A DNA stretch of 64,000 nucleotides from Pseudactinotalea terrae (GCF_009733845.1 NZ_WNXZ01000003.1:124001-188000); one strand, 5' to 3'; positions 1 through 64,000 are shown, counted from the stretch's first letter. The notes: generated by a model from the letters alone, not told the origin. Numbers and translations are program-made.

Positions 1-88
1 CTTGGTACGACTCGAGGAAGCGTCCGCGGGCGTCGTCGAACTGTCGTGGGGTGTAGACCCAGGCACCCTCGATCGACATCGGGGTCAT
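1..88 (-). CDS. rmlC: dTDP-4-dehydrorhamnose 3,5-epimerase, N-terminal fragment
   Basis: Only the first 29 codons are in the window; the rest lies beyond position 1. The start is ATG at 88, two bases after the rmlA stop, so the two genes are translationally close-coupled. The visible N-terminus contains EGAWVYTPRQF followed by DDARGRFLE, the usual opening of RmlC, which epimerises C3 and C5 of dTDP-4-keto-6-deoxyglucose on the way to dTDP-L-rhamnose. The assignment rests on this motif and on the adjacent rmlA. An internal ATG at 79 is a possible alternative start. Confidence 0.8.
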   Translation of the reverse strand, partial: MTPMSIEGAWVYTPRQFDDARGRFLESYQ

Positions 89-90
89 GG

Positions 91-966
91 TCATCGCGAC
101 GACACCCCGGCGAGCAGTCCCAGGAGGTAGCTGCCGTACCCCGACTTCACCAGCGGCTCGGCGCGCTCCCGCAGCTCGTCGTCGGTGAGGAACCCCTGAC
201 GCCAGGCGACCTCTTCCGGCGCACCGATCTTGAGCCCGACACGCGCTTCGATCGTGCGCACGTAGTTGGAGGCGTCGTTGAGCGAGTCGAAGGTACCGGT
301 GTCCAGCCAGGCGGTGCCGCGGGGGAGTACTTCGACCTGGAGTCTGCCGGCCTCGAGGTAGTGCCGGTTGACGTCGGTGATCTCGTACTCACCACGAGCC
401 GAGGGTTGGAGTGACCGGGCGATCTCGACGACGTCGTTGTCGTAGAAGTAGAGCCCGGGCACCGCGAACCGGCTCTTCGGCTCACGCGGCTTCTCCTCGA
501 GGGAGAGCGCGCGGCCGGACTCGTCGAACTCGACGACGCCGTACGCCGTCGGATCGGCGACCTCGTAGGCGAAGACGGCGGCACCCTCGATCGCGTGAAA
601 GCGGCCGAGCCGCGTTCCCATGCCCGGTCCGTAGAAGATGTTGTCACCGAGAACCAGGCACGCCGCCTCGTTGCCGACGAAATCGGCGCCCACGGTGAAC
701 GCCTGTGCGAGGCCTCGTGGCTCGGGCTGGACGGCGTAGGTGATCGAGACCCCGAACCGGGATCCGCTCCCGAGTACTCGCTCGAACTGTTCTGCGTCCT
801 CGGGAGTCGTGATGACAAGGACGTCACGAATGCCCGCGAGGAGCAACGTCGACAACGGGTAGTAGATCATCGGCTTGTCGTAGACAGGCACGAGCTGCTT
901 GCTCACCCCCAGGGTGACGGGGTGAAGTCGAGAGCCGGTCCCGCCGGCCAGGATGATTCCGCGCAT
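91..966 (-). CDS. rmlA: Glucose-1-phosphate thymidylyltransferase
   Basis: This 291-residue protein makes dTDP-glucose from dTTP and glucose-1-phosphate, the first step of dTDP-rhamnose synthesis. The start at 966 puts the nucleotide-binding motif [14 protein letters not shown] at the extreme N-terminus, as in the family. [27 protein letters not shown], the EEKP motif and the [11 protein letters not shown] motif are all present, and length is normal. The reading frame is open further upstream, but that extension has no family character. A CACAAT hexamer lies six bases before the ATG, so the transcript may be leaderless. The rhamnose presumably feeds the neighbouring polysaccharide locus. Confidence 0.95.
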
Positions 967-1285
967 GTGCCCATTGTGCCGATCTGGCCACATATCGGAG
1001 GTTTCTCGGGCCGGCAGCTCGTCCGAGATGCCCCAGGCGGAGGAGGTGAGGCGGCCGTTCACCCCTTCACCCCTGCCCGTATCGGGGTATCAACCGTGCT
1101 CACCCGCGCCGACTGGTCGCAGCTGATGGGCAAGTAACTAGCGTTCATAGCAGTCGGGGGAGCCATCGCTTTGTAGCTCCCATGAGGTCGAGCCAATTAC
1201 GGCGGTGGAATGTGTTGAACGGGATCGCAGAGCTCCTGTACGACCAGCTTGCCCCGTGCGCTCGAGAAGAAGGGGGAGCTCAGCG
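967..1285. promoter_or_regulatory. Divergent intergenic region rmlA / sugar transferase
   Basis: About 320 bases separate the divergent rmlA and the priming sugar-transferase gene. A purine-rich Shine-Dalgarno (GGGGGAG near 1273) serves the plus-strand gene. I see no convincing -35/-10 pair, no RNA gene and no conserved small ORF. The region most likely holds the two divergent promoters. Confidence 0.45.
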
Positions 1286-2725
1286 ATGAGCGTTGTCGAT
1301 CGCATCGAGGCACTGGCGGTACCAGAGCGGCCTGCTCTGTCCGTGACCACCGCATGGCGGTCGCAGGGCTGGCCGACCCGCTTCAAGCTGGTCGCTGTCC
1401 TGTCCGACGCCGTGTGCGCGCTGGCCATCTCGGCTGCGGTCGGTCACTACGTCTCCGGCGCTGGCCTGCTGGCCGCGGTGCTGGGCACCCTGACGTTCGT
1501 CGGCGTGGTGGCTGCGACCGGCGGCTACTCGGTGCGGCACGTGATGCCGGTCGGTCGCACCTACCGGGCCATCGTGCTCGGCGGCGTGACGATGGTGGCC
1601 ATCGCGATGGCTGTGACGTTCTTCGGGCTGGCGCCCGTTCCGCCGTTGCCGGTGCTGCTGGGTGCGTTCGGCGTCGCCGCCGCGTCGGCACTGCTGCGAA
1701 CGGCGCAGCGAATCGTTCTCGCCTCTCACAGGGTGCGCAAGTCCAACCGGTCCCGGGTGCTGCTGGTCGCGCCCGCTGATCGTGCCGAGGGCATCCTCAG
1801 CGAGGTCCAGGGCGCCCGCCGGGATGTCGAGTTCGTGGGGGCATGCGTCCCCGGGCACGCAGCTGGCGACGTGCTGGCAGGTGGCGTGGAGATCCTCGGC
1901 GAGCCCCGCGATGCGCGTGCGGTTATCGAGCGCTCGGCAGCTGACGTCGTGCTGGTCGCGCCGGGCTCGATGGCACCCGAGGAGTTCCGCCAGTTCCAGT
2001 GGGCGGTCGAGAACGCCGACGCTGAGCTGGTCGTGGTCCCTGAGGTCCACGAGGTGCTGAGCAACCGCATCGACGTGCAGACGGTCGGTGGGACTCCCAC
2101 CATGACGTTGCTCCCGCCCAGCTCGACCCAGAGGGTCGTCAAGCAGGTCATGGATCGGACGCTCGGACTTGTGCTCCTGCTGATCTTCTCGCCCGTGATC
2201 CTGGGGGCGATGGCGACGGTGAAGCTGACGTCATCCGGGCCGGCACTGTTCCGTCAGATCCGCATCGGCCGTGACGGTGCGCCCTTCACGATGCTGAAGC
2301 TGCGCACGATGGTGACTGACGCGGAGCAGCTCAGAGTTGGTCTGCTCGGTGTGAACGACGGTGCTGGGCCTCTGTTCAAGATGACATCTGACCCCCGCAT
2401 CACGCCGGTCGGGCGCGTGTTGCGCCGGTTCTCGATCGACGAGCTGCCCCAGCTGTGGAACGTCGTCCGCGGCGACATGTCGCTGGTCGGCCCCCGGCCC
2501 CCGCTGCCGAGCGAGGTCGCCACCTATGACGTGATGGCGGTGCATCGTCTCCACGTCAAGCCCGGCCTCACCGGGTTGTGGCAGGTGAGCGGTCGTTCAG
2601 ATCTCACCTGGGACGAGTCGATCAAGCTCGACCTCCGGTACGTCGACAACTGGTCGGTCGGATACGACCTGCAGATCCTGTGGCGGACGGCGCGAGCCGT
2701 GCTGGGGGCGCGCGGTGCCTACTGA
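1286..2725 (+). CDS. Polyprenyl glycosylphosphotransferase (exopolysaccharide priming enzyme)
   Basis: This 479-residue membrane enzyme of the WcaJ/CpsE type transfers a sugar-1-phosphate from a nucleotide sugar to undecaprenyl phosphate, starting repeat-unit assembly at the inner face of the membrane. The N-terminal half has about five hydrophobic helices and a Rossmann-like CoA-binding segment. The C-terminal sugar-transferase domain shows FRQIRIGRDGAPFTMLKLRTM (cited as FRQ and KLRTM), DELPQLWNVVRGDMSLVGPR and KPGLTGLWQVSGRS. ATG 1286 is preferred over upstream starts because GGGGGAG precedes it and because translation further upstream is not family-like. Sugar specificity cannot be read from sequence. 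Confidence 0.93.
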   Translation: MSVVDRIEALAVPERPALSVTTAWRSQGWPTRFKLVAVLSDAVCALAISAAVGHYVSGAGLLAAVLGTLTFVGVVAATGGYSVRHVMPVGRTYRAIVLGGVTMVAIAMAVTFFGLAPVPPLPVLLGAFGVAAASALLRTAQRIVLASHRVRKSNRSRVLLVAPADRAEGILSEVQGARRDVEFVGACVPGHAAGDVLAGGVEILGEPRDARAVIERSAADVVLVAPGSMAPEEFRQFQWAVENADAELVVVPEVHEVLSNRIDVQTVGGTPTMTLLPPSSTQRVVKQVMDRTLGLVLLLIFSPVILGAMATVKLTSSGPALFRQIRIGRDGAPFTMLKLRTMVTDAEQLRVGLLGVNDGAGPLFKMTSDPRITPVGRVLRRFSIDELPQLWNVVRGDMSLVGPRPPLPSEVATYDVMAVHRLHVKPGLTGLWQVSGRSDLTWDESIKLDLRYVDNWSVGYDLQILWRTARAVLGARGAY

Positions 2726-2820
2726 CCTTGTTCACAGTGCTCGCCCAGGGGAGGGGGCACGACAGCACCCCCCCGACGCTGTCGTGCCTCCGCCCGTGGG
2801 CGAGCGCTGAGAACAAGGTC
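2724..2820. repeat. Long imperfect inverted repeat (43-base arms)
   Basis: Arms 2724-2766 and 2778-2820 are inverted copies matching at 38 of 43 positions; two of the five mismatches would be G-U pairs in RNA. The spacer is 11 bases. The left arm overlaps the stop codon of the sugar-transferase gene, and the right arm ends 35 bases before the next start. It would form a very stable hairpin between two co-directional genes, acting as a terminator/attenuator or as a mobile palindromic repeat. There is no T-run after it. Confidence 0.85.
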
Positions 2821-2855
2821 AACAAACCACGAGGTCGGGGGAAGGTTCGTGACTC

Positions 2856-4721
2856 ATGCCTGAGTCCCAGGAGTACGTCGATCCCGCCCAGCTGCGTGTC
2901 GCCGCCAGGCGCGGCGGCAAGTCGGTCGGGAGGCTCACCGAGCTGATCCGGCAGAGCGTGCGGCTGGTGTGGGCATCCGGGCGCGGACTGTTCGTGGCGC
3001 TCCTGGCCCTGCAGGTGGTGGCGGCGCTCGCGTTGGCCGGTCAGGTGCTCGCGATCAAGTCCGTGCTGGATGCGTTGCTGATCGTCGGTGCGGGTGGGGC
3101 AGCGACGGCGCAGCTGTGGATCCCCGTGCTCGTGCTGGCAGCGCTGACCGCGGCGACCTCCATCGTGACCGCGGTCCAAGGGCACCTGCAGCGGTTGCTG
3201 GGCGAACGGGTGGCCCGGGCGATGTGGGGCAGGGTCCTCGACGTCGCCACAGCGGTCAACCTGCGGCACTTCGAGTCCGCCGACTTCTTCAACCGACTGC
3301 AGCGGGTGCAGGCCAACGCGCTGTCGCGGCCCTACCAGGTGACGCAGGGTCTGATCGCGATGGGTGGTGCCCTCGCCGCGAGCATCGGTGTGGGCGCGGC
3401 GCTGGTGAGCATCAGCCCGTTGTTGCTGCCGCTGCTGGTCGTCGGTGGCCTCCCGGTCCTGCTGACCAGCCGTCGTGAGAGCAAGCTCGAGTTCGACTTC
3501 TCGATCTCGCAGACGCCGCTGCTGCGGATGAGGCAGTACCTGACGCTGCTGCAGACGGGGCGTGACGAGGCCAAGGAGGTCCGCGCCTTCGGACTGTCGA
3601 GATGGCTGCGTGGCCGGTTCGACTCCTCGTACGAGGAGTACCTGACCAACCTGACGGCCCATGTCCGCAGGCGTTCGATCCTGTCCGTGATCGGCAACCT
3701 GGGCACCTCGGTGGTTCTGGTCGTGACGCTCGGCACGCTGGTCTGGCTCATCGTCGGCGGACAGGTGAGCGTCGCGGGCGCGGGCGCAGCGATCGTTGCC
3801 ATCCGGATGCTCGCTACCCAGGTGCAAGCCCTGTTCGCAGGCGTGCAGCGCATCTTCGAGTCGGGTCTGTTCCTCGACGACCTGCGCGCGTTCCTCGAGC
3901 ACGGCGAATTCGCGGCGCGTGAGGACGAGGGCCCGGAGTCACCGCCAGGCTTCGAGACGTTGCACGCCGAAGGCGTGTCCTTCAGCTATCCGGGATCGAC
4001 AGAGCCGGCGGTGAAGGATGTCGACATCACGATCAGGACCGGCGAGGTGGTGGCGATCGTCGGGGAGAACGGCTCGGGAAAGACCACGCTGGCCAAGCTG
4101 CTCGCGAGGCTGTACGAGCCCGATGAAGGCGCCATTCGCTGGGATGGCGTCGACGTGCGTCGGTGGAGCACGTCCTCGGTGCGGTCCAGGATCGCGGTGA
4201 TCTTCCAGGACTTCGTGCGGTACGCCTTCAGCGCCAGCGACAACCTGGCGATCGGCGACGTCACCCGACCTGCGGATCCGGCCCGGGTGCGTGAGGCGGC
4301 CCGGGCGGCCGGCGCGGATCGCGCGATCGAGAACCTTCCCGATGGCTACGCGACGCCCTTGTCGAGGATCTTCTCGGGGGGTCGAGACCTCTCGGGTGGG
4401 CAGTGGCAGCGGGTAGCGATCGCGCGTGGCTACTACCGAGACGCGCCACTGGTCATCCTCGACGAGCCCTCGGCTGCTCTCGATCCGCGTGCTGAGCACG
4501 ACCTGTTCGCCAGCCTGCGGGAGACGTTGCAGGGCCGGACCGTGCTGTTCATCTCGCACCGGTTCTCGACCGTGCGGTCGGCAGACCGCATCTACGTGAT
4601 GGACGGCGGTGCCGTCGCCGAGCACGGTTCGCACGACGAGCTCATGGCCAAGCAAGGCATCTACGCCGAGCTCTTCCAGCTCCAGGCGGCCGCCTACCTG
4701 TCCGCCGAGGAGACCGGCTAA
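2856..4721 (+). CDS. ABC exporter, fused permease and ATPase
   Basis: This 621-residue half-transporter would work as a dimer in the cytoplasmic membrane. Residues 1 to about 340 form the transmembrane domain. The ATPase follows, with Walker A GENGSGKTT near residue 403, the ABC signature LSGGQWQR near 511, Walker B LVILDEPSAALD near 531 and the H-loop in ISHRFSTV. Substrate is unknown: a lipid-linked glycan is suggested by its position after the priming transferase, while export of the lasso peptide encoded 12 kb away is possible because that cluster has no transporter of its own. The gene is convergent with the O-antigen-ligase-like gene, with only six bases between stops. Confidence 0.9.
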   Translation: MPESQEYVDPAQLRVAARRGGKSVGRLTELIRQSVRLVWASGRGLFVALLALQVVAALALAGQVLAIKSVLDALLIVGAGGAATAQLWIPVLVLAALTAATSIVTAVQGHLQRLLGERVARAMWGRVLDVATAVNLRHFESADFFNRLQRVQANALSRPYQVTQGLIAMGGALAASIGVGAALVSISPLLLPLLVVGGLPVLLTSRRESKLEFDFSISQTPLLRMRQYLTLLQTGRDEAKEVRAFGLSRWLRGRFDSSYEEYLTNLTAHVRRRSILSVIGNLGTSVVLVVTLGTLVWLIVGGQVSVAGAGAAIVAIRMLATQVQALFAGVQRIFESGLFLDDLRAFLEHGEFAAREDEGPESPPGFETLHAEGVSFSYPGSTEPAVKDVDITIRTGEVVAIVGENGSGKTTLAKLLARLYEPDEGAIRWDGVDVRRWSTSSVRSRIAVIFQDFVRYAFSASDNLAIGDVTRPADPARVREAARAAGADRAIENLPDGYATPLSRIFSGGRDLSGGQWQRVAIARGYYRDAPLVILDEPSAALDPRAEHDLFASLRETLQGRTVLFISHRFSTVRSADRIYVMDGGAVAEHGSHDELMAKQGIYAELFQLQAAAYLSAEETG

Positions 4722-4727
4722 GTACAG

Positions 4728-6314
4728 CTAGGCGCCGGTATCGGTCTCGGCGGCGCTTCTAGCTCGCCGGCCGTAGTTGCGGGGAGTCGTGCTCACCCAT
4801 GCGTCGCGCAGGCGGGCGCGGAGATTGGCCATCAGCGGCGTCGTCACGAACTTGTCACCGGGCGCGGAGACCTGGATCGGGGTGTGCACGCTGGTGCCGT
4901 CGAGCCGCCAGAGCGCCCCGATGGCACCGACGAGGATGCACATCACGCCGACGAACGTCGCGAACGCGAAGGAGTCGAAGGTGCCGCTCGCGAGCACGGC
5001 AGCTGGCATCGTGACGGCGAGCGCGTGGCCCAGGTGGCGTGTCTCCTGGTCCTTGCCGCGCAGCCGCACGCTGCGGGCGACCAAGTACGGCACCAGGAAG
5101 AACAACAGCAGACCGATGACTCCGGCCACGCCGCCCGCGATCAGCGTCACATAGATCTGGTTGTCGAGCAGGAGGAACTCCTCGGGTGTGACCATCCCTG
5201 CGCCCCATCCCAACCAGGGCCTCTGGCTCCACAGCTCGAGCACGGTACCGGTCCGAGCGATCCGGTCCGTCACACTGCTGTCGTTCTCGGCATTCGTGAA
5301 CAGCGAACGGATGGTCCCGAGGACGCCGCGATTGATGACGTGGAAGACCAGGATCGAGACGATACTGATCACCAGGGCGTTGTAGCGCTGGCGCCATGGC
5401 CAGACGATCGCCATCATCGCCATGGTGACGAAGACCGTCAAGATCGCCGATCGCGAGATGGACAGCGGGATTCCGGTGGCGATGAGTGCAACGCCGATCC
5501 AGCGCCAGACGCGGACGCGACCGCGTGGAGCGAACAGTGCGTAGTGCATCGCGATCGGCAGCACAAGAGCCAGCACCACACCGAACTCGATGAAGTGGTT
5601 CGCGGTGGACGCCACCCGCGGGAAGCCTCCGCTGCCGCGTTCGGATATGCCTATGAGCTCGCTGTTGCGGCTCAGACCTGGAATGTTGATGTACTGGGTC
5701 ACGTCGACGATTCCGGTGAACTGCAGAACGCCGATGATCGCCATGATCGCCGTGAAGAAGACCAGCAGACCGAGGGTGCGGTCGAGCTCAGCGCGAGTCC
5801 GGATCCCATCCGCGACGAACAGGAGGACTCCCGCAATCGCCAGCGTGAAGATGAGCCAGCGATCTGCTGAACTCGCCTGCTCAGGCGACGGAAGCCGGTC
5901 GTACCCCACTGCGTAGCCGAGCAGCTGGAGGCCGACGAAGATCCCGACGACCCAGTGGATCGGTTGCCTGCCAGCAGGCAGCTGCTTCCGCCTGATCGCC
6001 GACACGAACCACAGAAAGAGCAGCATCAGCCCGACGGCCACGGACGGGCGGCCAACCGCCCCCATGCCACCGATGACGAGCCGTGCGGGTATGAGGAACT
6101 GCAAGGCGAGGAACAGCGCGAGAAGCCCGACACCGGTCAGGGTCCACTTGTGCACGAGTACCGGGGCCCACTCGTCGAGGGCTCGGCGTAGGGCCTGCGG
6201 GGCCCGCAGGAGCGCTGGTTCCCAACCATCTGTTCCAGGTGCGGGTCTCACCCGGGCCGGCGCGACTTCCGCGGGGTCCTGCACGATGTGCGGTCGGGTC
6301 GCGGAGGAGGTCAA
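4728..6314 (-). CDS. O-antigen ligase/polymerase-like membrane protein
   Basis: The protein has 528 residues with roughly twelve hydrophobic segments and a large extracytoplasmic loop in the second half, the layout of the O-antigen ligase / Wzy polymerase superfamily. The LWSQRPWLGWGAGMV segment resembles the conserved G-x-G-x-G region of that family. The likely role is polymerising or ligating polysaccharide repeat units on the outer face of the membrane. Its start overlaps the stop of the Wzz-like gene (ATGA at 6311-6314), so the two are co-transcribed and probably act together. Ligase and polymerase cannot be separated from sequence alone. Confidence 0.82.
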   Translation of the reverse strand: MTSSATRPHIVQDPAEVAPARVRPAPGTDGWEPALLRAPQALRRALDEWAPVLVHKWTLTGVGLLALFLALQFLIPARLVIGGMGAVGRPSVAVGLMLLFLWFVSAIRRKQLPAGRQPIHWVVGIFVGLQLLGYAVGYDRLPSPEQASSADRWLIFTLAIAGVLLFVADGIRTRAELDRTLGLLVFFTAIMAIIGVLQFTGIVDVTQYINIPGLSRNSELIGISERGSGGFPRVASTANHFIEFGVVLALVLPIAMHYALFAPRGRVRVWRWIGVALIATGIPLSISRSAILTVFVTMAMMAIVWPWRQRYNALVISIVSILVFHVINRGVLGTIRSLFTNAENDSSVTDRIARTGTVLELWSQRPWLGWGAGMVTPEEFLLLDNQIYVTLIAGGVAGVIGLLLFFLVPYLVARSVRLRGKDQETRHLGHALAVTMPAAVLASGTFDSFAFATFVGVMCILVGAIGALWRLDGTSVHTPIQVSAPGDKFVTTPLMANLRARLRDAWVSTTPRNYGRRARSAAETDTGA

Positions 6315-7123
6315 TCGTCCCGCCGCCCGGCGCGGGCCAGGTGCTCGTCGTCTTCGACTGGTGTTGCAACCGACTCCGCCTGCTCGTTCAACTCGATGTC
6401 GCTGCTGGGTCGTGATGCGCTTTCTGCGGTCTCGTCCTCACGCTCCGCTTGCGACGGCTCGGTCGTCGGGCTGTCGGGCGAATCCGCGGCGGATTTGTCA
6501 GCCTTCACCTTGGCTCGCTTCTCGCGGCGCTTCCTCCGCAGGCGCTTGATGAGACCTACCAGGTCGTCGAAAAGCACCGCGAGGAGGAAGGCCAACGCCG
6601 CTCCGAGCACGCCGACCACGGCCATGATGCGCATCTTGCCGTCATCGACGACTTCGGCTACGCCCGGGGCCTGGAGGATGTCCAGGGTGTACTGAGCCGG
6701 AGTGATGAGTCCAGCGTCGGTCTGGCGTGTCTGGAGTTCCGCCGCACCCGCTGCGAGGACCGCGTCGAGCGTTGCCATGCCCGACTCAGGAGTCGCAGCT
6801 TGCACCGAGAAGTTGACGATGTTGCTGCGCGACCCTGCGCTCACCTCGTACTCCGGGTGCAGACCCATGTCCGCGACAGCGGCGCGAGACTCGTTGCTGT
6901 TGAGCACGATCGCCAGGATCTGAGCGGCAGCCTCGCGGCCTCCGTAGGGGTTGGGGATCTCACCTGCAGTGCGTCCCGCGGAGACCATCGCGGTGGCGTT
7001 GACCTCGAACTGGGGCTTCACACCGTCGCCGGCCTGGAGAGCAGCGAGCGCTGTCAGTGCCAGGAGGGGGAGGAAGATGTACCAGCGGCGGAGGACCGCG
7101 ACTGTCAGACGCCAAACGTCCAT
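6311..7123 (-). CDS. Wzz-like polysaccharide chain-length determinant
   Basis: The 270-residue protein starts MDVWRLTVAVLRRWYIFLPL at 7123. A first transmembrane helix near residues 14-34 is followed by a periplasmic-type domain and a second helix around residue 185 (MAVVGVLGAALAFLLAVLF). The C-terminal tail is basic, then acidic (RLRRKRREKRAKVK onwards). The two-helix plan with a proline/alanine-rich loop before the second helix (LQAPGVAEV) matches the Wzz/co-polymerase family. No C-terminal tyrosine kinase domain or Walker motifs are seen. It is translationally coupled to the ligase/polymerase-like gene. Confidence 0.8.
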   Translation of the reverse strand: MDVWRLTVAVLRRWYIFLPLLALTALAALQAGDGVKPQFEVNATAMVSAGRTAGEIPNPYGGREAAAQILAIVLNSNESRAAVADMGLHPEYEVSAGSRSNIVNFSVQAATPESGMATLDAVLAAGAAELQTRQTDAGLITPAQYTLDILQAPGVAEVVDDGKMRIMAVVGVLGAALAFLLAVLFDDLVGLIKRLRRKRREKRAKVKADKSAADSPDSPTTEPSQAEREDETAESASRPSSDIELNEQAESVATPVEDDEHLARAGRRDD

Positions 7124-7248
7124 GCTGCCGTACCTCTTCCCCTCTGGCGGTCCCAATGACCTTGTGGAAGTGTATGAGGGCGGCGCTCGCCCGGAAAGGT
7201 GTTCTACGGCCTCGGCACAGAAGGTCTACCGCAGCCTCACATCTGCAT

Positions 7249-7254
7249 CATACT
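7249..7254 (+). promoter_or_regulatory. Putative -10 element of a leaderless promoter
   Basis: The hexamer CATACT ends seven bases before ATG 7262, and no Shine-Dalgarno precedes that ATG. The spacing fits transcription starting at or next to the A of the ATG. The same arrangement recurs at several other genes in this window. Confidence 0.45.
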
Positions 7255-7261
7255 TGGCCGC

Positions 7262-8548
7262 ATGGATGCCCTTCGTCTCGTACTGGCGGGTGCTGCGATC
7301 GGGAACGGAAACCGCGGCGTCGAAGCTCTCGGTAGATCTGTCATCGACGCAGTCGATCGAGAGGTTTCATCAGGGCACCTTGACATTCTCGATGACGGCT
7401 GGGGTGTCAGGCCTGATCGCAGTGGCCGGTACACAGGCGCAACCATCTCTTATGTGGGCGTGCGACTCTCACGACGATGGCATCGCCCGGAGAGCTGGGC
7501 GCAGATCCGTGTCGCCCAGGCGCTGGGAAGCCGATTCAATGCCGCGGCAAAAGCCTTCGATCGTGCGGACGCGGTCCTTGATCTGAGTGCCGGCGACAGC
7601 TTTACAGACCTGTACGGTCCGGCACGGCTCGATGTCGTATCCGCTCCCAAAGAGGCAGCGTTGCGCGCTCGACGGCCACTCGTGCTCCTCCCGCAGACGT
7701 ACGGTCCGTTCGAGACGTCCGAGGGACGTCGCCGTGCCGAGCACCTCGTCCGCTCATCTGCGCTGGCGTACGCCCGTGACGCGTGGAGCTACGACCGCTT
7801 GCTTGAGCTGGCCGGGCCTGACGCGGACACCAGCAGACTGCGCACCGGGGTGGACGTTGCCTTCAGTCTTGAACCTCGACGCCCCGCTGCCGAGATCGCG
7901 GACTCGATCGACTCCATGGGCGGTGAACTTCTCGTCGGCGTGAATGTCAGCGGACTGCTGCGCGATGAGGCCGGGCACGCCCGATTCGGACTCGTGGGGG
8001 ACTACATCGAGACGATGGCGGCGCTGGTGCGCGGGCTCCTGGGTGCGGGTGCGCGAGTACTGCTCGTTCCGCATGTGCACCTCTCCGGCGGGCAGGGGGA
8101 GAGCGACATCGCGGCTATCGACCTGGTGCTCGGTATGCTCGGAACGGCAGAGCGTGAGCTCGTGAGCGTCGTGCCGCCGGAGCTCGACGCGGCCGAGCTC
8201 AAGTGGTGCATCGCGCAGCTGGACTGGTTCGTCGGGAGCAGGATGCACTCGACCATCGCTGCCCTTTCAACGCTGACGCCGACGGCGGCGTACGCCTACA
8301 GCGACAAGACTCACGGAGTCTTCGTGACCTGTGGACTCGGTGATGAGGTCATTGATGCACGGAAGCTCGGAGGAGCAGAAGCCGTACAGCTCATGCTCGA
8401 CTCGTTCGCGCGGCGCGACGCCATCGGACACGTTCTGAGGACCGAGGCGCCGGCGACGATCGAACGGTCGCGTCAGCAACTTCGTGAGGTCTTCGAGTCG
8501 GTCGATCGATGGCGTACGGAACCCTCCGCGCTGGAGGCAATCGGGTGA
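7262..8548 (+). CDS. Polysaccharide pyruvyl transferase family protein
   Basis: The 428-residue protein belongs to the CsaB/WcaK-type family, which moves pyruvate from phosphoenolpyruvate onto sugars as a ketal. Typical features are GAAIGNGNRGVEAL near the start, LPQTYGPF, a central VGVNVSG strand, and FVGSRMHSTIAALS near residue 325 with the conserved R-x-H. It opens a five-gene plus-strand run of glycan-modifying enzymes and overlaps the next gene by four bases (GTGA). An in-frame start 63 bases upstream exists, but 7262 fits the protein family and the leaderless -10. Confidence 0.88.
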   Translation: MDALRLVLAGAAIGNGNRGVEALGRSVIDAVDREVSSGHLDILDDGWGVRPDRSGRYTGATISYVGVRLSRRWHRPESWAQIRVAQALGSRFNAAAKAFDRADAVLDLSAGDSFTDLYGPARLDVVSAPKEAALRARRPLVLLPQTYGPFETSEGRRRAEHLVRSSALAYARDAWSYDRLLELAGPDADTSRLRTGVDVAFSLEPRRPAAEIADSIDSMGGELLVGVNVSGLLRDEAGHARFGLVGDYIETMAALVRGLLGAGARVLLVPHVHLSGGQGESDIAAIDLVLGMLGTAERELVSVVPPELDAAELKWCIAQLDWFVGSRMHSTIAALSTLTPTAAYAYSDKTHGVFVTCGLGDEVIDARKLGGAEAVQLMLDSFARRDAIGHVLRTEAPATIERSRQQLREVFESVDRWRTEPSALEAIG

Positions 8549-9795
8549 AGGACCGCTCACTGTCGAGCATCGAGGCTGTCGTCGATGCACATCTCTGCAC
8601 CGGGTGCGGGGTGTGCGCCTATCTGAGTCCGGACACGCAGGCGATGAGCGATGTCAAGCACATCGGTCGCCGTCCGCTCCCGATCGTCGGCGTCACCGGT
8701 CCGACGACGGGCGCCGCCGTCGCGGCGTGCCCCGGGCGCCGGCTCGAGCATCAGCCCGGCGCCCTGGAGGGTGCACCGTTCGACGGCGAGTGGGGCCCTG
8801 TGCTCGCCCTCTACGAGTGCTGGTCCACCGACCCGGACGTGCGGCACCGCGGGTCATCGGGCGGGGTGGTCAGCGCGATCTCGGCTCACATGGTGACATC
8901 CGGGGCGGCGGTCGGCGCGTTGCAGATCCAGGCGTCGCGAGAGAACCCGCTGCGCAACGAGACGGTTCTCAACACGACCTACGAGACGATCGTCGCTGCA
9001 GCGGGCTCCCGTTACGCCCCGGCGAGCCCATGTGAACGTCTGGATCTCGTGGAGCACGCCGCGGGGCCCTGCGTCGTCGTCGGCAAGCCCTGCGACATCG
9101 CTGCCACGCGACGAGCGGCGGAGCTCCGACCAGCGCTCGCCCAGAAGGTCGGTCTGACGATCGGGATCTTCTGCGCAGGGACTCCGTCAAGTGCTGCGAC
9201 CGAGAAGCTGATCAGGGATCTCGACGTCGACCCCGCTGCTGTGACGCAGGTCGACTACCGGGGCGAGGGGTGGCCCGGCAGGTTCCGCGTCCGCACGAGC
9301 GAAGGACCGGCCGGTTCTTTCAGCTACGCGGAGGCGTGGGGCGGGACGTTGACCAAGAACCGCCAGTGGCGCTGTCTCATCTGCCCCGATCACACAGGCG
9401 AGTTCGCCGACCTGGCGATCGGCGACCCCTGGTACCGCGAGGTGACCGATGACGAGCCGGGTCGATCGCTCGTCGTCGTGCGCACAGAGCGGGGGCGGGA
9501 AGCGCTGCGGGCCGCGCTCGCCGACGGGGCCCTGGCTGGCGAAGAGCTACCGCTGTCGCGGCTCCCTGAGTCGCAGCCGAACCTGGAGAGCACCCGGGGT
9601 GCGGTCTGGGGGCGGGTCCTGACCATGCGGCTGCTGGGCCTCCCCACGCCGCGCTTCCTGAACATGCCAGCCTTCCGGCTGTGGTGGAAGCTGCCGCTAC
9701 GAGGGAAGCTGACCTCGACCGCCGGCACCTGGCGCCGCATGCGCGCGCGTGGGCTGTGGCGGTCCGAGCTCGAGACGACGGGGGAGCCCACGTGA
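8545..9795 (+). CDS. FrhB-like (coenzyme F420 hydrogenase beta subunit family) iron-sulfur protein
   Basis: The 416-residue protein has a GTG start at 8545 overlapping the previous stop, with GGAGG eight bases upstream. The N-terminal ferredoxin-like segment has C18, C21 and C24 (HLCTGCGVCAY) and C62 (ACPG), enough for one [4Fe-4S] cluster. The expected fourth cysteine of the first motif is Ser and the CxxCxxC of a second cluster is missing. The C-terminal FrhB domain has CLICPDHTGEFADLAIGDPW. Homologues often sit beside pyruvyl transferases in glycan loci, but their reaction is not established; redox modification of a sugar is an inference. Confidence 0.82.
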   Translation: MKDRSLSSIEAVVDAHLCTGCGVCAYLSPDTQAMSDVKHIGRRPLPIVGVTGPTTGAAVAACPGRRLEHQPGALEGAPFDGEWGPVLALYECWSTDPDVRHRGSSGGVVSAISAHMVTSGAAVGALQIQASRENPLRNETVLNTTYETIVAAAGSRYAPASPCERLDLVEHAAGPCVVVGKPCDIAATRRAAELRPALAQKVGLTIGIFCAGTPSSAATEKLIRDLDVDPAAVTQVDYRGEGWPGRFRVRTSEGPAGSFSYAEAWGGTLTKNRQWRCLICPDHTGEFADLAIGDPWYREVTDDEPGRSLVVVRTERGREALRAALADGALAGEELPLSRLPESQPNLESTRGAVWGRVLTMRLLGLPTPRFLNMPAFRLWWKLPLRGKLTSTAGTWRRMRARGLWRSELETTGEPT

Positions 9796-10637
9796 CGCAT
9801 CGAGCGGACATCATCATGATCACCTACCGCAGTGCGGGGTACGTGCATCTCAGTCTGCCGCGGCTGCTCGACACGCTTGGCGAGCAGGATCGAGTGTGGT
9901 TATGGCACAACGGTGACGACGAGGCCACGATCGAGGCCCTGCGCCCCTACATCACCGATCCGCGCGTCCACAAGTACCACCACAGTCGCGAGAACGTGAA
10001 GCTGAGAGAGCCCACGTCCTGGCTCTGGGAGGAGTCGACGGGCCGCTTCGTGTCCAAGGTCGATGACGACTGCCTGGTCACGCCCGGCTGGCTCGACACC
10101 TTCGTGGCAGCGCACGAGGCCAATCCTGAGTTCGGGGTGATCGCTAGCTGGCGTCCCCCGCCGGAGGACTTCCGCCCGGAGCTGGCGTCGAAGAAGATCG
10201 CCACCTTTGCCGGCGGTCACCAGCTGCTGAGGAACCTCTGGGTACAGGGGAGCGGATACCTGATGCCACGTCGACTGATCGAGGCGAACGGACTGCTCGG
10301 CACAGACGAATCATTCACCGGGTACTGCGTTCGGGCCGCGCGCGCCGGTGCTGTGAACGGGTTCTACTACCCGTTCGTGCCCGAGGACCACATGGATGAC
10401 CCACGGTCGCCGCACACCCTGATCAAGACCGACGCCGATCTTGCCGACAGGATGCCTCTGTCGGCGAAGGCCAAGGGTGTGACGACCGTGGCAGACTGGA
10501 CCGCCCAGCTGGTCCAATCTGCTCTGATCCTGCAGTCCAGCTCACTCGACCCCCGCAGCTTCACAGGATGGCGTGCCAAGGCGCGCGCCGCGCGGTACCG
10601 TGCCGCACGCGTGCTCGGGCGTCGTTCCCAGTGGTGA
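9792..10637 (+). CDS. Glycosyltransferase family 2
   Basis: The GTG start at 9792 overlaps the upstream stop (GTGA), giving 281 residues. The fold is GT-A-like: an N-terminal nucleotide-binding strand (ADIIMITYRSAGYV), then SKVDDDCLVTPGW carrying the metal-binding DxD at about residue 93. The early WLWHNGDDEATI segment is the usual post-strand region of GT2 proteins. The enzyme probably adds one sugar of the exopolysaccharide repeat on the cytoplasmic face. Donor and acceptor cannot be inferred. Confidence 0.85.
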   Translation: MTHRADIIMITYRSAGYVHLSLPRLLDTLGEQDRVWLWHNGDDEATIEALRPYITDPRVHKYHHSRENVKLREPTSWLWEESTGRFVSKVDDDCLVTPGWLDTFVAAHEANPEFGVIASWRPPPEDFRPELASKKIATFAGGHQLLRNLWVQGSGYLMPRRLIEANGLLGTDESFTGYCVRAARAGAVNGFYYPFVPEDHMDDPRSPHTLIKTDADLADRMPLSAKAKGVTTVADWTAQLVQSALILQSSSLDPRSFTGWRAKARAARYRAARVLGRRSQW

Positions 10638-10641
10638 TGCG

Positions 10642-11595
10642 ATGAGCGCGCCAGCCCCGAAGAGGGTGGCAGACGCAGAACCGGATGTGTTGGTCGTGGC
10701 CGTCACCTACAACAGCGGGGCTGTCATCGAGGAGTTCCTCCACGCGCTACGCGATGCCCTCGATGGCGCGCCGGCTGCCAATGTCGTCATCGTCGACAAC
10801 GACTCCTCCGACGGCACTCCAGAACTCGTCCGCACGCTCGCACCTTGGGCGACGCTCATCGACGCGGGCGCCAACGTCGGCTATGCCGCCGGGATCAACG
10901 TGGCACTGCGCAGCGTCACACCGCGACTCGGTGCCTACATCCTCAACCCGGACGCGGTACCGGCCGCCGGGAGTGTCAGGCTCCTGCTGGAACCGACGCT
11001 GGCCGACGCGTCCCTGGGGATCACGGTGCCTCGCATGAGGACCGCTGACGGGTCGCTGTTCTACTCACTCCGGCGCGAGCCCACGATCCTGAGAGCGCTC
11101 GGCGAAGCCATCCTCGGGGGATCGCGCGCCGGTCGGCACGTCGCGCTCGGTGAGGTGGTCAACGACGAGGCGTCCTACGCCGAGCCAACGACGGCCGCAT
11201 GGGCAACCGGCGCCGCGATGTTCCTCCACCGGCGGACCCTTGACACCGTCGGTCTGTGGGACGAGCGCTTCTTCCTGTACTCAGAGGAGACCGACTACGC
11301 CCTCCGGGCTCGTGATGCTGGACTCGCACTCCGGTACGTCCCAGAAGCTGAGGTACGGCACCTGGGAGGCGATCTGGGAACCTCGGACGGCTTGTGGAGT
11401 CTGATGACGCACAACCGCGTCCGGCTCTACCGTAAGCGCCACGGCCCTGTTGCCTCCGCGTGCTTCTGGTTCGCCGTGACACTCGGTGAGCTGGTTCGTG
11501 CCGCTGCTGGGAAACGACGCAGCCGAGCGGCGCTTCGAGTCCTGCTCTCGGGCGGACGTCAGACACAGGTCGACAAGGCGCGCGGGGTCAACTGA
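10642..11595 (+). CDS. Glycosyltransferase family 2, rhamnosyltransferase-like
   Basis: The 317-residue protein starts at ATG 10642, four bases after the preceding stop. The motifs VVAVTYNSG, VIVDNDSSDGTPELV, NVGYAAGINVAL, YILNPDA and the late WDERFFLYSEETDYALRARDAG are characteristic of the WcaA/rhamnosyltransferase-like branch of GT2. The dTDP-rhamnose genes at the left edge make a rhamnose donor plausible but unproven. Confidence 0.88.
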   Translation: MSAPAPKRVADAEPDVLVVAVTYNSGAVIEEFLHALRDALDGAPAANVVIVDNDSSDGTPELVRTLAPWATLIDAGANVGYAAGINVALRSVTPRLGAYILNPDAVPAAGSVRLLLEPTLADASLGITVPRMRTADGSLFYSLRREPTILRALGEAILGGSRAGRHVALGEVVNDEASYAEPTTAAWATGAAMFLHRRTLDTVGLWDERFFLYSEETDYALRARDAGLALRYVPEAEVRHLGGDLGTSDGLWSLMTHNRVRLYRKRHGPVASACFWFAVTLGELVRAAAGKRRSRAALRVLLSGGRQTQVDKARGVN

Positions 11596-11621
11596 GGCAG
11601 ACGCCGGAGTATCGGCGGCCA

Positions 11622-11627
11622 TAGACT
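11622..11627 (+). promoter_or_regulatory. Putative -10 element (leaderless) for the acetyltransferase gene
   Basis: TAGACT ends seven bases before ATG 11635 and no ribosome-binding site lies between. This suggests an internal leaderless promoter inside the glycan operon. Confidence 0.45.
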
Positions 11628-11634
11628 TGGCCAT

Positions 11635-12141
11635 ATGTCACGACTGCGCTCTTTGTGGCCAGGCCTCTGGCGCAACGTCGTGCTGAACACGCTCATCAGC
11701 TCGTCTCTGGTCCCGGTGCCGTTGCGCTGGCGGTTGCTCAGGGCCTACGGCGCACGTGTGGAGCACAGCAGGATCTCCCCGGGGGTGTGGATCGGGAGCA
11801 AGCGGCTCGTGATCGGCGAGGGCGCATTCATCAACATGGGATGCATGCTCTCGACACACGCGCCGGTCACCGTCGGGCGGGGCGCGTACCTAGGGATGGG
11901 TGTGACGGTGATGACGTCGACGCACGAGCTCGGGCCGAGCGATGCGCGTGCCGGAGAGTTGATCACGGCGCCCGTCGTGATCGGTGACGGGTGCTGGATT
12001 GGCGCAAATGCGACGATCTTGCCTGGTGTCACGATCGGTGCGGGAACGGTCATCGCCGCCGGTGCTGTCGTCACGCGGGACTGTGACCCGGACTCGCTCT
12101 ACGCTGGTGTACCGGCCCAGAAGAAGCGAGACCTCGGGTAG
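11635..12141 (+). CDS. Hexapeptide-repeat O-acetyltransferase
   Basis: The 168-residue protein has a left-handed beta-helix of imperfect hexapeptide repeats (GVWIGSKRLVIGEGAFINMG; later VVIGDGCWIGANATILPGV) and the late GAGTVIAAGAVVTRDCDPDSLYAGVPA segment. This is the WcaF/LacA-type acyltransferase pattern using acetyl-CoA. The catalytic histidine is probably in MTSTHELG. It most likely O-acetylates a sugar of the polysaccharide made by the preceding genes. It is the last gene of this plus-strand run. Confidence 0.87.
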   Translation: MSRLRSLWPGLWRNVVLNTLISSSLVPVPLRWRLLRAYGARVEHSRISPGVWIGSKRLVIGEGAFINMGCMLSTHAPVTVGRGAYLGMGVTVMTSTHELGPSDARAGELITAPVVIGDGCWIGANATILPGVTIGAGTVIAAGAVVTRDCDPDSLYAGVPAQKKRDLG

Positions 12142-12442
12142 CGCCTGGCCAGGCAGTCTGAGGGTGTCTGCGATGCGCGGCATATCGAGGTGCCACCAGG
12201 ATGCCCACCAGTTCCGGCCCGTGCGATCAGCCGTGAGGCAGCATCCGGCCCGAGCTCGGAGCGGGCCGGCCTGTCGTAGCGGATGGCGCCTGTGGTACCG
12301 CGTCCCACTCAAGCGCAGCCCGGGAGTGCGGTCCCGACGGCTCGGGCGCTGGGAGCAACACATCGGTCACTGCCAGCGCCCAGCCGATCGTCACGCCGTT
12401 TGTCACCCGTAGGGTGTGCCGGCGGACGAGCCGAGAACGGCG
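12142..12442. other. Intergenic region without recognisable gene
   Basis: About 300 bases lie between the convergent acetyltransferase and beta-helix genes. The open frames here give low-complexity Arg/Pro/Ser-rich translations with no family resemblance. No clear terminator hairpin with a T-run was found. Confidence 0.5.
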
Positions 12443-13948
12443 TCAGCGAACCGGTTCGCCGTCGTCGTACCAGACGTTCGTCGAGTCCCAGACGCTGACT
12501 CCCATGTTCCCGGCGACCCCATAGCGGAAATCACGACCGAAGACATTGCCGCTGTAGCGGGCGCTGTCGACCTCGCCGCGGCCCCCGCCGTTGATGGTGT
12601 AGTTGCCGCCGTTCATGAGGTTGCCGGTCACCAAGAGGTTCGAGATCTGGTCGCTTCCCTGCAACGAGCCGATCTGGATCGCGGCGTTCATCGGGTCATC
12701 GGTGGACGCAACGTACGCCTGCAGGTTGTTCCCATGGAGCGTGATGTTGTCACCACTACGGATCTGAATGGAGTCATGATGACCGCCCGAGACTCGGTGC
12801 AGGTCGTGGATGTAGGAGTACTCGATCGTCACGTTGCTCGCCTGGATACGGATGCCATCCTCAGCAGAGTGGATGTCGGCATAGCGCACGGTCGCACCTC
12901 CGCTGCCTCCGTCGAAGAAGATGCCGATCCCGGTGCTGTTCTCGTTGTCGATCTCGACGTGCTCGATCAAAGTGTTCGTTGAACCGCCCTCGACCCGGAT
13001 CGGGTAGCCGTCGCCACCGCCCTGGACGAGAGTGTTGCGAATCGTGACGTCGTTGGCGGCAACAACGATGGTTCCGTCGACGTGGAGGCCGTCGATCACC
13101 GTCCCGTCCTCGGTGATCCGAATGTCGTCTGAGGGACGCAGGGTCACCCCCGCCGGTACGCCGGTGTTGTCAGCGTTCGGGAATCCACTGGGAGCAGGAA
13201 CAGGATCCGGTCCCGGCGCGGGCTCAGTGGGCTCGGCGGGCTCAGTGGGCTCGGGCTCCGGGGTGGGCTCGGGCTCAGGCGTGGGCTCAGGCTCCGGGGT
13301 GGGCTCGGGCTCGGGGGCGGGCTCCGGCCTGGCGTTGAGTCCACCGTCGTGACGCTGGCTGAACGGCTGACCGTCAACCCAGGAATTGATGACGGTCGCT
13401 GGATGCCTCTGCGAGGACATGAAGCCGTTCCGGCAGCCGAACAGCGACACGTTGTCGGCGCTGTAGTCGCCGAACACGATGCCGTTCGTCCGCGTCTTCA
13501 AGCAGTAGATGCTCGAGTCGAGGACCTGGGTGCCGTCGGCCCCAGGGTGGACCCGGATGCTGTGGTAGCCGCGGTAGGCCACGACGGTGTTCACGATCGT
13601 CACGTCGTCAGCGTGGACGCTGATCGATCCCTGGACATACAGGCCGTCGATGACGGTCCCGGGCTCGGTGATCACGAGGTTGCCGTCGTGCACCTCGAGG
13701 CCGGCCACGTCCGCGGCAGTGGGGCCGTCGATGTCGGACCCCTCTCGCTCGAAGCTGGCGACCGCGGCCACCTCGGTCGCCGCCGGGTTCGCCTTCGCCT
13801 CGTTCGGGCGGGCGCTCGCGGCTGTCATCGAGCCGATCAGCGCGAGCGTCAGACCCACGGCGAGCGAGGGCAGCGTGCGGCGATGGCGTCGAGAGCCGGT
13901 CGGCTGGCGCCGCCGGGCGACGTCGGGTTTGCTGTGTGCGGTATCCAC
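12443..13948 (-). CDS. Secreted right-handed beta-helix protein with two domains and a Pro-Glu linker
   Basis: The 501-residue protein has a GTG start at 13948 preceded by AAGGAG ten bases away. An Arg-rich n-region and a hydrophobic stretch (LAVGLTLALIGSMTAASA) form a signal peptide. Two parallel beta-helix domains follow, each opening with the same module (ITEPGTVIDGLYVQGSISV and ITEDGTVIDGLHVDGTIVV), separated by a PEPxPEPEPTPEPEP linker. The second domain has many N/D/G-rich rungs with I/V spacing. Such proteins are extracellular polysaccharide lyases, hydrolases or epimerases, or glycan-binding proteins. Catalytic residues are not assigned. The glycan-locus setting suggests the exopolysaccharide as substrate. 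Confidence 0.83.
   Translation of the reverse strand: MDTAHSKPDVARRRQPTGSRRHRRTLPSLAVGLTLALIGSMTAASARPNEAKANPAATEVAAVASFEREGSDIDGPTAADVAGLEVHDGNLVITEPGTVIDGLYVQGSISVHADDVTIVNTVVAYRGYHSIRVHPGADGTQVLDSSIYCLKTRTNGIVFGDYSADNVSLFGCRNGFMSSQRHPATVINSWVDGQPFSQRHDGGLNARPEPAPEPEPTPEPEPTPEPEPTPEPEPTEPAEPTEPAPGPDPVPAPSGFPNADNTGVPAGVTLRPSDDIRITEDGTVIDGLHVDGTIVVAANDVTIRNTLVQGGGDGYPIRVEGGSTNTLIEHVEIDNENSTGIGIFFDGGSGGATVRYADIHSAEDGIRIQASNVTIEYSYIHDLHRVSGGHHDSIQIRSGDNITLHGNNLQAYVASTDDPMNAAIQIGSLQGSDQISNLLVTGNLMNGGNYTINGGGRGEVDSARYSGNVFGRDFRYGVAGNMGVSVWDSTNVWYDDGEPVR
13192..13327 (-). repeat. Pro-Glu-rich tandem repeat inside the beta-helix gene
   Basis: A tandem GAGCCCGAGCCCACC-like array encodes the repeating PEPEPT linker between the two beta-helix domains. 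Copy number of such arrays often varies between strains and affects linker length only. Confidence 0.85.
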
Positions 13949-14486
13949 TACGGGGGAGCTCCTTGGCCTCGTGAGCGGATCGCTGTCGGTTGCGATCTGC
14001 CTCGGATGGTCTCCGCGGTGCCTGCTCTGACAAGATCGGTCTTGACAGGGCGATGGTGGCACGCGGACTCGGGTCCCCCGACCCCGGATGCACTGTCTCG
14101 GGTTCTTGATCGGCAGTGCATCCGACACCTCAGACGGTACGCCAGACACATGTTCGGGTGTGTCCGACGGGTGCCGTTTGACAACGAAACGATAACAGTC
14201 TGCCTCGGTGCGGTCGCAGGGCTGCTGAGCGTTCCAGTCCGAAGTGAGCTGAAGTGGTACGAAGCGCACACCACCGCGAAGGCCGTGCAGGCGCGATCTG
14301 TGGGGTGATTCATCGTCGACGAGGAAGCGATGGGGGCGTGGCGAGTCGGATATGGGAACTGTGCTGGCCCGGACCTGCCACAGTGTCCGAAGCGGCGACG
14401 ACGTCGCCGGCGGCACGCACGGGGCCGACCCGACGACAGACCGCGCCGCGTAGGGGGACCGGAATGCGAAGCCACTGGAGCAAGCC
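13949..14486. promoter_or_regulatory. Long divergent intergenic region with inverted repeats
   Basis: This 538-base region lies between the divergent beta-helix and nucleotidyltransferase genes. It contains a perfect 11-base inverted repeat (14085-14095 with 14114-14124, spacer 18), and the GACACA/TGTGTC pair near 14144-14163. A shorter CAAGA/TCTTG dyad is near 14029-14043. No protein-coding frame is convincing. It probably holds both promoters and operator sites; I recognise no known riboswitch. Confidence 0.4.
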
Positions 14487-15617
14487 TTGAGAGCCGAAAC
14501 GAAGCGTCGTGGTGACGACTGGGCGTCGAGGCAGTTGGTCGCCATCTGCCAAGGTGCCGAGCCCGAGCCTCCTGCGGATCTGGACTCCACCAAGGATCTC
14601 ATTCGAGCGGTGCGTCACCATCGCATCGCACCGTTGGCGCACGTCGCCTACCGCGAGGTGTGTCCACCGCTTGCGGCGGAACTGCGCGTCGACCGTGACG
14701 ATGCCATCGGCACCCACCTGCGTGCCTCGATCGTGCTGGAGCAGATTCGAGCGCTGCTCGGCGATACTCCTTGGGTGACCTTCAAGGGTGCGGTGCTGTC
14801 GGAGACGGCGCACCCCCGACCCGGGTTGCGCACCTACCACGACGTCGATGTGCTGGTCTCGCCCCAGGACCTCCGCGAGGTGTGCAGCGTTCTCCTGGGC
14901 CACAAGTGGCAGATCGCCGACTACGACGACATGCTCCGCAATCCCGAGACGCCCGGTGAGATGCACTGGATCAGCCCAGCCGGGCTGCTCGTGGACCTGC
15001 ACTGGTCGATGACCAACACGGCGGTGCGTCGCGCCCGCCTCTCGGTCGCTACGGACGACATCCTCGCGCGGCGACGCGAGGTCTCGATCGGCCTCAGCCG
15101 CACCTGGACACTCGACGAGGTCGACTCACTGGTGCACGTAGGCCTCCACGCGACGCTGACCGGCGCCAATCGGCTGCTGCTGCTGCTCGACACGGATCGC
15201 GTCGCACGCAACATCGCGGATTGGGGTCCGGTCGCGCAACGGGCCATGGAATGGCAGGCCGAGCCCCATCTCTCGCTGGTGCTCAGCCGCGCGCAGCGGA
15301 TCTTCGACACGCCGTTGCCACCGACCCTCGATACCGAGCTAGGCGTTTCCGCGACCTTCAGTCGGCTCTGTGCGGTCGTCGACAACCTGGCGCCGGTTCC
15401 TGCGGCCAGGCGGGACCAGGGCGTCGCGCGCATGTTCGCTCGTGCTGTGCGCCGCGGTGCCCGACGGACCGCTGCGTCGGTCACCCGAAGCGCGGCGATC
15501 GGAGTGGCCGAGCGGGTTGTCCGTCCGAAGCGGCATCGCGCGCAGGAGCGGACGAGGGCACACGCTGAGGCGCTAGCGCTCTATCTCGACGCTGTCGAGT
15601 CTGCGGGCAGGACCTGA
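14487..15617 (+). CDS. Nucleotidyltransferase-family protein (PF14907 type) of the lasso-peptide cluster
   Basis: The 376-residue protein carries the family motifs HHRIAPLAHVAY, VTFKGAVLSE and GLRTYHDVDVLV (G-R-x-x-x-D-x-D) near residues 95-127. The probable start is TTG 14487, with GGAG seven bases upstream. It is convergent with the lasso operon and its 3' end overlaps the kinase gene by 37 bases. In Bacillus pseudomycoides the lasso-cluster nucleotidyltransferase PsmN is linked to adding a hexose to the phosphorylated peptide; a similar tailoring role here is an inference from the combination with the kinase. Confidence 0.75.
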   Translation: MRAETKRRGDDWASRQLVAICQGAEPEPPADLDSTKDLIRAVRHHRIAPLAHVAYREVCPPLAAELRVDRDDAIGTHLRASIVLEQIRALLGDTPWVTFKGAVLSETAHPRPGLRTYHDVDVLVSPQDLREVCSVLLGHKWQIADYDDMLRNPETPGEMHWISPAGLLVDLHWSMTNTAVRRARLSVATDDILARRREVSIGLSRTWTLDEVDSLVHVGLHATLTGANRLLLLLDTDRVARNIADWGPVAQRAMEWQAEPHLSLVLSRAQRIFDTPLPPTLDTELGVSATFSRLCAVVDNLAPVPAARRDQGVARMFARAVRRGARRTAASVTRSAAIGVAERVVRPKRHRAQERTRAHAEALALYLDAVESAGRT

Positions 15618-16543
15618 GTCAACGAGATCTCCCGGCGGATGCGCTCGGCGAGTCCCTCCGGAAAGGGCGGCCCCCAGGGCATCCGTGCCAGATAGACCGG
15701 CACGGACTCGACAACCCGGGAGAGCTCTCCGAGCTGGCGGTCGAGCACGGTCGCGTCTTCCCAACCGGCGATCCGTGGGAACTGCAGCAAGTAGAGAAAC
15801 GCCTTCTTCGCCGAGAGTCGGATGATCTCGGGTTCCCGCTCGCCGTCGTCGTGGTCGGGGAACGGGATCACGATCGCTCCGAGCGGTAGGCCATCCCGTG
15901 TCGCCTGCTCCATCCGGAGGGCGTCTCGGCTGTCGCCCGTCACTCGACTCTCCGGCGCCTGCCCGAACTGTCCTGCCAGCTCGGCCGCCGCCTTGCGGAG
16001 CCGGAGCTCCGTCGCCCCGAGATGGCACAACGGCGTGCCGCCGTCGAGGTCGACTCGCAGCACGTCATCGGTGATGAGCCGTGCGCCGTCGGCGCACATC
16101 AATGTGGCCATCGTGGACTTGCCCATACCGGATCGGCCGATGAACGCCAGAGCGACATCGCCGAGCTGGACGGCACTCCCGTGAAGCACAGCGTGGCCCC
16201 GCATGATCATGAGAAAGGAGAGCGTCGTGCCGATGGCCAGCACGGCGACCCGGTCGAGGGAGGTGCCCGGCAGTGGGTGCGCGACGATGGTCGTCAGACC
16301 CGCATCGATCTCGAAGTCGCACGTGCCGTGGAACCGCAGCAGGTAGCCGTCGGGGTGCTCGGTGGCTGTGAAGTGCTGCCGATCGGTGGCGACGTGCAGC
16401 AGACGGCGACCGGGCAGCTCGGTCTCGACCGGTGAAGCATCCGCACCGATGCAGATCCTCACGTCGATCTCGCCCTCGGGGGGTCTCTGCTCGAAGATCG
16501 CCAGGTCTGACTCCACGTTCAGGCCGTACAGACGAGTGCGCAT
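15581..16543 (-). CDS. HPr-kinase-like peptide kinase (lasso tailoring)
   Basis: The 320-residue protein has an HPrK-type P-loop GRSGMGKST at residues 136-144, preceded by HAVLHGSAV, and the conserved acidic pair in LITDDVLRVD (D159, D160). Its ATG overlaps the B2 stop (TGATG), with a GAGGAGG site in the B2 end. Homologues in paeninodin-type clusters phosphorylate the side chain of the C-terminal serine of the lasso precursor. The precursor here does end in Ser, which supports that function. The N-terminal about 115 residues are a PadeK-like extension absent from true HPr kinase. No HPr/PTS genes are nearby. Confidence 0.82.
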   Translation of the reverse strand: MRTRLYGLNVESDLAIFEQRPPEGEIDVRICIGADASPVETELPGRRLLHVATDRQHFTATEHPDGYLLRFHGTCDFEIDAGLTTIVAHPLPGTSLDRVAVLAIGTTLSFLMIMRGHAVLHGSAVQLGDVALAFIGRSGMGKSTMATLMCADGARLITDDVLRVDLDGGTPLCHLGATELRLRKAAAELAGQFGQAPESRVTGDSRDALRMEQATRDGLPLGAIVIPFPDHDDGEREPEIIRLSAKKAFLYLLQFPRIAGWEDATVLDRQLGELSRVVESVPVYLARMPWGPPFPEGLAERIRREISLTQVLPADSTASR

Positions 16544-16998
16544 CAGGAGGTCCTCCTCGTCGAGACCGGGGTCAGCCGCGTGTACGAGCTCGCGGCACCC
16601 AACGGGTCGAGAATTCCACCGTCGATCTCCAGCCACGCGTGCGCGCGTAGCTTCCCGTCGAGCTTGGCGACGCCGACCACGAGTGAGGGTGAACGGTGCC
16701 TGATCAGCGCACCGCTGACCAGGGCCTGGCGAAGGCACGTATCCCCGAACGGCCAGTGCCTCATGACTCGTCGGGCTGCGCGCACCCGCCGGCGGTCCTG
16801 CGGCGCCAATCCGGTCGGGATGGTGACAGCCGCGGCCGTGGTCTCGTCATCGGACTGCAGTGGCGTGCCGAGGCGGCGAGACAGACGCGGGAGACCAACC
16901 GTGCGCAGGCCGACCTCGGTGAAGCAGGCCAGGCCGAGCGCGACGCCGATCCAGCCCCACTCGTCCACCGGCGGGATCGTGCGCGGGAGCTTGCTCAC
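16543..16998 (-). CDS. Lasso peptide B2 leader peptidase (transglutaminase-like)
   Basis: The 151-residue protein starts at GTG 16998, overlapping the cyclase stop by four bases (GTGA). The C-terminal half is the B2 cysteine-protease domain: C88 in GDTCLRQALVSGALIR, H120 in RAHAWLE and D131 in GGILDPLG form the expected Cys-His-Asp triad. Its job is to cut the leader from the precursor while the RRE protein B1 presents it. Length is typical of free-standing B2 proteins. A longer frame upstream is antisense-like and was discarded. Confidence 0.88.
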   Translation of the reverse strand: MSKLPRTIPPVDEWGWIGVALGLACFTEVGLRTVGLPRLSRRLGTPLQSDDETTAAAVTIPTGLAPQDRRRVRAARRVMRHWPFGDTCLRQALVSGALIRHRSPSLVVGVAKLDGKLRAHAWLEIDGGILDPLGAASSYTRLTPVSTRRTS

Positions 16999-18167
16999 GA
17001 GGAGGCCTCCGCGTTGTTCTGAGTGCCGAGCCACGCCGAGTGCAGGAGCATCGCGGCACTCATGGTGGGGGTGTCGGAGAGCCACTGCGATCGGAGTGCT
17101 ACCACGTCGACGAGGCTGGTGTCGACGCCGGTACCGTCCCACTCCCGCGCGAACGCCTGCGTGTAGCGACCCGAGTAGGCACGGTTGAACGCGCCCTTGG
17201 AGCCCCGTGTCAGCACCGAGGGGGGCAAGACATCCGCGAAGAGAGCCTTCATGACCGACGTCCGCCCGTTGTAGCCCCAGAATCCCCCTGCGCGAGCGAG
17301 CGCTGCGAGGAAGTCCGGATGGATCAGGGGGTTGATCGCCCTCACGTCATAGTCGCTCGCGACGATCCGCTGGTTGATGTCCATCGTGTGCCACACGCGC
17401 TTGCGCCCGACCCAGGCAATCGCGTCGGAGAACCGCAGCGGCTCGGTGGCTTCTGCTGCAGCCAGCATTCTTGAGTGACGGTTGGCGGCGTCGGGCAACA
17501 GCCACGACTGGAGCTCGGCCACGGGCAACTCGTGGCGCACCGCGGCGGCTCGCAGAGGTCGGGGTAGCAGCGCATCGCAGGCGCGCCGAAGGAGGGCGAG
17601 CGTCGGCGTTCGACGACGCCTGAGCAGCGTCAGCGGCGTGACGCGACGCGCCCCAAGAACCTCATCGCCGCCTTCACCCGTGAGCATGGAGCCGCCCCGC
17701 ATGTGCTGGTAGACCACGCCGTGGCTGTGCAGTGCGGGGGGAAACAGGACGCCGTGGCGCCGAATGCTGGCCTGTGCCGTCGGTCCGAGAAGATCGGTCT
17801 CGTCGTCGGTGAGGTCGAGCCGGATCCAGTCGCGCAGCCCCAGGTGACTGACGACGAGCTCTTGCCACTCGTTCTCGTCGGTGTCCGGGATGTGGGGATA
17901 GCGCCGGGTCACCGGGACCGGGTCTGCCAAGCCCTCGGCACGTGCGAGGGCAGTCGCTGCGGCCAGCACCGCCGACGAGTCACGACCGCCAGAGAAGGTG
18001 ACGTAGCAGGGGCCGTCGAGGAGCGCGGGTCGGATGACTCCGGCCAGTGCCTCGCGCGGCGACGTCGTCGTCGGCGCCCGCCGCTGATCGGGGACGAACC
18101 CGTGGGCCCAGCACGTCGCGACCTCGAAAGGGTCCGAACGCACGATCGCGTCCGCCAGCTGTGTCAT
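16995..18167 (-). CDS. Lasso peptide macrolactam synthetase (asparagine-synthetase-like), single domain
   Basis: The 390-residue protein has an ATP-pyrophosphatase loop SGGRDSSA at residues 59-66, then GEGGDEVLGARR and a C-terminal synthetase half. It should adenylate an Asp/Glu side chain of the core peptide and close it on the new N-terminal Gly. Usual lasso C proteins are near 600 residues with an N-terminal glutaminase-like domain. Here only about 55 residues precede the PP-loop, and the frame upstream of 18167 runs antisense through the precursor, so that domain is really absent. ATG 18167 has GGGGAA upstream. It overlaps B2. Confidence 0.85.
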   Translation of the reverse strand: MTQLADAIVRSDPFEVATCWAHGFVPDQRRAPTTTSPREALAGVIRPALLDGPCYVTFSGGRDSSAVLAAATALARAEGLADPVPVTRRYPHIPDTDENEWQELVVSHLGLRDWIRLDLTDDETDLLGPTAQASIRRHGVLFPPALHSHGVVYQHMRGGSMLTGEGGDEVLGARRVTPLTLLRRRRTPTLALLRRACDALLPRPLRAAAVRHELPVAELQSWLLPDAANRHSRMLAAAEATEPLRFSDAIAWVGRKRVWHTMDINQRIVASDYDVRAINPLIHPDFLAALARAGGFWGYNGRTSVMKALFADVLPPSVLTRGSKGAFNRAYSGRYTQAFAREWDGTGVDTSLVDVVALRSQWLSDTPTMSAAMLLHSAWLGTQNNAEASS

Positions 18168-18200
18168 GTCAAGATTCCCCGAACTTGTGCTAGAACGCAC

Positions 18201-18241
18201 TCGTGGGGGTTCATCGAACAACGTTCGATGAACCCCCACGA
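18201..18241 (-). terminator. Perfect 19-bp hairpin between precursor and cyclase genes
   Basis: Arms 18201-18219 and 18223-18241 are perfectly complementary with a three-base loop, starting 11 bases after the precursor stop. It is an intra-operon attenuator: partial termination or 3'-end protection would give more precursor mRNA than enzyme mRNA, as is common in RiPP operons. No long U-run follows on the minus strand. Confidence 0.8.
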
Positions 18242-18252
18242 TGTGCCTGACG

Positions 18253-18375
18253 TCACGACTCGATCGTGCCGTAGCGGATGAAGTAGAGCAGAGTGTCGTC
18301 GTTGCCCGCCCAGCCTTCGCCGAGCGTGAGGTCGCGGACCGAACCAACCTCGGTCATCGTGGGAGCCTCATACAT
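18253..18375 (-). CDS. Lasso peptide precursor, 40 residues
   Basis: The start ATG 18375 has a strong Shine-Dalgarno (AGGAGGTGA). The leader MYEAPTMTEVGSVRDLTL fits the RRE-recognised pattern YxxPx(L/M)xxxGxxxxxTx, with Y2, P5, M7, G11 and the penultimate T17. Cleavage after L18 gives a 22-residue core beginning GEGWAGNDD and ending RYGTIES. G1 can close on D8 (eight-residue ring) or D9 (nine). There is no Cys, so class II. The C-terminal Ser is the residue phosphorylated in paeninodin-type peptides. Hand-calculated monoisotopic mass of the macrolactam is about 2458.1. It sits between B1 and the cyclase. Confidence 0.9.
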   Translation of the reverse strand: MYEAPTMTEVGSVRDLTLGEGWAGNDDTLLYFIRYGTIES

Positions 18376-18450
18376 AAGTGTTCACCTCCTCTTGACGGTT
18401 GCAGTGTGCACCGGCATGTACCGGAATACGGGCGCCGTGCTGGCTCGTCA

Positions 18451-18711
18451 TCACTGACCGACCAGCAGGCCGCGTGCGGAGAGATCGTCGAGAAAGGCCG
18501 CTACGTCACGCTGGGCGGTCGCGCTGTCGACCTCGAAAGTCGTCGCGAGAGCTCGTGCGAGGTCGTCTGGAGTCCGCTCCTCGACCAGCAGCTTGAGCAT
18601 GGCAGTCCCGGTGGCATTCGTCGTGAGGTACTTCGACGTCTTCAGGTCGAGCACAACCATCTCGCCGTCGATCTCCCGCCAAGAGACCTCACTCTGACGC
18701 AGCTTCACCAT
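18451..18711 (-). CDS. Lasso peptide B1 protein, PqqD-like RiPP recognition element
   Basis: The 86-residue protein MVKLRQSEVSWREIDGEMVV onward is a stand-alone PqqD-like RRE. It has a three-stranded N-terminal sheet (VVLDLKTSKYLTTNATG), then helices with LARALATTFEVDSATAQRDV and FLDDLSARGLLV. The domain binds the precursor leader and delivers it to B2. It lies upstream of the precursor, the reverse of the frequent A-C-B1-B2 order. A CACTAT hexamer on the minus strand at 18758-18763 could be its -10 element. The longer upstream frame lacks family character. Confidence 0.88.
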   Translation of the reverse strand: MVKLRQSEVSWREIDGEMVVLDLKTSKYLTTNATGTAMLKLLVEERTPDDLARALATTFEVDSATAQRDVAAFLDDLSARGLLVGQ

Positions 18712-18830
18712 GTCTAGCCCCCGAACTCTGTTGTTCTCGGCCGGTGCCGATGCGGCAATAGTGTCGGCAGCGGTAGGGCGCTGGTCGGGCGCGCAAGGGT
18801 GATCGCGGGGTGCGCACCCGGGGTGTTCGG

Positions 18831-18849
18831 CCTCACCCCAAGGGTGAGG
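18831..18849 (-). terminator. Short hairpin downstream of the glycosyltransferase gene
   Basis: CCTCACCC (18831-18838) and GGGTGAGG (18842-18849) pair around a three-base loop, ten bases after the GT2 stop. It probably separates the GT2 transcript from the lasso operon. No T-run is visible. Confidence 0.55.
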
Positions 18850-18858
18850 TCCCACCGG

Positions 18859-19689
18859 TCATGAGCGACTGCTCTCGTCCCGGTGCCAGCGAGTGTCGCC
18901 ACGGCGCACGGCGGCGGCCGCGCCTACGCGTGCGAGCACCCCCGTGATCGCGAAGACGAGCACGCCGGGCAGGAGCCTGGGCGATCGCCCCGCGAGCCTG
19001 ATGAGGAAGCCGAGCGAGGCGCCGGAGCCCCGCAGCTGCGGCCGGTCGGACGAGGAGGCGAGCCGTGCGTTGCCCGTGGCGGCACGGACCCGACGGCGCA
19101 GCAGGTCGCGGTAGGTCTTCGGAGGACGGATCACCGCGGCCGTGCCCTCCACCACGACCCGTTCCTGCGGTGCGAAGCTCATCGCGATCAGGAGGTCGTC
19201 GGACATCACGTCGCGCCACCCTCGCAGCCGCTCGTGGCCGACCTCGTCGACGCAGATCACGCCGCGACCGTAGAGCTCGTCGCGGACCCCGGGCAGCTGC
19301 TGCCAGATCCGGTAGTAGAGGCGCACGAGCGTGGCGACGCCGGTCATCGGGAAGGACCGTCGTGGCCCGGCAGCGTGGACCTCGGCGCCCAGCGCGCCGG
19401 CCAGCCGGACGACGTCGTCGTAGGTGATCACGACATCGCCGTCGACGTACAGGCGAGGGAACCCCGAGATCGACCGGTCGCCGAGCGCCAGCGCCTGGAT
19501 CTTGGACGGGACGGGCGTCTCGATCACGTGTACATCGTGGCTGCGGGCGATGGCAGCGGTGCCGTCGGTACACCCGTTGGCGACGACGACGACCTCGAGC
19601 GCCTCGCTGTCGACTGGTGCTTGCAGGGCAGCAAGAAGACGTGGGAGGCCGTTCTCCTCGTTGTGCGCTGGGACGACGACGCCTATCAC
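18859..19689 (-). CDS. Glycosyltransferase family 2
   Basis: The 276-residue protein has a GTG start at 19689. GT-A motifs are IGVVVPAHNEENGLPRLL, VVVVANGCTDGT and LYVDGDVVI, the last carrying the metal-binding acidic residues. The C-terminus has a hydrophobic, possibly membrane-associated segment (LLPGVLVFAITGVLARVGAAAAV). It lies 147 bases upstream of the lasso B1 gene behind a hairpin. It more likely belongs to the glycan locus than to peptide tailoring, although a role in glycosylating the lasso peptide cannot be excluded. Confidence 0.83.
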   Translation of the reverse strand: MIGVVVPAHNEENGLPRLLAALQAPVDSEALEVVVVANGCTDGTAAIARSHDVHVIETPVPSKIQALALGDRSISGFPRLYVDGDVVITYDDVVRLAGALGAEVHAAGPRRSFPMTGVATLVRLYYRIWQQLPGVRDELYGRGVICVDEVGHERLRGWRDVMSDDLLIAMSFAPQERVVVEGTAAVIRPPKTYRDLLRRRVRAATGNARLASSSDRPQLRGSGASLGFLIRLAGRSPRLLPGVLVFAITGVLARVGAAAAVRRGDTRWHRDESSRS

Positions 19690-19941
19690 CGTCTCAGTAT
19701 CGGGGGTCCGGGTCAGGCGCCGCTACGCGGGGTCGCGCACACAGCCCGCGCCTCACCCTGACTCACCCCAGCGTGGTTCTGACACCACCCTCGCGTCACC
19801 AGTGACCCAGGATGGGCGCGCTCTTATCTTTGAGGTGGCCAGTCGGGAACCAAGGGGAGCCACGTGAGCAACGCAATGACGTCGCGGGCAGATCTGCCTG
19901 CGGGTGCGCGCGAGCAGTCTGCCGCGGCGCACAGGCGGATG
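19690..19941. other. Intergenic region with a promoter-like site and a possible gene remnant
   Basis: Between the GT2 start and the ACP stop lies a plus-strand TATCTT at about 19827-19832. It is followed by AAGGGGAG and a GTG at 19864 (VSNAMTSRADLPAG), which looks like a real promoter and start. However, after about 25 codons the frame runs antisense through the ACP gene. It may be the 5' stub of a lost gene. A GTCAC/GTGAC dyad is at 19795-19806. Confidence 0.3.
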
Positions 19942-20202
19942 TCAGGCCGCTGCGGAACGCTTCCGCACCACGAACTGCGTCAGGTTCTCGATGCTGTCCA
20001 GATTCGCCGGAACGGTCTCGTCGTCAGCGACCTTCACATCCAGATCGGTCTCGAGGAAGTCCACCAGCTCAAGCACCCCGGTCGAGTCGACGACTCCGGC
20101 GGCGAGCAGCGAGTCGGCGTCGTCGGGCAGTCGCGCAGAATCGCCGAAGAGGAAGTTCCGCACCACGAATTCCCGAACCTGGTTCCGAACCTGGTCTTCC
20201 AT
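19942..20202 (-). CDS. Acyl carrier protein
   Basis: This is an 86-residue carrier protein, counted from ATG 20202, which has GAGCGAGGG just upstream; an in-frame start nine codons earlier is possible. The phosphopantetheine site is Ser40 in AAGVVDSTGVLELVDFLE, and the acidic helix II/III region (LDVKVADDE) is typical. It is divergent from an acyl-AMP ligase and close to an additional holo-ACP synthase, so it is probably a pathway-specific carrier loaded by that ligase, not the fatty-acid-synthesis ACP. Confidence 0.88.
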   Translation of the reverse strand: MEDQVRNQVREFVVRNFLFGDSARLPDDADSLLAAGVVDSTGVLELVDFLETDLDVKVADDETVPANLDSIENLTQFVVRKRSAAA

Positions 20203-20309
20203 GTCGCCCTCGCTCAAGGTCACGTGCATCTCGGTGATGCGGCGTCACCATACAGGCGCCGTGATAGCGGCCGCAAAGCCGACAACCCTTCCGCCGAGAA
20301 AGGGACGCC

Positions 20310-21854
20310 ATGCCGTCGACAGATATGAGTACGGCGGAGTTTCTGCTCGCTGAAGGACGACCCGACGATATCGCTGTCATCGATCGGACAGGGCACCACA
20401 GCTACGCAGAGCTTCGCGACCAGGTGGCGCTGCTCTCGCACGATATCGGTGAGTGGGGTCTCGAGCCCGGATCGCGGATCGGACTGCTCAGCAGGAACTC
20501 CCTCTTCTGGGCGGCGGCCTACCTCGCCATTCTGGGCTCGGGCCACGTCGCGGTCCCGTTCGCCACCGGTCTGACACCCCAGGATGTCGCGAGCAAGGCG
20601 GCGTTCGTCGGTTGCGACTCCTTCCTCGTGGACCGTGCCCTGACCCGGCGATTCGAGCCGGCGCTCGCGCACGCCCGTCAGGTGCGTGACGACGCGGTGC
20701 AGGTCTCCCCGCAAGATGCACGCCCCTGGCGGCCCGCGGCCGTCGATCCCGATGCCGATGCGGTGCTCGTCTTCACGTCGGGGACCACCTCGGCGCCGCG
20801 TGCCGTTCGCGTGACCCATCGCAACATCCAGGCCAACACCGACTCGATCATCAGCTACCTCGACCTGCGTCGAGACGACCGCATGCTCGTGGTGCTGCCC
20901 TTCTCGTACTGCTTCGGCGCCTCGCTGCTGCACACGCACCTGCGGGTCGGTGCCAGCGTCTCGCTCAGCGACAGCCTGGCCTATCCCGAGACCGTGATCG
21001 AGGCGATCGACCGGGATGCGTGCACGGGGTTCGCGGGCGTGCCTTCTTCGTATCAGCTGCTGCTGAGGGCGAGCTCCTTTGCCTCCAGGGCGCTGCCGTC
21101 CCTCAGGCACCTGCAGCAGGCAGGCGGCCGGCTGCCGCAGCCCCAGATCGACCAGATCGTAGCCGCTCAGCCTCACGCGCGGCTCTTCGTGATGTACGGG
21201 CAGACCGAGGCCACGGCCAGGCTGTCCTACCTCCCGCCTGAGCTGCTGCGCGAGCGGCAGGGATCGATCGGGAAGGGGGTGCCGGGGGTGACGCTCGGGG
21301 TGCTGGATGCTGACGGGGTCGAGGTGGACGCGGGCGTGGTCGGTCAGATCGTCGCCAGCGGTGCCAGCATTGCCAAGGGGTACTGGGACGATCCTCAGGG
21401 CACCAGCGAGAAGTTCGTCGCCGGCACCCTGCGGACCGGCGACCTGGGTCGTGTCGACGAGGACGGATTCATCTACGTCGTCGACCGCCAGGACGACTTC
21501 ATCAAGTCGTGGGGCTTCCGCATCTCGAGCCACGAGATCGAAGACGCGGTGCTCGAGCTCAGCGGTGTCGCGGCCGCGGCTGTCGTCGGTCGCCCTGACG
21601 ATGAAGCGGGGGAGGCGATCGTGGCCTACTACACCGTGAAGGACGGCGAGGTCGTCACAGCTGTCGATGTCCTCACCCACTGCCGATCGACGCTGGCGCG
21701 GCACCAGGTCCCGCATGAGGCTCACGAGGTGGCGGAGCTGCCGACCAATCAGAACGGCAAGGTCGTCAAGTCCACCCTTCGTCAGTGGGCCGCGCGAGGC
21801 GTGAACCAGGCTGCAGACCCCGAGAAAGAGGAGACACTATGCGCACCCGGCTGA
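20310..21854 (+). CDS. AMP-dependent acyl/aminoacyl synthetase (ligase)
   Basis: This 514-residue member of the acyl-CoA synthetase/adenylation superfamily has the core motifs FTSGTTSAPRAVRVTH (A3), YGQTEATARLSYLPPE (A5), TGDLGRVDEDGFIYVVDRQD (A7/A8) and NQNGKVVKSTLRQW with the late catalytic Lys (A10). It should adenylate a carboxylic acid and pass it to CoA or, given the divergent neighbour, to the ACP. In glycan loci such ligases supply acyl or aminoacyl groups for sugar amidation. The substrate is not readable. Its 3' end overlaps the next gene by 16 bases. Confidence 0.9.
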   Translation: MPSTDMSTAEFLLAEGRPDDIAVIDRTGHHSYAELRDQVALLSHDIGEWGLEPGSRIGLLSRNSLFWAAAYLAILGSGHVAVPFATGLTPQDVASKAAFVGCDSFLVDRALTRRFEPALAHARQVRDDAVQVSPQDARPWRPAAVDPDADAVLVFTSGTTSAPRAVRVTHRNIQANTDSIISYLDLRRDDRMLVVLPFSYCFGASLLHTHLRVGASVSLSDSLAYPETVIEAIDRDACTGFAGVPSSYQLLLRASSFASRALPSLRHLQQAGGRLPQPQIDQIVAAQPHARLFVMYGQTEATARLSYLPPELLRERQGSIGKGVPGVTLGVLDADGVEVDAGVVGQIVASGASIAKGYWDDPQGTSEKFVAGTLRTGDLGRVDEDGFIYVVDRQDDFIKSWGFRISSHEIEDAVLELSGVAAAAVVGRPDDEAGEAIVAYYTVKDGEVVTAVDVLTHCRSTLARHQVPHEAHEVAELPTNQNGKVVKSTLRQWAARGVNQAADPEKEETLCAPG

Positions 21855-22675
21855 CCGTCGTAGCCGCTGTCCTCGTCATCGGCGCGCTCGTCGGGGGGTT
21901 CGCCTACGTCCGCACCGACAATCCGGAAGGAGTCCCGTACATGGGCGCCACGGTCAGCGCAGAGGACCTCGTCGAGCTGTCCGAGGCGAGGGTCTTCTTC
22001 GCGCACCAGTCGGTCGGCGGCAACGTGCTCGAAGGTGTGTCGGCGGTGTACGGCGAGCACGACCTCCCGGCCTTGCCCGTGGCAGAGATCGCTGCTGGCG
22101 ACGGGACCGGCGCGGGGATCTCCCACCTCCGGATCGGCACGAACGGAGATCCGCTCGGCAAGATCCAGGCGTTCGACGCCATGGTGCGGGGAGGTCTGGG
22201 AGACCAGATCGATGTGGCAGTTCTCAAGCTCTGCTACTCCGACATCCGGCAGGGGCACGACATCGACGAGGTCTTCGCTGCCTACCGAGACACGCTGGCA
22301 GCGCTGCAGCGCGACTACCCGGACGTCACGTTCGTGGCCGCGACCGTGCCGCTCAACGTCAAGCGCGACACGGTGGCGACCCTGAAGGGTTGGCTCGGCC
22401 GCGGTGACAAGTACGGCCCGGAGCACAACGTGCTGCGCGAGGAGCTCAACGCTCTGATTCGAGAGGAGTATGCGGGGCCTGGCCTGCTGTTCGATGTTGC
22501 TGCGATCGAGTCGACGGCCCCGGGCGGTGACAGGATCACCGGTCGGCACGACGGCAAGGTCTACTACGCGCTGGACAGAGCGTATGCCTCCGACCACGGG
22601 CACCTCAACGCCGTCGGTGCCCAAGCGGTGGCGGAAGGCTTCCTAGCGGTTCTCGCGGAGGCAGCCAGCAGGTGA
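21839..22675 (+). CDS. Membrane-anchored SGNH/GDSL-like protein
   Basis: The 278-residue protein starts at ATG 21839 after a GAGGAG site. One N-terminal helix (LTVVAAVLVIGALVGGFAYV) anchors or secretes it. Block I appears as FFAHQSVGGNVL, with Ser replacing the GDS serine context; a later SDHGHLNAVGAQAVAEGF segment provides the D-x-x-H dyad. This suggests an extracytoplasmic esterase or, like AlgJ/AlgX-type proteins, an acyltransferase acting on the polysaccharide. The placement between an acyl ligase and an AcpS supports acyl transfer, but that is inference. Confidence 0.68.
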   Translation: MRTRLTVVAAVLVIGALVGGFAYVRTDNPEGVPYMGATVSAEDLVELSEARVFFAHQSVGGNVLEGVSAVYGEHDLPALPVAEIAAGDGTGAGISHLRIGTNGDPLGKIQAFDAMVRGGLGDQIDVAVLKLCYSDIRQGHDIDEVFAAYRDTLAALQRDYPDVTFVAATVPLNVKRDTVATLKGWLGRGDKYGPEHNVLREELNALIREEYAGPGLLFDVAAIESTAPGGDRITGRHDGKVYYALDRAYASDHGHLNAVGAQAVAEGFLAVLAEAASR

Positions 22676-23115
22676 CCATGCACATATCCGGTATCGGTAC
22701 CGATCTCGTGGCCACACGGAGGTTCGACCGTCTGATCCAACGAGGCGGGCGTGGCTTCCTCGAGCGCTGGTTCACGACCAGCGAGGTCGAGTACTGCCTC
22801 GGGCGTCATCGACCGGGACAGCATGCGGCAGCCCGGTTCGCAGCGAAGGAAGCGGTCCTGAAGGCTCTCCGGCTGGCGGAGAACGCGCCACCGGTGTGGC
22901 GCGAGATCGAGGTCGTTCGCGATGCGCTCGGGCGGCCCGGCATCCGGTTGCACGGGACCATGCTGGCCGCAGCGGCTCGAGCAGGTGTGCGCGGGCTGGA
23001 GATCTCGATCTCGCACGACTCGGAGTACGCCACAGCCTCGGCGATCGCGTTCGGAGCGAACCAGGGCTCGGCCGCGACACCGCTACGCCCGGACCTGTCG
23101 GCAGGTCCAGCATGA
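22672..23115 (+). CDS. Second holo-[acyl-carrier-protein] synthase
   Basis: The 147-residue AcpS-type phosphopantetheinyl transferase moves 4'-phosphopantetheine from CoA to a carrier-protein serine. Motifs are SGIGTDLVATRRFDRL and RFAAKEAVLKAL, the Mg/CoA-binding pair, and ISISHDSEYATASAIA. GTG 22672 overlaps the preceding stop; ATG 22678 is an alternative. A housekeeping acpS is present at 54943, so this copy is presumably dedicated to the nearby ACP. The C-terminal tail (GSAATPLRPDLSAGPA) is an extra, unstructured extension. Confidence 0.9.
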   Translation: MTMHISGIGTDLVATRRFDRLIQRGGRGFLERWFTTSEVEYCLGRHRPGQHAAARFAAKEAVLKALRLAENAPPVWREIEVVRDALGRPGIRLHGTMLAAAARAGVRGLEISISHDSEYATASAIAFGANQGSAATPLRPDLSAGPA

Positions 23116-24029
23116 GCGAGCAGCGTGAGGAGGTGGAGATCGGGAGCGCGGGTGCCAGGCCACGAGTCTCGGTCATCATCCCCGTCCGCGACGACCCGCG
23201 CCTGACGGCCTGCCTCGAGGCGCTGTCCCACCAGAGCTATCCGGCCGAGCTGGTGGAGATCATCGTGGCCGACAACGGCAGCACGTCACCGGTTGCCGAG
23301 CTGCTCGACTCGTTCCCGATGGTCCACCTCGTCGAGGAACCTGCAGGCGGTTCGTACGCTGCCCGCAACGCCGCCGTCGCGCAGAGCACCGGCGAGGTGC
23401 TCGCCTTCACCGACTCGGACTGCCTCCCGGACGAGTCGTGGCTCGAGGAGTCCGTCGCGGCGCTCGCCGGCGGCGCTGACATCGTCGCCGGCCACGTCAC
23501 CGTCTATGCGCGAGACGACCGCCGCCCCCACCCGGTCGAGGCCTATGAGCTGGTCCACGCCTTCCCGCAGGAGATATACGCCCAGCGGGGCGGTGGGTCG
23601 GTCACCGCCAACATGGTCACCACCAGAGCCGCGTTCGAGGCAGCCGGACCCTTCCGCTCCGAGCTCTACTCCGGGGCCGACATCGAGTGGTCGCAGCGAG
23701 CGAACTCGATGGGTATGCAGACGGCGTACTCGGGCGCAGCCGTCGTGCGGCACCCCGCACGGGATTCCTACCAGGCGCTCAGCAAGAAGCTCGAACGCGT
23801 CCTCACCGGGCGCCACGAGCGGGATGTTCTCGACGGCGGACCAGCCGCTGCCCCGTGGCCCGGGCTGCGATCCCTGGTGCCGCCGCTGGGCGCGTTCCGC
23901 CGCGCAGGCGCGCGTGCGCTGCTCAGCCCGCGGGCACGCGCAGCCTTCGTCGTCGGCGAGTTCTATCACCGCTACGCCAGCGCACGGCAGGCTTTCGACC
24001 TCGCGCGCCGCACCCGGCGGCAGCGATGA
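23112..24029 (+). CDS. Glycosyltransferase family 2
   Basis: The 305-residue protein starts at ATG 23112, overlapping the AcpS stop (ATGA). GT2 motifs are VSVIIPVRDDPRLTACLEAL, IIVADNGSTSP, GGSYAARNAAV and AFTDSDCLPDESWL with the DxD. The later SGADIEWSQRANSMG segment is the usual acceptor-region ED motif. Coupling to the carrier-protein genes suggests that the sugar it adds is the one being acylated or amidated, but this is inference. Confidence 0.87.
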   Translation: MSEQREEVEIGSAGARPRVSVIIPVRDDPRLTACLEALSHQSYPAELVEIIVADNGSTSPVAELLDSFPMVHLVEEPAGGSYAARNAAVAQSTGEVLAFTDSDCLPDESWLEESVAALAGGADIVAGHVTVYARDDRRPHPVEAYELVHAFPQEIYAQRGGGSVTANMVTTRAAFEAAGPFRSELYSGADIEWSQRANSMGMQTAYSGAAVVRHPARDSYQALSKKLERVLTGRHERDVLDGGPAAAPWPGLRSLVPPLGAFRRAGARALLSPRARAAFVVGEFYHRYASARQAFDLARRTRRQR

Positions 24030-24044
24030 GCGCCATGATCCGGC

Positions 24045-24779
24045 ATGAGCAAGGAGCGCTCGAGTGACGTACTGGGCACGTGTGGAGACAAGGGGTGGTC
24101 GGCGATGAGCGTCGTGACGTCGATGAAGCGGAGTCTGGGCAACCTTCGGCGGAAGGTGCTGGTGCCGCAGGCGAGGCGCCTGGACCAACGGCCCGACCTC
24201 AAGCAGTTCGATATCGGCAAGTACTCATGGGGGCACCTCACCATCGCCAACAAGAGCCCGGGCTGCACCTTGACCGTGGGCCGGTACTGCTCCTTCGCCT
24301 TCGGGGTCGAGGTGTTCCTCGGTGGCGAGCACAGGGTGGACTACGTCACCACCTACCGGTTCGGGAAGTACCCGCCCTTCGACCAGTGGTACCGGCCGGC
24401 GTCGGACACGGCCGTGGCGCGTGGTGACATCACGATCGGCAACGACGTCTGGATCGGCCGCGGCGCGATGATCCTGTCCGGTGTGACGATCGGCGACGGG
24501 GTGATCGTCGGTGCCGGGAGCGTCGTCCGCCAGACGGCGCCGCCCTACGCGATCCTCGCGGGCAACCCCGCGCGCGTCGCGGGCTTCAGATTCCCCCCCG
24601 AGCAGATCGAGGCCCTGCTCCGGATCAAGTGGTGGGACTGGACCGAGGAGAAGATCGTGGCCGCGCTGGACCTCATGATGGCCGAGGACATCCAGCCGTT
24701 CATCGACACCTATGACACCGGGTCCGAGTCACGGGCGGATACAGGTGCGGGCCCCAACGAGCGTGACAGACCGTCGTAG
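24045..24779 (+). CDS. CatB-type hexapeptide O-acetyltransferase
   Basis: The 244-residue product has a left-handed beta-helix with the CatB/Vat-like order: [31 protein letters not shown] with the likely catalytic His, then [19 protein letters not shown] and [15 protein letters not shown]. It should transfer acetyl from acetyl-CoA to a sugar hydroxyl or amine. The start is uncertain: ATG 24045 gives the longest product, while ATG 24105 is preceded by GGAGACAAGGGG and would trim 20 residues with no loss of domain. The acidic C-terminal tail is variable. Confidence 0.83.
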
Positions 24780-24807
24780 GGACGGCCGCTGAGTAGAACG
24801 GACCGCC

Positions 24808-26313
24808 ATGGGATCTCCACAGTCAACGCCGATCAGTGGGATTGCGTACCGCCGCCAGTTCGTCATGGGTCCCGAGGCCCCCGACCTGCTGGCGGAGTGG
24901 TCGCACGAGAGCGTGACGGCGGGTCTGACGCTGTCGGTGCACCCGGATCTCCCCTCCGCGCGGGTCGACGCGGCTGGCCGCAGCATCGTGCTGCTCGGGT
25001 ACGTCCTGGACCCTCGGCACCCGGCGCGCGACGACGCGACCATCCTGGCGGACCTGTTGCGCACCACCACGACCTACGAGGACGTGCTGCGCGCATTCGA
25101 CGAGCTCGCGGGGCGATGGGTCGCGTGCTATCTCCAGGGCGAGCAGGTCCGCGTGTTCCACGACGCTGCCGGGCTGCGCCAGGTCTACTACGGACACGAC
25201 GACGACGGCGCCCTCTGGTGCGGTTCCCGCCCTGAGCTGTTGGCCCGGCTGCTGGGCCGCCCGGAGGATGTCGAGACGCGCAGGGATCTCACCCGTGACG
25301 GCGTGCTGAGCGAGCACCTCAACCACTTCTGGCCGGGGTCCGGCTCCGCCTTCGTCGGGATCCACCGGCTGCTGCCCAATCATGACCTCGAGGTCATGAC
25401 GGGGCAGGTGCGCAGGTACTGGCCGGTGGCGCCGATCGAGCACAGGGAGCCAGAGGCGGCGTCGGCGCGCGCGGTGACGACGTTGCAGGGGGTGATCTCA
25501 GCGGCAGCCGCTCGATACCCCCTCGCGCTCGCCGTGACTGCCGGTTTCGACTCGCGCGTGCTGCTCGCCGCGTCACGCGAGCACGTCCAACGAATGACGT
25601 TCTACACGTTCAAGAAGCCTGGGATGACGACGTTCAGCCCGGATATCCAAGTGCCGCGGCACATGCTCAAGAAGCTCGGTCTCACGCACAAGGTCATTCA
25701 TGTCCGGCACCGAGCACCCGGACCTGTGGCTGCAACGATCGCCGCGACCTTCACTCCAGCGCACCAGAAGACAGCAGACCAGGCGGCTGCGCTCGACGCC
25801 GATCCGCCGAGGGATCGGCCATGGGTCACGCTCAACGGCAACGTCGCCGAGACGGTGCGGGCGGTGATCCCGCGCAGGGAGCCCACCCGCGAGAACCTCG
25901 CCCTGATCTTCACGATGCAGCGGAGCGAGTACGCCGCCGCGACGTTCGAGCGCTGGTACGACGAGGCCAGGTCCGCGATCGCCGTCTCGGGCATCAACCT
26001 GTGGGACTTCTTCTACTGGGAGCAGCGTCTCAGCGCGTGGCTGGCGACGGTCCGGACCGAGTTCGACGTGGTGGAGGAAGGCGTGACCCCCTACAACTCG
26101 CGGGCGCTGCTCGAGTGCCTGATGGGGGTGGACGAAGGCTTGCGCTGCCCCCCGGACTACACGTTCTTCGGCGGTCTGGTCGGGCGGATGTGGCCGCAGC
26201 TGCTGGATTTCCCCGTCAACCCGCCGGATCGGGTCGCCCACGGCAGGCGGAAGGTACGCTCCACGGTGGCATCGCTGGCGCGCCCGGTCGTCTCGTCGCT
26301 CCGGCGTCGCTGA
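24808..26313 (+). CDS. Asparagine-synthetase-like protein with altered PP-loop
   Basis: The 501-residue protein is shaped like AsnB: an N-terminal glutaminase-like half without a start-proximal catalytic Cys (it begins MGSPQSTP, not MCG), then a synthetase half. The usual SGGxDS loop reads LAVTAGFDSRVLLAA near residue 243, so the two glycines are altered while Asp-Ser is kept. Without the Cys it cannot use glutamine by the standard route. Such proteins occur in actinobacterial glycan loci, where their reaction is not established. It is convergent with the NadE-like gene, with 15 bases between stops. Confidence 0.75.
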   Translation: MGSPQSTPISGIAYRRQFVMGPEAPDLLAEWSHESVTAGLTLSVHPDLPSARVDAAGRSIVLLGYVLDPRHPARDDATILADLLRTTTTYEDVLRAFDELAGRWVACYLQGEQVRVFHDAAGLRQVYYGHDDDGALWCGSRPELLARLLGRPEDVETRRDLTRDGVLSEHLNHFWPGSGSAFVGIHRLLPNHDLEVMTGQVRRYWPVAPIEHREPEAASARAVTTLQGVISAAAARYPLALAVTAGFDSRVLLAASREHVQRMTFYTFKKPGMTTFSPDIQVPRHMLKKLGLTHKVIHVRHRAPGPVAATIAATFTPAHQKTADQAAALDADPPRDRPWVTLNGNVAETVRAVIPRREPTRENLALIFTMQRSEYAAATFERWYDEARSAIAVSGINLWDFFYWEQRLSAWLATVRTEFDVVEEGVTPYNSRALLECLMGVDEGLRCPPDYTFFGGLVGRMWPQLLDFPVNPPDRVAHGRRKVRSTVASLARPVVSSLRRR

Positions 26314-26328
26314 GCGCGACCGGGCGGC

Positions 26329-27309
26329 TCAGAGCTCCGGGATGTCCCCGGCGAGCACCGGACCCTCGTGCAGGTACGCCGTCGTGCGCCGCTTCTGCTC
26401 GATGTCGTTGAACACTCGCTGGACCTGCTCGGCTGTCAGGTCGACTGCTGCCGCGGTGGTCTCGGCGTCGATCCCGTTGTTGAGGGCGTACAGGCACAGG
26501 TCCATCCGGTCGTGGGGGAGCGAGAAGTAGAACTCCTCCTGCGACTGCGGCAGCGAGTATGTGTCGGTGGTCGACGGCCGCGAACGAACCTCCTCCGGAA
26601 CACCCAGGAACTCCGCGAGCTGATAGACCTGCGTCTTGTAGAGGTGGGCGATCGGCTTGATGTCCGCGGAGCCGTCGCCCAGCTTCACGAAGAAGCCCTG
26701 GTCGTACTCCAGGCGGTTCGGCGTGCCCGTGGTGACGTAGTTCAGCCGGTCCGCGTGGTAGTACTCGAACATCTTCCGGGCACGCTGCTTGAAGTTGGTG
26801 GCCGCGACGATGCCGAGGTATGCCTCGGGCGTGAGCCGGTAGCGCTCCTGCGTCCCGGAGGGATCCATGACCACGACCGAGTACAGCCGGAAGGTGTCCG
26901 AGTCGATGACGCTGGGAAGCACGATCTTCGACCGGTATCCCTCGCCGTACTCCGGGCACACCAGGCGGATCGCGTCGTCACGACGTCGGTAGGCGCCCAC
27001 GGCGTCGAGCAACGGGGTGATGTCCTCGACGGTCGACTCGAACCCGAAGGCGGTCGAGACCGACTGGCTGATCTCGAGGGTCTCCGGTGAGGAGTCTCGT
27101 TCGGGCATATGCAGGCCGAACACACGTTCGGGCCCCAGCGCACGGGTCACCAACCCCGCGACGACGCTGGAGTCGATCCCCCCTGAGAGGGCGACGACCG
27201 CACCCTTGCGTCGTACGCGCTGCGCGTAGTCCGCGATCGTCCGAGAGATCCGGTCGGCCTCGGCCTCGACATCGAGGGCGAGCGTCGACATGCCGAACTC
27301 TGCATCCAT
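26329..27309 (-). CDS. NAD(+) synthase-like amide ligase
   Basis: The 326-residue protein is related to ammonia-dependent NadE. The P-loop is VVALSGGIDSS (residues 38-48), and TTGTPNRLEYDQGFFVKLGDGSADIKPI (cited as TTGTPNRLEYDQGF and GDGSADIKPI) and PSTTDTYSLPQSQEEF match NadE substrate regions. AGGAGG precedes ATG 27309. It is the last gene of a tight four-gene operon with AsnB, an ACP-like protein and an ABC exporter. It may therefore form an amide in a secondary pathway instead of, or as well as, making NAD. The absence of the nitrilase-type glutaminase domain means it needs ammonia from elsewhere, possibly from AsnB. Confidence 0.8.
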   Translation of the reverse strand: MDAEFGMSTLALDVEAEADRISRTIADYAQRVRRKGAVVALSGGIDSSVVAGLVTRALGPERVFGLHMPERDSSPETLEISQSVSTAFGFESTVEDITPLLDAVGAYRRRDDAIRLVCPEYGEGYRSKIVLPSVIDSDTFRLYSVVVMDPSGTQERYRLTPEAYLGIVAATNFKQRARKMFEYYHADRLNYVTTGTPNRLEYDQGFFVKLGDGSADIKPIAHLYKTQVYQLAEFLGVPEEVRSRPSTTDTYSLPQSQEEFYFSLPHDRMDLCLYALNNGIDAETTAAAVDLTAEQVQRVFNDIEQKRRTTAYLHEGPVLAGDIPEL

Positions 27310-27312
27310 GGT

Positions 27313-29304
27313 TTAGGCCTCCTGGGGCGTTGCGACTCGATCGATGATGGTCATGGGCTCAGCCGGTGAAAGATCGCTCATGGCAGCGCCTGAGGCGATG
27401 AACTGATGATGGACCAGGTGGGTGGACAGCACCGCAAGGACGCGCATGTTGTCGGTGTTGCTCATCCGAGCACCGCCGGTTCGACTGCACTTCTGCGCGA
27501 GCGCGGTGACGATCGACGGCTCGAAGACGCCAGCCGCGCGCGTGGTCGACTCGGAGAGCATCTCGTCGACCCACTCGGGCCTCGAGGCGGTGAAGAAGCT
27601 GGCCGCATCCGGCGCGCGGTAGGGCTGCTTGGGGCGCTTCAGGATGCTCGCGGGGATCAGGTCGGCGAACGCCCGCTTCAGCAGGTGCTTCTCGTCCATG
27701 CCCAGCAGCTTGTGCCTGCTGGGAACGGCATTCGCGAACTCCACGACCCGATGGTCGAGGAACGGGAACCGACCCTCGACCGAGTTGGCCATCAGCATGC
27801 GGTCCCCTTGAGACGCCAGGATGTAGCCCGACAGGAGCGTGGTCATCTCCAACCATTGGGCGCGGCTCAGTGGGTCCCACGACGCCTGCGTCGCTGGCAT
27901 GCGGTCCACCAGCCGGGCGGCCACATCGACCTCGGTCGCGGCTCGCCAGGTGGGGGCCAGCATGGTCAGCAGCGCAGCGGACGAGTCCCAGCGCGGGCGG
28001 TGCGACTGCGCTGGGTCAGCGGTGTCGAGGTTCCGCCCGAAGAACTGACGAGCGAACGCGGGCGCCTGCCCCGGCGATCGTGAGAGCCACGGGTACAGGA
28101 GCTCGACGCCACGGTCCCGCACGGCTGATCGAGGATTGCGGGCCCAGAAGCTCCGGAGCCGTGCCTCCCGGAAGATGTCGTAGCCGGCCAGGACCTCGTC
28201 GGCGCCCTCACCGGTCACCACCACCTTGTAGCCGCTGTCTCGCACCAGCTTCGACAGCAGGAACAGCGGGGCCGGCGCGGAGCGCAGTATCGGCACCTCG
28301 GCATGCTGGACGACCTCGGGGAACACGCCGGCGATGTCGGCCGCGTCGACCACCACGTCCGAGTGCTGAGCTCCGAGCCGGCTCACCATCTCGGCCTGAT
28401 AGCTGCCTTCGTCGAAGTCGGCGTCGGCGAACCTGAGGGAGAAGGTGTGCAGCGGCGAGTCGGTGTATCGGGCAACCATGGACGCCGTGATGGCGGAGTC
28501 GATACCGCCCGAGAGGTAGGCGCCCACCGGCACGTCGCTGCGCAGGAATCGGAGCCGGGCGGCCTCGACGAGCAGCTCGCGGAGCCGTTCGGCGTTCTCC
28601 TGCAGGTCCTGGCCCGGTTCCTCACCACGAGCAGGGAAGTCTGGTGCCCAGTAGCGGGCCGTCCGGCGACCACCGGCATCGATCACGACGCAGGTGCCGG
28701 GCTCAACCTGCTCGACGCCGGCGAAGACCGTCGCAGGAGCGACCGTGCTCCAGAACGTGAAGGTCTGGGCCAGGCCCTCGGCGTCGAAGCCGCGTGACGT
28801 CTCCGGGTCGGCGAACAGGCACTTCACCTCGGACGCGAACAGCAGCCGGTCACGATGCTGGGTGAGGTAGAGCGGCCGCACCCCCAATCGGTCGCGAGAC
28901 AGCACCAGGCGCTCGGCGCTGCTGTCCCACAACGCGATGGCCCACTGCCCGTTGAACCGCGTGAAGGCCTTCTCGCCCCACGCCTCCCACGCGTGCACGA
29001 TCACCTCGGTGTCCGACGCGGTGCGGAAGCGGTAGCCGAGCGCGACGAGCTCGTCCCGAAGCTCCACGTAGTTGAAGATCTCGCCGTTGAAGGTGACCCA
29101 GACGCTGCCCTGCGCGTTCGACATCGGCTGCGCGCCACCACCGACGTCGATGATCGACAGCCGCGTGTGACCGAGCGCGACTCGGTGGTCCCGGTAGTAG
29201 CCGCTGCCGTCGGGGCCCCGGTGGTGGAGCCGCCCCATCATCCGGAGGACGAGCTCGCGGTCGGGGGGGCCATCGAAGGAGAGGACACCGCAGATGCCGC
29301 ACAT
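27313..29304 (-). CDS. asnB: Asparagine synthase (glutamine-hydrolysing)-type amidotransferase
   Basis: The 663-residue protein starts MCGICGVLSFDG, so Cys2 is the glutaminase nucleophile. RLSIIDVGGGAQPM and NGEIFNY complete the glutaminase domain, and YLSGGIDSAI near residue 264 is the ATP PP-loop. GEGADEVLAGYDIF follows. All catalytic elements are present. The C-terminus is longer than in housekeeping AsnB. Its start overlaps the ACP-like stop (TGATG) and NadE follows three bases later. In this setting it likely amidates a sugar- or carrier-linked carboxylate. Confidence 0.88.
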   Translation of the reverse strand: MCGICGVLSFDGPPDRELVLRMMGRLHHRGPDGSGYYRDHRVALGHTRLSIIDVGGGAQPMSNAQGSVWVTFNGEIFNYVELRDELVALGYRFRTASDTEVIVHAWEAWGEKAFTRFNGQWAIALWDSSAERLVLSRDRLGVRPLYLTQHRDRLLFASEVKCLFADPETSRGFDAEGLAQTFTFWSTVAPATVFAGVEQVEPGTCVVIDAGGRRTARYWAPDFPARGEEPGQDLQENAERLRELLVEAARLRFLRSDVPVGAYLSGGIDSAITASMVARYTDSPLHTFSLRFADADFDEGSYQAEMVSRLGAQHSDVVVDAADIAGVFPEVVQHAEVPILRSAPAPLFLLSKLVRDSGYKVVVTGEGADEVLAGYDIFREARLRSFWARNPRSAVRDRGVELLYPWLSRSPGQAPAFARQFFGRNLDTADPAQSHRPRWDSSAALLTMLAPTWRAATEVDVAARLVDRMPATQASWDPLSRAQWLEMTTLLSGYILASQGDRMLMANSVEGRFPFLDHRVVEFANAVPSRHKLLGMDEKHLLKRAFADLIPASILKRPKQPYRAPDAASFFTASRPEWVDEMLSESTTRAAGVFEPSIVTALAQKCSRTGGARMSNTDNMRVLAVLSTHLVHHQFIASGAAMSDLSPAEPMTIIDRVATPQEA

Positions 29305-29498
29305 CAGGACTCCCCAAGATGACGTCGAAGGGTCTCGAGCACTCCTGCGCTCGTTCCGAGCCGCGCGTGCGTGATCTCATCATCGTTCAGGACGATGTCG
29401 AAGGCATCCTCGACCGCGACGGCGATCGCTACCACCGCAAGATCGTCGTCGCCCGCCAGGGGGAGCGGCAGCTCGGCCACCAACGCTTCGCGGTCCAC
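29304..29498 (-). CDS. Acyl-carrier-like protein lacking the phosphopantetheine serine
   Basis: The 64-residue product starts at GTG 29498. The segment LAGDDDLAVVAIAVAVEDAF followed by DIVLNDDEITHARLGTSAGV aligns with the ACP core (xGxDSLxxVELVMxLEExFDIxI...), but the modified Ser is replaced by Asp (DDL instead of DSL). It cannot be phosphopantetheinylated in the usual way. It sits between the ABC exporter (three-base gap) and AsnB (overlap), so its expression is coupled to both. It may be a protein-protein docking partner or a decayed carrier. Confidence 0.7.
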   Translation of the reverse strand: MDREALVAELPLPLAGDDDLAVVAIAVAVEDAFDIVLNDDEITHARLGTSAGVLETLRRHLGES

Positions 29499-29501
29499 GG
29501 C

Positions 29502-31319
29502 TCAGCCCTGCACCGTCTGCCGTTGGGTGATCTCCGTGACCTCGCGGAAGAAGTCGCTGTGATCCACGAGGTCGTCTTGCGTGCCGACCGCCGAGACCTT
29601 GCCATCGACCATCACGACGATCCGATCGCACACCGCGAGCGTCGAGAGTCGGTGGGCGACCAGGATCAGGATCGTGTCCGCCTTGATGGCCTGCAACGAC
29701 TGCTGCACCAGCTCCTCGGAGCGGACGTCGAGCGCACTCGTGGGCTCGTCGAGGATGAGGACCTCAGGTTCACCGGCGAGGGCCCGCGCCATGCAAATGC
29801 GCTGCCGCTGTCCACCAGACACGGCGCTGACCCGCTGGCCGATGACGGTGTCGTACCCCTGCGGCAGCGCCACGATGTCGTCGTGGATGTGGGCACGCCG
29901 GGCGGCCCGCTCCACCTGGTCGTCGTCCAGCTCATCGCGATAGAAGCGAATGTTGTCGCGTACCGTGCCCCAGATCAGCTGCGACGTCTGCGGCACGTAC
30001 GCCACCCGTTGCTGCCACGATGAGCGTGTCAGCTCTCGGACATCGCGCCCGTTCGCGAGCACCGCTCCGCCGGCCGGCTCACGCAGCCGCAACAGCAGCT
30101 GCACGATCGAGGACTTGCCGGCACCGGACGGGCCGACGATGCCGATCGCCTCACCCCTGCCGAGACCGAAGGTGACGCCGTGGAGCACATCGACGCCGGG
30201 TCGGTAGGCGAACGTGATGTCCGAGACCTCGAGCCGATCGATCTGGTCGACGTCCGTGGGACCATCCTGCTGCGGGTTCTCACGGTACTGGCGGAGCTGC
30301 TCCACGATCCGATTCATGTACGGCACGCGCTCGTCGATCGCCGTCAGCGTCGACTGGATCTGCTGCCCGTACGTCAGAGCACGGATCAGCATCAGGATGA
30401 CCGCCGCGAGCGAGGCGAGCTGGCCCACACCGACGACCGACATCGCGATCAGTGCGACGACCAGCATGAGCAGCGCGATGCTCTGGTACATCGCAGGCAG
30501 CGCGCCCGCCAGGAACCGCGTGCGGGCGTGGGGACGACGCACCGCCTCCACCTGGTCGTGGAACTTGTCGGTGTACGTCGACGTCGCACCGAACACCTCG
30601 GTCTCCTCAGCGACCGTGACGATCTCCTGCACGGTCTCGGTGAACTGCATCGCCTCCGTGCTGAGCTGCTTGGCGTAGCGCCGCAGTCGTCGTGACAGTG
30701 GCCGGAGGGCGAAGAACAAGCCGAATGCGGCGACCGTGAGCACGGCTGCTGCCACCGGGCTCTGCACGAACGCGCCGATCACCATGACCGTGAACATGAT
30801 GGCGGCTGTGACACCCGTGCCGAGCGAGATCACCGCCGTCGAGACGTTGGTGACGTGCTGGGTCATCAGGGTCTGGAAGGTGCCGTCGCGCTGGTTCGCC
30901 TTCACCGCCCACGAGCTGTTCGTGAAGGCGGTGAACAGCTGGCCGCGCAGGTCCGCCAGCAGCTTCGCGCTCAGCTGCGCCGGGACGTAGGCGAGGACGA
31001 CCTGAAGGCCGGCGCGCAGCAGCGCCAGCGCGATCGCGATGACGAACGTCACGGTGCGCGACTCGTCGAAGGTGGCCGGGCCGATGCTGATGGCGATCGT
31101 GGAGTCGCCCTGCGCGAGCGCTGCCGCCATGGCAGCGATCAGCGCGAGCAGCACCGCCTCGACGAGCCCGGTGGTGACCGACAGCACCACCAGCAGCACG
31201 ATGCGCGAGCGTGACCCGCGAAAGAACGGGGATAGCCGCCGCCACGCAACGCCTGCGCTCCGAAGCGCCTTGAGGCCCTTTCGTCGCGACGCATCGTCGC
31301 CCGACCGGCTAGTGCTCAC
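29502..31319 (-). CDS. ABC exporter, fused permease and ATPase
   Basis: The 605-residue half-transporter starts at GTG 31319. Six transmembrane helices occupy residues about 35-340. The ATPase has Walker A GIVGPSGAGKSS near residue 395, Q-loop VPQTSQLIWGT, signature VSGGQRQR near 499, Walker B LILDEPTSALD near 519 and H-loop AHRLST. It leads a four-gene operon with the ACP-like protein, AsnB and NadE. The exported molecule is unknown. It is also a candidate for lasso-peptide export, though it is 11 kb away and in another operon. Confidence 0.9.
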   Translation of the reverse strand: MSTSRSGDDASRRKGLKALRSAGVAWRRLSPFFRGSRSRIVLLVVLSVTTGLVEAVLLALIAAMAAALAQGDSTIAISIGPATFDESRTVTFVIAIALALLRAGLQVVLAYVPAQLSAKLLADLRGQLFTAFTNSSWAVKANQRDGTFQTLMTQHVTNVSTAVISLGTGVTAAIMFTVMVIGAFVQSPVAAAVLTVAAFGLFFALRPLSRRLRRYAKQLSTEAMQFTETVQEIVTVAEETEVFGATSTYTDKFHDQVEAVRRPHARTRFLAGALPAMYQSIALLMLVVALIAMSVVGVGQLASLAAVILMLIRALTYGQQIQSTLTAIDERVPYMNRIVEQLRQYRENPQQDGPTDVDQIDRLEVSDITFAYRPGVDVLHGVTFGLGRGEAIGIVGPSGAGKSSIVQLLLRLREPAGGAVLANGRDVRELTRSSWQQRVAYVPQTSQLIWGTVRDNIRFYRDELDDDQVERAARRAHIHDDIVALPQGYDTVIGQRVSAVSGGQRQRICMARALAGEPEVLILDEPTSALDVRSEELVQQSLQAIKADTILILVAHRLSTLAVCDRIVVMVDGKVSAVGTQDDLVDHSDFFREVTEITQRQTVQG

Positions 31320-31501
31320 TCTGACTTCCTGTCCCCGACATGTGTGTCCGCTCGAATAGCTTCATCACGGACACCCGTGAGCGTAACTGCAGCCATGCGG
31401 CCAGAACCGGGCTGGTAGGGGTGATATCGGAGGCGCCGAGAGGGTGATGGGCGGGTCGGTGGGCCGGCGAGGTCAGCCTTGGTCGCCGCCCACCATCAGG
31501 G

Positions 31502-32629
31502 CTAGAGCGTGAGAGCGGCACCGACCGTCTCGCTGGCGCTCATCACCGGAGTGAGCAAGCACGCCAGGGTCAGAGCCCGGTGGCGAACATTCGCGACCTC
31601 GTCGAGCCCGGCGTACATGTGGCGGCACCAGGTCGCAAGCATGGACTCATCCGCGACCCTGTCTCCGAGGTAGGCATCGATCGACCAGATCACGGAGCGT
31701 GCGCACTTCAGCTGGATCGCGATCTCGACGACGGCCCGCTCGACGGGGTGCTCAGCTGCGGCCGTGTAGGTCGCGAGGAACGTCGTCAGGCGCTCAGGGT
31801 CGGGCCCGACCAGCACGGCTGCTGCGAGCCCGACGTCGAGATCGCGGTGAACCCGGGTGGCGTTGTCGAAGTCGAGGAGCGCGCGAAGGTGGAACCGATC
31901 GTCGAAGATCAGGTTCTCCCAGTTGATGTCGTGGTGGGAGGCCACGATGTCGTCGGCGTCGATGCGGTCGCTGATCGGCGTCGTGGCGAGCCGCTCGGCG
32001 TGCGAGTGGATCGCGGGCAGGTGCTCGAGGAGCCAGTGGTCGAACTCCGACTTGCGCGGGCGCAACCGCAGCCGCAGCTCCCTGCTCACGCGGGGACGTC
32101 GCCCGGGCGAGCTGCGCAAGGCTCGGCTCGGCATCCGCAGCAGCTCCTCGGGGTGCCGATGGGTGACCTCGGGCAGGTCCATGGCCGAGCTCAGTCGATG
32201 GAACCGTCCGAGAGCAGCGGCCAGCTCGCTGATCACCTCAGGGTGCGCCCGTAGCGTCTCGTCTCGCTGATCGATCGAGATCTGCCGGCCATCGACCCAG
32301 CTGTGCAACGAGTAGGTGCCCGTCTCATCGCTCACAAGGGTGCGGCCGTCCGTCGCGCACCGCAGCTGCGCGACGGGAAAGCCACGCTCGGCCAGCCCTT
32401 GCTCGAGCTGGTGGGCGAACTCCAGGCGTGCCGCAGCCTGTGGTGAGTCATAGCGCTTGAGCACCCAGTCGGCGCCTTCGGCCCGCACCCGGTAGTTGAC
32501 GTTCTTGATCCGTTGCGGGACCCTCACGACGTCGTCGATGTCCGAGGCGGCAAAGCCGAATCGGGGAAGGATCTCGGTGGCGGCATGCCCTAGCACTGCA
32601 CGCTCGCCGTCGGATGAACGTCGGACCAT
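31502..32629 (-). CDS. Aminoglycoside/choline-kinase-like phosphotransferase (APH family)
   Basis: The 375-residue protein has a kinase-like N-lobe (NVNYRVRAEGADWVLKRYDS) with the ATP-binding Lys, and a C-lobe with the catalytic loop ASHHDINWENLIFDD near residue 231 followed by ALLDFDNATR (metal-binding D). This is the APH/CotH-like small-molecule kinase pattern. The substrate is unknown; in surface-glycan loci such proteins act as sugar or choline kinases, which is inference. ATG 32629 is chosen because the family fold begins shortly after it; no strong Shine-Dalgarno is visible. It is divergent from the GT4 gene. Confidence 0.78.
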   Translation of the reverse strand: MVRRSSDGERAVLGHAATEILPRFGFAASDIDDVVRVPQRIKNVNYRVRAEGADWVLKRYDSPQAAARLEFAHQLEQGLAERGFPVAQLRCATDGRTLVSDETGTYSLHSWVDGRQISIDQRDETLRAHPEVISELAAALGRFHRLSSAMDLPEVTHRHPEELLRMPSRALRSSPGRRPRVSRELRLRLRPRKSEFDHWLLEHLPAIHSHAERLATTPISDRIDADDIVASHHDINWENLIFDDRFHLRALLDFDNATRVHRDLDVGLAAAVLVGPDPERLTTFLATYTAAAEHPVERAVVEIAIQLKCARSVIWSIDAYLGDRVADESMLATWCRHMYAGLDEVANVRHRALTLACLLTPVMSASETVGAALTL

Positions 32630-32745
32630 AATTCGGTGAACGCTACCAACAGGAATGGCCCGCCGGGCCAGTCCCGAGACGTTGTGACACAAACGATGAT
32701 GATCGGGCCGGTCGGCCATCTCACGCTGCTGCAAGGACGGAGTTC

Positions 32746-34071
32746 ATGACCACTCGACCCGGGGTCCTCATCGTGGTGCAGAATCTCCCGCTGCGCGTCG
32801 ACCGGCGTGTGCTGCTGGAAGCGAAGGCGCTCGTCGCTGCCGGCTATCAGGTCTCGGTGATCTGCCCGCTGGGGGAGGGCGACCGTCCGCGCCAGATGCT
32901 CGAGGGTGTCGCGGTCTACTCCTATCGGCCCGCGCCCGGGGCTCGTGGCCTGCTGGGCTACGTCATCGAGTTCGTCTACTCCTGGTTCCGCACGGCGTGG
33001 CTGTCGGTGGCGGTGCGCCGTGAGCGCGGCTTTCGCGTCATCCAGGCGTGCAACCCGCCGGACACCTACTGGCTGCTCGCGCTGCTGTGGCGACCCTTCG
33101 GTGTCCGGTTCGTCTTCGACCACCACGACCTCAACCCCGAGCTGTACCGCTCGCGTTTCGGTGAACCTCAGGGCGCAGCGGCCAAGGCTCAGTACCGCGG
33201 TCTGCTCTGGCTCGAGCGCCGGACGTTCAGAGCAGCGCATCGTGTCATCAGCACCAACGAGTCGTACCAGGAGATCGCGCAGACCCGTGGCGGGGTGCCC
33301 GCTCGACGAACCTCGGTGGTGCGCAGCGCTCCCGATGCGACCCGCATGCGCCCCGTGCACCTGAAGCGGGCCGACCAGCGCGGTCATCTGCTGGCCTATC
33401 TCGGGATCATGGGGCCCCAGGACGACGTCCACATCGTTCTCGAGGTCATCGCGGAGCTCGTGCACCGACGCGGTCGGGTCGACGTGCACGCCGTCCTGAT
33501 GGGATTCGGCGACTGCCTCGCCGACCTTCGCAAGCAGTGCACCGAGATGGGTCTTGACGGCGTCGTGACCTTCACCGGCCGGGTAGGACCGGAGCAGATC
33601 GGCGAGCATCTCTCACGCGCGAGCATCGGGCTCGGGCCGGACCGCAACACACCGCTCAACGATGTGTCGACCATGAACAAGACCATGGAGTACATGGCGT
33701 ACGCCGTCGTGCCCGTGACGTTCGATCTCCAGGAGACCCGACGGAGCCTCGGGGACGCCGGCGTGGTGGTCGCTTCGGGTGACGTCCAGGCGTTCGCCGA
33801 TGCCATCGAAGGTGTGCTCGACGACGAAGAACGACGCGTGCGGCTCTCGCTCGCAGGCCGCCGTCGGATTGTCGACGAGCTCGACTGGGCGCCGCAGTCC
33901 GGCACCTACGTCGGGGTTTTCGACGAGCTGCTCGGTCGGCCGCACCAGCCGCTCGAGCCTGCACCTGCGGCCGACCAGGACCAGTTCGGGCGCCGGTACG
34001 TCACCGATGCAGAGCTGGAAGCGTTCGTCCGTGCCCGCGGTCACGTTGCATCGTCCGACGACGAGCGCTGA
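32746..34071 (+). CDS. Glycosyltransferase family 4 (GT-B)
   Basis: The 441-residue protein has AAGGACGGAG before its ATG. The N-terminal Rossmann half shows VLLEAKALVAAGYQVSVICP and HHDLNPELY. The C-terminal nucleotide-sugar domain has LAYLGIMGPQDDVHIVLE, FTGRVGPEQIGEHL and the late TMNKTMEYMAYAVVPVTFDL region with the conserved Glu. It is a retaining GT-B enzyme of the WbnH/GT4 type. The stop overlaps the start of the next gene by one base. It probably contributes another sugar to the surface glycan. Confidence 0.87.
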   Translation: MTTRPGVLIVVQNLPLRVDRRVLLEAKALVAAGYQVSVICPLGEGDRPRQMLEGVAVYSYRPAPGARGLLGYVIEFVYSWFRTAWLSVAVRRERGFRVIQACNPPDTYWLLALLWRPFGVRFVFDHHDLNPELYRSRFGEPQGAAAKAQYRGLLWLERRTFRAAHRVISTNESYQEIAQTRGGVPARRTSVVRSAPDATRMRPVHLKRADQRGHLLAYLGIMGPQDDVHIVLEVIAELVHRRGRVDVHAVLMGFGDCLADLRKQCTEMGLDGVVTFTGRVGPEQIGEHLSRASIGLGPDRNTPLNDVSTMNKTMEYMAYAVVPVTFDLQETRRSLGDAGVVVASGDVQAFADAIEGVLDDEERRVRLSLAGRRRIVDELDWAPQSGTYVGVFDELLGRPHQPLEPAPAADQDQFGRRYVTDAELEAFVRARGHVASSDDER

Positions 34072-34913
34072 TGGGATGGCCTCGGCACCGGTCTCTCGTG
34101 GTCGGGGTGGTCGTCGTTGCCGTCGCGATACCGGTGGTGCTCGGCATGATGCTGGCCAGCCCAGCTGGCCAGACGTGGAGCGACGCCGTCCTCGGCGCTG
34201 TCCGGGAGGTCGAGTGGCTCCCTCGCTGGCTGCTGCGCGGCGGACTGCGCTGGCTGGCCACGCCGTTCGTCGTCGTCGTCGTCGCGTGGACCTTCGTGCG
34301 GATGTTGCGAGCCGGCCGCCGTCGAGCCGCCACGATCGCGTTCGCGGTCAGCGTCGGCTCCTTCCTCGCGTCCGAGGCGATCAAGCTCGGGCTGCTGCCC
34401 TTTCCGGCGTTCGGGTCCGATGCGACGCACGATCTGTCGGGACACGTAGCGATGGTCGCCGCGGCCCTGGTGGTGGTCGTCGTTGCGGCGCCGCCTCGAT
34501 CGCGGCCGAAGGTGCTGGCCTCGGCCTGGCTGCTCATGCTCGGCACCGGGATCGGAGTGGTCGTCGCAGGGTGGCACGACGGGGGCGAGGTCGTGGTGCC
34601 GATGGCGATCTCGATCGCCTGGACGGTCGCGGGCTCGGCGGTCACAGGTTGGGCGGTTGCCAGCAGGCGCGGGGCACCCGCGAGAGAGGCCGGCCGCTGG
34701 CGCTGGTGGCAGCTCGCCCCCTGGGCCCTGACCCTCGGGTGCGCCGCAGCCGTGACCGTGCTGGTGATCGGCGCGGGAGGAACGACCGGGCCGGTCGCAC
34801 CGCTCCTGGCAGTCGCGCTCGCTGCGGCTGCGGGCTCGACCGCCCTCGCGCAAGCGGCACACGCACTCGCGGCTGCCCTTGACGATCCCGTGCCAGCGGG
34901 TCGTGCTTCATGA
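34071..34913 (+). CDS. PAP2-like integral membrane protein, degenerate
   Basis: The 280-residue protein has about seven hydrophobic helices. It retains pieces of the PAP2 phosphatase signature: a Lys in EAIKLGLLPFP, SGH in HDLSGHVAM and a His in VAGWHDGGEV. The RP pair, the Pro of PSGH and the SR of the third motif are absent. It may be a diverged undecaprenyl-pyrophosphate phosphatase-like protein recycling carrier lipid, or an inactive relative. The ATG shares one base with the GT4 stop, so it is coupled to that gene. Confidence 0.6.
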   Translation: MGWPRHRSLVVGVVVVAVAIPVVLGMMLASPAGQTWSDAVLGAVREVEWLPRWLLRGGLRWLATPFVVVVVAWTFVRMLRAGRRRAATIAFAVSVGSFLASEAIKLGLLPFPAFGSDATHDLSGHVAMVAAALVVVVVAAPPRSRPKVLASAWLLMLGTGIGVVVAGWHDGGEVVVPMAISIAWTVAGSAVTGWAVASRRGAPAREAGRWRWWQLAPWALTLGCAAAVTVLVIGAGGTTGPVAPLLAVALAAAAGSTALAQAAHALAAALDDPVPAGRAS

Positions 34914-35026
34914 GGAGCTCGATAGTGATCCTGGCTTACCGGAAGCGTTTGCATTACTATGCGCAGGTTGGGCGCCGCTCGGCCCCATAGTGACCTGCGG
35001 TTGATAAGGTCGGGGGTGAAGCAGCG

Positions 35027-37486
35027 ATGATGCCAGTAACCCCCGTGGACAGCGCGAGCACTCTCGGCGAGGCCAGGCGTCCTCGCGCTGCTGCTGAGGT
35101 CCCTGAGCACGTCCTGGCCGCACTGCGCTCGCGGCACCCGCTCGCCGTGCTGCGCGGGCCGCGCGGATATGGGAAGACCGCTGCGATCCGCCAGTGGCTG
35201 AGCGAGCTGGACGACGGCGTGCCGGTCCTGTACCTGACCCTCACGGAAGACTCCAACGAGCTCGCCGGCTTCTGGCGCGAGTTCCGAGGATTTCTGGAGT
35301 CGCACGGGATCACGATCTCCGATCGCGGAGATGACCGCTGGTCGGTCGTGACCACGCTGGTCGAGTACCCCCAGCGGCTGCTCCTGGTGATCGACGACTT
35401 CCACGAGGCTGGCCTCGACGACGGGGCCGCGAGCATCGACGACGACCTCGTGGAGATCGTGCGCCAGAACGACGGCATCGACCTCGTGATCGGCACCCGC
35501 ACCTATCGCACCCTCGAGACCACCGGCATGCTCTCGGTCGACGGCGTCGTGCTCGGCCCCGACGACCTCAAGATGACCGGGCAGATGGTGCACGCACTCG
35601 CCCAGCGGCTGGGCGTCGAGATGACCCTCGACCAGGCCCAGGAGATCGCCCTCGACACCGGCGGCTGGCCCTCCGCCATCCGAGCCGGCCTCGTCCAGTC
35701 GGGAACCAGCGGCACCTTCGACTCCAGCCTGGTCGACGACTACATCGTCAACCTCATCACCGACCTGCGGTTCCCGAGCGTCCGCGCGTTCCTGCTGCGT
35801 ACCGCCATCCCGGAGCGATTCACCTCCGAGATGGCCCAGCTGATCGCGCCATCGATGACGCTGCGGATCCTGCGCAACCTCCGCAACGCCGGGCTGCTCG
35901 CCGAGAACCGCACCAGCGACGGCCGGATGTACTCCTACGCCCCCGCGATGCGGGGCGCACTGCTGCGCCTCGGACGAGAGCTCGAACCGGACATCGTGCG
36001 GGAGGTGCACCACACCCTGATGGAGGTGGCCGCGAGCGCCCGTGATCTTGGCCGCGTGCTGATCCACGCGATCGAGGCGCAGGAGTACGACACCGCGCTG
36101 CAGATCATCGAGCGTGAGTGGTCCTCGCTGCTGGCCACCAGCCCTGTGGTGCTGGTCCAGGCAGCGAACAAGTTCCCGCCCGAGATCGCCGCGAGGGAAC
36201 CTCGCCTCCAGATCGCGCTCCATGACCTGCATGCGGCGCCGCACGCTGACGGCTCCTCGTTCACCGTGGAGTCCGGATCCGCGTTCGCCGCCGAGCTCTC
36301 CGAGCACTTGAGTGCACCGGTCGGCGCCAGCGTCGACGAGTCGCTCGCGCTGATGCAGTGGGGCATCACGTGCATGCTCGTGGGGAACCTCGACGCCGCG
36401 AGCTATGCGTTCAACCGGGCACGAACCCTGGGGCTCGTGGGCGGCGGGCCTGACGAGACCGTCGAGCTCGCGGCGCTCGGGCTCGCCCTGAGCCACGCGT
36501 TCGAGGGCGAACCCGAGCTCGCGATGCGGTGGCTCGAGGACCCCGGGGTGATCGGACGCCTCGCACAGGTACGAGAGGTCGACGGCCGCGACATCGCCGT
36601 CGTCACCGCACAGCTCGCCCGCGCGCTCGCGCTGACCGACATGGCCGATCCGGGCGCCGCGGCGGCGGTCGCCCAGGTCACCGAGCCCGGGCACCGCGAC
36701 GATCTGTGGGCCGCCACGATCTTCGCGCGCGCTCACTACGCCGCACTCAGCGGCGAGCGGTCCGAGATCTCGCGCATGGCCAACGAGGTCCGCGCTGCCA
36801 TGCGCCACGTCGGCCGCGGCTCGCTCATCGAGGTGGTTCTGGCCTCAGAGCTCGTGGAGCTCTTGATCGTCGACAACGCGGTGGACGTCGCGCAGCAGGT
36901 CGTCAACAGGTTCCCGGGCTCAGCCATCATCTGGGCCGCCCAGGCGAAGGTCGAGCTCGCAGCGCGGCGGTACCCCGAGGCGATCGCCGCCGCGAACAAG
37001 GCGATCTCGATCTCGCAGCGTTCCTGGCGCACCACGGTCGAGTGCCAGGTGGTGCTCGCCAGCGCCGAGCACGCCTCCGGCGACGAGGCCGCGGCGCGCG
37101 AGGCGTTCCGGCACGCTGTCCGGATGGCCCAGGGGATCGGCCAGCGTCGACCGTTCCTGCTGATGCCCAAGTTCCTCTTCGACAGCTTCGCCGGCGACGA
37201 TCCGAAGATCGCAGCGCTCTGGCCCGGGCCGGTCACCGCGACCGGGCAGACAGTTGCCGTTGATCCCGAGACCGCCGCGCCGAGCGACCTGCCGACCCTG
37301 ACCGCGCGCGAGGTGCAGATCCTGCGCGCGCTCGAGTCGCACCCCGGTCCGGTGGGGATCGGGCAGGAGCTGGGGCTGTCCGCCAACACTGTCAAGACTC
37401 ACCTGCGCGCCATCTATCGCAAGCTCGGGGTCAGCAGCCGCACCGAGGCGCTCGCCGCGATCGGCGCCAGCCGAGCAGGCGCATGA
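35027..37486 (+). CDS. Large STAND-type LuxR family transcriptional regulator (MalT-like)
   Basis: The 819-residue protein starts at ATG 35027 after GGGGGTGA. An N-terminal NTPase has Walker A RGPRGYGKTAA near residue 45 and Walker B LLLVIDDFHEAG. A long helical, TPR-like middle follows, then a C-terminal LuxR helix-turn-helix (LTAREVQILRALES; LSANTVKTHLRAIYRKLGV). ATP- and ligand-dependent oligomerisation is the family mechanism. Its stop overlaps the start of a paralogue. Targets are unknown; the adjacent surface-glycan genes are the obvious candidates. Confidence 0.88.
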   Translation: MMPVTPVDSASTLGEARRPRAAAEVPEHVLAALRSRHPLAVLRGPRGYGKTAAIRQWLSELDDGVPVLYLTLTEDSNELAGFWREFRGFLESHGITISDRGDDRWSVVTTLVEYPQRLLLVIDDFHEAGLDDGAASIDDDLVEIVRQNDGIDLVIGTRTYRTLETTGMLSVDGVVLGPDDLKMTGQMVHALAQRLGVEMTLDQAQEIALDTGGWPSAIRAGLVQSGTSGTFDSSLVDDYIVNLITDLRFPSVRAFLLRTAIPERFTSEMAQLIAPSMTLRILRNLRNAGLLAENRTSDGRMYSYAPAMRGALLRLGRELEPDIVREVHHTLMEVAASARDLGRVLIHAIEAQEYDTALQIIEREWSSLLATSPVVLVQAANKFPPEIAAREPRLQIALHDLHAAPHADGSSFTVESGSAFAAELSEHLSAPVGASVDESLALMQWGITCMLVGNLDAASYAFNRARTLGLVGGGPDETVELAALGLALSHAFEGEPELAMRWLEDPGVIGRLAQVREVDGRDIAVVTAQLARALALTDMADPGAAAAVAQVTEPGHRDDLWAATIFARAHYAALSGERSEISRMANEVRAAMRHVGRGSLIEVVLASELVELLIVDNAVDVAQQVVNRFPGSAIIWAAQAKVELAARRYPEAIAAANKAISISQRSWRTTVECQVVLASAEHASGDEAAAREAFRHAVRMAQGIGQRRPFLLMPKFLFDSFAGDDPKIAALWPGPVTATGQTVAVDPETAAPSDLPTLTAREVQILRALESHPGPVGIGQELGLSANTVKTHLRAIYRKLGVSSRTEALAAIGASRAGA

Positions 37487-40014
37487 ACAACCGGGTCACG
37501 GTGCTGCGGCCGGACCGGGATGCCCGGGCCGCAGGAGACCCCCGGTCGCGAGGACTCCCGCGGCTGCCACGTGGCTACGTCCCTCCGCGGGCGGTCGAGC
37601 GACTGGCCGCCGAGCCGCTTCCTCCGCTCACGGTGCTGCAGTGCCCTCGCGCCTTCGGCAAGACCGCCGCCATCTCCTGGCTGCTGCGAGGGGAGGAGGA
37701 CCCGCGCCTCGACATCGTGTGGGTGAACCTTCCGCACCGCGCCGTCGAGCGAGACGAGCTCTGGGAGACCGTCGCCCGGCGGCTACGCGATGCCGCGCTC
37801 GAGGAGGATGACTGGGCCGCGCTCGACCGGTCGCTCGCGCGCCGCCGCCGGCGCCTGGTGCTGGTGGTCGACGACCTCGACCGCGTCGAGAGCACCACGG
37901 TCGACGCCGAGCTCGGCGAGCTGGTCAGCCAGCACGAACAGATCCACGTGATCACGATGATGCGTCAGCCGCGCCCGATCCACCTCCACGCTGTCCAGCT
38001 CGACGGCGTCGTGCTGCACAGCGACGACCTTCGTCTCGACGCGGACGACACCCTCCAGATGGCGGACAAGCTCGGGCACGAGATCTCGCCGTCCACGGCG
38101 GAGCAGCTCACCGAGCAGGTCCGCGGCTGGCCGGCCCTGCTGCGGATCGTCATGTCCGAACCGATCCAGGTGGTCGGGTCCCAGGTACAGATCGACCAAG
38201 GCCTGGTCGACCGGTTCATCCGGATGCTGCTCACCGACCTGCCCGATCCCGGGATACGCCGCCTGCTCCAGGTGGTGTCCGTCCCCGAGACGCTTCCGCC
38301 GGAGCTCGTCCACGACCTGATCGGCGGTGTCACCTGGGAGCGCGTGGCCGGCTTCCTGGAGGACCTCGGGCTGGGCACGGACGCGGCAGGGCAGCGCACG
38401 GGCAGCCATCCCATCCGGATGGCGGCTGCCACGATGCTGGCCGAGGACGACCCCGAGGCCTTCCGAGAGATCAGCCGCAAGTCCGCCGAGTGGTTCAGCG
38501 CCCGGGACGCGCCGGCGATGGCGCTGCGACATGCGGTGGCGGCGCAGGAGTGGCACCTGGTGGCCGACCTGCTCGAGCGCAACTGGGCGCTGCTGCTCGC
38601 CGAGCGGCCGACACTGATGCGCGACGCCCTCGAGAGCCTGCCCACCGAGGTGATCGGCCAGAGCGCGCATCTCATCGTGGCCCGGGACTACATCCTCAAC
38701 ATCGCGACCGAGGACCGCGCTCGCAGCGCCTACGTCTCGGGGCTGCTGATCCCGCAGGGTGCCGCTCTCGCCCGCAGCCGCCGCCGGCTCTCGTTGCGCG
38801 AGGTGCTGCGGCTGCACTCGACCGGGCTCTACGACGTCACCCACTCGCTCGTCGAGAGCCGCGACCTCGCCTCGGCGATCGCCGAGAGCGGATGGTCCGA
38901 CGACGTCGTCCGTACCGTTCCGCGGTTGCTGCTGGAGTGGGGGATCTCCAACCTCTTCGACGCCCCCGGCGTCGGAGCCCCGTACGCGTTCGTCGAGGCT
39001 GCCGAGTGGGCCGACCAGGTGGGCGACGACGTCGTCCGCCGCGAAGCGGCCGCCGGGGCGGCGCTCAGCCACACGGTGATCGGCTACCCGGTCGCGGGTC
39101 AGGCGTGGCTCGATCTGCTCGAGAGCCTGCCCGAGTCGTCCGAAGCGGTGCTGGCCCCGACCATGGAGGCTGTGGCGCGGACGATGCTGCACCGCCAGGT
39201 CCATGGCGTGGCCGGTCCGGAGGTCGGCAGCGAGGCGATGCCGCCCGAGCTCGCCGACCTGGAGGTGCTCGTCGTCGGCATGCGCGCCGACAACCTCTTG
39301 CGAGAGGGGCGGTCGCGCGAAGCCATCCGACTGCTGGAGTCCTACCGCGTCCAGCCGCCCGAGACGAGCGCGGTGAGCCTCGTGGAGCAGTTCCTGGTCG
39401 CGACGCGGGTGGAGAGCTACCTGGCGAGCAACCAGGTCGAGCGCGCGCGCCGGCTGCTGCTCGAGGTCGATCCGGACGGCGCCCGCCATCCTGGACCTCG
39501 CGCGCTGGTCTCGTTCCAGTCGGGGGAGTACAGCCAGGTCCTCGACCTCGAGCTCAGCGACGACCTCGTGCCACGGCAGACCGTGAAGGTGTCGTTGCTC
39601 CGGGCCTGCTCAGCGTTGCGGCTGCAGCAGCGTGCCGTCGCGCTGGACGCGTTCCAGACAGCGGTGAGCACCGCGACCCAGACCGGCATGGTGAGGCCAT
39701 TCCTCATGATGCCGCAGGCCGATCTGATCGAGCTCGCCGGTCAGGATGTCGAGGTCGCGAACCTGCTCGCACGTCTCGACGGGCACACGGGGCTGCTCCC
39801 CGAACCCCAGGACGGCAGCGGGCTGTCCCCGCGCGAGCTGCAGGTGCTGGAGGTCGTCTCCAGCGGTGCCTCGTTCGCGGCGGTGGCGAGCCGGCTGTTC
39901 GTCTCGCCGAACACCGTGAAGTCGCAGATGCGCGACATCTACCGCAAGCTCAACGTCCGCGGCCGCGACCACGCCGTCGAGAGGGCGCGCGAGCTCGGGC
40001 TGCTGCGCCGCTGA
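37483..40014 (+). CDS. Second large STAND-type LuxR family regulator (paralogue)
   Basis: The 843-residue protein has the same plan as its upstream neighbour: Walker A QCPRAFGKTAA near residue 54, Walker B LVLVVDDLDRV, a helical repeat region and a C-terminal HTH (LSPRELQVLEVVSSG; FVSPNTVKSQMRDIYRKLNV). The ATG lies inside the previous stop (ATGA), so the two are co-translated, which suggests they work as a pair or hetero-oligomer. The similar fold and fusion plan point to an old duplication. Confidence 0.88.
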   Translation: MNNRVTVLRPDRDARAAGDPRSRGLPRLPRGYVPPRAVERLAAEPLPPLTVLQCPRAFGKTAAISWLLRGEEDPRLDIVWVNLPHRAVERDELWETVARRLRDAALEEDDWAALDRSLARRRRRLVLVVDDLDRVESTTVDAELGELVSQHEQIHVITMMRQPRPIHLHAVQLDGVVLHSDDLRLDADDTLQMADKLGHEISPSTAEQLTEQVRGWPALLRIVMSEPIQVVGSQVQIDQGLVDRFIRMLLTDLPDPGIRRLLQVVSVPETLPPELVHDLIGGVTWERVAGFLEDLGLGTDAAGQRTGSHPIRMAAATMLAEDDPEAFREISRKSAEWFSARDAPAMALRHAVAAQEWHLVADLLERNWALLLAERPTLMRDALESLPTEVIGQSAHLIVARDYILNIATEDRARSAYVSGLLIPQGAALARSRRRLSLREVLRLHSTGLYDVTHSLVESRDLASAIAESGWSDDVVRTVPRLLLEWGISNLFDAPGVGAPYAFVEAAEWADQVGDDVVRREAAAGAALSHTVIGYPVAGQAWLDLLESLPESSEAVLAPTMEAVARTMLHRQVHGVAGPEVGSEAMPPELADLEVLVVGMRADNLLREGRSREAIRLLESYRVQPPETSAVSLVEQFLVATRVESYLASNQVERARRLLLEVDPDGARHPGPRALVSFQSGEYSQVLDLELSDDLVPRQTVKVSLLRACSALRLQQRAVALDAFQTAVSTATQTGMVRPFLMMPQADLIELAGQDVEVANLLARLDGHTGLLPEPQDGSGLSPRELQVLEVVSSGASFAAVASRLFVSPNTVKSQMRDIYRKLNVRGRDHAVERARELGLLRR

Positions 40015-40308
40015 CCTGGGGTGTCGCGCACCACTGCGGCCGCGACAGGAGCCGGGCCACGGATGGCGTATGATTGCTCGTTGGGTGTGGGCCGGTCTGC
40101 TCGCTGCCAGCATGACTCAGCACAGCAGACGTCTCGCGGGCGTCGTCTCCAGGCGGGGTGCATCGCATGATGCACCAGGTCGAAAGGAGCCGAGGCGCGT
40201 GCCCGGCCCGAACCGCCACTGAGCGGGTGCGTGCACGCGCACTCGGCCACGCCGCGGATCGGATCGGCAGCCCACAGCACATCTACCCCCGTCAGGACTA
40301 GCGAGGAT
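40015..40308 (+). promoter_or_regulatory. infA upstream region with -10 element
   Basis: About 290 bases lie between the LuxR gene and infA. TATGAT at 40069-40074, with an extended upstream GCG, is a near-consensus actinobacterial -10; the -35 region is weak. It would give a leader of about 230 bases before infA. The leader contains no coding frame I can support. Confidence 0.6.
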
Positions 40309-40530
40309 ATGGCCAAGAAGGACGGCGTCATCGAGATCGAGGGCAGCGTTGTCGAAGCGCTGCCCAACGCGATGTTCCGCGTGGAGCTGAGCAACGGCCA
40401 CAAGGTGCTCGCACACATCTCGGGCAAGATGCGTCAGAACTACATCCGGATCCTCCCCGAGGACCGGGTCGTGGTCGAGCTCAGCCCGTACGACCTGTCC
40501 CGCGGTCGCATCGTCTACCGCTACAAGTAA
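40309..40530 (+). CDS. infA: Translation initiation factor IF-1
   Basis: The 73-residue OB-fold protein ([20 protein letters not shown] onward, with [20 protein letters not shown] and [15 protein letters not shown]) is full length and highly conserved. It binds the ribosomal A site during initiation. It leads a block infA-rpmJ-rpsM-rpsK, and the ATG has GCGAGG upstream. Confidence 0.98.
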
Positions 40531-40543
40531 CGAAGGCACAGTC

Positions 40544-40657
40544 ATGAAGGTCAAGCCGAGCGTCAAGAAGATCTGCGACAAGTGCAAGGTGATCCGCCGT
40601 AACGGCAGTGTCCGTGTGATCTGCGAGAACCTTCGCCACAAGCAGCGCCAGGGCTGA
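40544..40657 (+). CDS. rpmJ: 50S ribosomal protein bL36
   Basis: This 37-residue ORF begins [20 protein letters not shown]11, C14, C27 and H32 form the zinc site, so it is the zinc-binding (C+) paralogue. It lies 13 bases after infA, with a GAAGG-type site upstream, the standard arrangement. Confidence 0.98.
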
Positions 40658-40786
40658 TCCCCAGCCCGAGCATCACAGCGTCTCGTCAACGTCGAGCGAT
40701 CGACGTCCACCCCCGGTCGGAGGCCGGGGCCCGGACATCACCGGGAGGGCGAGGCGGAAGACCTCCGAAACTCACCAGGAGTGAAG

Positions 40787-41161
40787 TTGGCACGACTCGT
40801 CGGCGTTGACCTCCCCCGCGAAAAGCGGCTCGAGATCGCGCTCACCTATATCTACGGCGTCGGGCGCACTCGCGCCAAGGCGACGCTCGCCGCCACCGGC
40901 ATCAGTGGCGACGTCCGGGTCAAGGACTTGGACGACAACGACGTGGTCGCGCTCCGCGACTACCTCGAGGGCAGCTACAAGCTCGAGGGTGACCTGCGCC
41001 GCGAGGTCGCCGCAGACATCCGCCGCAAGGTCGAGATCGGCTGCTACCAGGGCCTGCGGCACCGCCGCGGTCTCCCGGTCCGCGGGCAGCGCACCAAGAC
41101 CAACGCGCGTACGCGCAAGGGCCCGAAGCGCACCGTGGCCGGCAAGAAGAAGACCCGCTGA
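40787..41161 (+). CDS. rpsM: 30S ribosomal protein uS13
   Basis: The protein is 124 residues from a TTG start at 40787, giving (M)[13 protein letters not shown] as in actinobacterial S13. A GTG six bases earlier is too close to the AGGAG site (positions 40777-40781), whereas TTG has five-base spacing, so TTG is preferred. [20 protein letters not shown] at the C-terminus is diagnostic. It contacts 16S rRNA in the head of the small subunit. Confidence 0.96.
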
Positions 41162-41199
41162 GCGCGGCCTTTCCAGGTAGCTAAGACAAGGACCAGTAC

Positions 41200-41607
41200 A
41201 TGCCTCCCAAGACTCGTCAGGCCTCGGGCGCTCGCAAGCCCCGTCGCAAGGAGAAGAAGAACGTCGCCGTGGGCCACGCCTACATCAAGTCGACCTTCAA
41301 CAACACCATCGTCTCGATCACCGACCCCTCCGGCGCCGTCCTCTCCTGGGCGTCCTCCGGCCAGGTCGGCTTCAAGGGCTCGCGCAAGTCGACCCCGTTC
41401 GCCGCTCAGCTCGCCGCCGAGGCGGCCGCCCGCAAGGCGCAGGAGCACGGCATGAAGAAGGTCGACGTGTTCGTCAAGGGCCCGGGCTCGGGCCGTGAGA
41501 CCGCGATCCGTTCGCTTCAGGCCACCGGCCTCGAGGTCGGCTCGATCTCCGACGTGACGCCCCAGGCTCACAACGGTTGCCGGCCGCCCAAGCGTCGCCG
41601 CGTCTGA
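41200..41607 (+). CDS. rpsK: 30S ribosomal protein uS11
   Basis: The 135-residue protein has [36 protein letters not shown] and the C-terminal [18 protein letters not shown]. It is complete and standard in length, on the small-subunit platform. Unlike many bacteria, no rpsD follows it here; rpoA is next after a hairpin. Confidence 0.98.
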
Positions 41608-41631
41608 CCCTGCCCGTCCCCCTCGCAGTAC

Positions 41632-41659
41632 CCCCTCGCCCGGACCGATGGGCGAGGGG
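41632..41659 (+). terminator. Hairpin between rpsK and rpoA
   Basis: CCCCTCGCCC (41632-41641) pairs with GGGCGAGGGG (41650-41659) around an eight-base loop, followed by TTCTT. This resembles an intrinsic terminator or attenuator inside the ribosomal block, which would allow rpoA-rplQ to be expressed at a different level. Confidence 0.7.
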
Positions 41660-41703
41660 TTCTTGCGGCGTCATATAGCGGACGTCGTCGAAAGGAATCC
41701 ACC

Positions 41704-42708
41704 GTGCTCATCGCACAGCGCCCCACCCTGACCGAGGAGTCGGTCGACGAGTTCCGTTCGCGGTTCGTCATCGAGCCCCTCGAGCCCGGCTTCGGATACA
41801 CGCTCGGCAACTCCCTGCGTCGGACCCTGCTCTCCTCGATCCCCGGTGCAGCCGTCACCTCGATCCGGATCGACGGCGTGCTCCACGAGTTCTCGACCGT
41901 CAGCGGTGTCAAGGAAGACGTCACCGAGATCATCCTGAACATCAAGAACATCGTCGTCTCCTCGGAGAACGACGAGCCGGTCGTGATGTACCTGCGCAAG
42001 GCTGGTCCCGGCACGGTGACCGCCGGCGACATCACGCCGCCCTCCGGCGTCGAGATCCACAACCCGGATCTGCACATCGCCACGATCAACGGCAAGGGCA
42101 AGCTCGAGATCGAGCTCACGGTCGAGCGTGGCCGCGGCTACGTCTCCGCGGCACAGAACAAGGCGTCGGACGCCGAGATCGGCCGCATCCCGGTCGACTC
42201 GATCTACTCGCCGGTCCTCAAGGTCACCTACAAGGTGGAGGCCACCCGTGTCGAGCAGCGCACGGACTTCGACAAGCTGATCGTCGACGTCGAGACCAAG
42301 AAGTCGATCGGTCCGCGCGACGCGCTCGCCTCGGCGGGCAAGACGCTCGTGGAGCTCTTCGGCCTGGCCCGTGAGCTCAACTCCGAGGCCGAGGGCATCG
42401 AGATCGGCCCCTCGCCGACCGATGCTGCACTCGCCGAGGACCTGGCGATGCCGATCGAGCAGCTCGACCTGACGATCCGCTCCTACAACTGCCTCAAGCG
42501 CGAGGGCATCCACACCGTGGGTGAGCTCGTGGCACGCAGCGAGGCAGACCTGCTCGACATCCGCAACTTCGGCGCGAAGTCGATCACCGAGGTCAAGGAG
42601 AAGCTGGTGGGGCTCGGCCTGTCGCTCAAGGACAGCCCGGCCGACTTCGACCCGTCTCTCGTCGTGGGTGCCTACGACGACGGCGACGACTACGACGACT
42701 ACAACTGA
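41704..42708 (+). CDS. rpoA: DNA-directed RNA polymerase alpha subunit
   Basis: The 334-residue protein has the N-terminal assembly domain ([33 protein letters not shown]) and the C-terminal domain ([40 protein letters not shown]) that contacts upstream DNA and activators. The C-terminus ends in an acidic [11 protein letters not shown] tail. The start here is GTG at 41704 and the length is normal. Confidence 0.98.
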
Positions 42709-42741
42709 CGCTCGCTGCGCAGCTGACGAACTGGAGCAATC

Positions 42742-43455
42742 ATGCCTACCCCCACCAAGGGTCCCCGCCTCGGCGGCGGCCCGGCCCACGAGCGGCTGAT
42801 CCTCGGGAACCTCGCGCAGGCCCTCTTCGAGCACGGCAGCATCAAGACGACCGAGGCCAAGGCCAAGCGCCTGCGCCCGCTCGCTGAGCGTCTGATCACC
42901 AAGGCCAAGCGCGGCGACCTGTCCGCGCGCCGCCAGGTGCTCGCCGTGATCTCCCGCAAGGACGTCGTGCACACGCTGTTCGCCGAGATCGCCCCGGCGA
43001 TGGCGGAGCGTCCGGGTGGCTACACCCGCATCACCAAGGTTGGCCCCCGCAAGGGTGACAACGCGCCGATGGCCGTCATCGAGCTCGTGACCGAGACCTA
43101 CAGCCCGAAGCAGGCCACGGTCAAGGAGGCCGAGGCGGCCGCCAAGCGTGCCGCCAAGGACTCGGACGAGGCTGCCAAGGCCGAGGACGTCGTCGAGGAC
43201 GAGACCGCCGACGCCGCCGAGGACGCGCCCGTCGCGTACGAGGGTGCGGTCCGCACCGAGGCGAGCTCGGACGCCCCTGACGACGATCACCAGATCAAGG
43301 GCAACGAGGACTCGATGAAGTACCACGTGCCTGGTTCGCAGTGGTACGACGCGACCCACGCCGAGGTGTGGTTCGGCACCGCTGAGGAGGCCGAGGCTGC
43401 TGGCTTCGAGCCCGCCGGCGGCACCGACGCGCAGGAGGTGTCCGAGGAGGACTGA
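42742..43455 (+). CDS. rplQ: 50S ribosomal protein bL17 with C-terminal sunset-type extension
   Basis: The 237-residue protein has the L17 core in residues 1-120 ([40 protein letters not shown]). An Ala/Glu/Lys-rich acidic linker follows, then a small domain with [19 protein letters not shown] and [20 protein letters not shown], the sunset-type motif seen on actinobacterial L17 and some cell-surface proteins. The extension is absent from most bacterial L17 and its role is unknown. Confidence 0.95.
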
Positions 43456-43500
43456 GTCCTGCTCGGCCGAGGCCGTGACCGACCTCGTCACGACCTCGTC

Positions 43501-43540
43501 GACGGGCCCGCCCGGGGTGACCCCCCGCGGCGGGCCCGTC
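43501..43540 (+). terminator. GC-rich hairpin after rplQ
   Basis: A perfect 12-base stem, 43501-43512 with 43529-43540, encloses a 16-base loop that itself contains CGGGG/CCCCG. It probably terminates the rpoA-rplQ transcript. There is no T-run, as is common in high-GC actinobacteria. Confidence 0.75.
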
Positions 43541-43558
43541 GCCGTCTCCGGCGGCTCC

Positions 43559-43564
43559 TAGGAT
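43559..43564 (+). promoter_or_regulatory. Putative -10 element (leaderless)
   Basis: TAGGAT ends six bases before ATG 43571, with no separate Shine-Dalgarno, consistent with a leaderless transcript of the hydrolase gene. Confidence 0.45.
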
Positions 43565-43570
43565 GTGCGC

Positions 43571-44287
43571 ATGGCGTCGGTGGTGCTGGTGCACGGGATC
43601 AGGACGTCGGGAACGATGTGGCGCGGCGTCTCTCGTGCGCTGGCTGCCGAAGGCGTCCAGCACCTCGCCGTGGACCTGCCCGGGCACGGTTCCCGGCGTG
43701 ATCAGCCCGTCACGCTCGAGGGCTGTCGAGCGGTCCTCGACGAGGCCGTCGTCTCGCTCGCACCGCCCCACGTGGTCGTGGGTCTCTCGCTGGGCTCCTA
43801 CGTCACGCTCGACTGGGCCGCCTCGACGGCGCAGCCGCCCTCGGCGCTGCTGCTCGCCTCGGCGGGCACCCGACCCGTGGGGCCGGGGCTGGCGGGGTAC
43901 ATCGCCGTCGCGACCGCGATCGGTCGGCTGCCCGACCGCGGCCACGGGTTGCACACGTTCCTGGCCGAGCACGTGCTCGACGGTGAGCAGGTCGCCGACC
44001 TCGCGGCCGGCGGGCTCGCGCTCGACGCGATGGTGCCCACCCTGCGCGCCGTGGGGACCATCGACGTGCTCGCTGCGCTGGCCGCGATCGAGGCGCCGAT
44101 CTGGTTCGTCAACGGCGCCCGCGACCACTTCCGGATCGAGGAGAGGCTGCTGCTGCGCGCAGCCCGCACGGCCACGCTCCAGATCATCCCGCGTGCCGGG
44201 CATCTGGTGGCCCTTGACCAGCCGCAGGCCTTCTGCACGGTGCTGATGGACGTCGTCGAGCACGCGGATGCGAGCGCTGCGCCCTGA
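43571..44287 (+). CDS. Alpha/beta-fold hydrolase
   Basis: The 238-residue protein shows the fold VVLVHGIRTSGTMWRGVSRA with the oxyanion HG motif. The nucleophile elbow is VVGLSLGSYVTL (Ser), WFVNGARDHFR carries the acid region and RAGHLVALDQPQAF carries the catalytic His. It is a small soluble esterase or lipase-like enzyme of unknown substrate. It is convergent with the ROK gene, the stop codons abutting. Confidence 0.85.
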   Translation: MASVVLVHGIRTSGTMWRGVSRALAAEGVQHLAVDLPGHGSRRDQPVTLEGCRAVLDEAVVSLAPPHVVVGLSLGSYVTLDWAASTAQPPSALLLASAGTRPVGPGLAGYIAVATAIGRLPDRGHGLHTFLAEHVLDGEQVADLAAGGLALDAMVPTLRAVGTIDVLAALAAIEAPIWFVNGARDHFRIEERLLLRAARTATLQIIPRAGHLVALDQPQAFCTVLMDVVEHADASAAP

Positions 44288-45058
44288 CTACGCCTGCCCA
44301 GGCAGCGACCACACGCGCACGCCGCCGACGATCCCGGCCGAGTTCGGGACGATGACGACGTCGTCGCCCAGCTTGTCGAGCACGGTTGCCACGATCCGGC
44401 GCGAGTTGCCGCCGCCCACGTAGAGGCGGTCCCACAGGTACATCGGTCGCAGCCCGTCGATCACGCGCCGCACGCGGCGCGACCACATGGCGTCACCGAG
44501 CCGGAGCCGCTCGTGCTCGCCGATGTACTCGTCATAGGTCAGGCCCCACTTGACCGGCCCCTGACTGAGCTCGAGATGAGGAGCGAGCCGGCCGCCGTCG
44601 AACATCGCGTTGCCCAGGCCCGTGCCGAAGGTGAGCATCAGCTCGAGCCCGGTCCCGGCGATCACACCGGCGCCGTGGACCTCGGCGTCGTTGAGCACGC
44701 GGGCGGGCAGGCGCAGCTCGTGCTCGAGCGCGCGCTGCATGTCGAACCCGGACCACGCGTTCATGAGCTCGGGGAGCACCTTGGTCCGAGGGCCGGAGCG
44801 GGTCACGTAGTGCGGGGTCGCGACGACGACGCCGTGCCGGATCATGCCCGGCATCCCCACCGTGACGCGGCCCGCCTCGGGGAGCTTCGCGGCGAGATCG
44901 GCGACGACGCCGACGAGCCGCTCGGGCGGCAACGGGTAGGGGGTGGGCGTGCGGACCGGTTGCGCGATCATCGTGCCGGAGGCGTCGAGCACCGACGCCT
45001 TGATCCCGCCCCCGCCGCAGTCGACCGCCAGGGTCGGCGGGTCGCCGCTGTAGTCCAC
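44288..45058 (-). CDS. ROK-family sugar kinase, polyphosphate-glucokinase-like
   Basis: The 256-residue protein has the ATP site LAVDCGGGGIKASVLD and VNDAEVHGAGVIAGTGLELM (cited as LNDAEVHGAG), then TFGTGLGNAMFDGG, matching bacterial glucokinase/PPGK-type ROK proteins. It lacks the DNA-binding HTH of ROK repressors. Phosphate donor (polyphosphate or ATP) cannot be told from sequence. GTG 45058 is preceded by TACCCT and a six-base gap, a leaderless arrangement divergent from truA. Confidence 0.85.
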   Translation of the reverse strand: MDYSGDPPTLAVDCGGGGIKASVLDASGTMIAQPVRTPTPYPLPPERLVGVVADLAAKLPEAGRVTVGMPGMIRHGVVVATPHYVTRSGPRTKVLPELMNAWSGFDMQRALEHELRLPARVLNDAEVHGAGVIAGTGLELMLTFGTGLGNAMFDGGRLAPHLELSQGPVKWGLTYDEYIGEHERLRLGDAMWSRRVRRVIDGLRPMYLWDRLYVGGGNSRRIVATVLDKLGDDVVIVPNSAGIVGGVRVWSLPGQA

Positions 45059-45064
45059 CAGCCC

Positions 45065-45082
45065 AGGGTAGAGGGCTACCGT
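45065..45082. promoter_or_regulatory. Back-to-back leaderless promoters of the ROK gene and truA
   Basis: On the minus strand TACCCT (45065-45070) is six bases from GTG 45058. On the plus strand TACCGT (45077-45082) is seven bases from GTG 45090. The two -10 elements are only six bases apart, so the polymerases would compete, and transcription of the two genes may be mutually exclusive. Confidence 0.5.
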
Positions 45083-45089
45083 GATCTCC

Positions 45090-45962
45090 GTGGCAGACGC
45101 TGGGCTGGTGAGGCTGAGACTCGACCTTGCTTACGACGGCGGTGCGTTCGTCGGGTGGGCACGCCAGCCCGGTCTGCGGAGCGTCCAGGGCGAGCTCGAG
45201 AAGGCGCTCGGGACCGTGCTGCGGCTCGGTGAGCCGGCCTCGCTGACGGTCGCCGGTCGCACCGACAGCGGGGTCCACGCGCGCGGGCAGGTCGCCCACG
45301 TGGATGTCCCGGTGGTCGCGTACGAGGCGTCGCCTGGCCGCAGCGACCGACCGCCGGCGGAGGCGCTGGCCCGCCGGCTGTCCGGGGTGCTGCCCGCCGA
45401 CGTCGTGGTGCATCGCGTGAGCGTGGCGCCCGCGGGATTCGATGCGCGGTTCTCAGCGATCTGGCGGCGCTACAGCTACACGGTGGTGGACACCGAGGGG
45501 CGGCGGGACCCGCTGCTGCGCGGCTCGCAGCTATGGCACCCGCGCAGGCTCGACGTCGAGGCGATGGACGCCGCGGCGCAGCAGCTCGTGGGGGAGCACG
45601 ACTTCCTGGCCTATTGCAAGCCCCGCGAAGGCGCCACGACGATCCGCGAGCTGCTGGCCTTCGGCTGGCGGCGCGTGGGCGGGGTCGTGGTGGCCGAGGT
45701 CCGTGCCGACGCGTTCTGCCACTCGATGGTGCGCTCGCTCGTCGGTGCCTCGCTGGCGGTGGGGGAGGGTCGCTGGCAGGTGGCGCGCCCCCGGGAGCTG
45801 CTCGAGCGGGCGCAGCGGGACAGCACGGTCACCGTGGTACCCCCGGGTGGCCTCGTGCTCGAGGAGGTCGCCTACCCGCCCGATGACGCGCTCGCCGACC
45901 GGGCGAGCGTGGCCCGGTCGCTGCGCACCGCCGTCGTCCCCGACCCCCACCGGTCGAGGTGA
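45090..45962 (+). CDS. truA: tRNA pseudouridine(38-40) synthase TruA
   Basis: The 290-residue protein has LRLDLAYDGGAFVGWARQPG, then VAGRTDSGVHARGQVAHV containing the catalytic Asp, FDARFSAIWRRYSYTV and the C-terminal AFCHSMVRSLVGASLAVGEG. It isomerises U38-U40 of the anticodon arm. GTG 45090 is chosen over GTG 45081 because a TACCGT -10 ends seven bases before it. It is normal in length. Confidence 0.93.
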   Translation: MADAGLVRLRLDLAYDGGAFVGWARQPGLRSVQGELEKALGTVLRLGEPASLTVAGRTDSGVHARGQVAHVDVPVVAYEASPGRSDRPPAEALARRLSGVLPADVVVHRVSVAPAGFDARFSAIWRRYSYTVVDTEGRRDPLLRGSQLWHPRRLDVEAMDAAAQQLVGEHDFLAYCKPREGATTIRELLAFGWRRVGGVVVAEVRADAFCHSMVRSLVGASLAVGEGRWQVARPRELLERAQRDSTVTVVPPGGLVLEEVAYPPDDALADRASVARSLRTAVVPDPHRSR

Positions 45963-46034
45963 TCGGGGACCTTCTGCTGGCCGCGGTTTGCCTCGACCCC
46001 GCCAGGCCGGGGCCAGGGGGTGGTGGTCCCGGGG

Positions 46035-46490
46035 TCAGTCGGTGTCGTCGGTGTCCGGCTCGGGCTCGGTGAAGACGTCGACAGGGTCGTTCTCGTCGCG
46101 GTACTCGGGCTCGAGGTGCACTGCGGCCTCTTCCGCGCCGGCGGCGCCGCCGGCCACCCCGGCGTCGTGGGCGAAGCGGTCGGTGCCCCGACCGGCGTCG
46201 TCGATGTCCTCCAGACGGCCGGCGCGGTCGGGCTGGCTCTCGCCCGCTGCCTGACCGGGTTCCGACTCCCACACCTCGGGCTCCTCGGCCCGCAGCTGCT
46301 GCGCGGTCTCGTCGTCCGGGTCCAGGCCACCCATGCTCTGGATCGGGTCACGGTCGGGAGGGGAGTACCCCTCGTCGAGCAGATCGTCGACCCCGCGGTC
46401 AACCAGCGTGTCCTCGCGGGGGAGCTGGTCGTTGTCGCCCTCAGAGCCGAGGGCGGGGTCTGTCGAGGTGCCAGGAGTGTTCTCGGTCAT
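46035..46490 (-). CDS. DUF5709 family protein
   Basis: The 151-residue, very acidic protein has EDTLVDRGVDDLLDEGYSPP, DRDPIQSMGGLDPDD and the late FAHDAGVAGGAAGAEEAAVH motif, as in the actinobacterial DUF5709 family. Function is unknown. Low complexity and charge suggest a soluble, largely disordered protein. CACACT lies six bases before ATG 46490, a possible leaderless -10. It is divergent from rplM. Confidence 0.82.
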   Translation of the reverse strand: MTENTPGTSTDPALGSEGDNDQLPREDTLVDRGVDDLLDEGYSPPDRDPIQSMGGLDPDDETAQQLRAEEPEVWESEPGQAAGESQPDRAGRLEDIDDAGRGTDRFAHDAGVAGGAAGAEEAAVHLEPEYRDENDPVDVFTEPEPDTDDTD

Positions 46491-46828
46491 GGTTCTAGTG
46501 TGCGTGATTGCTCGCGCGTCTGGCAGGCGAACGAGGGGTGCCGATGACGCCGAACGGGTAACGTGCCGAAGAGCACAGCGGCTGTCTGTCGGCTCGCTTT
46601 GACCCACACCGTGCTGGCAGGTACCCTGGGACGTCGTTGTGCGTGCTCACGTGTGCATGCGGTGGCCCTGGTTCCCACACCGCAGCGCTCGTGTACCGCC
46701 CGCGAAGACCACAGCTCTGCTCTCCGGTCCGCGTGCGTCCGCAGCCCACGATCACCTTGCCGGGTTCGTGAGTGTGGCGCGGTGCGACCGAGACAGGGAA
46801 CTACACCAGATCGAAGGCTCCACTAACC
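46491..46828 (+). promoter_or_regulatory. rplM-rpsI upstream region and long leader
   Basis: This 338-base region between DUF5709 and rplM holds a promoter (see 46599-46627) and a leader of about 195 bases before the GTG start of rplM. No protein-coding frame is supported. The leader could carry an autoregulatory RNA structure for L13, but I did not identify a known motif. Confidence 0.5.
46599..46627 (+). promoter_or_regulatory. Consensus-like sigma-A promoter for rplM-rpsI
   Basis: TTGACC at 46599-46604 and TACCCT at 46622-46627 are separated by exactly 17 bases. This is the clearest -35/-10 pair in the window and suits a strongly expressed ribosomal operon. Confidence 0.8.
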
Positions 46829-47278
46829 GTGCGTACTTATACCCCCAAGGCCGAAAGTGCGGCCGCCGAGCGCAGCTGGTACGTCATCGACGCTACCGAC
46901 GTCGTCCTCGGCCGTCTCGCGAGCCAGGCCGCCACGCTGCTGCGGGGCAAGCACAAGCCCACCTTCGCGCCGCACGTCGATGGTGGTGACTTCGTCGTCA
47001 TCATCAACGCCGACAAGGTCGCCCTCACCGGCAGCAAGCGCGAGGACAAGATCGCCTACAGCCACTCCGGGTACCCGGGCGGGCTGAAGGCCACGAGCTA
47101 CGCCCAGCTGCTGGCGACCCGCCCCGAGCGCGTCGTCGAGAAGGCGATCCGCGGCATGCTCCCCAAGACCTCGCTCGGGCGTGCACAGCTGCGCAAGCTC
47201 AAGGTCTACACCGGCGCAGAGCACCCGCACAGCGCACAGCAGCCCCAGCCGTTCGAGATCACCCAGGTCGCGCAGTAA
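46829..47278 (+). CDS. rplM: 50S ribosomal protein uL13
   Basis: The 149-residue protein starts at GTG 46829 ((M)[20 protein letters not shown]). Core motifs [40 protein letters not shown] and [20 protein letters not shown] are intact. It is followed by rpsI, the usual pairing. The upstream in-frame extension is non-family. Confidence 0.97.
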
Positions 47279-47304
47279 GCGCGCCTGACATCAAGGAGTA
47301 ATCA

Positions 47305-47787
47305 GTGGCGCAGCCCACCATCGACGTGACAGAGGACGAGGCCCCCTCGTCCTACACCTCCGAGTCCGCCGCCCCCGAGGGCCGTGGCCAGTCCGTGACC
47401 GCCCCCGGCGCCGCTCTCGGCCGCCGCAAGGAGGCCGTGGCACGTGTTCGCCTCGTGCCCGGCAGCGGCGAGTGGAAGGTCAACGGGCGCTCGCTCGAGA
47501 CCTACTTCCCGAACAAGCTGCACCAGCAGCTCGTGAACGCTCCGTTCACGATCCTCGAGCTCCAGGGCCGGTTCGACGTGGTCGCCCGCATCAACGGTGG
47601 TGGCCCCTCGGGCCAGGCCGGTGCGCTGCGCCTCGCGATCGCTCGCGCGCTCAACGAGATCGACGGCGAGGCCAACCGCGCCACGCTGAAGAAGGCCGGC
47701 TTCCTCACCCGTGACGCTCGCGTCACGGAGCGGAAGAAGGCTGGTCTCAAGAAGGCCCGCAAGGCCCCGCAGTACTCCAAGCGCTGA
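47305..47787 (+). CDS. rpsI: 30S ribosomal protein uS9
   Basis: The 160-residue protein starts at GTG 47305, with AAGGAG upstream. An acidic N-terminal extension of about 38 residues, common in actinobacterial S9, precedes the core [19 protein letters not shown], and the C-terminus [12 protein letters not shown] ends in the invariant S-K-R that reaches the P site. Confidence 0.97.
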
Positions 47788-47812
47788 TCTCGCGACGGCG
47801 CGAGTCACGCTG

Positions 47813-47860
47813 CAACGTCATACGGACGGTGGAAGCTCTTCCACCGTCCGTATGACGTTG
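47813..47860. terminator. Perfect 23-bp palindrome between rpsI and glmM
   Basis: Arms 47813-47835 and 47838-47860 are exactly complementary, with a two-base centre. It begins 25 bases after the rpsI stop and would form a long blunt hairpin. The likely role is termination of rplM-rpsI. No T-run follows; a protein-binding operator for glmM is an alternative. Confidence 0.8.
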
Positions 47861-47899
47861 TGCGGGTAGTTTGAGCGACGCACAGCACGGAAGGTGGCC

Positions 47900-49252
47900 A
47901 TGAGCCGACTGTTCGGGACCGACGGGGTCCGTGGACTCGCCAACAGGGAGATCACCGCTGATCTCTCCCTCCGCCTCGGGGCCGCCGCCGCGCGCGTCCT
48001 CGCCCAGCAGGGCACGTTCGAGGGGCACCGCCCCCGCGCGATCGTGGGCCGTGACCCTCGGGTGTCCGGCCAGTTCCTCTCCGCCGCCATGGTCGCCGGC
48101 CTCGCGTCCGCAGGTGTCGACACCGAGGACCTGGGCGTGCTGCCGACTCCTGCGGTCGCGTACCTGACCGGCGCGGAGGATGCCGATCTCGCGGTGATGA
48201 TCTCCGCCTCGCACAACCCGATGCAGGACAACGGCATCAAGTTCTTCGCGCGCGGCGGGCACAAGCTCGACGACGCCGTCGAGGACGCGATCGCGGCCGC
48301 GCTCGACGAGGACTGGGAGCGCCCCACCCACGCCGCCGTCGGTCGTATCACGCTCGACCGGGGCTCCTCCGGCGAGCGCTACGTCGAGCACCTGCTCCGC
48401 ACCCTCAACCACGACCTCACGGGCCTGCGCATCGCGGTCGACTGCGCCAACGGCGCGGCGAGCGAGGTGGGTCCGGTCGTGCTGCGCGAGGCCGGCGCCG
48501 AGGTGATCGTCATCAACGCCTCGCCCGATGGTCGCAACATCAACGAGAACTGCGGCTCCACCCACCCCGAGCAGCTGCAGGCCGTGACCGTGGCCTCCGA
48601 GGCGCACCTCGGCGTCGCGTTCGACGGCGACGCCGACCGGTGCCTCGCCGTCGACCACACGGGCACTCTCGTGGACGGCGACCAGATCATGGGTGTCCTT
48701 GCCACCGCGCTCAAGGAGCGCGGCGCGCTGGCCCACGACACGCTCGTCGTCACCGTGATGAGCAATCTCGGGCTGCTGCTCGCGATGCGCGAGGCCGGGA
48801 TCACGACCGTGCAGGCAGGGGTCGGCGACCGGTACGTCCTGGAGGCGATGCGCGCCGGCGGGTTCAGCCTCGGTGGCGAGCAGTCCGGCCACCTCATCCT
48901 CGCCGACCACGCCACCACCGGCGATGGCGTGCTCACGGCGTTGCAGCTCGCCTCGCGCGTGGCCCAGACCGGACGCACGCTCGCTGACCTCGCCTCCGCC
49001 GTCGAGCGCCTGCCGCAGGTGCTGATCAACGTCTCGGGCGTCGACAAGGCGCGAGTGAGCGCGGACACCGAGCTCACCGATGCCGTGGCAGCCGCCGAAT
49101 CCCGTCTCGGCGACACCGGTCGCGTGCTGCTGCGGCCCTCGGGCACCGAGCCGCTCGTGCGCGTGATGGTCGAGGCTGCGACCGCCGAGCAGGCGCAGCG
49201 GGAGGCCGACGGGCTCGCCGGGGTCGTCGCGGCCCGCCTCGCACTGAGCTGA
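47900..49252 (+). CDS. glmM: Phosphoglucosamine mutase
   Basis: The 450-residue enzyme interconverts glucosamine-6-phosphate and glucosamine-1-phosphate for UDP-GlcNAc. [13 protein letters not shown] is the N-terminal signature; the phosphoserine loop is [16 protein letters not shown], with Ser104 before His. [11 protein letters not shown] is the metal site, and [14 protein letters not shown] binds phosphate. ATG 47900 with GGAAGG upstream is preferred over GTG 47894. Together with glmS downstream it covers two steps of amino-sugar supply. Confidence 0.97.
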
Positions 49253-49432
49253 GCAGTCTGCTGCGGGCCTCGTATCCGCCCAAAGGATGACATCGGCCCG
49301 GTAGCGACGGTCCTGTCGGGGGATTCACCCGGGGGACAACCCCCAGCATGATCAGGGATTACCAGATAGCGCGATGACATACCCCGCGCATAGCGTTGTA
49401 CCTGATCAGTCAACAGTGGTGGAGGATCGACC

Positions 49433-50176
49433 ATGCTCGAAGGGCTCGCTGAGGCCGCAGACACGGCGGCAGCGTGGTTGGCGAGCCTCGGTGACATGGT
49501 GCTGGAGGTCGCGGCCACGCCGTGGAGCCTCGTGCTGCTGTTCGTGTTCACGATCGTCGACGGCTTCTTCCCGCCGGTGCCGAGCGAGAGCATCGTCATC
49601 ACGCTCGCGAGCCTGTCGATGACCGGTGACGGGCCGCCGCTGTGGGGCATCATCCCGGTGGCGGCGCTCGCCGCCTTCCTCGGTGACGTGATCGCCTACA
49701 CGATCGGGACGAAGGTGCCGTTGCGCCGGTTCCGGATCTTCCGTGGCAAGCGCGGTGCCCGCACCCTCGCCTGGGCGGAGCACACGCTGCAGCACCGTGG
49801 CGGTGCCTTCATCCTGGCGGCGCGCTACATCCCGATCGGGCGGGTCGCGGTCAACATGTCAGCGGGCGCCCTCGACTTCCCACGCCGCCGCTTCGTCCTG
49901 TTCGCGGCCATCGGCGGCGTCTGCTGGGCGGTCTACTCGACCCTGCTGGGCATCGGTGCGGGTGCCGTGCTCAAGGACCAGCCACTGCTGGCCGTGGGGG
50001 TCGGCATCGTGCTCGGCATCGTCATCGGCACGCTCGTCGACGTCGCGATGCGGAGGATCTTCGGTGGGCCCCAGGTCGAGCCAGAGCCAGAGCCAGAGCC
50101 AGCGGCCGCGACCGAGGCCGAGCCGCTCGTGTGCGAGGACCCGGAGGGTGAGCGGGCGGTCGTCGACGCGGTCTGA
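49433..50176 (+). CDS. DedA family membrane protein
   Basis: The 247-residue protein has the DedA core: FTIVDGFFPPVPSESIVITL, AALAAFLGDVIAYTIGTKV, then RGGAFILAARYIPIGRVAVN with the conserved R-x-x-P-x-x-R and several membrane helices. DedA proteins act in undecaprenyl-phosphate or phospholipid translocation. The C-terminus ends in an acidic PEPEPEP tail. It is preceded by GTGGAGGATCG at the ATG. A TGATCAGG/CCTGATCA inverted pair (49349-49356, 49401-49408) lies in its promoter region. Confidence 0.9.
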   Translation: MLEGLAEAADTAAAWLASLGDMVLEVAATPWSLVLLFVFTIVDGFFPPVPSESIVITLASLSMTGDGPPLWGIIPVAALAAFLGDVIAYTIGTKVPLRRFRIFRGKRGARTLAWAEHTLQHRGGAFILAARYIPIGRVAVNMSAGALDFPRRRFVLFAAIGGVCWAVYSTLLGIGAGAVLKDQPLLAVGVGIVLGIVIGTLVDVAMRRIFGGPQVEPEPEPEPAAATEAEPLVCEDPEGERAVVDAV

Positions 50177-50183
50177 GCCCCGC

Positions 50184-51662
50184 TCAGATCACCTCGAGAC
50201 CGAGCCTCTCGAACCGGTAGGGGTCGCGGCCGAGCCAGGGAGTCTCGTCGTAGACCTTGGCCACCGGGGCGTCGTTGGTGAAGGGCTGCCAGGGCACGAC
50301 GGCGGAGCGTACGAAGGTGGCGATGTCACCGCTCATCTCGGTCGCCAGTGCAGCCGGTGGGCGCTCGCCCGCGATCCGATCGACGCGAACCCCGTCGAGG
50401 GCGTCCCAGGCGAACGGCAGGTCGATGCAGTGGCGCGCCGGCCCGTCGGTGGGGTGCCAGCGGAAGTCCCAGACCGCCACGGGTGCCCCGGCCCGTTCCC
50501 GCGCTCCGGCGACCTGCAGCACCGTCATCCGGAACACGCGGTCGCTGAGCGCCTGGCCCAGCAGGGCAGCAGCGGTCAACCCGGGGTAGGCGCGGGGGTA
50601 GGCGCGTGCCAGCGGCGCCGCGAGCCCAGCGGCGCCCAGCACGGGTGTCGGCGTCGTGCGCCCCAGCAGCTGCTCCAGCGGCGCGGTGCTGAGGTTGAAC
50701 TCGTGACTGGTGGAACCGATCATGACGGGCCGGTCGTCGGACGCGGCTAGCGCCGGGAGCGGGTCGGGGATCAGGTCGGTGCCCACGATCGGTCCCACCT
50801 GCGTGAGCTGCCCCGTGCGGGACAGCGCGCGATGCAGGTGCCCGAGGCTCGACCACGGACCGTAGGTGTCCAGCTGCCTGTCGATCACGGCGAGCTGCTC
50901 GCGCGACAGGCCCTGCCACCCGGCCAGCGTGTTCGCGACGCCGTGCTCACGTGAGAGCCGCGCTCCGAGGCGCCCTGCGTCGTCGGGATCGATGTCCGGC
51001 AGCGGGGCCGAGTGGATGACGGCCCCGCGGAAGAGGCCACGGGCGGCGGGCGAGGCGAGCAGCGCGAGCACGAGACCGCCGCCGGCGCTCTGACCACCCA
51101 CGGTGACCCGGTCGGGGTCACCGCCGACGCCCGCGATCTCCTCCGCGACCCAGCGCAGCGCGGCGATGCAGTCGAGCACGCCGCGGTTGTCGGGGGCGCC
51201 GGGGATGTGCCCGAACCCCTCGATGCCGAGGCGGTAGGTGATGCTCACGACGACCACACCGGTGCGAGCCATGCTCGCGCCGTCGAACCAGCCGCCGTTG
51301 GGCGTGCCGCTCAGGTAGCCGCCGCCGTGGATCCAGACGTAGACGGGCAGCGGGCCTGCGGCGTCCAGCGGTGCCGTGATGTTGAGGTTGAGGATCTCCT
51401 CGCCCGGTGTGGTGGGCTCGGGGATCGAGGAGGTCTCCGAGTCGGGCGGCAGCAGCGGGGTCGCGCCGAACTCAATCGCGGCCCGCTCACCCTCCCACCC
51501 AGGGTGACGCACCGGCTCCCGAAATCGCAGCTCCCCGGTCGGGGCGGCGGCGTACGGGACGCCGCGGAACCGCGCGAGACCGGCTCCGGCGTCGACCTGG
51601 CCGCGCAGCACACCGGCCCGCGTGGTGAGCACGGCTGGACCGTGCGAGGGGGCCAGTGACAT
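50184..51662 (-). CDS. Type-B carboxylesterase
   Basis: The 492-residue protein is an alpha/beta hydrolase of the carboxylesterase type. FRGVPYAAAP is near the N-terminus, WIHGGGYLSGTPNGGWFDG forms the oxyanion hole, and TVGGQSAGGGLVLALL has the Ser nucleophile. The acid is probably in STSHEFNLS and the His in RHCIDLPFAWDAL. There is no signal peptide. Its ATG overlaps the coaA stop (TGATG), so it is co-transcribed with coaA although functionally unrelated. Confidence 0.88.
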   Translation of the reverse strand: MSLAPSHGPAVLTTRAGVLRGQVDAGAGLARFRGVPYAAAPTGELRFREPVRHPGWEGERAAIEFGATPLLPPDSETSSIPEPTTPGEEILNLNITAPLDAAGPLPVYVWIHGGGYLSGTPNGGWFDGASMARTGVVVVSITYRLGIEGFGHIPGAPDNRGVLDCIAALRWVAEEIAGVGGDPDRVTVGGQSAGGGLVLALLASPAARGLFRGAVIHSAPLPDIDPDDAGRLGARLSREHGVANTLAGWQGLSREQLAVIDRQLDTYGPWSSLGHLHRALSRTGQLTQVGPIVGTDLIPDPLPALAASDDRPVMIGSTSHEFNLSTAPLEQLLGRTTPTPVLGAAGLAAPLARAYPRAYPGLTAAALLGQALSDRVFRMTVLQVAGARERAGAPVAVWDFRWHPTDGPARHCIDLPFAWDALDGVRVDRIAGERPPAALATEMSGDIATFVRSAVVPWQPFTNDAPVAKVYDETPWLGRDPYRFERLGLEVI

Positions 51663-52612
51663 CAGATCCTCCGCAACCGCACTCGTTCGATCCGGTGCTC
51701 GGCGTCCTTGGTCAGCACGAGCGTGGCACGACCGCGCGTCGGCAGCACGTTCTCGACCAGGTTGGGCTCGTTGATCGACGACCATATCTGCAGGGCTCTG
51801 TCGCGGGCCTGCGCGTCGGAGAGGTCCGCGTAGCGGTGGAAGTAGGAGCGCGGGTCGGCGAACGCCGTCGAGCGCAGATCGAGGAACCGGTCCACGTACC
51901 AGCGGCGCACGTCGGCGACCTCGGCGTCGATGTACATCGAGAAGTCGAAGAAGTCGCTGACGGCGAGCGACCCCCCACCCTCGGCGGTGACCCTGGCGGG
52001 GGCCAGCACGTTCAGACCCTCGACGATCAGCACGTCGGGGTTGCGCACCACGATCCGCTCGTCCGGGACGATGTCGTACGTCAGGTGGCTGTAGACCGGG
52101 GCGGAGACCTCGGGTGCGCCGCCCTTGACCCGCTCCAGGAACCGCAGCAGCGCCCGCCTGTCGTAGGACTCGGGGAAGCCCTTGCGGTCCATCAGGCCGC
52201 GCCGCTCGAGCTCGGCGTTGGGGTAGAGGAAGCCGTCGGTGGTCACGAGCTCGACGCGCGGGGTCTGCGGCCAGCGGCGCAGCATCTCGCGCAGCAGCCG
52301 GGCGGCTGTGGACTTGCCCACGGCCACCGAGCCCGCGACGCCGATCACGAAGGGGGTGGCGTGCGTCCACTCGCCCAGGAAGGTCGAGGTGGCGGTGCGC
52401 AGGTGCTGCGAGGCCTCGACGTACAGCGTCAGCAGGCGCGACAGCGGGCGGTACCCGGTGTCGACCTCGCGCAGGTCGATCGGGTCGCCCAGGCCACGGA
52501 GGTTGTCGATGTCGGCCTGCGTCAGCGGCAGCGGTGTCGACTCGGCGAGCTTGCTCCACTCGGTGCGGTCGAACTCGACGAACGGTGCGTCGTCGCTGAT
52601 GGAGACGGTCAC
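51662..52612 (-). CDS. coaA: Pantothenate kinase (type I)
   Basis: The 316-residue kinase phosphorylates pantothenate, the first step to CoA. The P-loop is [29 protein letters not shown] at the N-terminus, [20 protein letters not shown], and [20 protein letters not shown] (cited as [10 protein letters not shown]) are type I signatures. GTG 52612 is chosen; GTG 52618 is also possible. The long in-frame upstream extension is not family-like. Confidence 0.95.
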
Positions 52613-52795
52613 GGGCACACACTCTGTCACTGCTGGTGGCGTGACGCACAATCCGTGGCCAGTGGCGCACCTGGGGGTCCATGGGGGGCGTTGCTGGCCG
52701 CTGAGCTGCCGATGCCGGGCGCGGGTGGCCGCTGGCGCACCAGGCTCCCCGCTTCGGGTCCGTCCGGTGCGCGAGCGGTTCTGCTCGCTGGCCAC

Positions 52796-52881
52796 GTTGC
52801 GCAAGTGACATCTCGGCGGGAACTGCTACGTATCGGTGGGCCCGGCGTTGCGGAAGTGACCTCGGGGTGAGAACTGCAACG
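52796..52881. repeat. Pair of imperfect 35-base direct repeats
   Basis: Units 52796-52830 and 52847-52881 share GTTGCG, AAGTGAC, AACTGC and ACG blocks at 51-base spacing. The spacing is close to five helical turns, which would put two bound proteins on the same face of the DNA. Confidence 0.6.
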
Positions 52882-53065
52882 CCACGCCAAGCCGCGCCGC
52901 GTTCGGTCGCAGTGGTGGCGTAGGGCCCAGCTTGCGGGGGCGCGATGAGGGGGCCCACGCGCGTCGCCGCAGGATCCGCTCCCTCGTGTGGTCGCCACCG
53001 TGAGGGAGCGTGGGGTCCGGGGCGCCGCGCGCACAGCGGGATGCGGAAAGCCGTGACGGCGCCGT

Positions 53066-53071
53066 TACCCT
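53066..53071 (+). promoter_or_regulatory. Putative -10 element (leaderless) for glmS
   Basis: TACCCT ends eight bases before ATG 53080, and no Shine-Dalgarno is present, so glmS mRNA is probably leaderless or nearly so. A glmS ribozyme is not visible. Confidence 0.5.
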
Positions 53072-53079
53072 TGTCCCTC

Positions 53080-54939
53080 ATGTGCGGCATCGTGGGATAC
53101 GTCGGCCCTGACACGCCCAGTGATCGTCCTCTCGAGGTGGTCATCGAGGGGTTGCGACGCTTGGAGTACCGCGGCTACGACTCGGCGGGAGTCGCCGTGG
53201 TGACGCCGGAGGGACTGGCCAGCGCCAAGAAGGCGGGCAAGCTGACCAACCTGATCTCCGAGCTCGACTCGCGCCGGATCCCGGCGGGCGTCTCGGCGAT
53301 CGGGCACACCCGGTGGGCGACCCACGGCGGTCCCACGGACGCGAACGCGCACCCGCATCTCGCCGGTGGCGGCAAGCTGGCGCTGATCCACAACGGCATC
53401 ATCGAGAACTTCCACCAGCTCAAGCGGGAGCTGATCGAGCAGGGCGTCACGTTCCTCTCGGAGACCGACACCGAGGTCGTCGCGCACCTGCTCGCCGGCG
53501 CGCACGCCGAGACCGGTGACATCACGACGGCGATGCGCGCCACCGTGGCCCGCCTCGAGGGCGCGTTCACGCTGCTCGCCGTGCACGCGGACCAGCCCGG
53601 CACCGTGGTGGGCGCGCGTCGCAACAGCCCGCTGGTGATCGGCCTCGGCGACGGCGAGAACTACCTCGGCTCCGACGTCTCCGCGTTCATCGCGTACACG
53701 CGTGAGGCGATGGAGATGGGTCAGGACCAGGTCGTGACGATCACGGCCGACAAGGTCGAGGTGACCGACGCCCAGGGCAACCCGGCCGAGGCGAAGCGGT
53801 TCACGGTCGACTGGGACGCGAGCGCCGCCGTCAAGGGTGGCTTCTCCTCCTTCATGGAGAAGGAGATCCACGACCAGCCGCAGGCGGTGGCCGACACGCT
53901 GCTGGGGCGCGCGGCCGAGGACGGCCGGCTCGTGCTCGACGAGATGCGGATCCCGGAGTCCGTGCTGCGCAGCGTCGACAAGATCGTGGTGATCGCGTGC
54001 GGCACGGCCGCCTACGCGGGCCACGTGGCCAAGTACGCGATCGAGCACTGGTGCCGGATCCCCACCGAGGTCGAGCTCGCGCACGAGTTCCGCTACCGCG
54101 ACCCGGTCGTGAACGAGCGCACCCTCGTGGTCGCGATCAGCCAGTCCGGCGAGACCATGGACACGATCATGGCGGTGCGGCACGCCCGCGAGCAGGGTGC
54201 CAAGGTGCTGGCGATCGTCAACACCCACGGGTCCACGATCCCGCGCGAGTCCGACGCGGTGCTCTACACGCACGCCGGCCCCGAGGTGGCCGTCGCCTCC
54301 ACCAAGGCGTTCCTCGCGCAGATCACCGCGTGCTACCTGCTGGGCCTCTACCTCGCCCAGCTGCGCGGCAACAAGTTCCCGGACGAGATCGCCGAGGACC
54401 TCGCGCAGCTGCGCGCGATGCCGGAGAAGGTGCAGCGGATGGTGGACCAGGCCGAGCAGGTGCGAGAGGTCGCACGCGAGATGAAGGACGTGCCCACGGT
54501 CCTGTTCCTCGGCCGGCACGTCGGTTTCCCGGTGGCGCTCGAGGGTGCGCTCAAGCTCAAGGAGCTCGCCTACATCCACGCCGAGGGCTTCGCGGCCGGT
54601 GAGCTCAAGCACGGTCCGATCGCCCTGGTCGAGGAGGGGCAGCCGGTCTTCGTGATCGTGCCCTCGCCGCGTGGCCGCGACCAGCTGCACGGCAAGGTCA
54701 TCTCCAACATCCAGGAGATCCGGGCGCGGGGTGCACGCACGCTCGTCATCGCCGAGGACGGTGACGACGGCGTGGAGCCGTTCGCCGACTACGTCTTCCG
54801 GGTGCCGCAGACCCCCACGCTGCTCGCGCCGCTCGTCACCGTGGTGCCGCTGCAGATCTTCGCGGCCGAGCTCGCCAGCGCCAAGGGCCTCGACGTCGAC
54901 CAGCCGCGCAACCTGGCCAAGTCCGTCACGGTCGAGTAG
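53080..54939 (+). CDS. glmS: Glutamine--fructose-6-phosphate aminotransferase (isomerising)
   Basis: The 619-residue enzyme makes glucosamine-6-phosphate. The N-terminal Cys nucleophile (MCGIVGYVG) and glutaminase motifs (RRLEYRGYDSAG, HTRWATHGGPT) are followed by two SIS domains (VIACGTAAYAG, ISQSGETMDT; LGRHVGFPVALEGALKLKEL). The C-terminal PRNLAKSVTVE is the expected end. ATG 53080 begins at the catalytic Cys, ruling out the longer frame. Confidence 0.98.
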   Translation: MCGIVGYVGPDTPSDRPLEVVIEGLRRLEYRGYDSAGVAVVTPEGLASAKKAGKLTNLISELDSRRIPAGVSAIGHTRWATHGGPTDANAHPHLAGGGKLALIHNGIIENFHQLKRELIEQGVTFLSETDTEVVAHLLAGAHAETGDITTAMRATVARLEGAFTLLAVHADQPGTVVGARRNSPLVIGLGDGENYLGSDVSAFIAYTREAMEMGQDQVVTITADKVEVTDAQGNPAEAKRFTVDWDASAAVKGGFSSFMEKEIHDQPQAVADTLLGRAAEDGRLVLDEMRIPESVLRSVDKIVVIACGTAAYAGHVAKYAIEHWCRIPTEVELAHEFRYRDPVVNERTLVVAISQSGETMDTIMAVRHAREQGAKVLAIVNTHGSTIPRESDAVLYTHAGPEVAVASTKAFLAQITACYLLGLYLAQLRGNKFPDEIAEDLAQLRAMPEKVQRMVDQAEQVREVAREMKDVPTVLFLGRHVGFPVALEGALKLKELAYIHAEGFAAGELKHGPIALVEEGQPVFVIVPSPRGRDQLHGKVISNIQEIRARGARTLVIAEDGDDGVEPFADYVFRVPQTPTLLAPLVTVVPLQIFAAELASAKGLDVDQPRNLAKSVTVE

Positions 54940-54942
54940 GTC

Positions 54943-55353
54943 ATGACCTCCGACGGCGGAGCTCCCCCTGCGTCCCCGGGCCCGGCTGGGTCCGTGGTCG
55001 GGGTGGGGATCGACGTCGTGGACGTGACCCGGTTCCTGCTCGCGCTCGACCGGGCACCCCGGCTGCGGGAACGGTTGTTCACCCCGGCCGAGCGGGATCT
55101 GCCGCCGAACTCGCTCGCGGCCAGGTTCGCGGCCAAGGAGGCCATCGCGAAGGCGCTCGGATCCCCCGGCGGCATGCGGTGGCACGACTGCACCGTGCAC
55201 CGCGTGGTCGGTGGGCCGCCGCGGGTGGAGATCACCGGCACGGTTGCCGAGGTGGCGGATCGGCTCGGGGTCACGCACTGGCACCTGTCGATCTCGCACG
55301 ACGCCGGCATCGCCTCGGCGATCGCGATCGCCAGCGGCGGGGGTTCCCGATGA
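54943..55353 (+). CDS. acpS: Holo-[acyl-carrier-protein] synthase (housekeeping)
   Basis: The 136-residue protein has VGVGIDVVDVTRFLLAL and ARFAAKEAIAKALGSPGGM, the Mg/CoA-binding motifs, and LSISHDAGIASAIAIA near the C-terminus. It starts three bases after glmS and its stop overlaps the nnr start (ATGA). A second AcpS at 22672 serves the glycan locus, so this copy likely handles fatty-acid synthesis. Confidence 0.95.
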   Translation: MTSDGGAPPASPGPAGSVVGVGIDVVDVTRFLLALDRAPRLRERLFTPAERDLPPNSLAARFAAKEAIAKALGSPGGMRWHDCTVHRVVGGPPRVEITGTVAEVADRLGVTHWHLSISHDAGIASAIAIASGGGSR

Positions 55354-56840
55354 TCCGCGGCTACCCGGCCGAGGCGATCCGTGCTGCTGAGGCGCCGGCG
55401 CTCGCAGCGGGGGAGCCGTTGATGCTCCGCGCCGCCGACGCGGTGGCCGAGGCGGTACGGCTGCGGCTGGCCGGCGAGACCGACCCCGCGGTGCTGGTGC
55501 TCGTCGGTGGCGGTAACAACGGTGGCGACGGCTTGTACGCGGCCGCGGTGCTGGCGTCGGTCGCGCGGGTGAGCGTGGCGCTGGCACGGTCGGATGTGCA
55601 CGCCGGGGGACTGGACGCGGCGCGGGCTGCCGGGGTCGAGATCCTCGACGTCGGCGCCGACCCCTCGGGCCGCGTGCTGGCGGCCGCGGCCGAGGATGCG
55701 CACGTGTGGGTGGACGCGCTCGCCGGCATCGGCGTGCGGGGTGCGTTGCGGGGTGCGGCGGCAGAGATCGTCGAGGTGCTCACGGCGGTGGCCGACGGGG
55801 CACCGGTGCCGCCGGTGGTGATCGCGGTCGACATCCCGAGCGGTGTCGACGCCGACACGGGCGCGGCTGCGGGGCCGGTGCTGGCCGCCGATCTCACGGT
55901 GACGTTCGGCGGCGCGAAGGCCGGGCTGCTGCTGCCGCCGGGGGACCGACTGGCGGGTGAGGTGCAGGTGGTGGCGCTCGGCCTCGACGAGGATCTCGCG
56001 GCTCAGATGCCGACGGTGTCGAGGCTGCTCGCCGCCGATGCCGCCGACCTCTGGCCGGTCCCCGGGTTCGCGGACCACAAGTACACCCGGGGCGTGCTCG
56101 GTGTGCTCGCCGGCTCGGCCGGCTACCCCGGGGCGGCCGTGCTCTGCACCGGCGGCGCGCTCCGGACCGGCTGCGGCATGGTGCGATACCTGGGTCCGGA
56201 GCGCGCCGAGCAGCTGGTGCTCTCCCGCTGGCCGGAGGTCGTCCCGGGCTCCGGGCGGGTGCAGGCCTACGTGGTCGGTCCGGGCATCGGTCCCGACGAC
56301 GACGCCCGCCGCGCCGAGATCGCGGCAACGATCGAGACCGCGGTGAGGGACGCCGTCGGGTTGGTGGTCGATGCGGGTGCCCTGGACCTGCTGCCTCCCG
56401 GCGAACAGCTGGCCGGTGTCAGGGTGGTGCTCACCCCGCATGCGGGCGAGCTCGCCACGCTCCTGGGAGCCAGGGGCGAGCAGATCGATCGGGAGGCTGT
56501 CGAGCAAGATCCGCGCCGCTGGGCCGCCCGCGCGGCCGAGCTCACCGGCGCAACCGTGCTGCTCAAGGGTGCGACCACGGTGGTCGTCGCACCCGACGGC
56601 GAGACCTACGCCCAGGCCGACGGCACCGGCTGGCTCGCCACCGCCGGCTCCGGCGATGTCCTCGCGGGCATCCTCGGCGCGCTGCTGGCGGGGCTCCCGG
56701 ATGTCTCGGTCGCCCGGGTGGCCGCCCTGGCCGCGCTCGTCCACGGCCGCGCCGGTCGTGCGGCGTCGAACGGTGCGCCGATCGTCGCGACCGACGTCGT
56801 CGACGCCCTCCCGGCCACGATCCGCGCGCTGCTGGGGTAG
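55350..56840 (+). CDS. nnr: Bifunctional NAD(P)HX epimerase / ADP-dependent dehydratase
   Basis: The 496-residue fusion repairs hydrated NAD(P)H. The N-terminal YjeF epimerase half has LVLVGGGNNGGDGLYAAAVL and VIAVDIPSGVDADTG. The C-terminal ribokinase-like dehydratase half starts near residue 235 (HKYTRGVLGVLAGSAGYPGA) and has VVDAGALDLL, TPHAGELATLLG and GTGWLATAGSGDVLAGILGA. Both halves look intact. It is coupled to acpS and alr in the usual order. Confidence 0.95.
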   Translation: MIRGYPAEAIRAAEAPALAAGEPLMLRAADAVAEAVRLRLAGETDPAVLVLVGGGNNGGDGLYAAAVLASVARVSVALARSDVHAGGLDAARAAGVEILDVGADPSGRVLAAAAEDAHVWVDALAGIGVRGALRGAAAEIVEVLTAVADGAPVPPVVIAVDIPSGVDADTGAAAGPVLAADLTVTFGGAKAGLLLPPGDRLAGEVQVVALGLDEDLAAQMPTVSRLLAADAADLWPVPGFADHKYTRGVLGVLAGSAGYPGAAVLCTGGALRTGCGMVRYLGPERAEQLVLSRWPEVVPGSGRVQAYVVGPGIGPDDDARRAEIAATIETAVRDAVGLVVDAGALDLLPPGEQLAGVRVVLTPHAGELATLLGARGEQIDREAVEQDPRRWAARAAELTGATVLLKGATTVVVAPDGETYAQADGTGWLATAGSGDVLAGILGALLAGLPDVSVARVAALAALVHGRAGRAASNGAPIVATDVVDALPATIRALLG

Positions 56841-56909
56841 TCGGGGCGGGGAGCAGCGAGCTCGGTGTTGAACGCGGGGGTGAGGCGGGCGGGCTGGCAC
56901 ACTGACGAG

Positions 56910-58034
56910 GTGAGTTCGTACCCGGCGCGCGTGAGCGTCGATCTGTCGGCGATCCGCGGCAACGTCGAGCGGCTGCGCGAGTACGCCGGGCCGGCGCAGG
57001 TGATGGTGGTGGTCAAGGCGGATGCCTACGGGCACGGCCTGATCCCGGTCTCACGGGCCGCGCGCGATGCCGGCGCGAGCTGGCTGGGGGTCGCCCAGCT
57101 CAGCGAGGCGCTCGCGCTCCGCAACGCCGGCGACACCGGCCGGCTGCTCGCCTGGCTCTACGCCCCGGGAGCGCCGCTGGCCGAGTGCATCAGTGCCGAC
57201 ATCGATCTCTCCGTCCCCGCGCCGTGGGCGCTCGGCGAGGTGCGGGCAGCCGCGGCCGAGGCCGGCAGGCCGGCGCGGATCCACCTCAAGCTCGACACCG
57301 GGATGGGTCGCAGCGGCCAGTTCCTGCCCGAGTGGACGCTGATGCTGCAGGAAGCCGTGGCGGCACAGACCGAGGGGCTGGTCGAGGTCGTCGGTGTCTG
57401 GTCGCACCTCGCGCGTGCGGACGAGGTCGACCACGACAGCGTGCGGGCCCAGTTCGAGGTGTTCGCCGAGGGCATCCGACTCGCCGAGGCCGCGGGCGCG
57501 CACCTCGAGGTGCGCCACCTCGCCAACTCCGCCGCCACCCTGACCGAGCCGGCGGTGCACTACGACCTCGTGCGCCCGGGGCTGGCCTCCTACGGCCTGT
57601 CCCCGCTCCCCGGCGTCGAGCCGAGCCGCCTCGGACTGCGCCCGGCCATGCGTCTGGAGGCCGAGCTCACGGTGGTCAAGGACGCCCCCGCCGGTCAGGG
57701 CGTCTCCTACGGCCACACCTACACCACCCGCTCGGACACGCAGCTCGCGGTCGTCCCGCTCGGGTACGGCGACGGCATCCCTCGCCACGCCAGCAACGTC
57801 GCCGAGGTCCAGCTCGGTGGGCACCGCTACCGGATCGCCGGCCGCGTCTGCATGGACCAGCTCGTCCTCGACATCGGCGAGGCGCAGGCCGCCGCGGGCG
57901 ACCGGGTGATCCTGTTCGGCCCCGGCGACGACGGCGAGCCCACCGCGCAGGACTGGGCCGAGGCTGTCGGCACCATCAACTACGAGATCGTCACCCGCGT
58001 GGGCGCGCGGGTGCCGCGGGAGTACCTGGGATGA
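56910..58034 (+). CDS. alr: Alanine racemase
   Basis: The 374-residue PLP enzyme supplies D-alanine for peptidoglycan. K36 in MVVVKADAYGHGLIPV holds PLP; the catalytic Tyr is in GQGVSYGHTYTTRSDT. HLKLDTGMGRSGQF and GRVCMDQLVLDIGE are further signatures. The start is GTG 56910; a CACACT hexamer lies six bases upstream. The stop overlaps tsaE (ATGA). Confidence 0.96.
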   Translation: MSSYPARVSVDLSAIRGNVERLREYAGPAQVMVVVKADAYGHGLIPVSRAARDAGASWLGVAQLSEALALRNAGDTGRLLAWLYAPGAPLAECISADIDLSVPAPWALGEVRAAAAEAGRPARIHLKLDTGMGRSGQFLPEWTLMLQEAVAAQTEGLVEVVGVWSHLARADEVDHDSVRAQFEVFAEGIRLAEAAGAHLEVRHLANSAATLTEPAVHYDLVRPGLASYGLSPLPGVEPSRLGLRPAMRLEAELTVVKDAPAGQGVSYGHTYTTRSDTQLAVVPLGYGDGIPRHASNVAEVQLGGHRYRIAGRVCMDQLVLDIGEAQAAAGDRVILFGPGDDGEPTAQDWAEAVGTINYEIVTRVGARVPREYLG

Positions 58035-58522
58035 GCACGACCATCGACCTCCCGGACGCCGAGCAGACCCGAGCACTGGGCGAGCGGCTCGCGACCGTGC
58101 TGCGCGCGGGCGATCTCGTCGTCCTCGTCGGCGATCTCGGTGCCGGCAAGACCACCCTCACGCAGGGCATCGGCGCGGGGCTGGGGGTGCGCGGCCAGGT
58201 CGCCTCACCCACGTTCATCATCGCGCGCGCCCACCCCTCGCTCGGCGACGGACCCGACCTCGTGCACGTCGACGCCTACCGCCTCGGCTCGCTCGACGAG
58301 GTCGACGCGCTCGATCTCGACTCGACGCTCGAGGACTCGGTCACGGTCGTCGAGTGGGGCGAAGGGCTGGTCGAGCAGCTCAGCGAGAACTGGCTCGAGA
58401 TCCGCCTCGAGCGGCCCCGTGGTGGCGACGGCGCCGCCGACACCCGGGTCGCCCGCGTCACGGGGCACGGGCCGCGCTGGGCCGGGGTCGCGATCCGGGG
58501 GGACGAGCCGGGCGAGGGGTGA
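58031..58522 (+). CDS. tsaE: tRNA threonylcarbamoyladenosine biosynthesis ATPase TsaE
   Basis: The 163-residue protein has the P-loop GDLGAGKTTLTQGIGAGLG at residues 34-42 onward, SPTFIIARAHPS, HVDAYRLGSLDEVDALDLDS and VEWGEGL, all standard. It assists TsaB-TsaD in t6A37 formation. It is coupled to alr. The C-terminal 20 residues (GPRWAGVAIRGDEPGEG) are a lineage-specific tail. Confidence 0.95.
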   Translation: MSTTIDLPDAEQTRALGERLATVLRAGDLVVLVGDLGAGKTTLTQGIGAGLGVRGQVASPTFIIARAHPSLGDGPDLVHVDAYRLGSLDEVDALDLDSTLEDSVTVVEWGEGLVEQLSENWLEIRLERPRGGDGAADTRVARVTGHGPRWAGVAIRGDEPGEG

Positions 58523-58629
58523 CCCAGGATCCACGCCCGGGGCAGCAGCAAACCGATGGCGTTGCCCGAGGGCCTCGAGCGTGGGATCCGTCTCACCGCG
58601 CCGCGGCGCGGGGCGGCCGGTCACGCTCC

Positions 58630-58635
58630 TAGAGT
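58630..58635 (+). promoter_or_regulatory. Putative -10 element (leaderless) for tsaB
   Basis: TAGAGT ends seven bases before ATG 58643 with no ribosome-binding site, suggesting a leaderless promoter that separates tsaB-rimI from the alr-tsaE transcript. Confidence 0.45.
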
Positions 58636-58642
58636 GGAGCCC

Positions 58643-59317
58643 ATGCGTTGGTTGGCGATCGACACCTCGGGCGGAACCACGGTGGGCGTCGTCGAAGCGC
58701 CCGACGGCGGAGCTCTCCTCGAGCTGTCCTCGCTTCGCAACCCCGACCCCCGTGGGCACGTCGAGGCGCTGACCCCGATGATCGGGCGGGCGTTGGAGGA
58801 GGCCGGGCTCAGGCCCTCCGACCTGGACGCGGTGGTGGCCGGCACCGGCCCCGCCCCGTTCACCGGCCTGCGCGTCGGGATCGCGAGCGCGGTGGCCTTC
58901 GCGCGCGGTGCCGGCTGCGACGTCCGCGGCGTCTCTTCTCTCGACGCGATCGCGTGGGCCACGACCGGCTCGGTCGTCGTCACCACCGACGCCCGCCGCC
59001 GCGAGGTCTACTGGGCTGCCTACGCGAGCGGGCTCGGCCCTGCCGACGAGGACTGGTGCGTGCACGGGCCAGCGGTCGGACCGCCGTCGGACGTGCTCGA
59101 CTGGCTCTCCACCCACCGCGCCCGGGCGGTCGGCCCCGGCACGACGCTGTACCCCGAGCTGGCGAGCGAGGGCAGCGAGGAGCCGACTGTGACGCCGATG
59201 GGGCTCGTGGCGGTGGCATGTGCGCGCAAGCGCGTGGGCGCGCCCACGCCGCTGGCACCCATGTACCTGCGCCGACCGGACGTGCACGTCGGGACCGGGC
59301 GCAAGCGCGCCACATGA
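58643..59317 (+). CDS. tsaB: tRNA threonylcarbamoyladenosine biosynthesis protein TsaB
   Basis: The 224-residue protein has WLAIDTSGGTTVGVVEA, HVEALTPMIGRALEEAGL, VVAGTGPAPFTGLRVGIA and VTTDARRREVYWAAYAS, the conserved TsaB motifs. It is an inactive-kinase-like partner of TsaD. The stop overlaps the rimI start (ATGA). The longer upstream frame from 58556 is not conserved. Confidence 0.94.
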   Translation: MRWLAIDTSGGTTVGVVEAPDGGALLELSSLRNPDPRGHVEALTPMIGRALEEAGLRPSDLDAVVAGTGPAPFTGLRVGIASAVAFARGAGCDVRGVSSLDAIAWATTGSVVVTTDARRREVYWAAYASGLGPADEDWCVHGPAVGPPSDVLDWLSTHRARAVGPGTTLYPELASEGSEEPTVTPMGLVAVACARKRVGAPTPLAPMYLRRPDVHVGTGRKRAT

Positions 59318-59802
59318 CGGCCGTCCTGCGGCCGCTCACCGCAGCAGACGTCGACCGCGTCCTCGAGCTCGAGGTGATCCTGTTCGGTCCGGGAGCCTGG
59401 ACGCGGGGGATGTACGAGGAAGAGTTCAGGGCGGCCGGGAGGCGGTACGTCGCCGTCGAGGAGGCGGGCGTGCTGGTGGGCTACGCCGGTGCGCTCATCG
59501 CCGAGGAGAGCCACATCATGACGATCGGTGTCGCTCCCGAGGCCCGGCGGCGGGGATACGCCTCGATGATGCTCGCCGAGCTCATGCAGGCGGCCCGCCG
59601 TCATGGCGCGACCTCGATGATTCTCGAGGTCCGCGCCGATGACGACGGGCCGCAGCAGCTGTACCGCCGGTTCGGCTTCGAGCAGATCGGGATCCGCCCG
59701 GGGTACTACCAGCTCGAGGGTGTGGACGGCGTGGTCATGCGCGCCGACCTCGAGGGCGCCGCGCTGCCCGGACGAACCCCGCCGCCACCTCCCAGGCCGT
59801 GA
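59314..59802 (+). CDS. rimI: Ribosomal-protein-alanine N-acetyltransferase RimI
   Basis: The 162-residue GNAT has the acetyl-CoA loop in EARRRGYASMMLAELMQAAR and EVRADDDGPQQLYRRFGFEQ with the late Tyr (GIRPGYYQLEGVDGVVM). It modifies the N-terminus of S18 in the model family. A Pro-rich end (RTPPPPPPRP) overlaps the convergent membrane-protein gene by 68 bases. tsaD, which commonly follows rimI, is not present in the window. Confidence 0.9.
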   Translation: MTAVLRPLTAADVDRVLELEVILFGPGAWTRGMYEEEFRAAGRRYVAVEEAGVLVGYAGALIAEESHIMTIGVAPEARRRGYASMMLAELMQAARRHGATSMILEVRADDDGPQQLYRRFGFEQIGIRPGYYQLEGVDGVVMRADLEGAALPGRTPPPPPRP

Positions 59803-60685
59803 TCAGCAGGATGACGGCGGCCGCCACCACATCGCCGCGCTCGGTCTGACCGGTCCAGCCGAGGTGCTCGAGCAGCTCGGGGTTCAGCACGCGGTGCGTG
59901 AGCAGCAGCGGCACCACGATCGCCGCGAAGGCAACCGCGATCACGGCGTTGACCGTCGCCACCGCCCAGGTCCATCCCCGGCGGAAGAGCCAGACCGCGT
60001 GCACGGCCTCCACCACCAGCACCACGAGCAGCAGCACGAACCATGGGACCCACAGGTCGGGATTGAGGATCGGGATGCGGCCGTCGGCGCCCGAGACCGG
60101 CGAGCCGAGGTGCTGCCACACGAGCGCGACCGCTCCGATCGCCAGCGCCACCAGCGAGGCGATCATGTCCGAACGCCGGGAGCCGCCACCGGTGCCGGGA
60201 GCCTCGGGGAGCATGTCCGGGTTCCAGGCGCCCGGGGGCTGCGGCACGACCCGCTCGAGGACGGCGAACACGAGCGTGGTCCAGAACGCGACGTGCAGGG
60301 CGATCGAGAGGCCCGCCGAGATCCCGCCTCCGATCACGTCGCCGGCGTCGCCGCCGTCGGACCACTCGAGCAGCGCCGAGATCACCGCGACGATCGGCGC
60401 GGACGTGCACACCGCGATCAGGAGGACCCGCACGTAGGTGTAGAAGTACCGCGGTCCGATCAGGTGGCTGTTGCGCTGCCGGTACTGATCGCTGAGCAGC
60501 AGCGGGTCACCGAGGTCGGTCAGCGCCTGACGCTCGGCCTCCTCGGCGTCGTGCCCCTCCGCACGAAGGGCGGAGACGGTGTCGTCGATGCGCTCCTGGA
60601 GCTCGAGCCTGAGCTCCTCGCGCTCGTCGGTGCTCTGGACGAAGCGCGTGGCGGCGTGCACGTAGCGCTCGGTCAACGTACTCAT
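59735..60685 (-). CDS. Membrane protein with N-terminal permease-prefix domain (PadR-linked)
   Basis: The 316-residue protein has a soluble N-terminal domain (TRFVQSTDEREELRLELQERIDDTVSAL..., cited as REELRLELQERIDD and EEAERQALTDLGDPLLL) of the permease-prefix type, then about six membrane helices. Its function is unknown; homologues are encoded next to PadR regulators. ATG 60685 overlaps the padR stop (ATGA). The 3' end overlaps rimI by 68 bases, an unusually large convergent overlap. Confidence 0.75.
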   Translation of the reverse strand: MSTLTERYVHAATRFVQSTDEREELRLELQERIDDTVSALRAEGHDAEEAERQALTDLGDPLLLSDQYRQRNSHLIGPRYFYTYVRVLLIAVCTSAPIVAVISALLEWSDGGDAGDVIGGGISAGLSIALHVAFWTTLVFAVLERVVPQPPGAWNPDMLPEAPGTGGGSRRSDMIASLVALAIGAVALVWQHLGSPVSGADGRIPILNPDLWVPWFVLLLVVLVVEAVHAVWLFRRGWTWAVATVNAVIAVAFAAIVVPLLLTHRVLNPELLEHLGWTGQTERGDVVAAAVILLITAWEVAAGFVRAARRPRGRRA

Positions 60686-61026
60686 GAGGTCTCCTCGGTG
60701 AGGGCGCGCAGGTGCTGATCGAGGCGGCGCCAGTCGGTCATCAGGTCATGGGCGAGGCGGGTGCCCTCCTCGCTCGTGCGGTAGAACTTGCGCGGTCGCG
60801 CCTCCTCGGTGTTCCACTCGCTGGTGAGCAGGCCCTGCTTCTCGAGGCGCCGCAGCAGCGGGTAGAGCGTGTTGGCATCGACGGCGAAGCCCTGGTCGGT
60901 CAGCGACTCCAGGAGCGCGTACCCGTACCCGGGCTCCCGCAGGACCACCAGGGCCGCGAGCACGACGGTGCCGCGCCGTAGCTCCTGGAGGTGGCCCGCG
61001 GTGATGTCGGGGTCGTCGGTGTTCAT
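60682..61026 (-). CDS. PadR family transcriptional regulator
   Basis: The 114-residue winged-helix protein has the family motifs LRRGTVVLAALVVLREPGYG, YALLESL, DANTLYPLLRRLEKQGLLTS and RKFYRTSEEGTRLAHDL. It probably represses its own operon with the membrane protein. A TATGGT -10 lies seven bases before the ATG and overlaps an inverted repeat, indicating a leaderless, autoregulated promoter. Confidence 0.9.
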   Translation of the reverse strand: MNTDDPDITAGHLQELRRGTVVLAALVVLREPGYGYALLESLTDQGFAVDANTLYPLLRRLEKQGLLTSEWNTEEARPRKFYRTSEEGTRLAHDLMTDWRRLDQHLRALTEETS

Positions 61027-61033
61027 GAGTCAC

Positions 61034-61053
61034 ACCATAGTGTGTGTCACACA
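61034..61053 (-). promoter_or_regulatory. PadR promoter with TGTGTG-N-CACACA operator
   Basis: The odd palindrome TGTGTGTCACACA (61041-61053) sits immediately upstream of the minus-strand -10 TATGGT (61034-61039), where a bound repressor would block polymerase. A further half-site (GTGTGACTC) lies between the -10 and the ATG. Confidence 0.6.
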
Positions 61054-61133
61054 GCATTGCAACGGGGACATTGTGGTGACGACCGTCGTCCAGCGGGCAC
61101 TGAGGTCGTGGTCCGGTCAGCGGCTGGCCTGGT

Positions 61134-61186
61134 CACGAGATCGTCGATGCGGCACGAGATCGCCCTCGTGCGGCGACGATCTCGTG
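61134..61186. repeat. Nested inverted repeat built from CACGAGATCG units
   Basis: Outer 12-base arms (61134-61145, 61175-61186) are perfectly complementary and enclose a second hairpin (GCACGAG 61152-61158, CTCGTGC 61165-61171). CACGAGA occurs twice forward, and its complement TCTCGTG twice, once more just downstream. It lies between the divergent padR and mannosidase genes and could be an operator cluster or a cruciform-forming repeat. Confidence 0.75.
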
Positions 61187-61313
61187 CCGTACCGACGGTC
61201 TCGTGGGAGCGGCTCGCGGCTGCGGGCGCGGGAGCGGGGGATGTTTCGATCCGTCGTCCAACGCTGCAAGGATTGACCCGACCGCACAACGCGACCCCAG
61301 CACAGGAGCCGGA

Positions 61314-64000
61314 ATGCATCGTCATGAGCCCATCGACGCACAGCGCGTCGCCCGTCATCTCTCCGACCGCATCGCGCCGGCCGCGACGAGCGTGGTGGTG
61401 CCGCTGGATGTCGAGGTGTGGGAGCCGGTCGCAGCCTCCGGCGTGGTGGGGCAGGCCGAGCCGGTCCCTGTCACCGAGGGGCTCGCCGCCGACTACCAGC
61501 CCTTCGAGGTCGGCTCGAGCTGGGGCCCGCCGTGGGGCACCACGTGGTTCCGGCTCACCGGGGTGGTCGCGCCGGAGGACCGCGACGGCGACCTCGAGGT
61601 CGTGGTCGAGCTCGGCTGGGCCGATCACTCGCCGGGCTTCCAGTGCGAGGGCACGGTGTACCGCCCCGACGGTTCGATCATCAAGGGCATCCATCCCCGG
61701 AACACCTGGATCCCGGTCGAGCTCGACGCCGAGGGACGGTTCCAGGTCTACCTCGAGGCCGCCTCGAACCCGGTCATCAACTCCTGGTCGAGCACCGAGC
61801 GCGGCGACGTGCTCACGAGCGACTCCAAGCGGCAGTACGAGCTCCTGCGTGCCGACATCGTGCGCGTGCACCGCGAGGTGCGTGAGCTGGTGAGGGATGT
61901 CCAGGCGCTCGAGGGCCTCGTGCTCACGCTCCCGGAGGACTCGCACCGCCGCGCCGAGCTCCGGGTGGCGCTCGACCGAGCGATGGACGCGCTCGACCTG
62001 CAGGACGTCCCCGCCACCGCGACCGCGGCGCGCGCGCGGCTGGCCGAGGTGATGAGCCGCCCGGCCGAGGGCAGCGCGCACCGGGCGATCGCCGTCGGGC
62101 ACGCGCACATCGACTCGGCCTGGCTGTGGCCGGTCCGGGAGACCCGGCGCAAGGTCGCGCGCACGATCGCGAACGTGCTGCGCCTCGCCGACGACGGCGA
62201 GCCCATCGTGTTCGCCTTCCCGGCCGCGCAGCACTCCGCGTGGTTGCAGGCCGACCACCCGGACCTGTTCGCACGGCTGCAGACCGCCGTCGCGCAGGGT
62301 GTCGTGGTGCCGGTCGGCGGTATGTGGGTCGAGTCCGACGCGAACCTGCCCGGCGGCGAGGCGATGGTGCGCCAGCTCGTGGAGGGCGCCGCGTTCTTCG
62401 AGGAGGCGTACGGCTTCCGGTGCCAGGAGGTGTGGCTGCCGGACTCCTTCGGGTACTCGGGCGCGCTGCCGCAGCTCGCGCGGCTCGCGGGTGCGCGCTG
62501 GTTCCTCACGCAGAAGATCTCCTGGAACCAGGTCGACGACTTCCCGCACCACACGTTCCACTGGGAGGGCATCGACGGCAGCCGCATCCTCACGCACTTC
62601 CCGCCGGTCGACACCTACAACTCCGACCTGTCCGCCCGCGAGCTGCACCACGCGGCCAGCAACTTCCGCGACAAGGGTGCGGCGGGGACCGCGCTGATCC
62701 CGTTCGGGCACGGCGACGGCGGTGGCGGACCCACCCGGGAGATGCTCGCCCAGGCAGCGCGCACCGCGGACCTCGAGGGCTCGCCGCGGGTCACGGTGAC
62801 CACACCGAGCGCCTACTACGAGGCCGCCGTCGCCGAGTACGAGAACCCCCCGGTGTGGGTGGGTGAGCTGTACCTGGAGATGCACCGCGCCACGTACACC
62901 TCGCAGGCGCGCATCAAGCGGGCCAACCGCACCGGCGAGCACCTGCTGCGCGAGGCGGAGCTGTGGGCCACCACGGCTGCCGTGCGCGCCGGCTACGAGT
63001 ACCCGGCCGCCGAGCTCCAGCAGCTGTGGCGCACGGTGCTGCTCGGCCAGTTCCACGACATCCTGCCGGGCAGCTCGATCTCGTGGGTCTACCGCGACAT
63101 GCTCGCCGAGCACGCCCAGGTGCAGGAGCGGCTCCACGAGATCATCGGCGAGACCCAGCAGCTGCTGGCCGGCTCCGGCGATCAGCCGATCTCGTTCAAC
63201 GCCGGGCCGCTGGCCCGCGCGGGGGTGCCCGCGCTGGGAGGTGCGGTGATCGAGCAGGCGAGCTCCGCCGTCGGCGTCCAGGAGGACGGCGAGGGCTACG
63301 TGCTGGAGCACGAGGCGCTCAGGGTGCGCATCGACGGCGACGGCCTGCTGACGAGCATCTGGGACAAGGTGAACGAGCGCGAGGTCGTGCCGCCCGGGCA
63401 GCGGGGGAACCTGCTGCAGCTGCACCAGGACTTCCCTAACGCCTACGACGCGTGGGACGTGGACCCGTTCTACCGCAACAACGTGGTCGACATCGCGCAC
63501 GCCGATGCCATCGAGAGCTCCTCGGACGCGGGCTCGGCGACCGTGACCGTGCGGCGCACGCTCGAGGGTCGGCCGGTCACCCAGACCGTGACGCTGCGCG
63601 CCGACGACCCCGGCGTGCACATCGGGGTCGAGGTGGAGTGGGCGGCCAAGGACAAGTTCCTCAAGCTCGGATTACCCGTGGACGTGCACACCGACCACGC
63701 GCGCTACGAGGTGCAGATGGGGCATCTCACCCGCCCCACGCACACCAACACCTCGTGGGACTTCTACCGGTTCGAGGTGTGGGCGCACCGGTGGCTGCAC
63801 GTGGCAGAGCCCGGCTACGGCGTCGCGCTCGCGAACGAGGCGACCTACGGTTACGACCTCACTCGGCACCCGCGCGAGGGCGGCGGCACGTTCCACATGG
63901 TGCGCGCGAGCCTGCTCCGCGGGCCTGGGTACCCGGACCCGCGCACCGATCACGGCACGCACTCGTTCGGCTTCGTGCTCGTGCCGGGGGCGAGCGTCGA
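61314..64000 (+). CDS. GH38 alpha-mannosidase, 5' part (runs off window)
   Basis: The open frame runs 895 codons to the window end without a stop. ATG 61314 has AGGAG five bases upstream. The N-terminal beta-rich domain is followed by the GH38 catalytic domain: AVGHAHIDSAWLWPVRETRR near residue 261 (zinc His/Asp), EVWLPDSFGYSGALPQLARL near 375 with the Asp nucleophile, and GHGDGGGGPTREML near 464. A C-terminal beta domain begins before the edge. There is no signal peptide, so it is cytoplasmic, probably degrading mannose oligosaccharides. The regulator may be a distant gene; the nested repeat upstream is a candidate site. Confidence 0.94.
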   Translation, partial: MHRHEPIDAQRVARHLSDRIAPAATSVVVPLDVEVWEPVAASGVVGQAEPVPVTEGLAADYQPFEVGSSWGPPWGTTWFRLTGVVAPEDRDGDLEVVVELGWADHSPGFQCEGTVYRPDGSIIKGIHPRNTWIPVELDAEGRFQVYLEAASNPVINSWSSTERGDVLTSDSKRQYELLRADIVRVHREVRELVRDVQALEGLVLTLPEDSHRRAELRVALDRAMDALDLQDVPATATAARARLAEVMSRPAEGSAHRAIAVGHAHIDSAWLWPVRETRRKVARTIANVLRLADDGEPIVFAFPAAQHSAWLQADHPDLFARLQTAVAQGVVVPVGGMWVESDANLPGGEAMVRQLVEGAAFFEEAYGFRCQEVWLPDSFGYSGALPQLARLAGARWFLTQKISWNQVDDFPHHTFHWEGIDGSRILTHFPPVDTYNSDLSARELHHAASNFRDKGAAGTALIPFGHGDGGGGPTREMLAQAARTADLEGSPRVTVTTPSAYYEAAVAEYENPPVWVGELYLEMHRATYTSQARIKRANRTGEHLLREAELWATTAAVRAGYEYPAAELQQLWRTVLLGQFHDILPGSSISWVYRDMLAEHAQVQERLHEIIGETQQLLAGSGDQPISFNAGPLARAGVPALGGAVIEQASSAVGVQEDGEGYVLEHEALRVRIDGDGLLTSIWDKVNEREVVPPGQRGNLLQLHQDFPNAYDAWDVDPFYRNNVVDIAHADAIESSSDAGSATVTVRRTLEGRPVTQTVTLRADDPGVHIGVEVEWAAKDKFLKLGLPVDVHTDHARYEVQMGHLTRPTHTNTSWDFYRFEVWAHRWLHVAEPGYGVALANEATYGYDLTRHPREGGGTFHMVRASLLRGPGYPDPRTDHGTHSFGFVLVPGASV

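Follow-up and report, generated by a model that had tools for sequence, protein, structure and literature searches.

A lasso peptide gene cluster with a short cyclase and a predicted C-terminal serine kinase in Pseudactinotalea terrae

The 64,000-nucleotide stretch of Pseudactinotalea terrae DNA analysed here (GCF_009733845.1 NZ_WNXZ01000003.1:124001-188000; hereafter the window) carries at positions 14487-18711 a genuine lasso peptide cluster, a system of known type, as confirmed by profile searches that recognise the precursor leader, the B2 peptidase, a PqqD-type B1, an Asn_synthase cyclase and an NTP_transf_5 protein (Table 1). We consider it very likely to be a functional-looking cluster for a C-terminally phosphorylated, 22-residue lasso peptide, assembled by the steps proposed below. 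Phosphorylated lasso clusters, and their linkage to capsule loci in Bacilli, are already known; what appears to be new is a short-cyclase variant lineage in Actinomycetota.

Table 1. Features of the lasso peptide cluster and of linked genes in the window.
Feature	Position	Strand	Evidence and remarks
N, NTP_transf_5 nucleotidyltransferase-like protein (Asp119, Asp121)	14487..15617	+	PF14907 121.8 bits (cut-off 31.2)
K, HPr-kinase-like peptide kinase, 320 aa	15581..16543	-	PF07475 26.3 bits; lasso-kinase motif; predicted target precursor C-terminal Ser
B2, transglutaminase-like leader peptidase, 151 aa	16543..16998	-	NF033537 61.7 bits (cut-off 33); PF13471 55.4 bits
C, lasso cyclase, 390 aa, synthetase domain only	16995..18167	-	PF00733 48.1 bits (cut-off 21)
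Perfect inverted repeat, stem 19-20 bp, no T-run	18201..18241	-	Directly after precursor stop, inside A-C gap
A, lasso precursor, 40 aa, leader MYEAPTMTEVGSVRDLTL, core GEGWAGNDDTLLYFIRYGTIES	18253..18375	-	NF033521 34.2 bits (cut-off 19)
B1, PqqD-type RiPP recognition element (RRE), 86 aa	18451..18711	-	PF05402 67.6 bits (cut-off 23.4)
Family-2 glycosyltransferase (GT2)	18859..19689	-	PF00535; directly upstream of B1; candidate accessory gene
ABC exporter, probable lasso transporter D	2856..4721	+	~10 kb from operon; orthologues adjoin K or N elsewhere
Wzy_C (O-antigen ligase/polymerase-like) membrane protein	4728..6314	-	PF04932 37.9 bits (cut-off 31.7); outside core cluster

On the minus strand the genes read, 5' to 3', B1, precursor A, cyclase C, B2 and kinase K, and the nucleotidyltransferase gene N converges on K from the plus strand, the two overlapping tail to tail by 37 bp. 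A sequence-only reading of the same DNA had proposed these six genes, with N convergent, and every one was found where it had been claimed. The overlapping starts described there exist at C/B2 (4 bp) and B2/K (1 bp), but not at the B1-A and A-C junctions, which are gaps of 75 and 85 bp. B1-A-C-B2 had also been regarded as an unusual order; the order itself stands, but within this lineage it is the usual one, most relatives having B1-A-C-B2-K. Three family genomes are rearranged, with B1-B2-K facing C-A-N, and Jiangella genomes have two tandem precursors. In all four Occultella-type genomes, B1 is preceded by an orthologue of the GT2 gene, 59-61% identical.

The combination expected of a lasso cluster, a B2 leader peptidase with an RRE-type B1 and an asparagine-synthetase-type cyclase, is present, with B2 above the cut-off of NF033537, B1 above that of PF05402 and C above that of PF00733; failure of these three proteins in family profile searches had been named beforehand as counting against the assignment. 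B1, whose orthologues are 55-62% identical, scores 62 bits against NF033530 (lasso_PqqD), under the cut-off of 70. B2 starts at a GTG codon and has Cys88 and His120.

The precursor has the features attributed to it in the sequence-only reading, namely a YxxP leader with Thr(-2) and a core with Gly1, Asp8 and Asp9, and its leader passes the lasso-leader model NF033521; because it scores above this NCBIfam cut-off, a current pipeline could call it. The leader motif recurs in all 22 precursors compared. The precursor is 84% identical in Occultella, differing from the O. glacieicola sequence by 15 synonymous and 6 replacement codon changes, with 19 of the 25 base changes at third positions; on these comparisons, purifying selection acts on the precursor. 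The core appears compatible with a threaded macrolactam joining residue 1 to an Asp or Glu at about positions 7-9. Position 9 is acidic in 19/22 precursors, which favours Asp9 over Asp8, the other acceptor initially suggested, as position 8 is acidic in only 7/22; the Jiangella precursors have no acid other than Asp9 at positions 7-9. The ring acceptor is thus probably Asp9, giving a 9-residue ring. In the three family relatives with the rearranged layout (G002, G020, G021), position 9 is non-acidic and D7 and D10 are found instead, so that ring size may differ there and a 9-residue ring would not be universal. Recalculation of the unmodified macrolactam mass gave 2458.144 Da, in agreement with the earlier figure of about 2458.1 Da, and a kinase-added phosphate would raise the calculated mass to 2538.110 Da.

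The PP-loop of the cyclase (SGGRDSS) lies at residues 59-65, and a profile alignment matches C from residue 218 of beta-lactam synthetase onwards, so that C has no N-terminal amidotransferase-like domain. Against the curated lasso/macrolactam cyclase models C stays under the cut-offs, scoring 33.9 bits against NF033561 (cut-off 300) and 10.2 against NF033535 (cut-off 525), models 561 and 668 positions long. With a pLDDT of 64, the AlphaFold model of C is of low quality and was used solely to confirm the fold; its best Foldseek matches are amidotransferase, beta-lactam synthetase and asparagine synthetase. A longer start that would supply a 200-residue N-terminal domain was ruled out by the precursor stop and by an in-frame stop in O. 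glacieicola, four codons upstream of the chosen start, which holds that protein to 392 aa. Searches with C found a single cyclase copy in the organism's own genome and no match among PLSDB plasmids.

Standard actinobacterial lasso clusters likewise combine an RRE, a leader peptidase and an asparagine-synthetase-like cyclase, but the conventional cyclases in a class-level sample of 40 lasso B2 loci (in several of which no cyclase was recognised) are ~566-712 aa long, with the PP-loop after residue ~220-320, and mostly lack an accompanying kinase. Sixteen of these 40 loci have a short cyclase that matches the family of C well (judged by open frame, most are ~380-440 aa), and 14 of these loci also show a strong match to the kinase. 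The pairing is not strict, since locus L072 joins a strong kinase to a conventional cyclase; loci L088 and L031 have a longer open frame and an uncertain cyclase start. Judged by these alignments and frames, the whole lineage shares a cyclase that lacks this N-terminal domain. A search of the open-licence literature found no paper on a lasso cyclase without this domain and no characterised example.

The kinase, described earlier as HPr-kinase-like, has the residues and spacing of a lasso kinase but falls below the HPr kinase family cut-offs (PF07475, 26.3 bits against 33.3; TIGR04352, 27.5 against 200). Its motif, H121-G136-G139-G141-K142-S143-D159-D160, is invariant in eight orthologues and matches that of BsfK, H148-G163-G166-G168-K169-S170-D186-D187 (PMC10368454), residue for residue and at identical spacing (His to Lys 21, Lys to Asp 17); the catalytic His-Lys-Asp-Asp set with conserved glycines, which reviews describe as common to lasso kinases (PMC9266682, PMC8498205), is therefore found in K. 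According to the same reviews, PadeK, ThcoK, SyanK and PsmK phosphorylate a C-terminal Ser (PMC9266682, PMC8498205). The window's precursor ends in IES, with Ser22 last, and 21/22 precursors end in Ser, the Microbacterium one ending in Ser-Arg. Since the kinase motif occurs at lasso-kinase spacing and nearly all precursors offer a terminal Ser, a phosphorylated product is likely, and it would probably carry the phosphate on the C-terminal Ser (~2538.11 Da).

In pseudomycoidin, PsmN is required for the addition of hexose to the C-terminal Ser phosphate (PMC9266682, PMC8498205). By analogy, N is predicted to modify the phosphorylated Ser, and the phosphorylated product may possibly be glycosylated in the same way. 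Orthologues of N beside the cluster are 47-55% identical, and an AlphaFold model (pLDDT 77) matches nucleotidyltransferase folds in Foldseek. In several Jiangellaceae records (Jiangella, Phytoactinopolyspora) no N gene was found close to the cluster, so N is not essential everywhere.

Within the A-C gap, the inverted repeat folds at -43.5 kcal/mol (z = -9.8). A stem of differing sequence can form in the same interval in all 17 relatives examined, that of Microbacterium barely above shuffles. An Rfam scan of 14000-20000 returned no known RNA family, the hairpin thus not being a catalogued element. It is probably an mRNA-stabilising or attenuating element, and its role is probably to hold precursor mRNA above the level of enzyme mRNA.

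The precursor, B1, C, B2, K and N genes occur together in seven more genomes of the family, and the gene set is kept as neighbours in at least eight actinobacterial genera; the relatives include Occultella glacieicola, O. gossypii, O. aeris, Tessaracoccus, Nocardioides, Propionicimonas, Jiangella, Phytoactinopolyspora, Isoptericola and Microbacterium. Such orthologous sets, in family genomes and in distant actinobacterial records, indicate that the cluster is not a chance assembly.

Several characterised systems resemble this one in part. The psm cluster of Bacillus pseudomycoides, which makes pseudomycoidin, likewise joins lasso genes to an HPr-like kinase and a nucleotidyltransferase and modifies a C-terminal Ser (PMC9266682, PMC8498205), whereas the present cluster belongs to Actinomycetota, has another gene order and a displaced exporter, and encodes a cyclase lacking the N-terminal domain, a trait recorded for this cluster alone, psm cyclase length lying outside the comparison. 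The pade cluster of Paenibacillus dendritiformis (paeninodin) similarly has an HPr-like kinase with His-Lys-Asp-Asp that acts on the precursor's C-terminal Ser (PMC9266682), and clusters of the paeninodin type are frequently situated in capsular polysaccharide loci (PMC13381572), as ours lies in a Wzy_C polysaccharide locus. However, paeninodin has a WxxP leader and is described as restricted to Bacillota (PMC13381572), whereas YxxP is universal among our precursors, which come from Actinomycetota; by leader motif and phylum, then, the lineage is not paeninodin in the strict sense of PMC13381572. The Bsf cluster of Bradymonas sediminis also contains A, B1, B2, C, a kinase (BsfK) and a nucleotidyltransferase (BsfN), but BsfK targets core Ser3 in a precursor with Ile(-2) and a C-terminal Asp (PMC10368454), in contrast to the Thr(-2) and C-terminal Ser seen here.

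The operon itself has no transporter gene. The ABC exporter encoded elsewhere in the window is 52-68% identical to the one beside K or N in Tessaracoccus, Nocardioides, Isoptericola, Microbacterium and other clusters, and is probably the displaced lasso exporter D. It is found in the same 9/24 family genomes as N, and C is seen in eight of them; the remaining genome is a fragmented draft. A second ABC transporter, at 29502-31319, was rejected as a candidate, not being of the type beside other clusters.

The window is a polysaccharide locus, with a sugar transferase, Wzy_C, a pyruvyl transferase and glycosyltransferases. The Wzy_C gene occurs in the same nine family genomes as N and the exporter; as a control for generic polysaccharide linkage, the sugar transferase at 1205-2725 is present in 20/24 family genomes and shows no such pattern. 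An AMP ligase at 20310-21854 is present in only three of the 24. A survey of 247 genomes of the class recovered the short cyclase in 18 and a Wzy_C match scoring 285 bits or more in 15, with 14 genomes carrying both (Fisher p ~2e-18), and at the genus level seven genera have both and one the cyclase only (p ~4e-10); these p-values overstate the case, as the genomes are related and non-independent and the 285-bit threshold was set after seeing the list. In 10 of the 14 genomes the two genes share a contig at 5-62 kb (nine within ~26 kb), and in the other four they are on separate contigs of draft genomes. Wzy_C matches are weak in Tessaracoccus and two Nocardioides, and none was found in Isoptericola or Microbacterium. 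The cluster and one Wzy_C lineage are co-inherited, and such linkage with joint gain and loss does not prove joint function. A 2026 paper places paeninodin-type clusters within capsular polysaccharide loci of Bacilli (PMC13381572). Our leading guess is that the biological role is tied to the linked cell-surface polysaccharide. A bolder proposal, unlikely as it stands, is that the phosphorylated lasso is a component of the polysaccharide system and not a free antibiotic: K and N would make a phosphate-sugar handle on the C-terminal Ser, GT2 and Wzy_C would extend or attach it, and the ring would be closed by a cyclase lineage needing no amidotransferase-like domain.

We envision a pathway whose individual reactions, and their order, are predicted from gene content and from the characterised systems above. 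B1 would bind the YxxP leader, and K would phosphorylate the C-terminal Ser of the linear precursor; B2 would then cut after the Thr-Leu at the leader end, and C would activate Asp9 and couple it, around the tail, to the amine of Gly1, yielding a 22-residue lasso with a 9-residue ring. N, perhaps with help from GT2, would probably modify the phosphate as PsmN does, and the displaced exporter would probably secrete the product. Points against this pathway are the scores of K and C under curated family cut-offs, the failure to find a characterised short cyclase in the literature searched, the non-acidic position 9 in three relatives, the Ser-Arg end of the Microbacterium precursor and the Jiangellaceae records in which N was not found nearby.

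An ordinary, unmodified lasso peptide of 2458.14 Da, with K and N inactive or acting elsewhere, for example on the linked polysaccharide, would fit the sub-threshold scores of K, the placement of N on the opposite strand and the Jiangella and Phytoactinopolyspora records in which N was not found nearby. It is nonetheless decidedly unlikely, as translation of K is coupled to that of B2, and K has its full catalytic set at the spacing of known lasso kinases, accompanies the short cyclase in most class-level loci that have one, and is matched by precursors that, with one exception, end in Ser. We regard as quite unlikely a phosphorylated RiPP that is unthreaded or uncyclised, in which the short C performs something other than lasso ring closure. 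C does lack the domain found in the conventional cyclases sampled, and Bacilli have linear polyphosphorylated peptides with an RRE, a kinase and an NTP transferase and no cyclase (PMC13381572); yet C retains the PP-loop and synthetase core, B2 and the precursor leader both score above the cut-offs of their lasso models, and most precursors keep an acid at position 9 and a small residue at position 1, as would be expected for macrolactam formation. The distribution of the cluster, patchy even inside the genus (two congeners lack it), might suggest that it is decayed or silent, but this is highly improbable for a locus with intact frames and conserved active-site residues, whose precursor has diverged from that of Occultella mostly by synonymous changes.

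We therefore favour the C-terminally phosphorylated lasso peptide. Reviews have described C-terminal-Ser lasso kinases in Firmicutes and Proteobacteria, and the clusters reported here form a coherent kinase-bearing lasso lineage across Actinomycetota. If C is a lasso cyclase, it would be a natural minimal one, of use in structural work and engineering. The linkage to Wzy_C parallels the capsule-locus linkage of Bacilli in a second, unrelated phylum, and may offer a testable direction for the role of phosphorylated lasso peptides.

Some related lasso clusters depart from the B1-A-C-B2-K order usual in this lineage, in which a precursor (A) and a short cyclase (C) lie between the RRE protein (B1) and the protease (B2), followed by the kinase (K). 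In L013, L014 and L015 the layout is rearranged, with B1-B2-K facing C-A-N (N, nucleotidyltransferase), and the cores read GGxNLQDWSDE, lacking an acid at position 9. Three Jiangella clusters (L023, L025 and L026) carry two precursors in tandem, whose cores differ and both end in a C-terminal Ser. L072 is an exception to the short-cyclase rule: a conventional-length cyclase lies beside strong kinase and nucleotidyltransferase matches.

Around the window's own cluster, a glycosyltransferase gene upstream of B1 keeps its position in Occultella-type genomes. The hairpin 3' of the precursor gene is long, perfect and without a T-run; relatives have counterparts of different sequence. Of 24 genomes in the family, only 3 carry the AMP-ligase of a neighbouring divergent pair. 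Further out, a 501-aa protein weakly matched the albusnodin/ikarugamycin macrolactam cyclase model (39 bits against a cut-off of 300) and had no match in a Pfam search.

Features of the window, with positions
Feature	Position	Basis or remark
ABC exporter	2856-4721	orthologous to exporter adjoining homologous lasso clusters
Wzy_C protein	4728-6314	
PEPEPTPEPEP proline-glutamate repeat protein	12443-13900	inside polysaccharide locus; no informative Pfam match
Hairpin	18201-18241	
GT2 glycosyltransferase	18859-19689	
Acyl-carrier protein + AMP-ligase, divergent	19942-21854	similar to exosortase-system acyl-CoA ligase
501-aa protein	24808-26313	

Across the class, close relatives of the Wzy_C protein co-occur and are linked with short-cyclase lasso clusters. 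The ABC exporter gene is probably a displaced lasso transporter gene.
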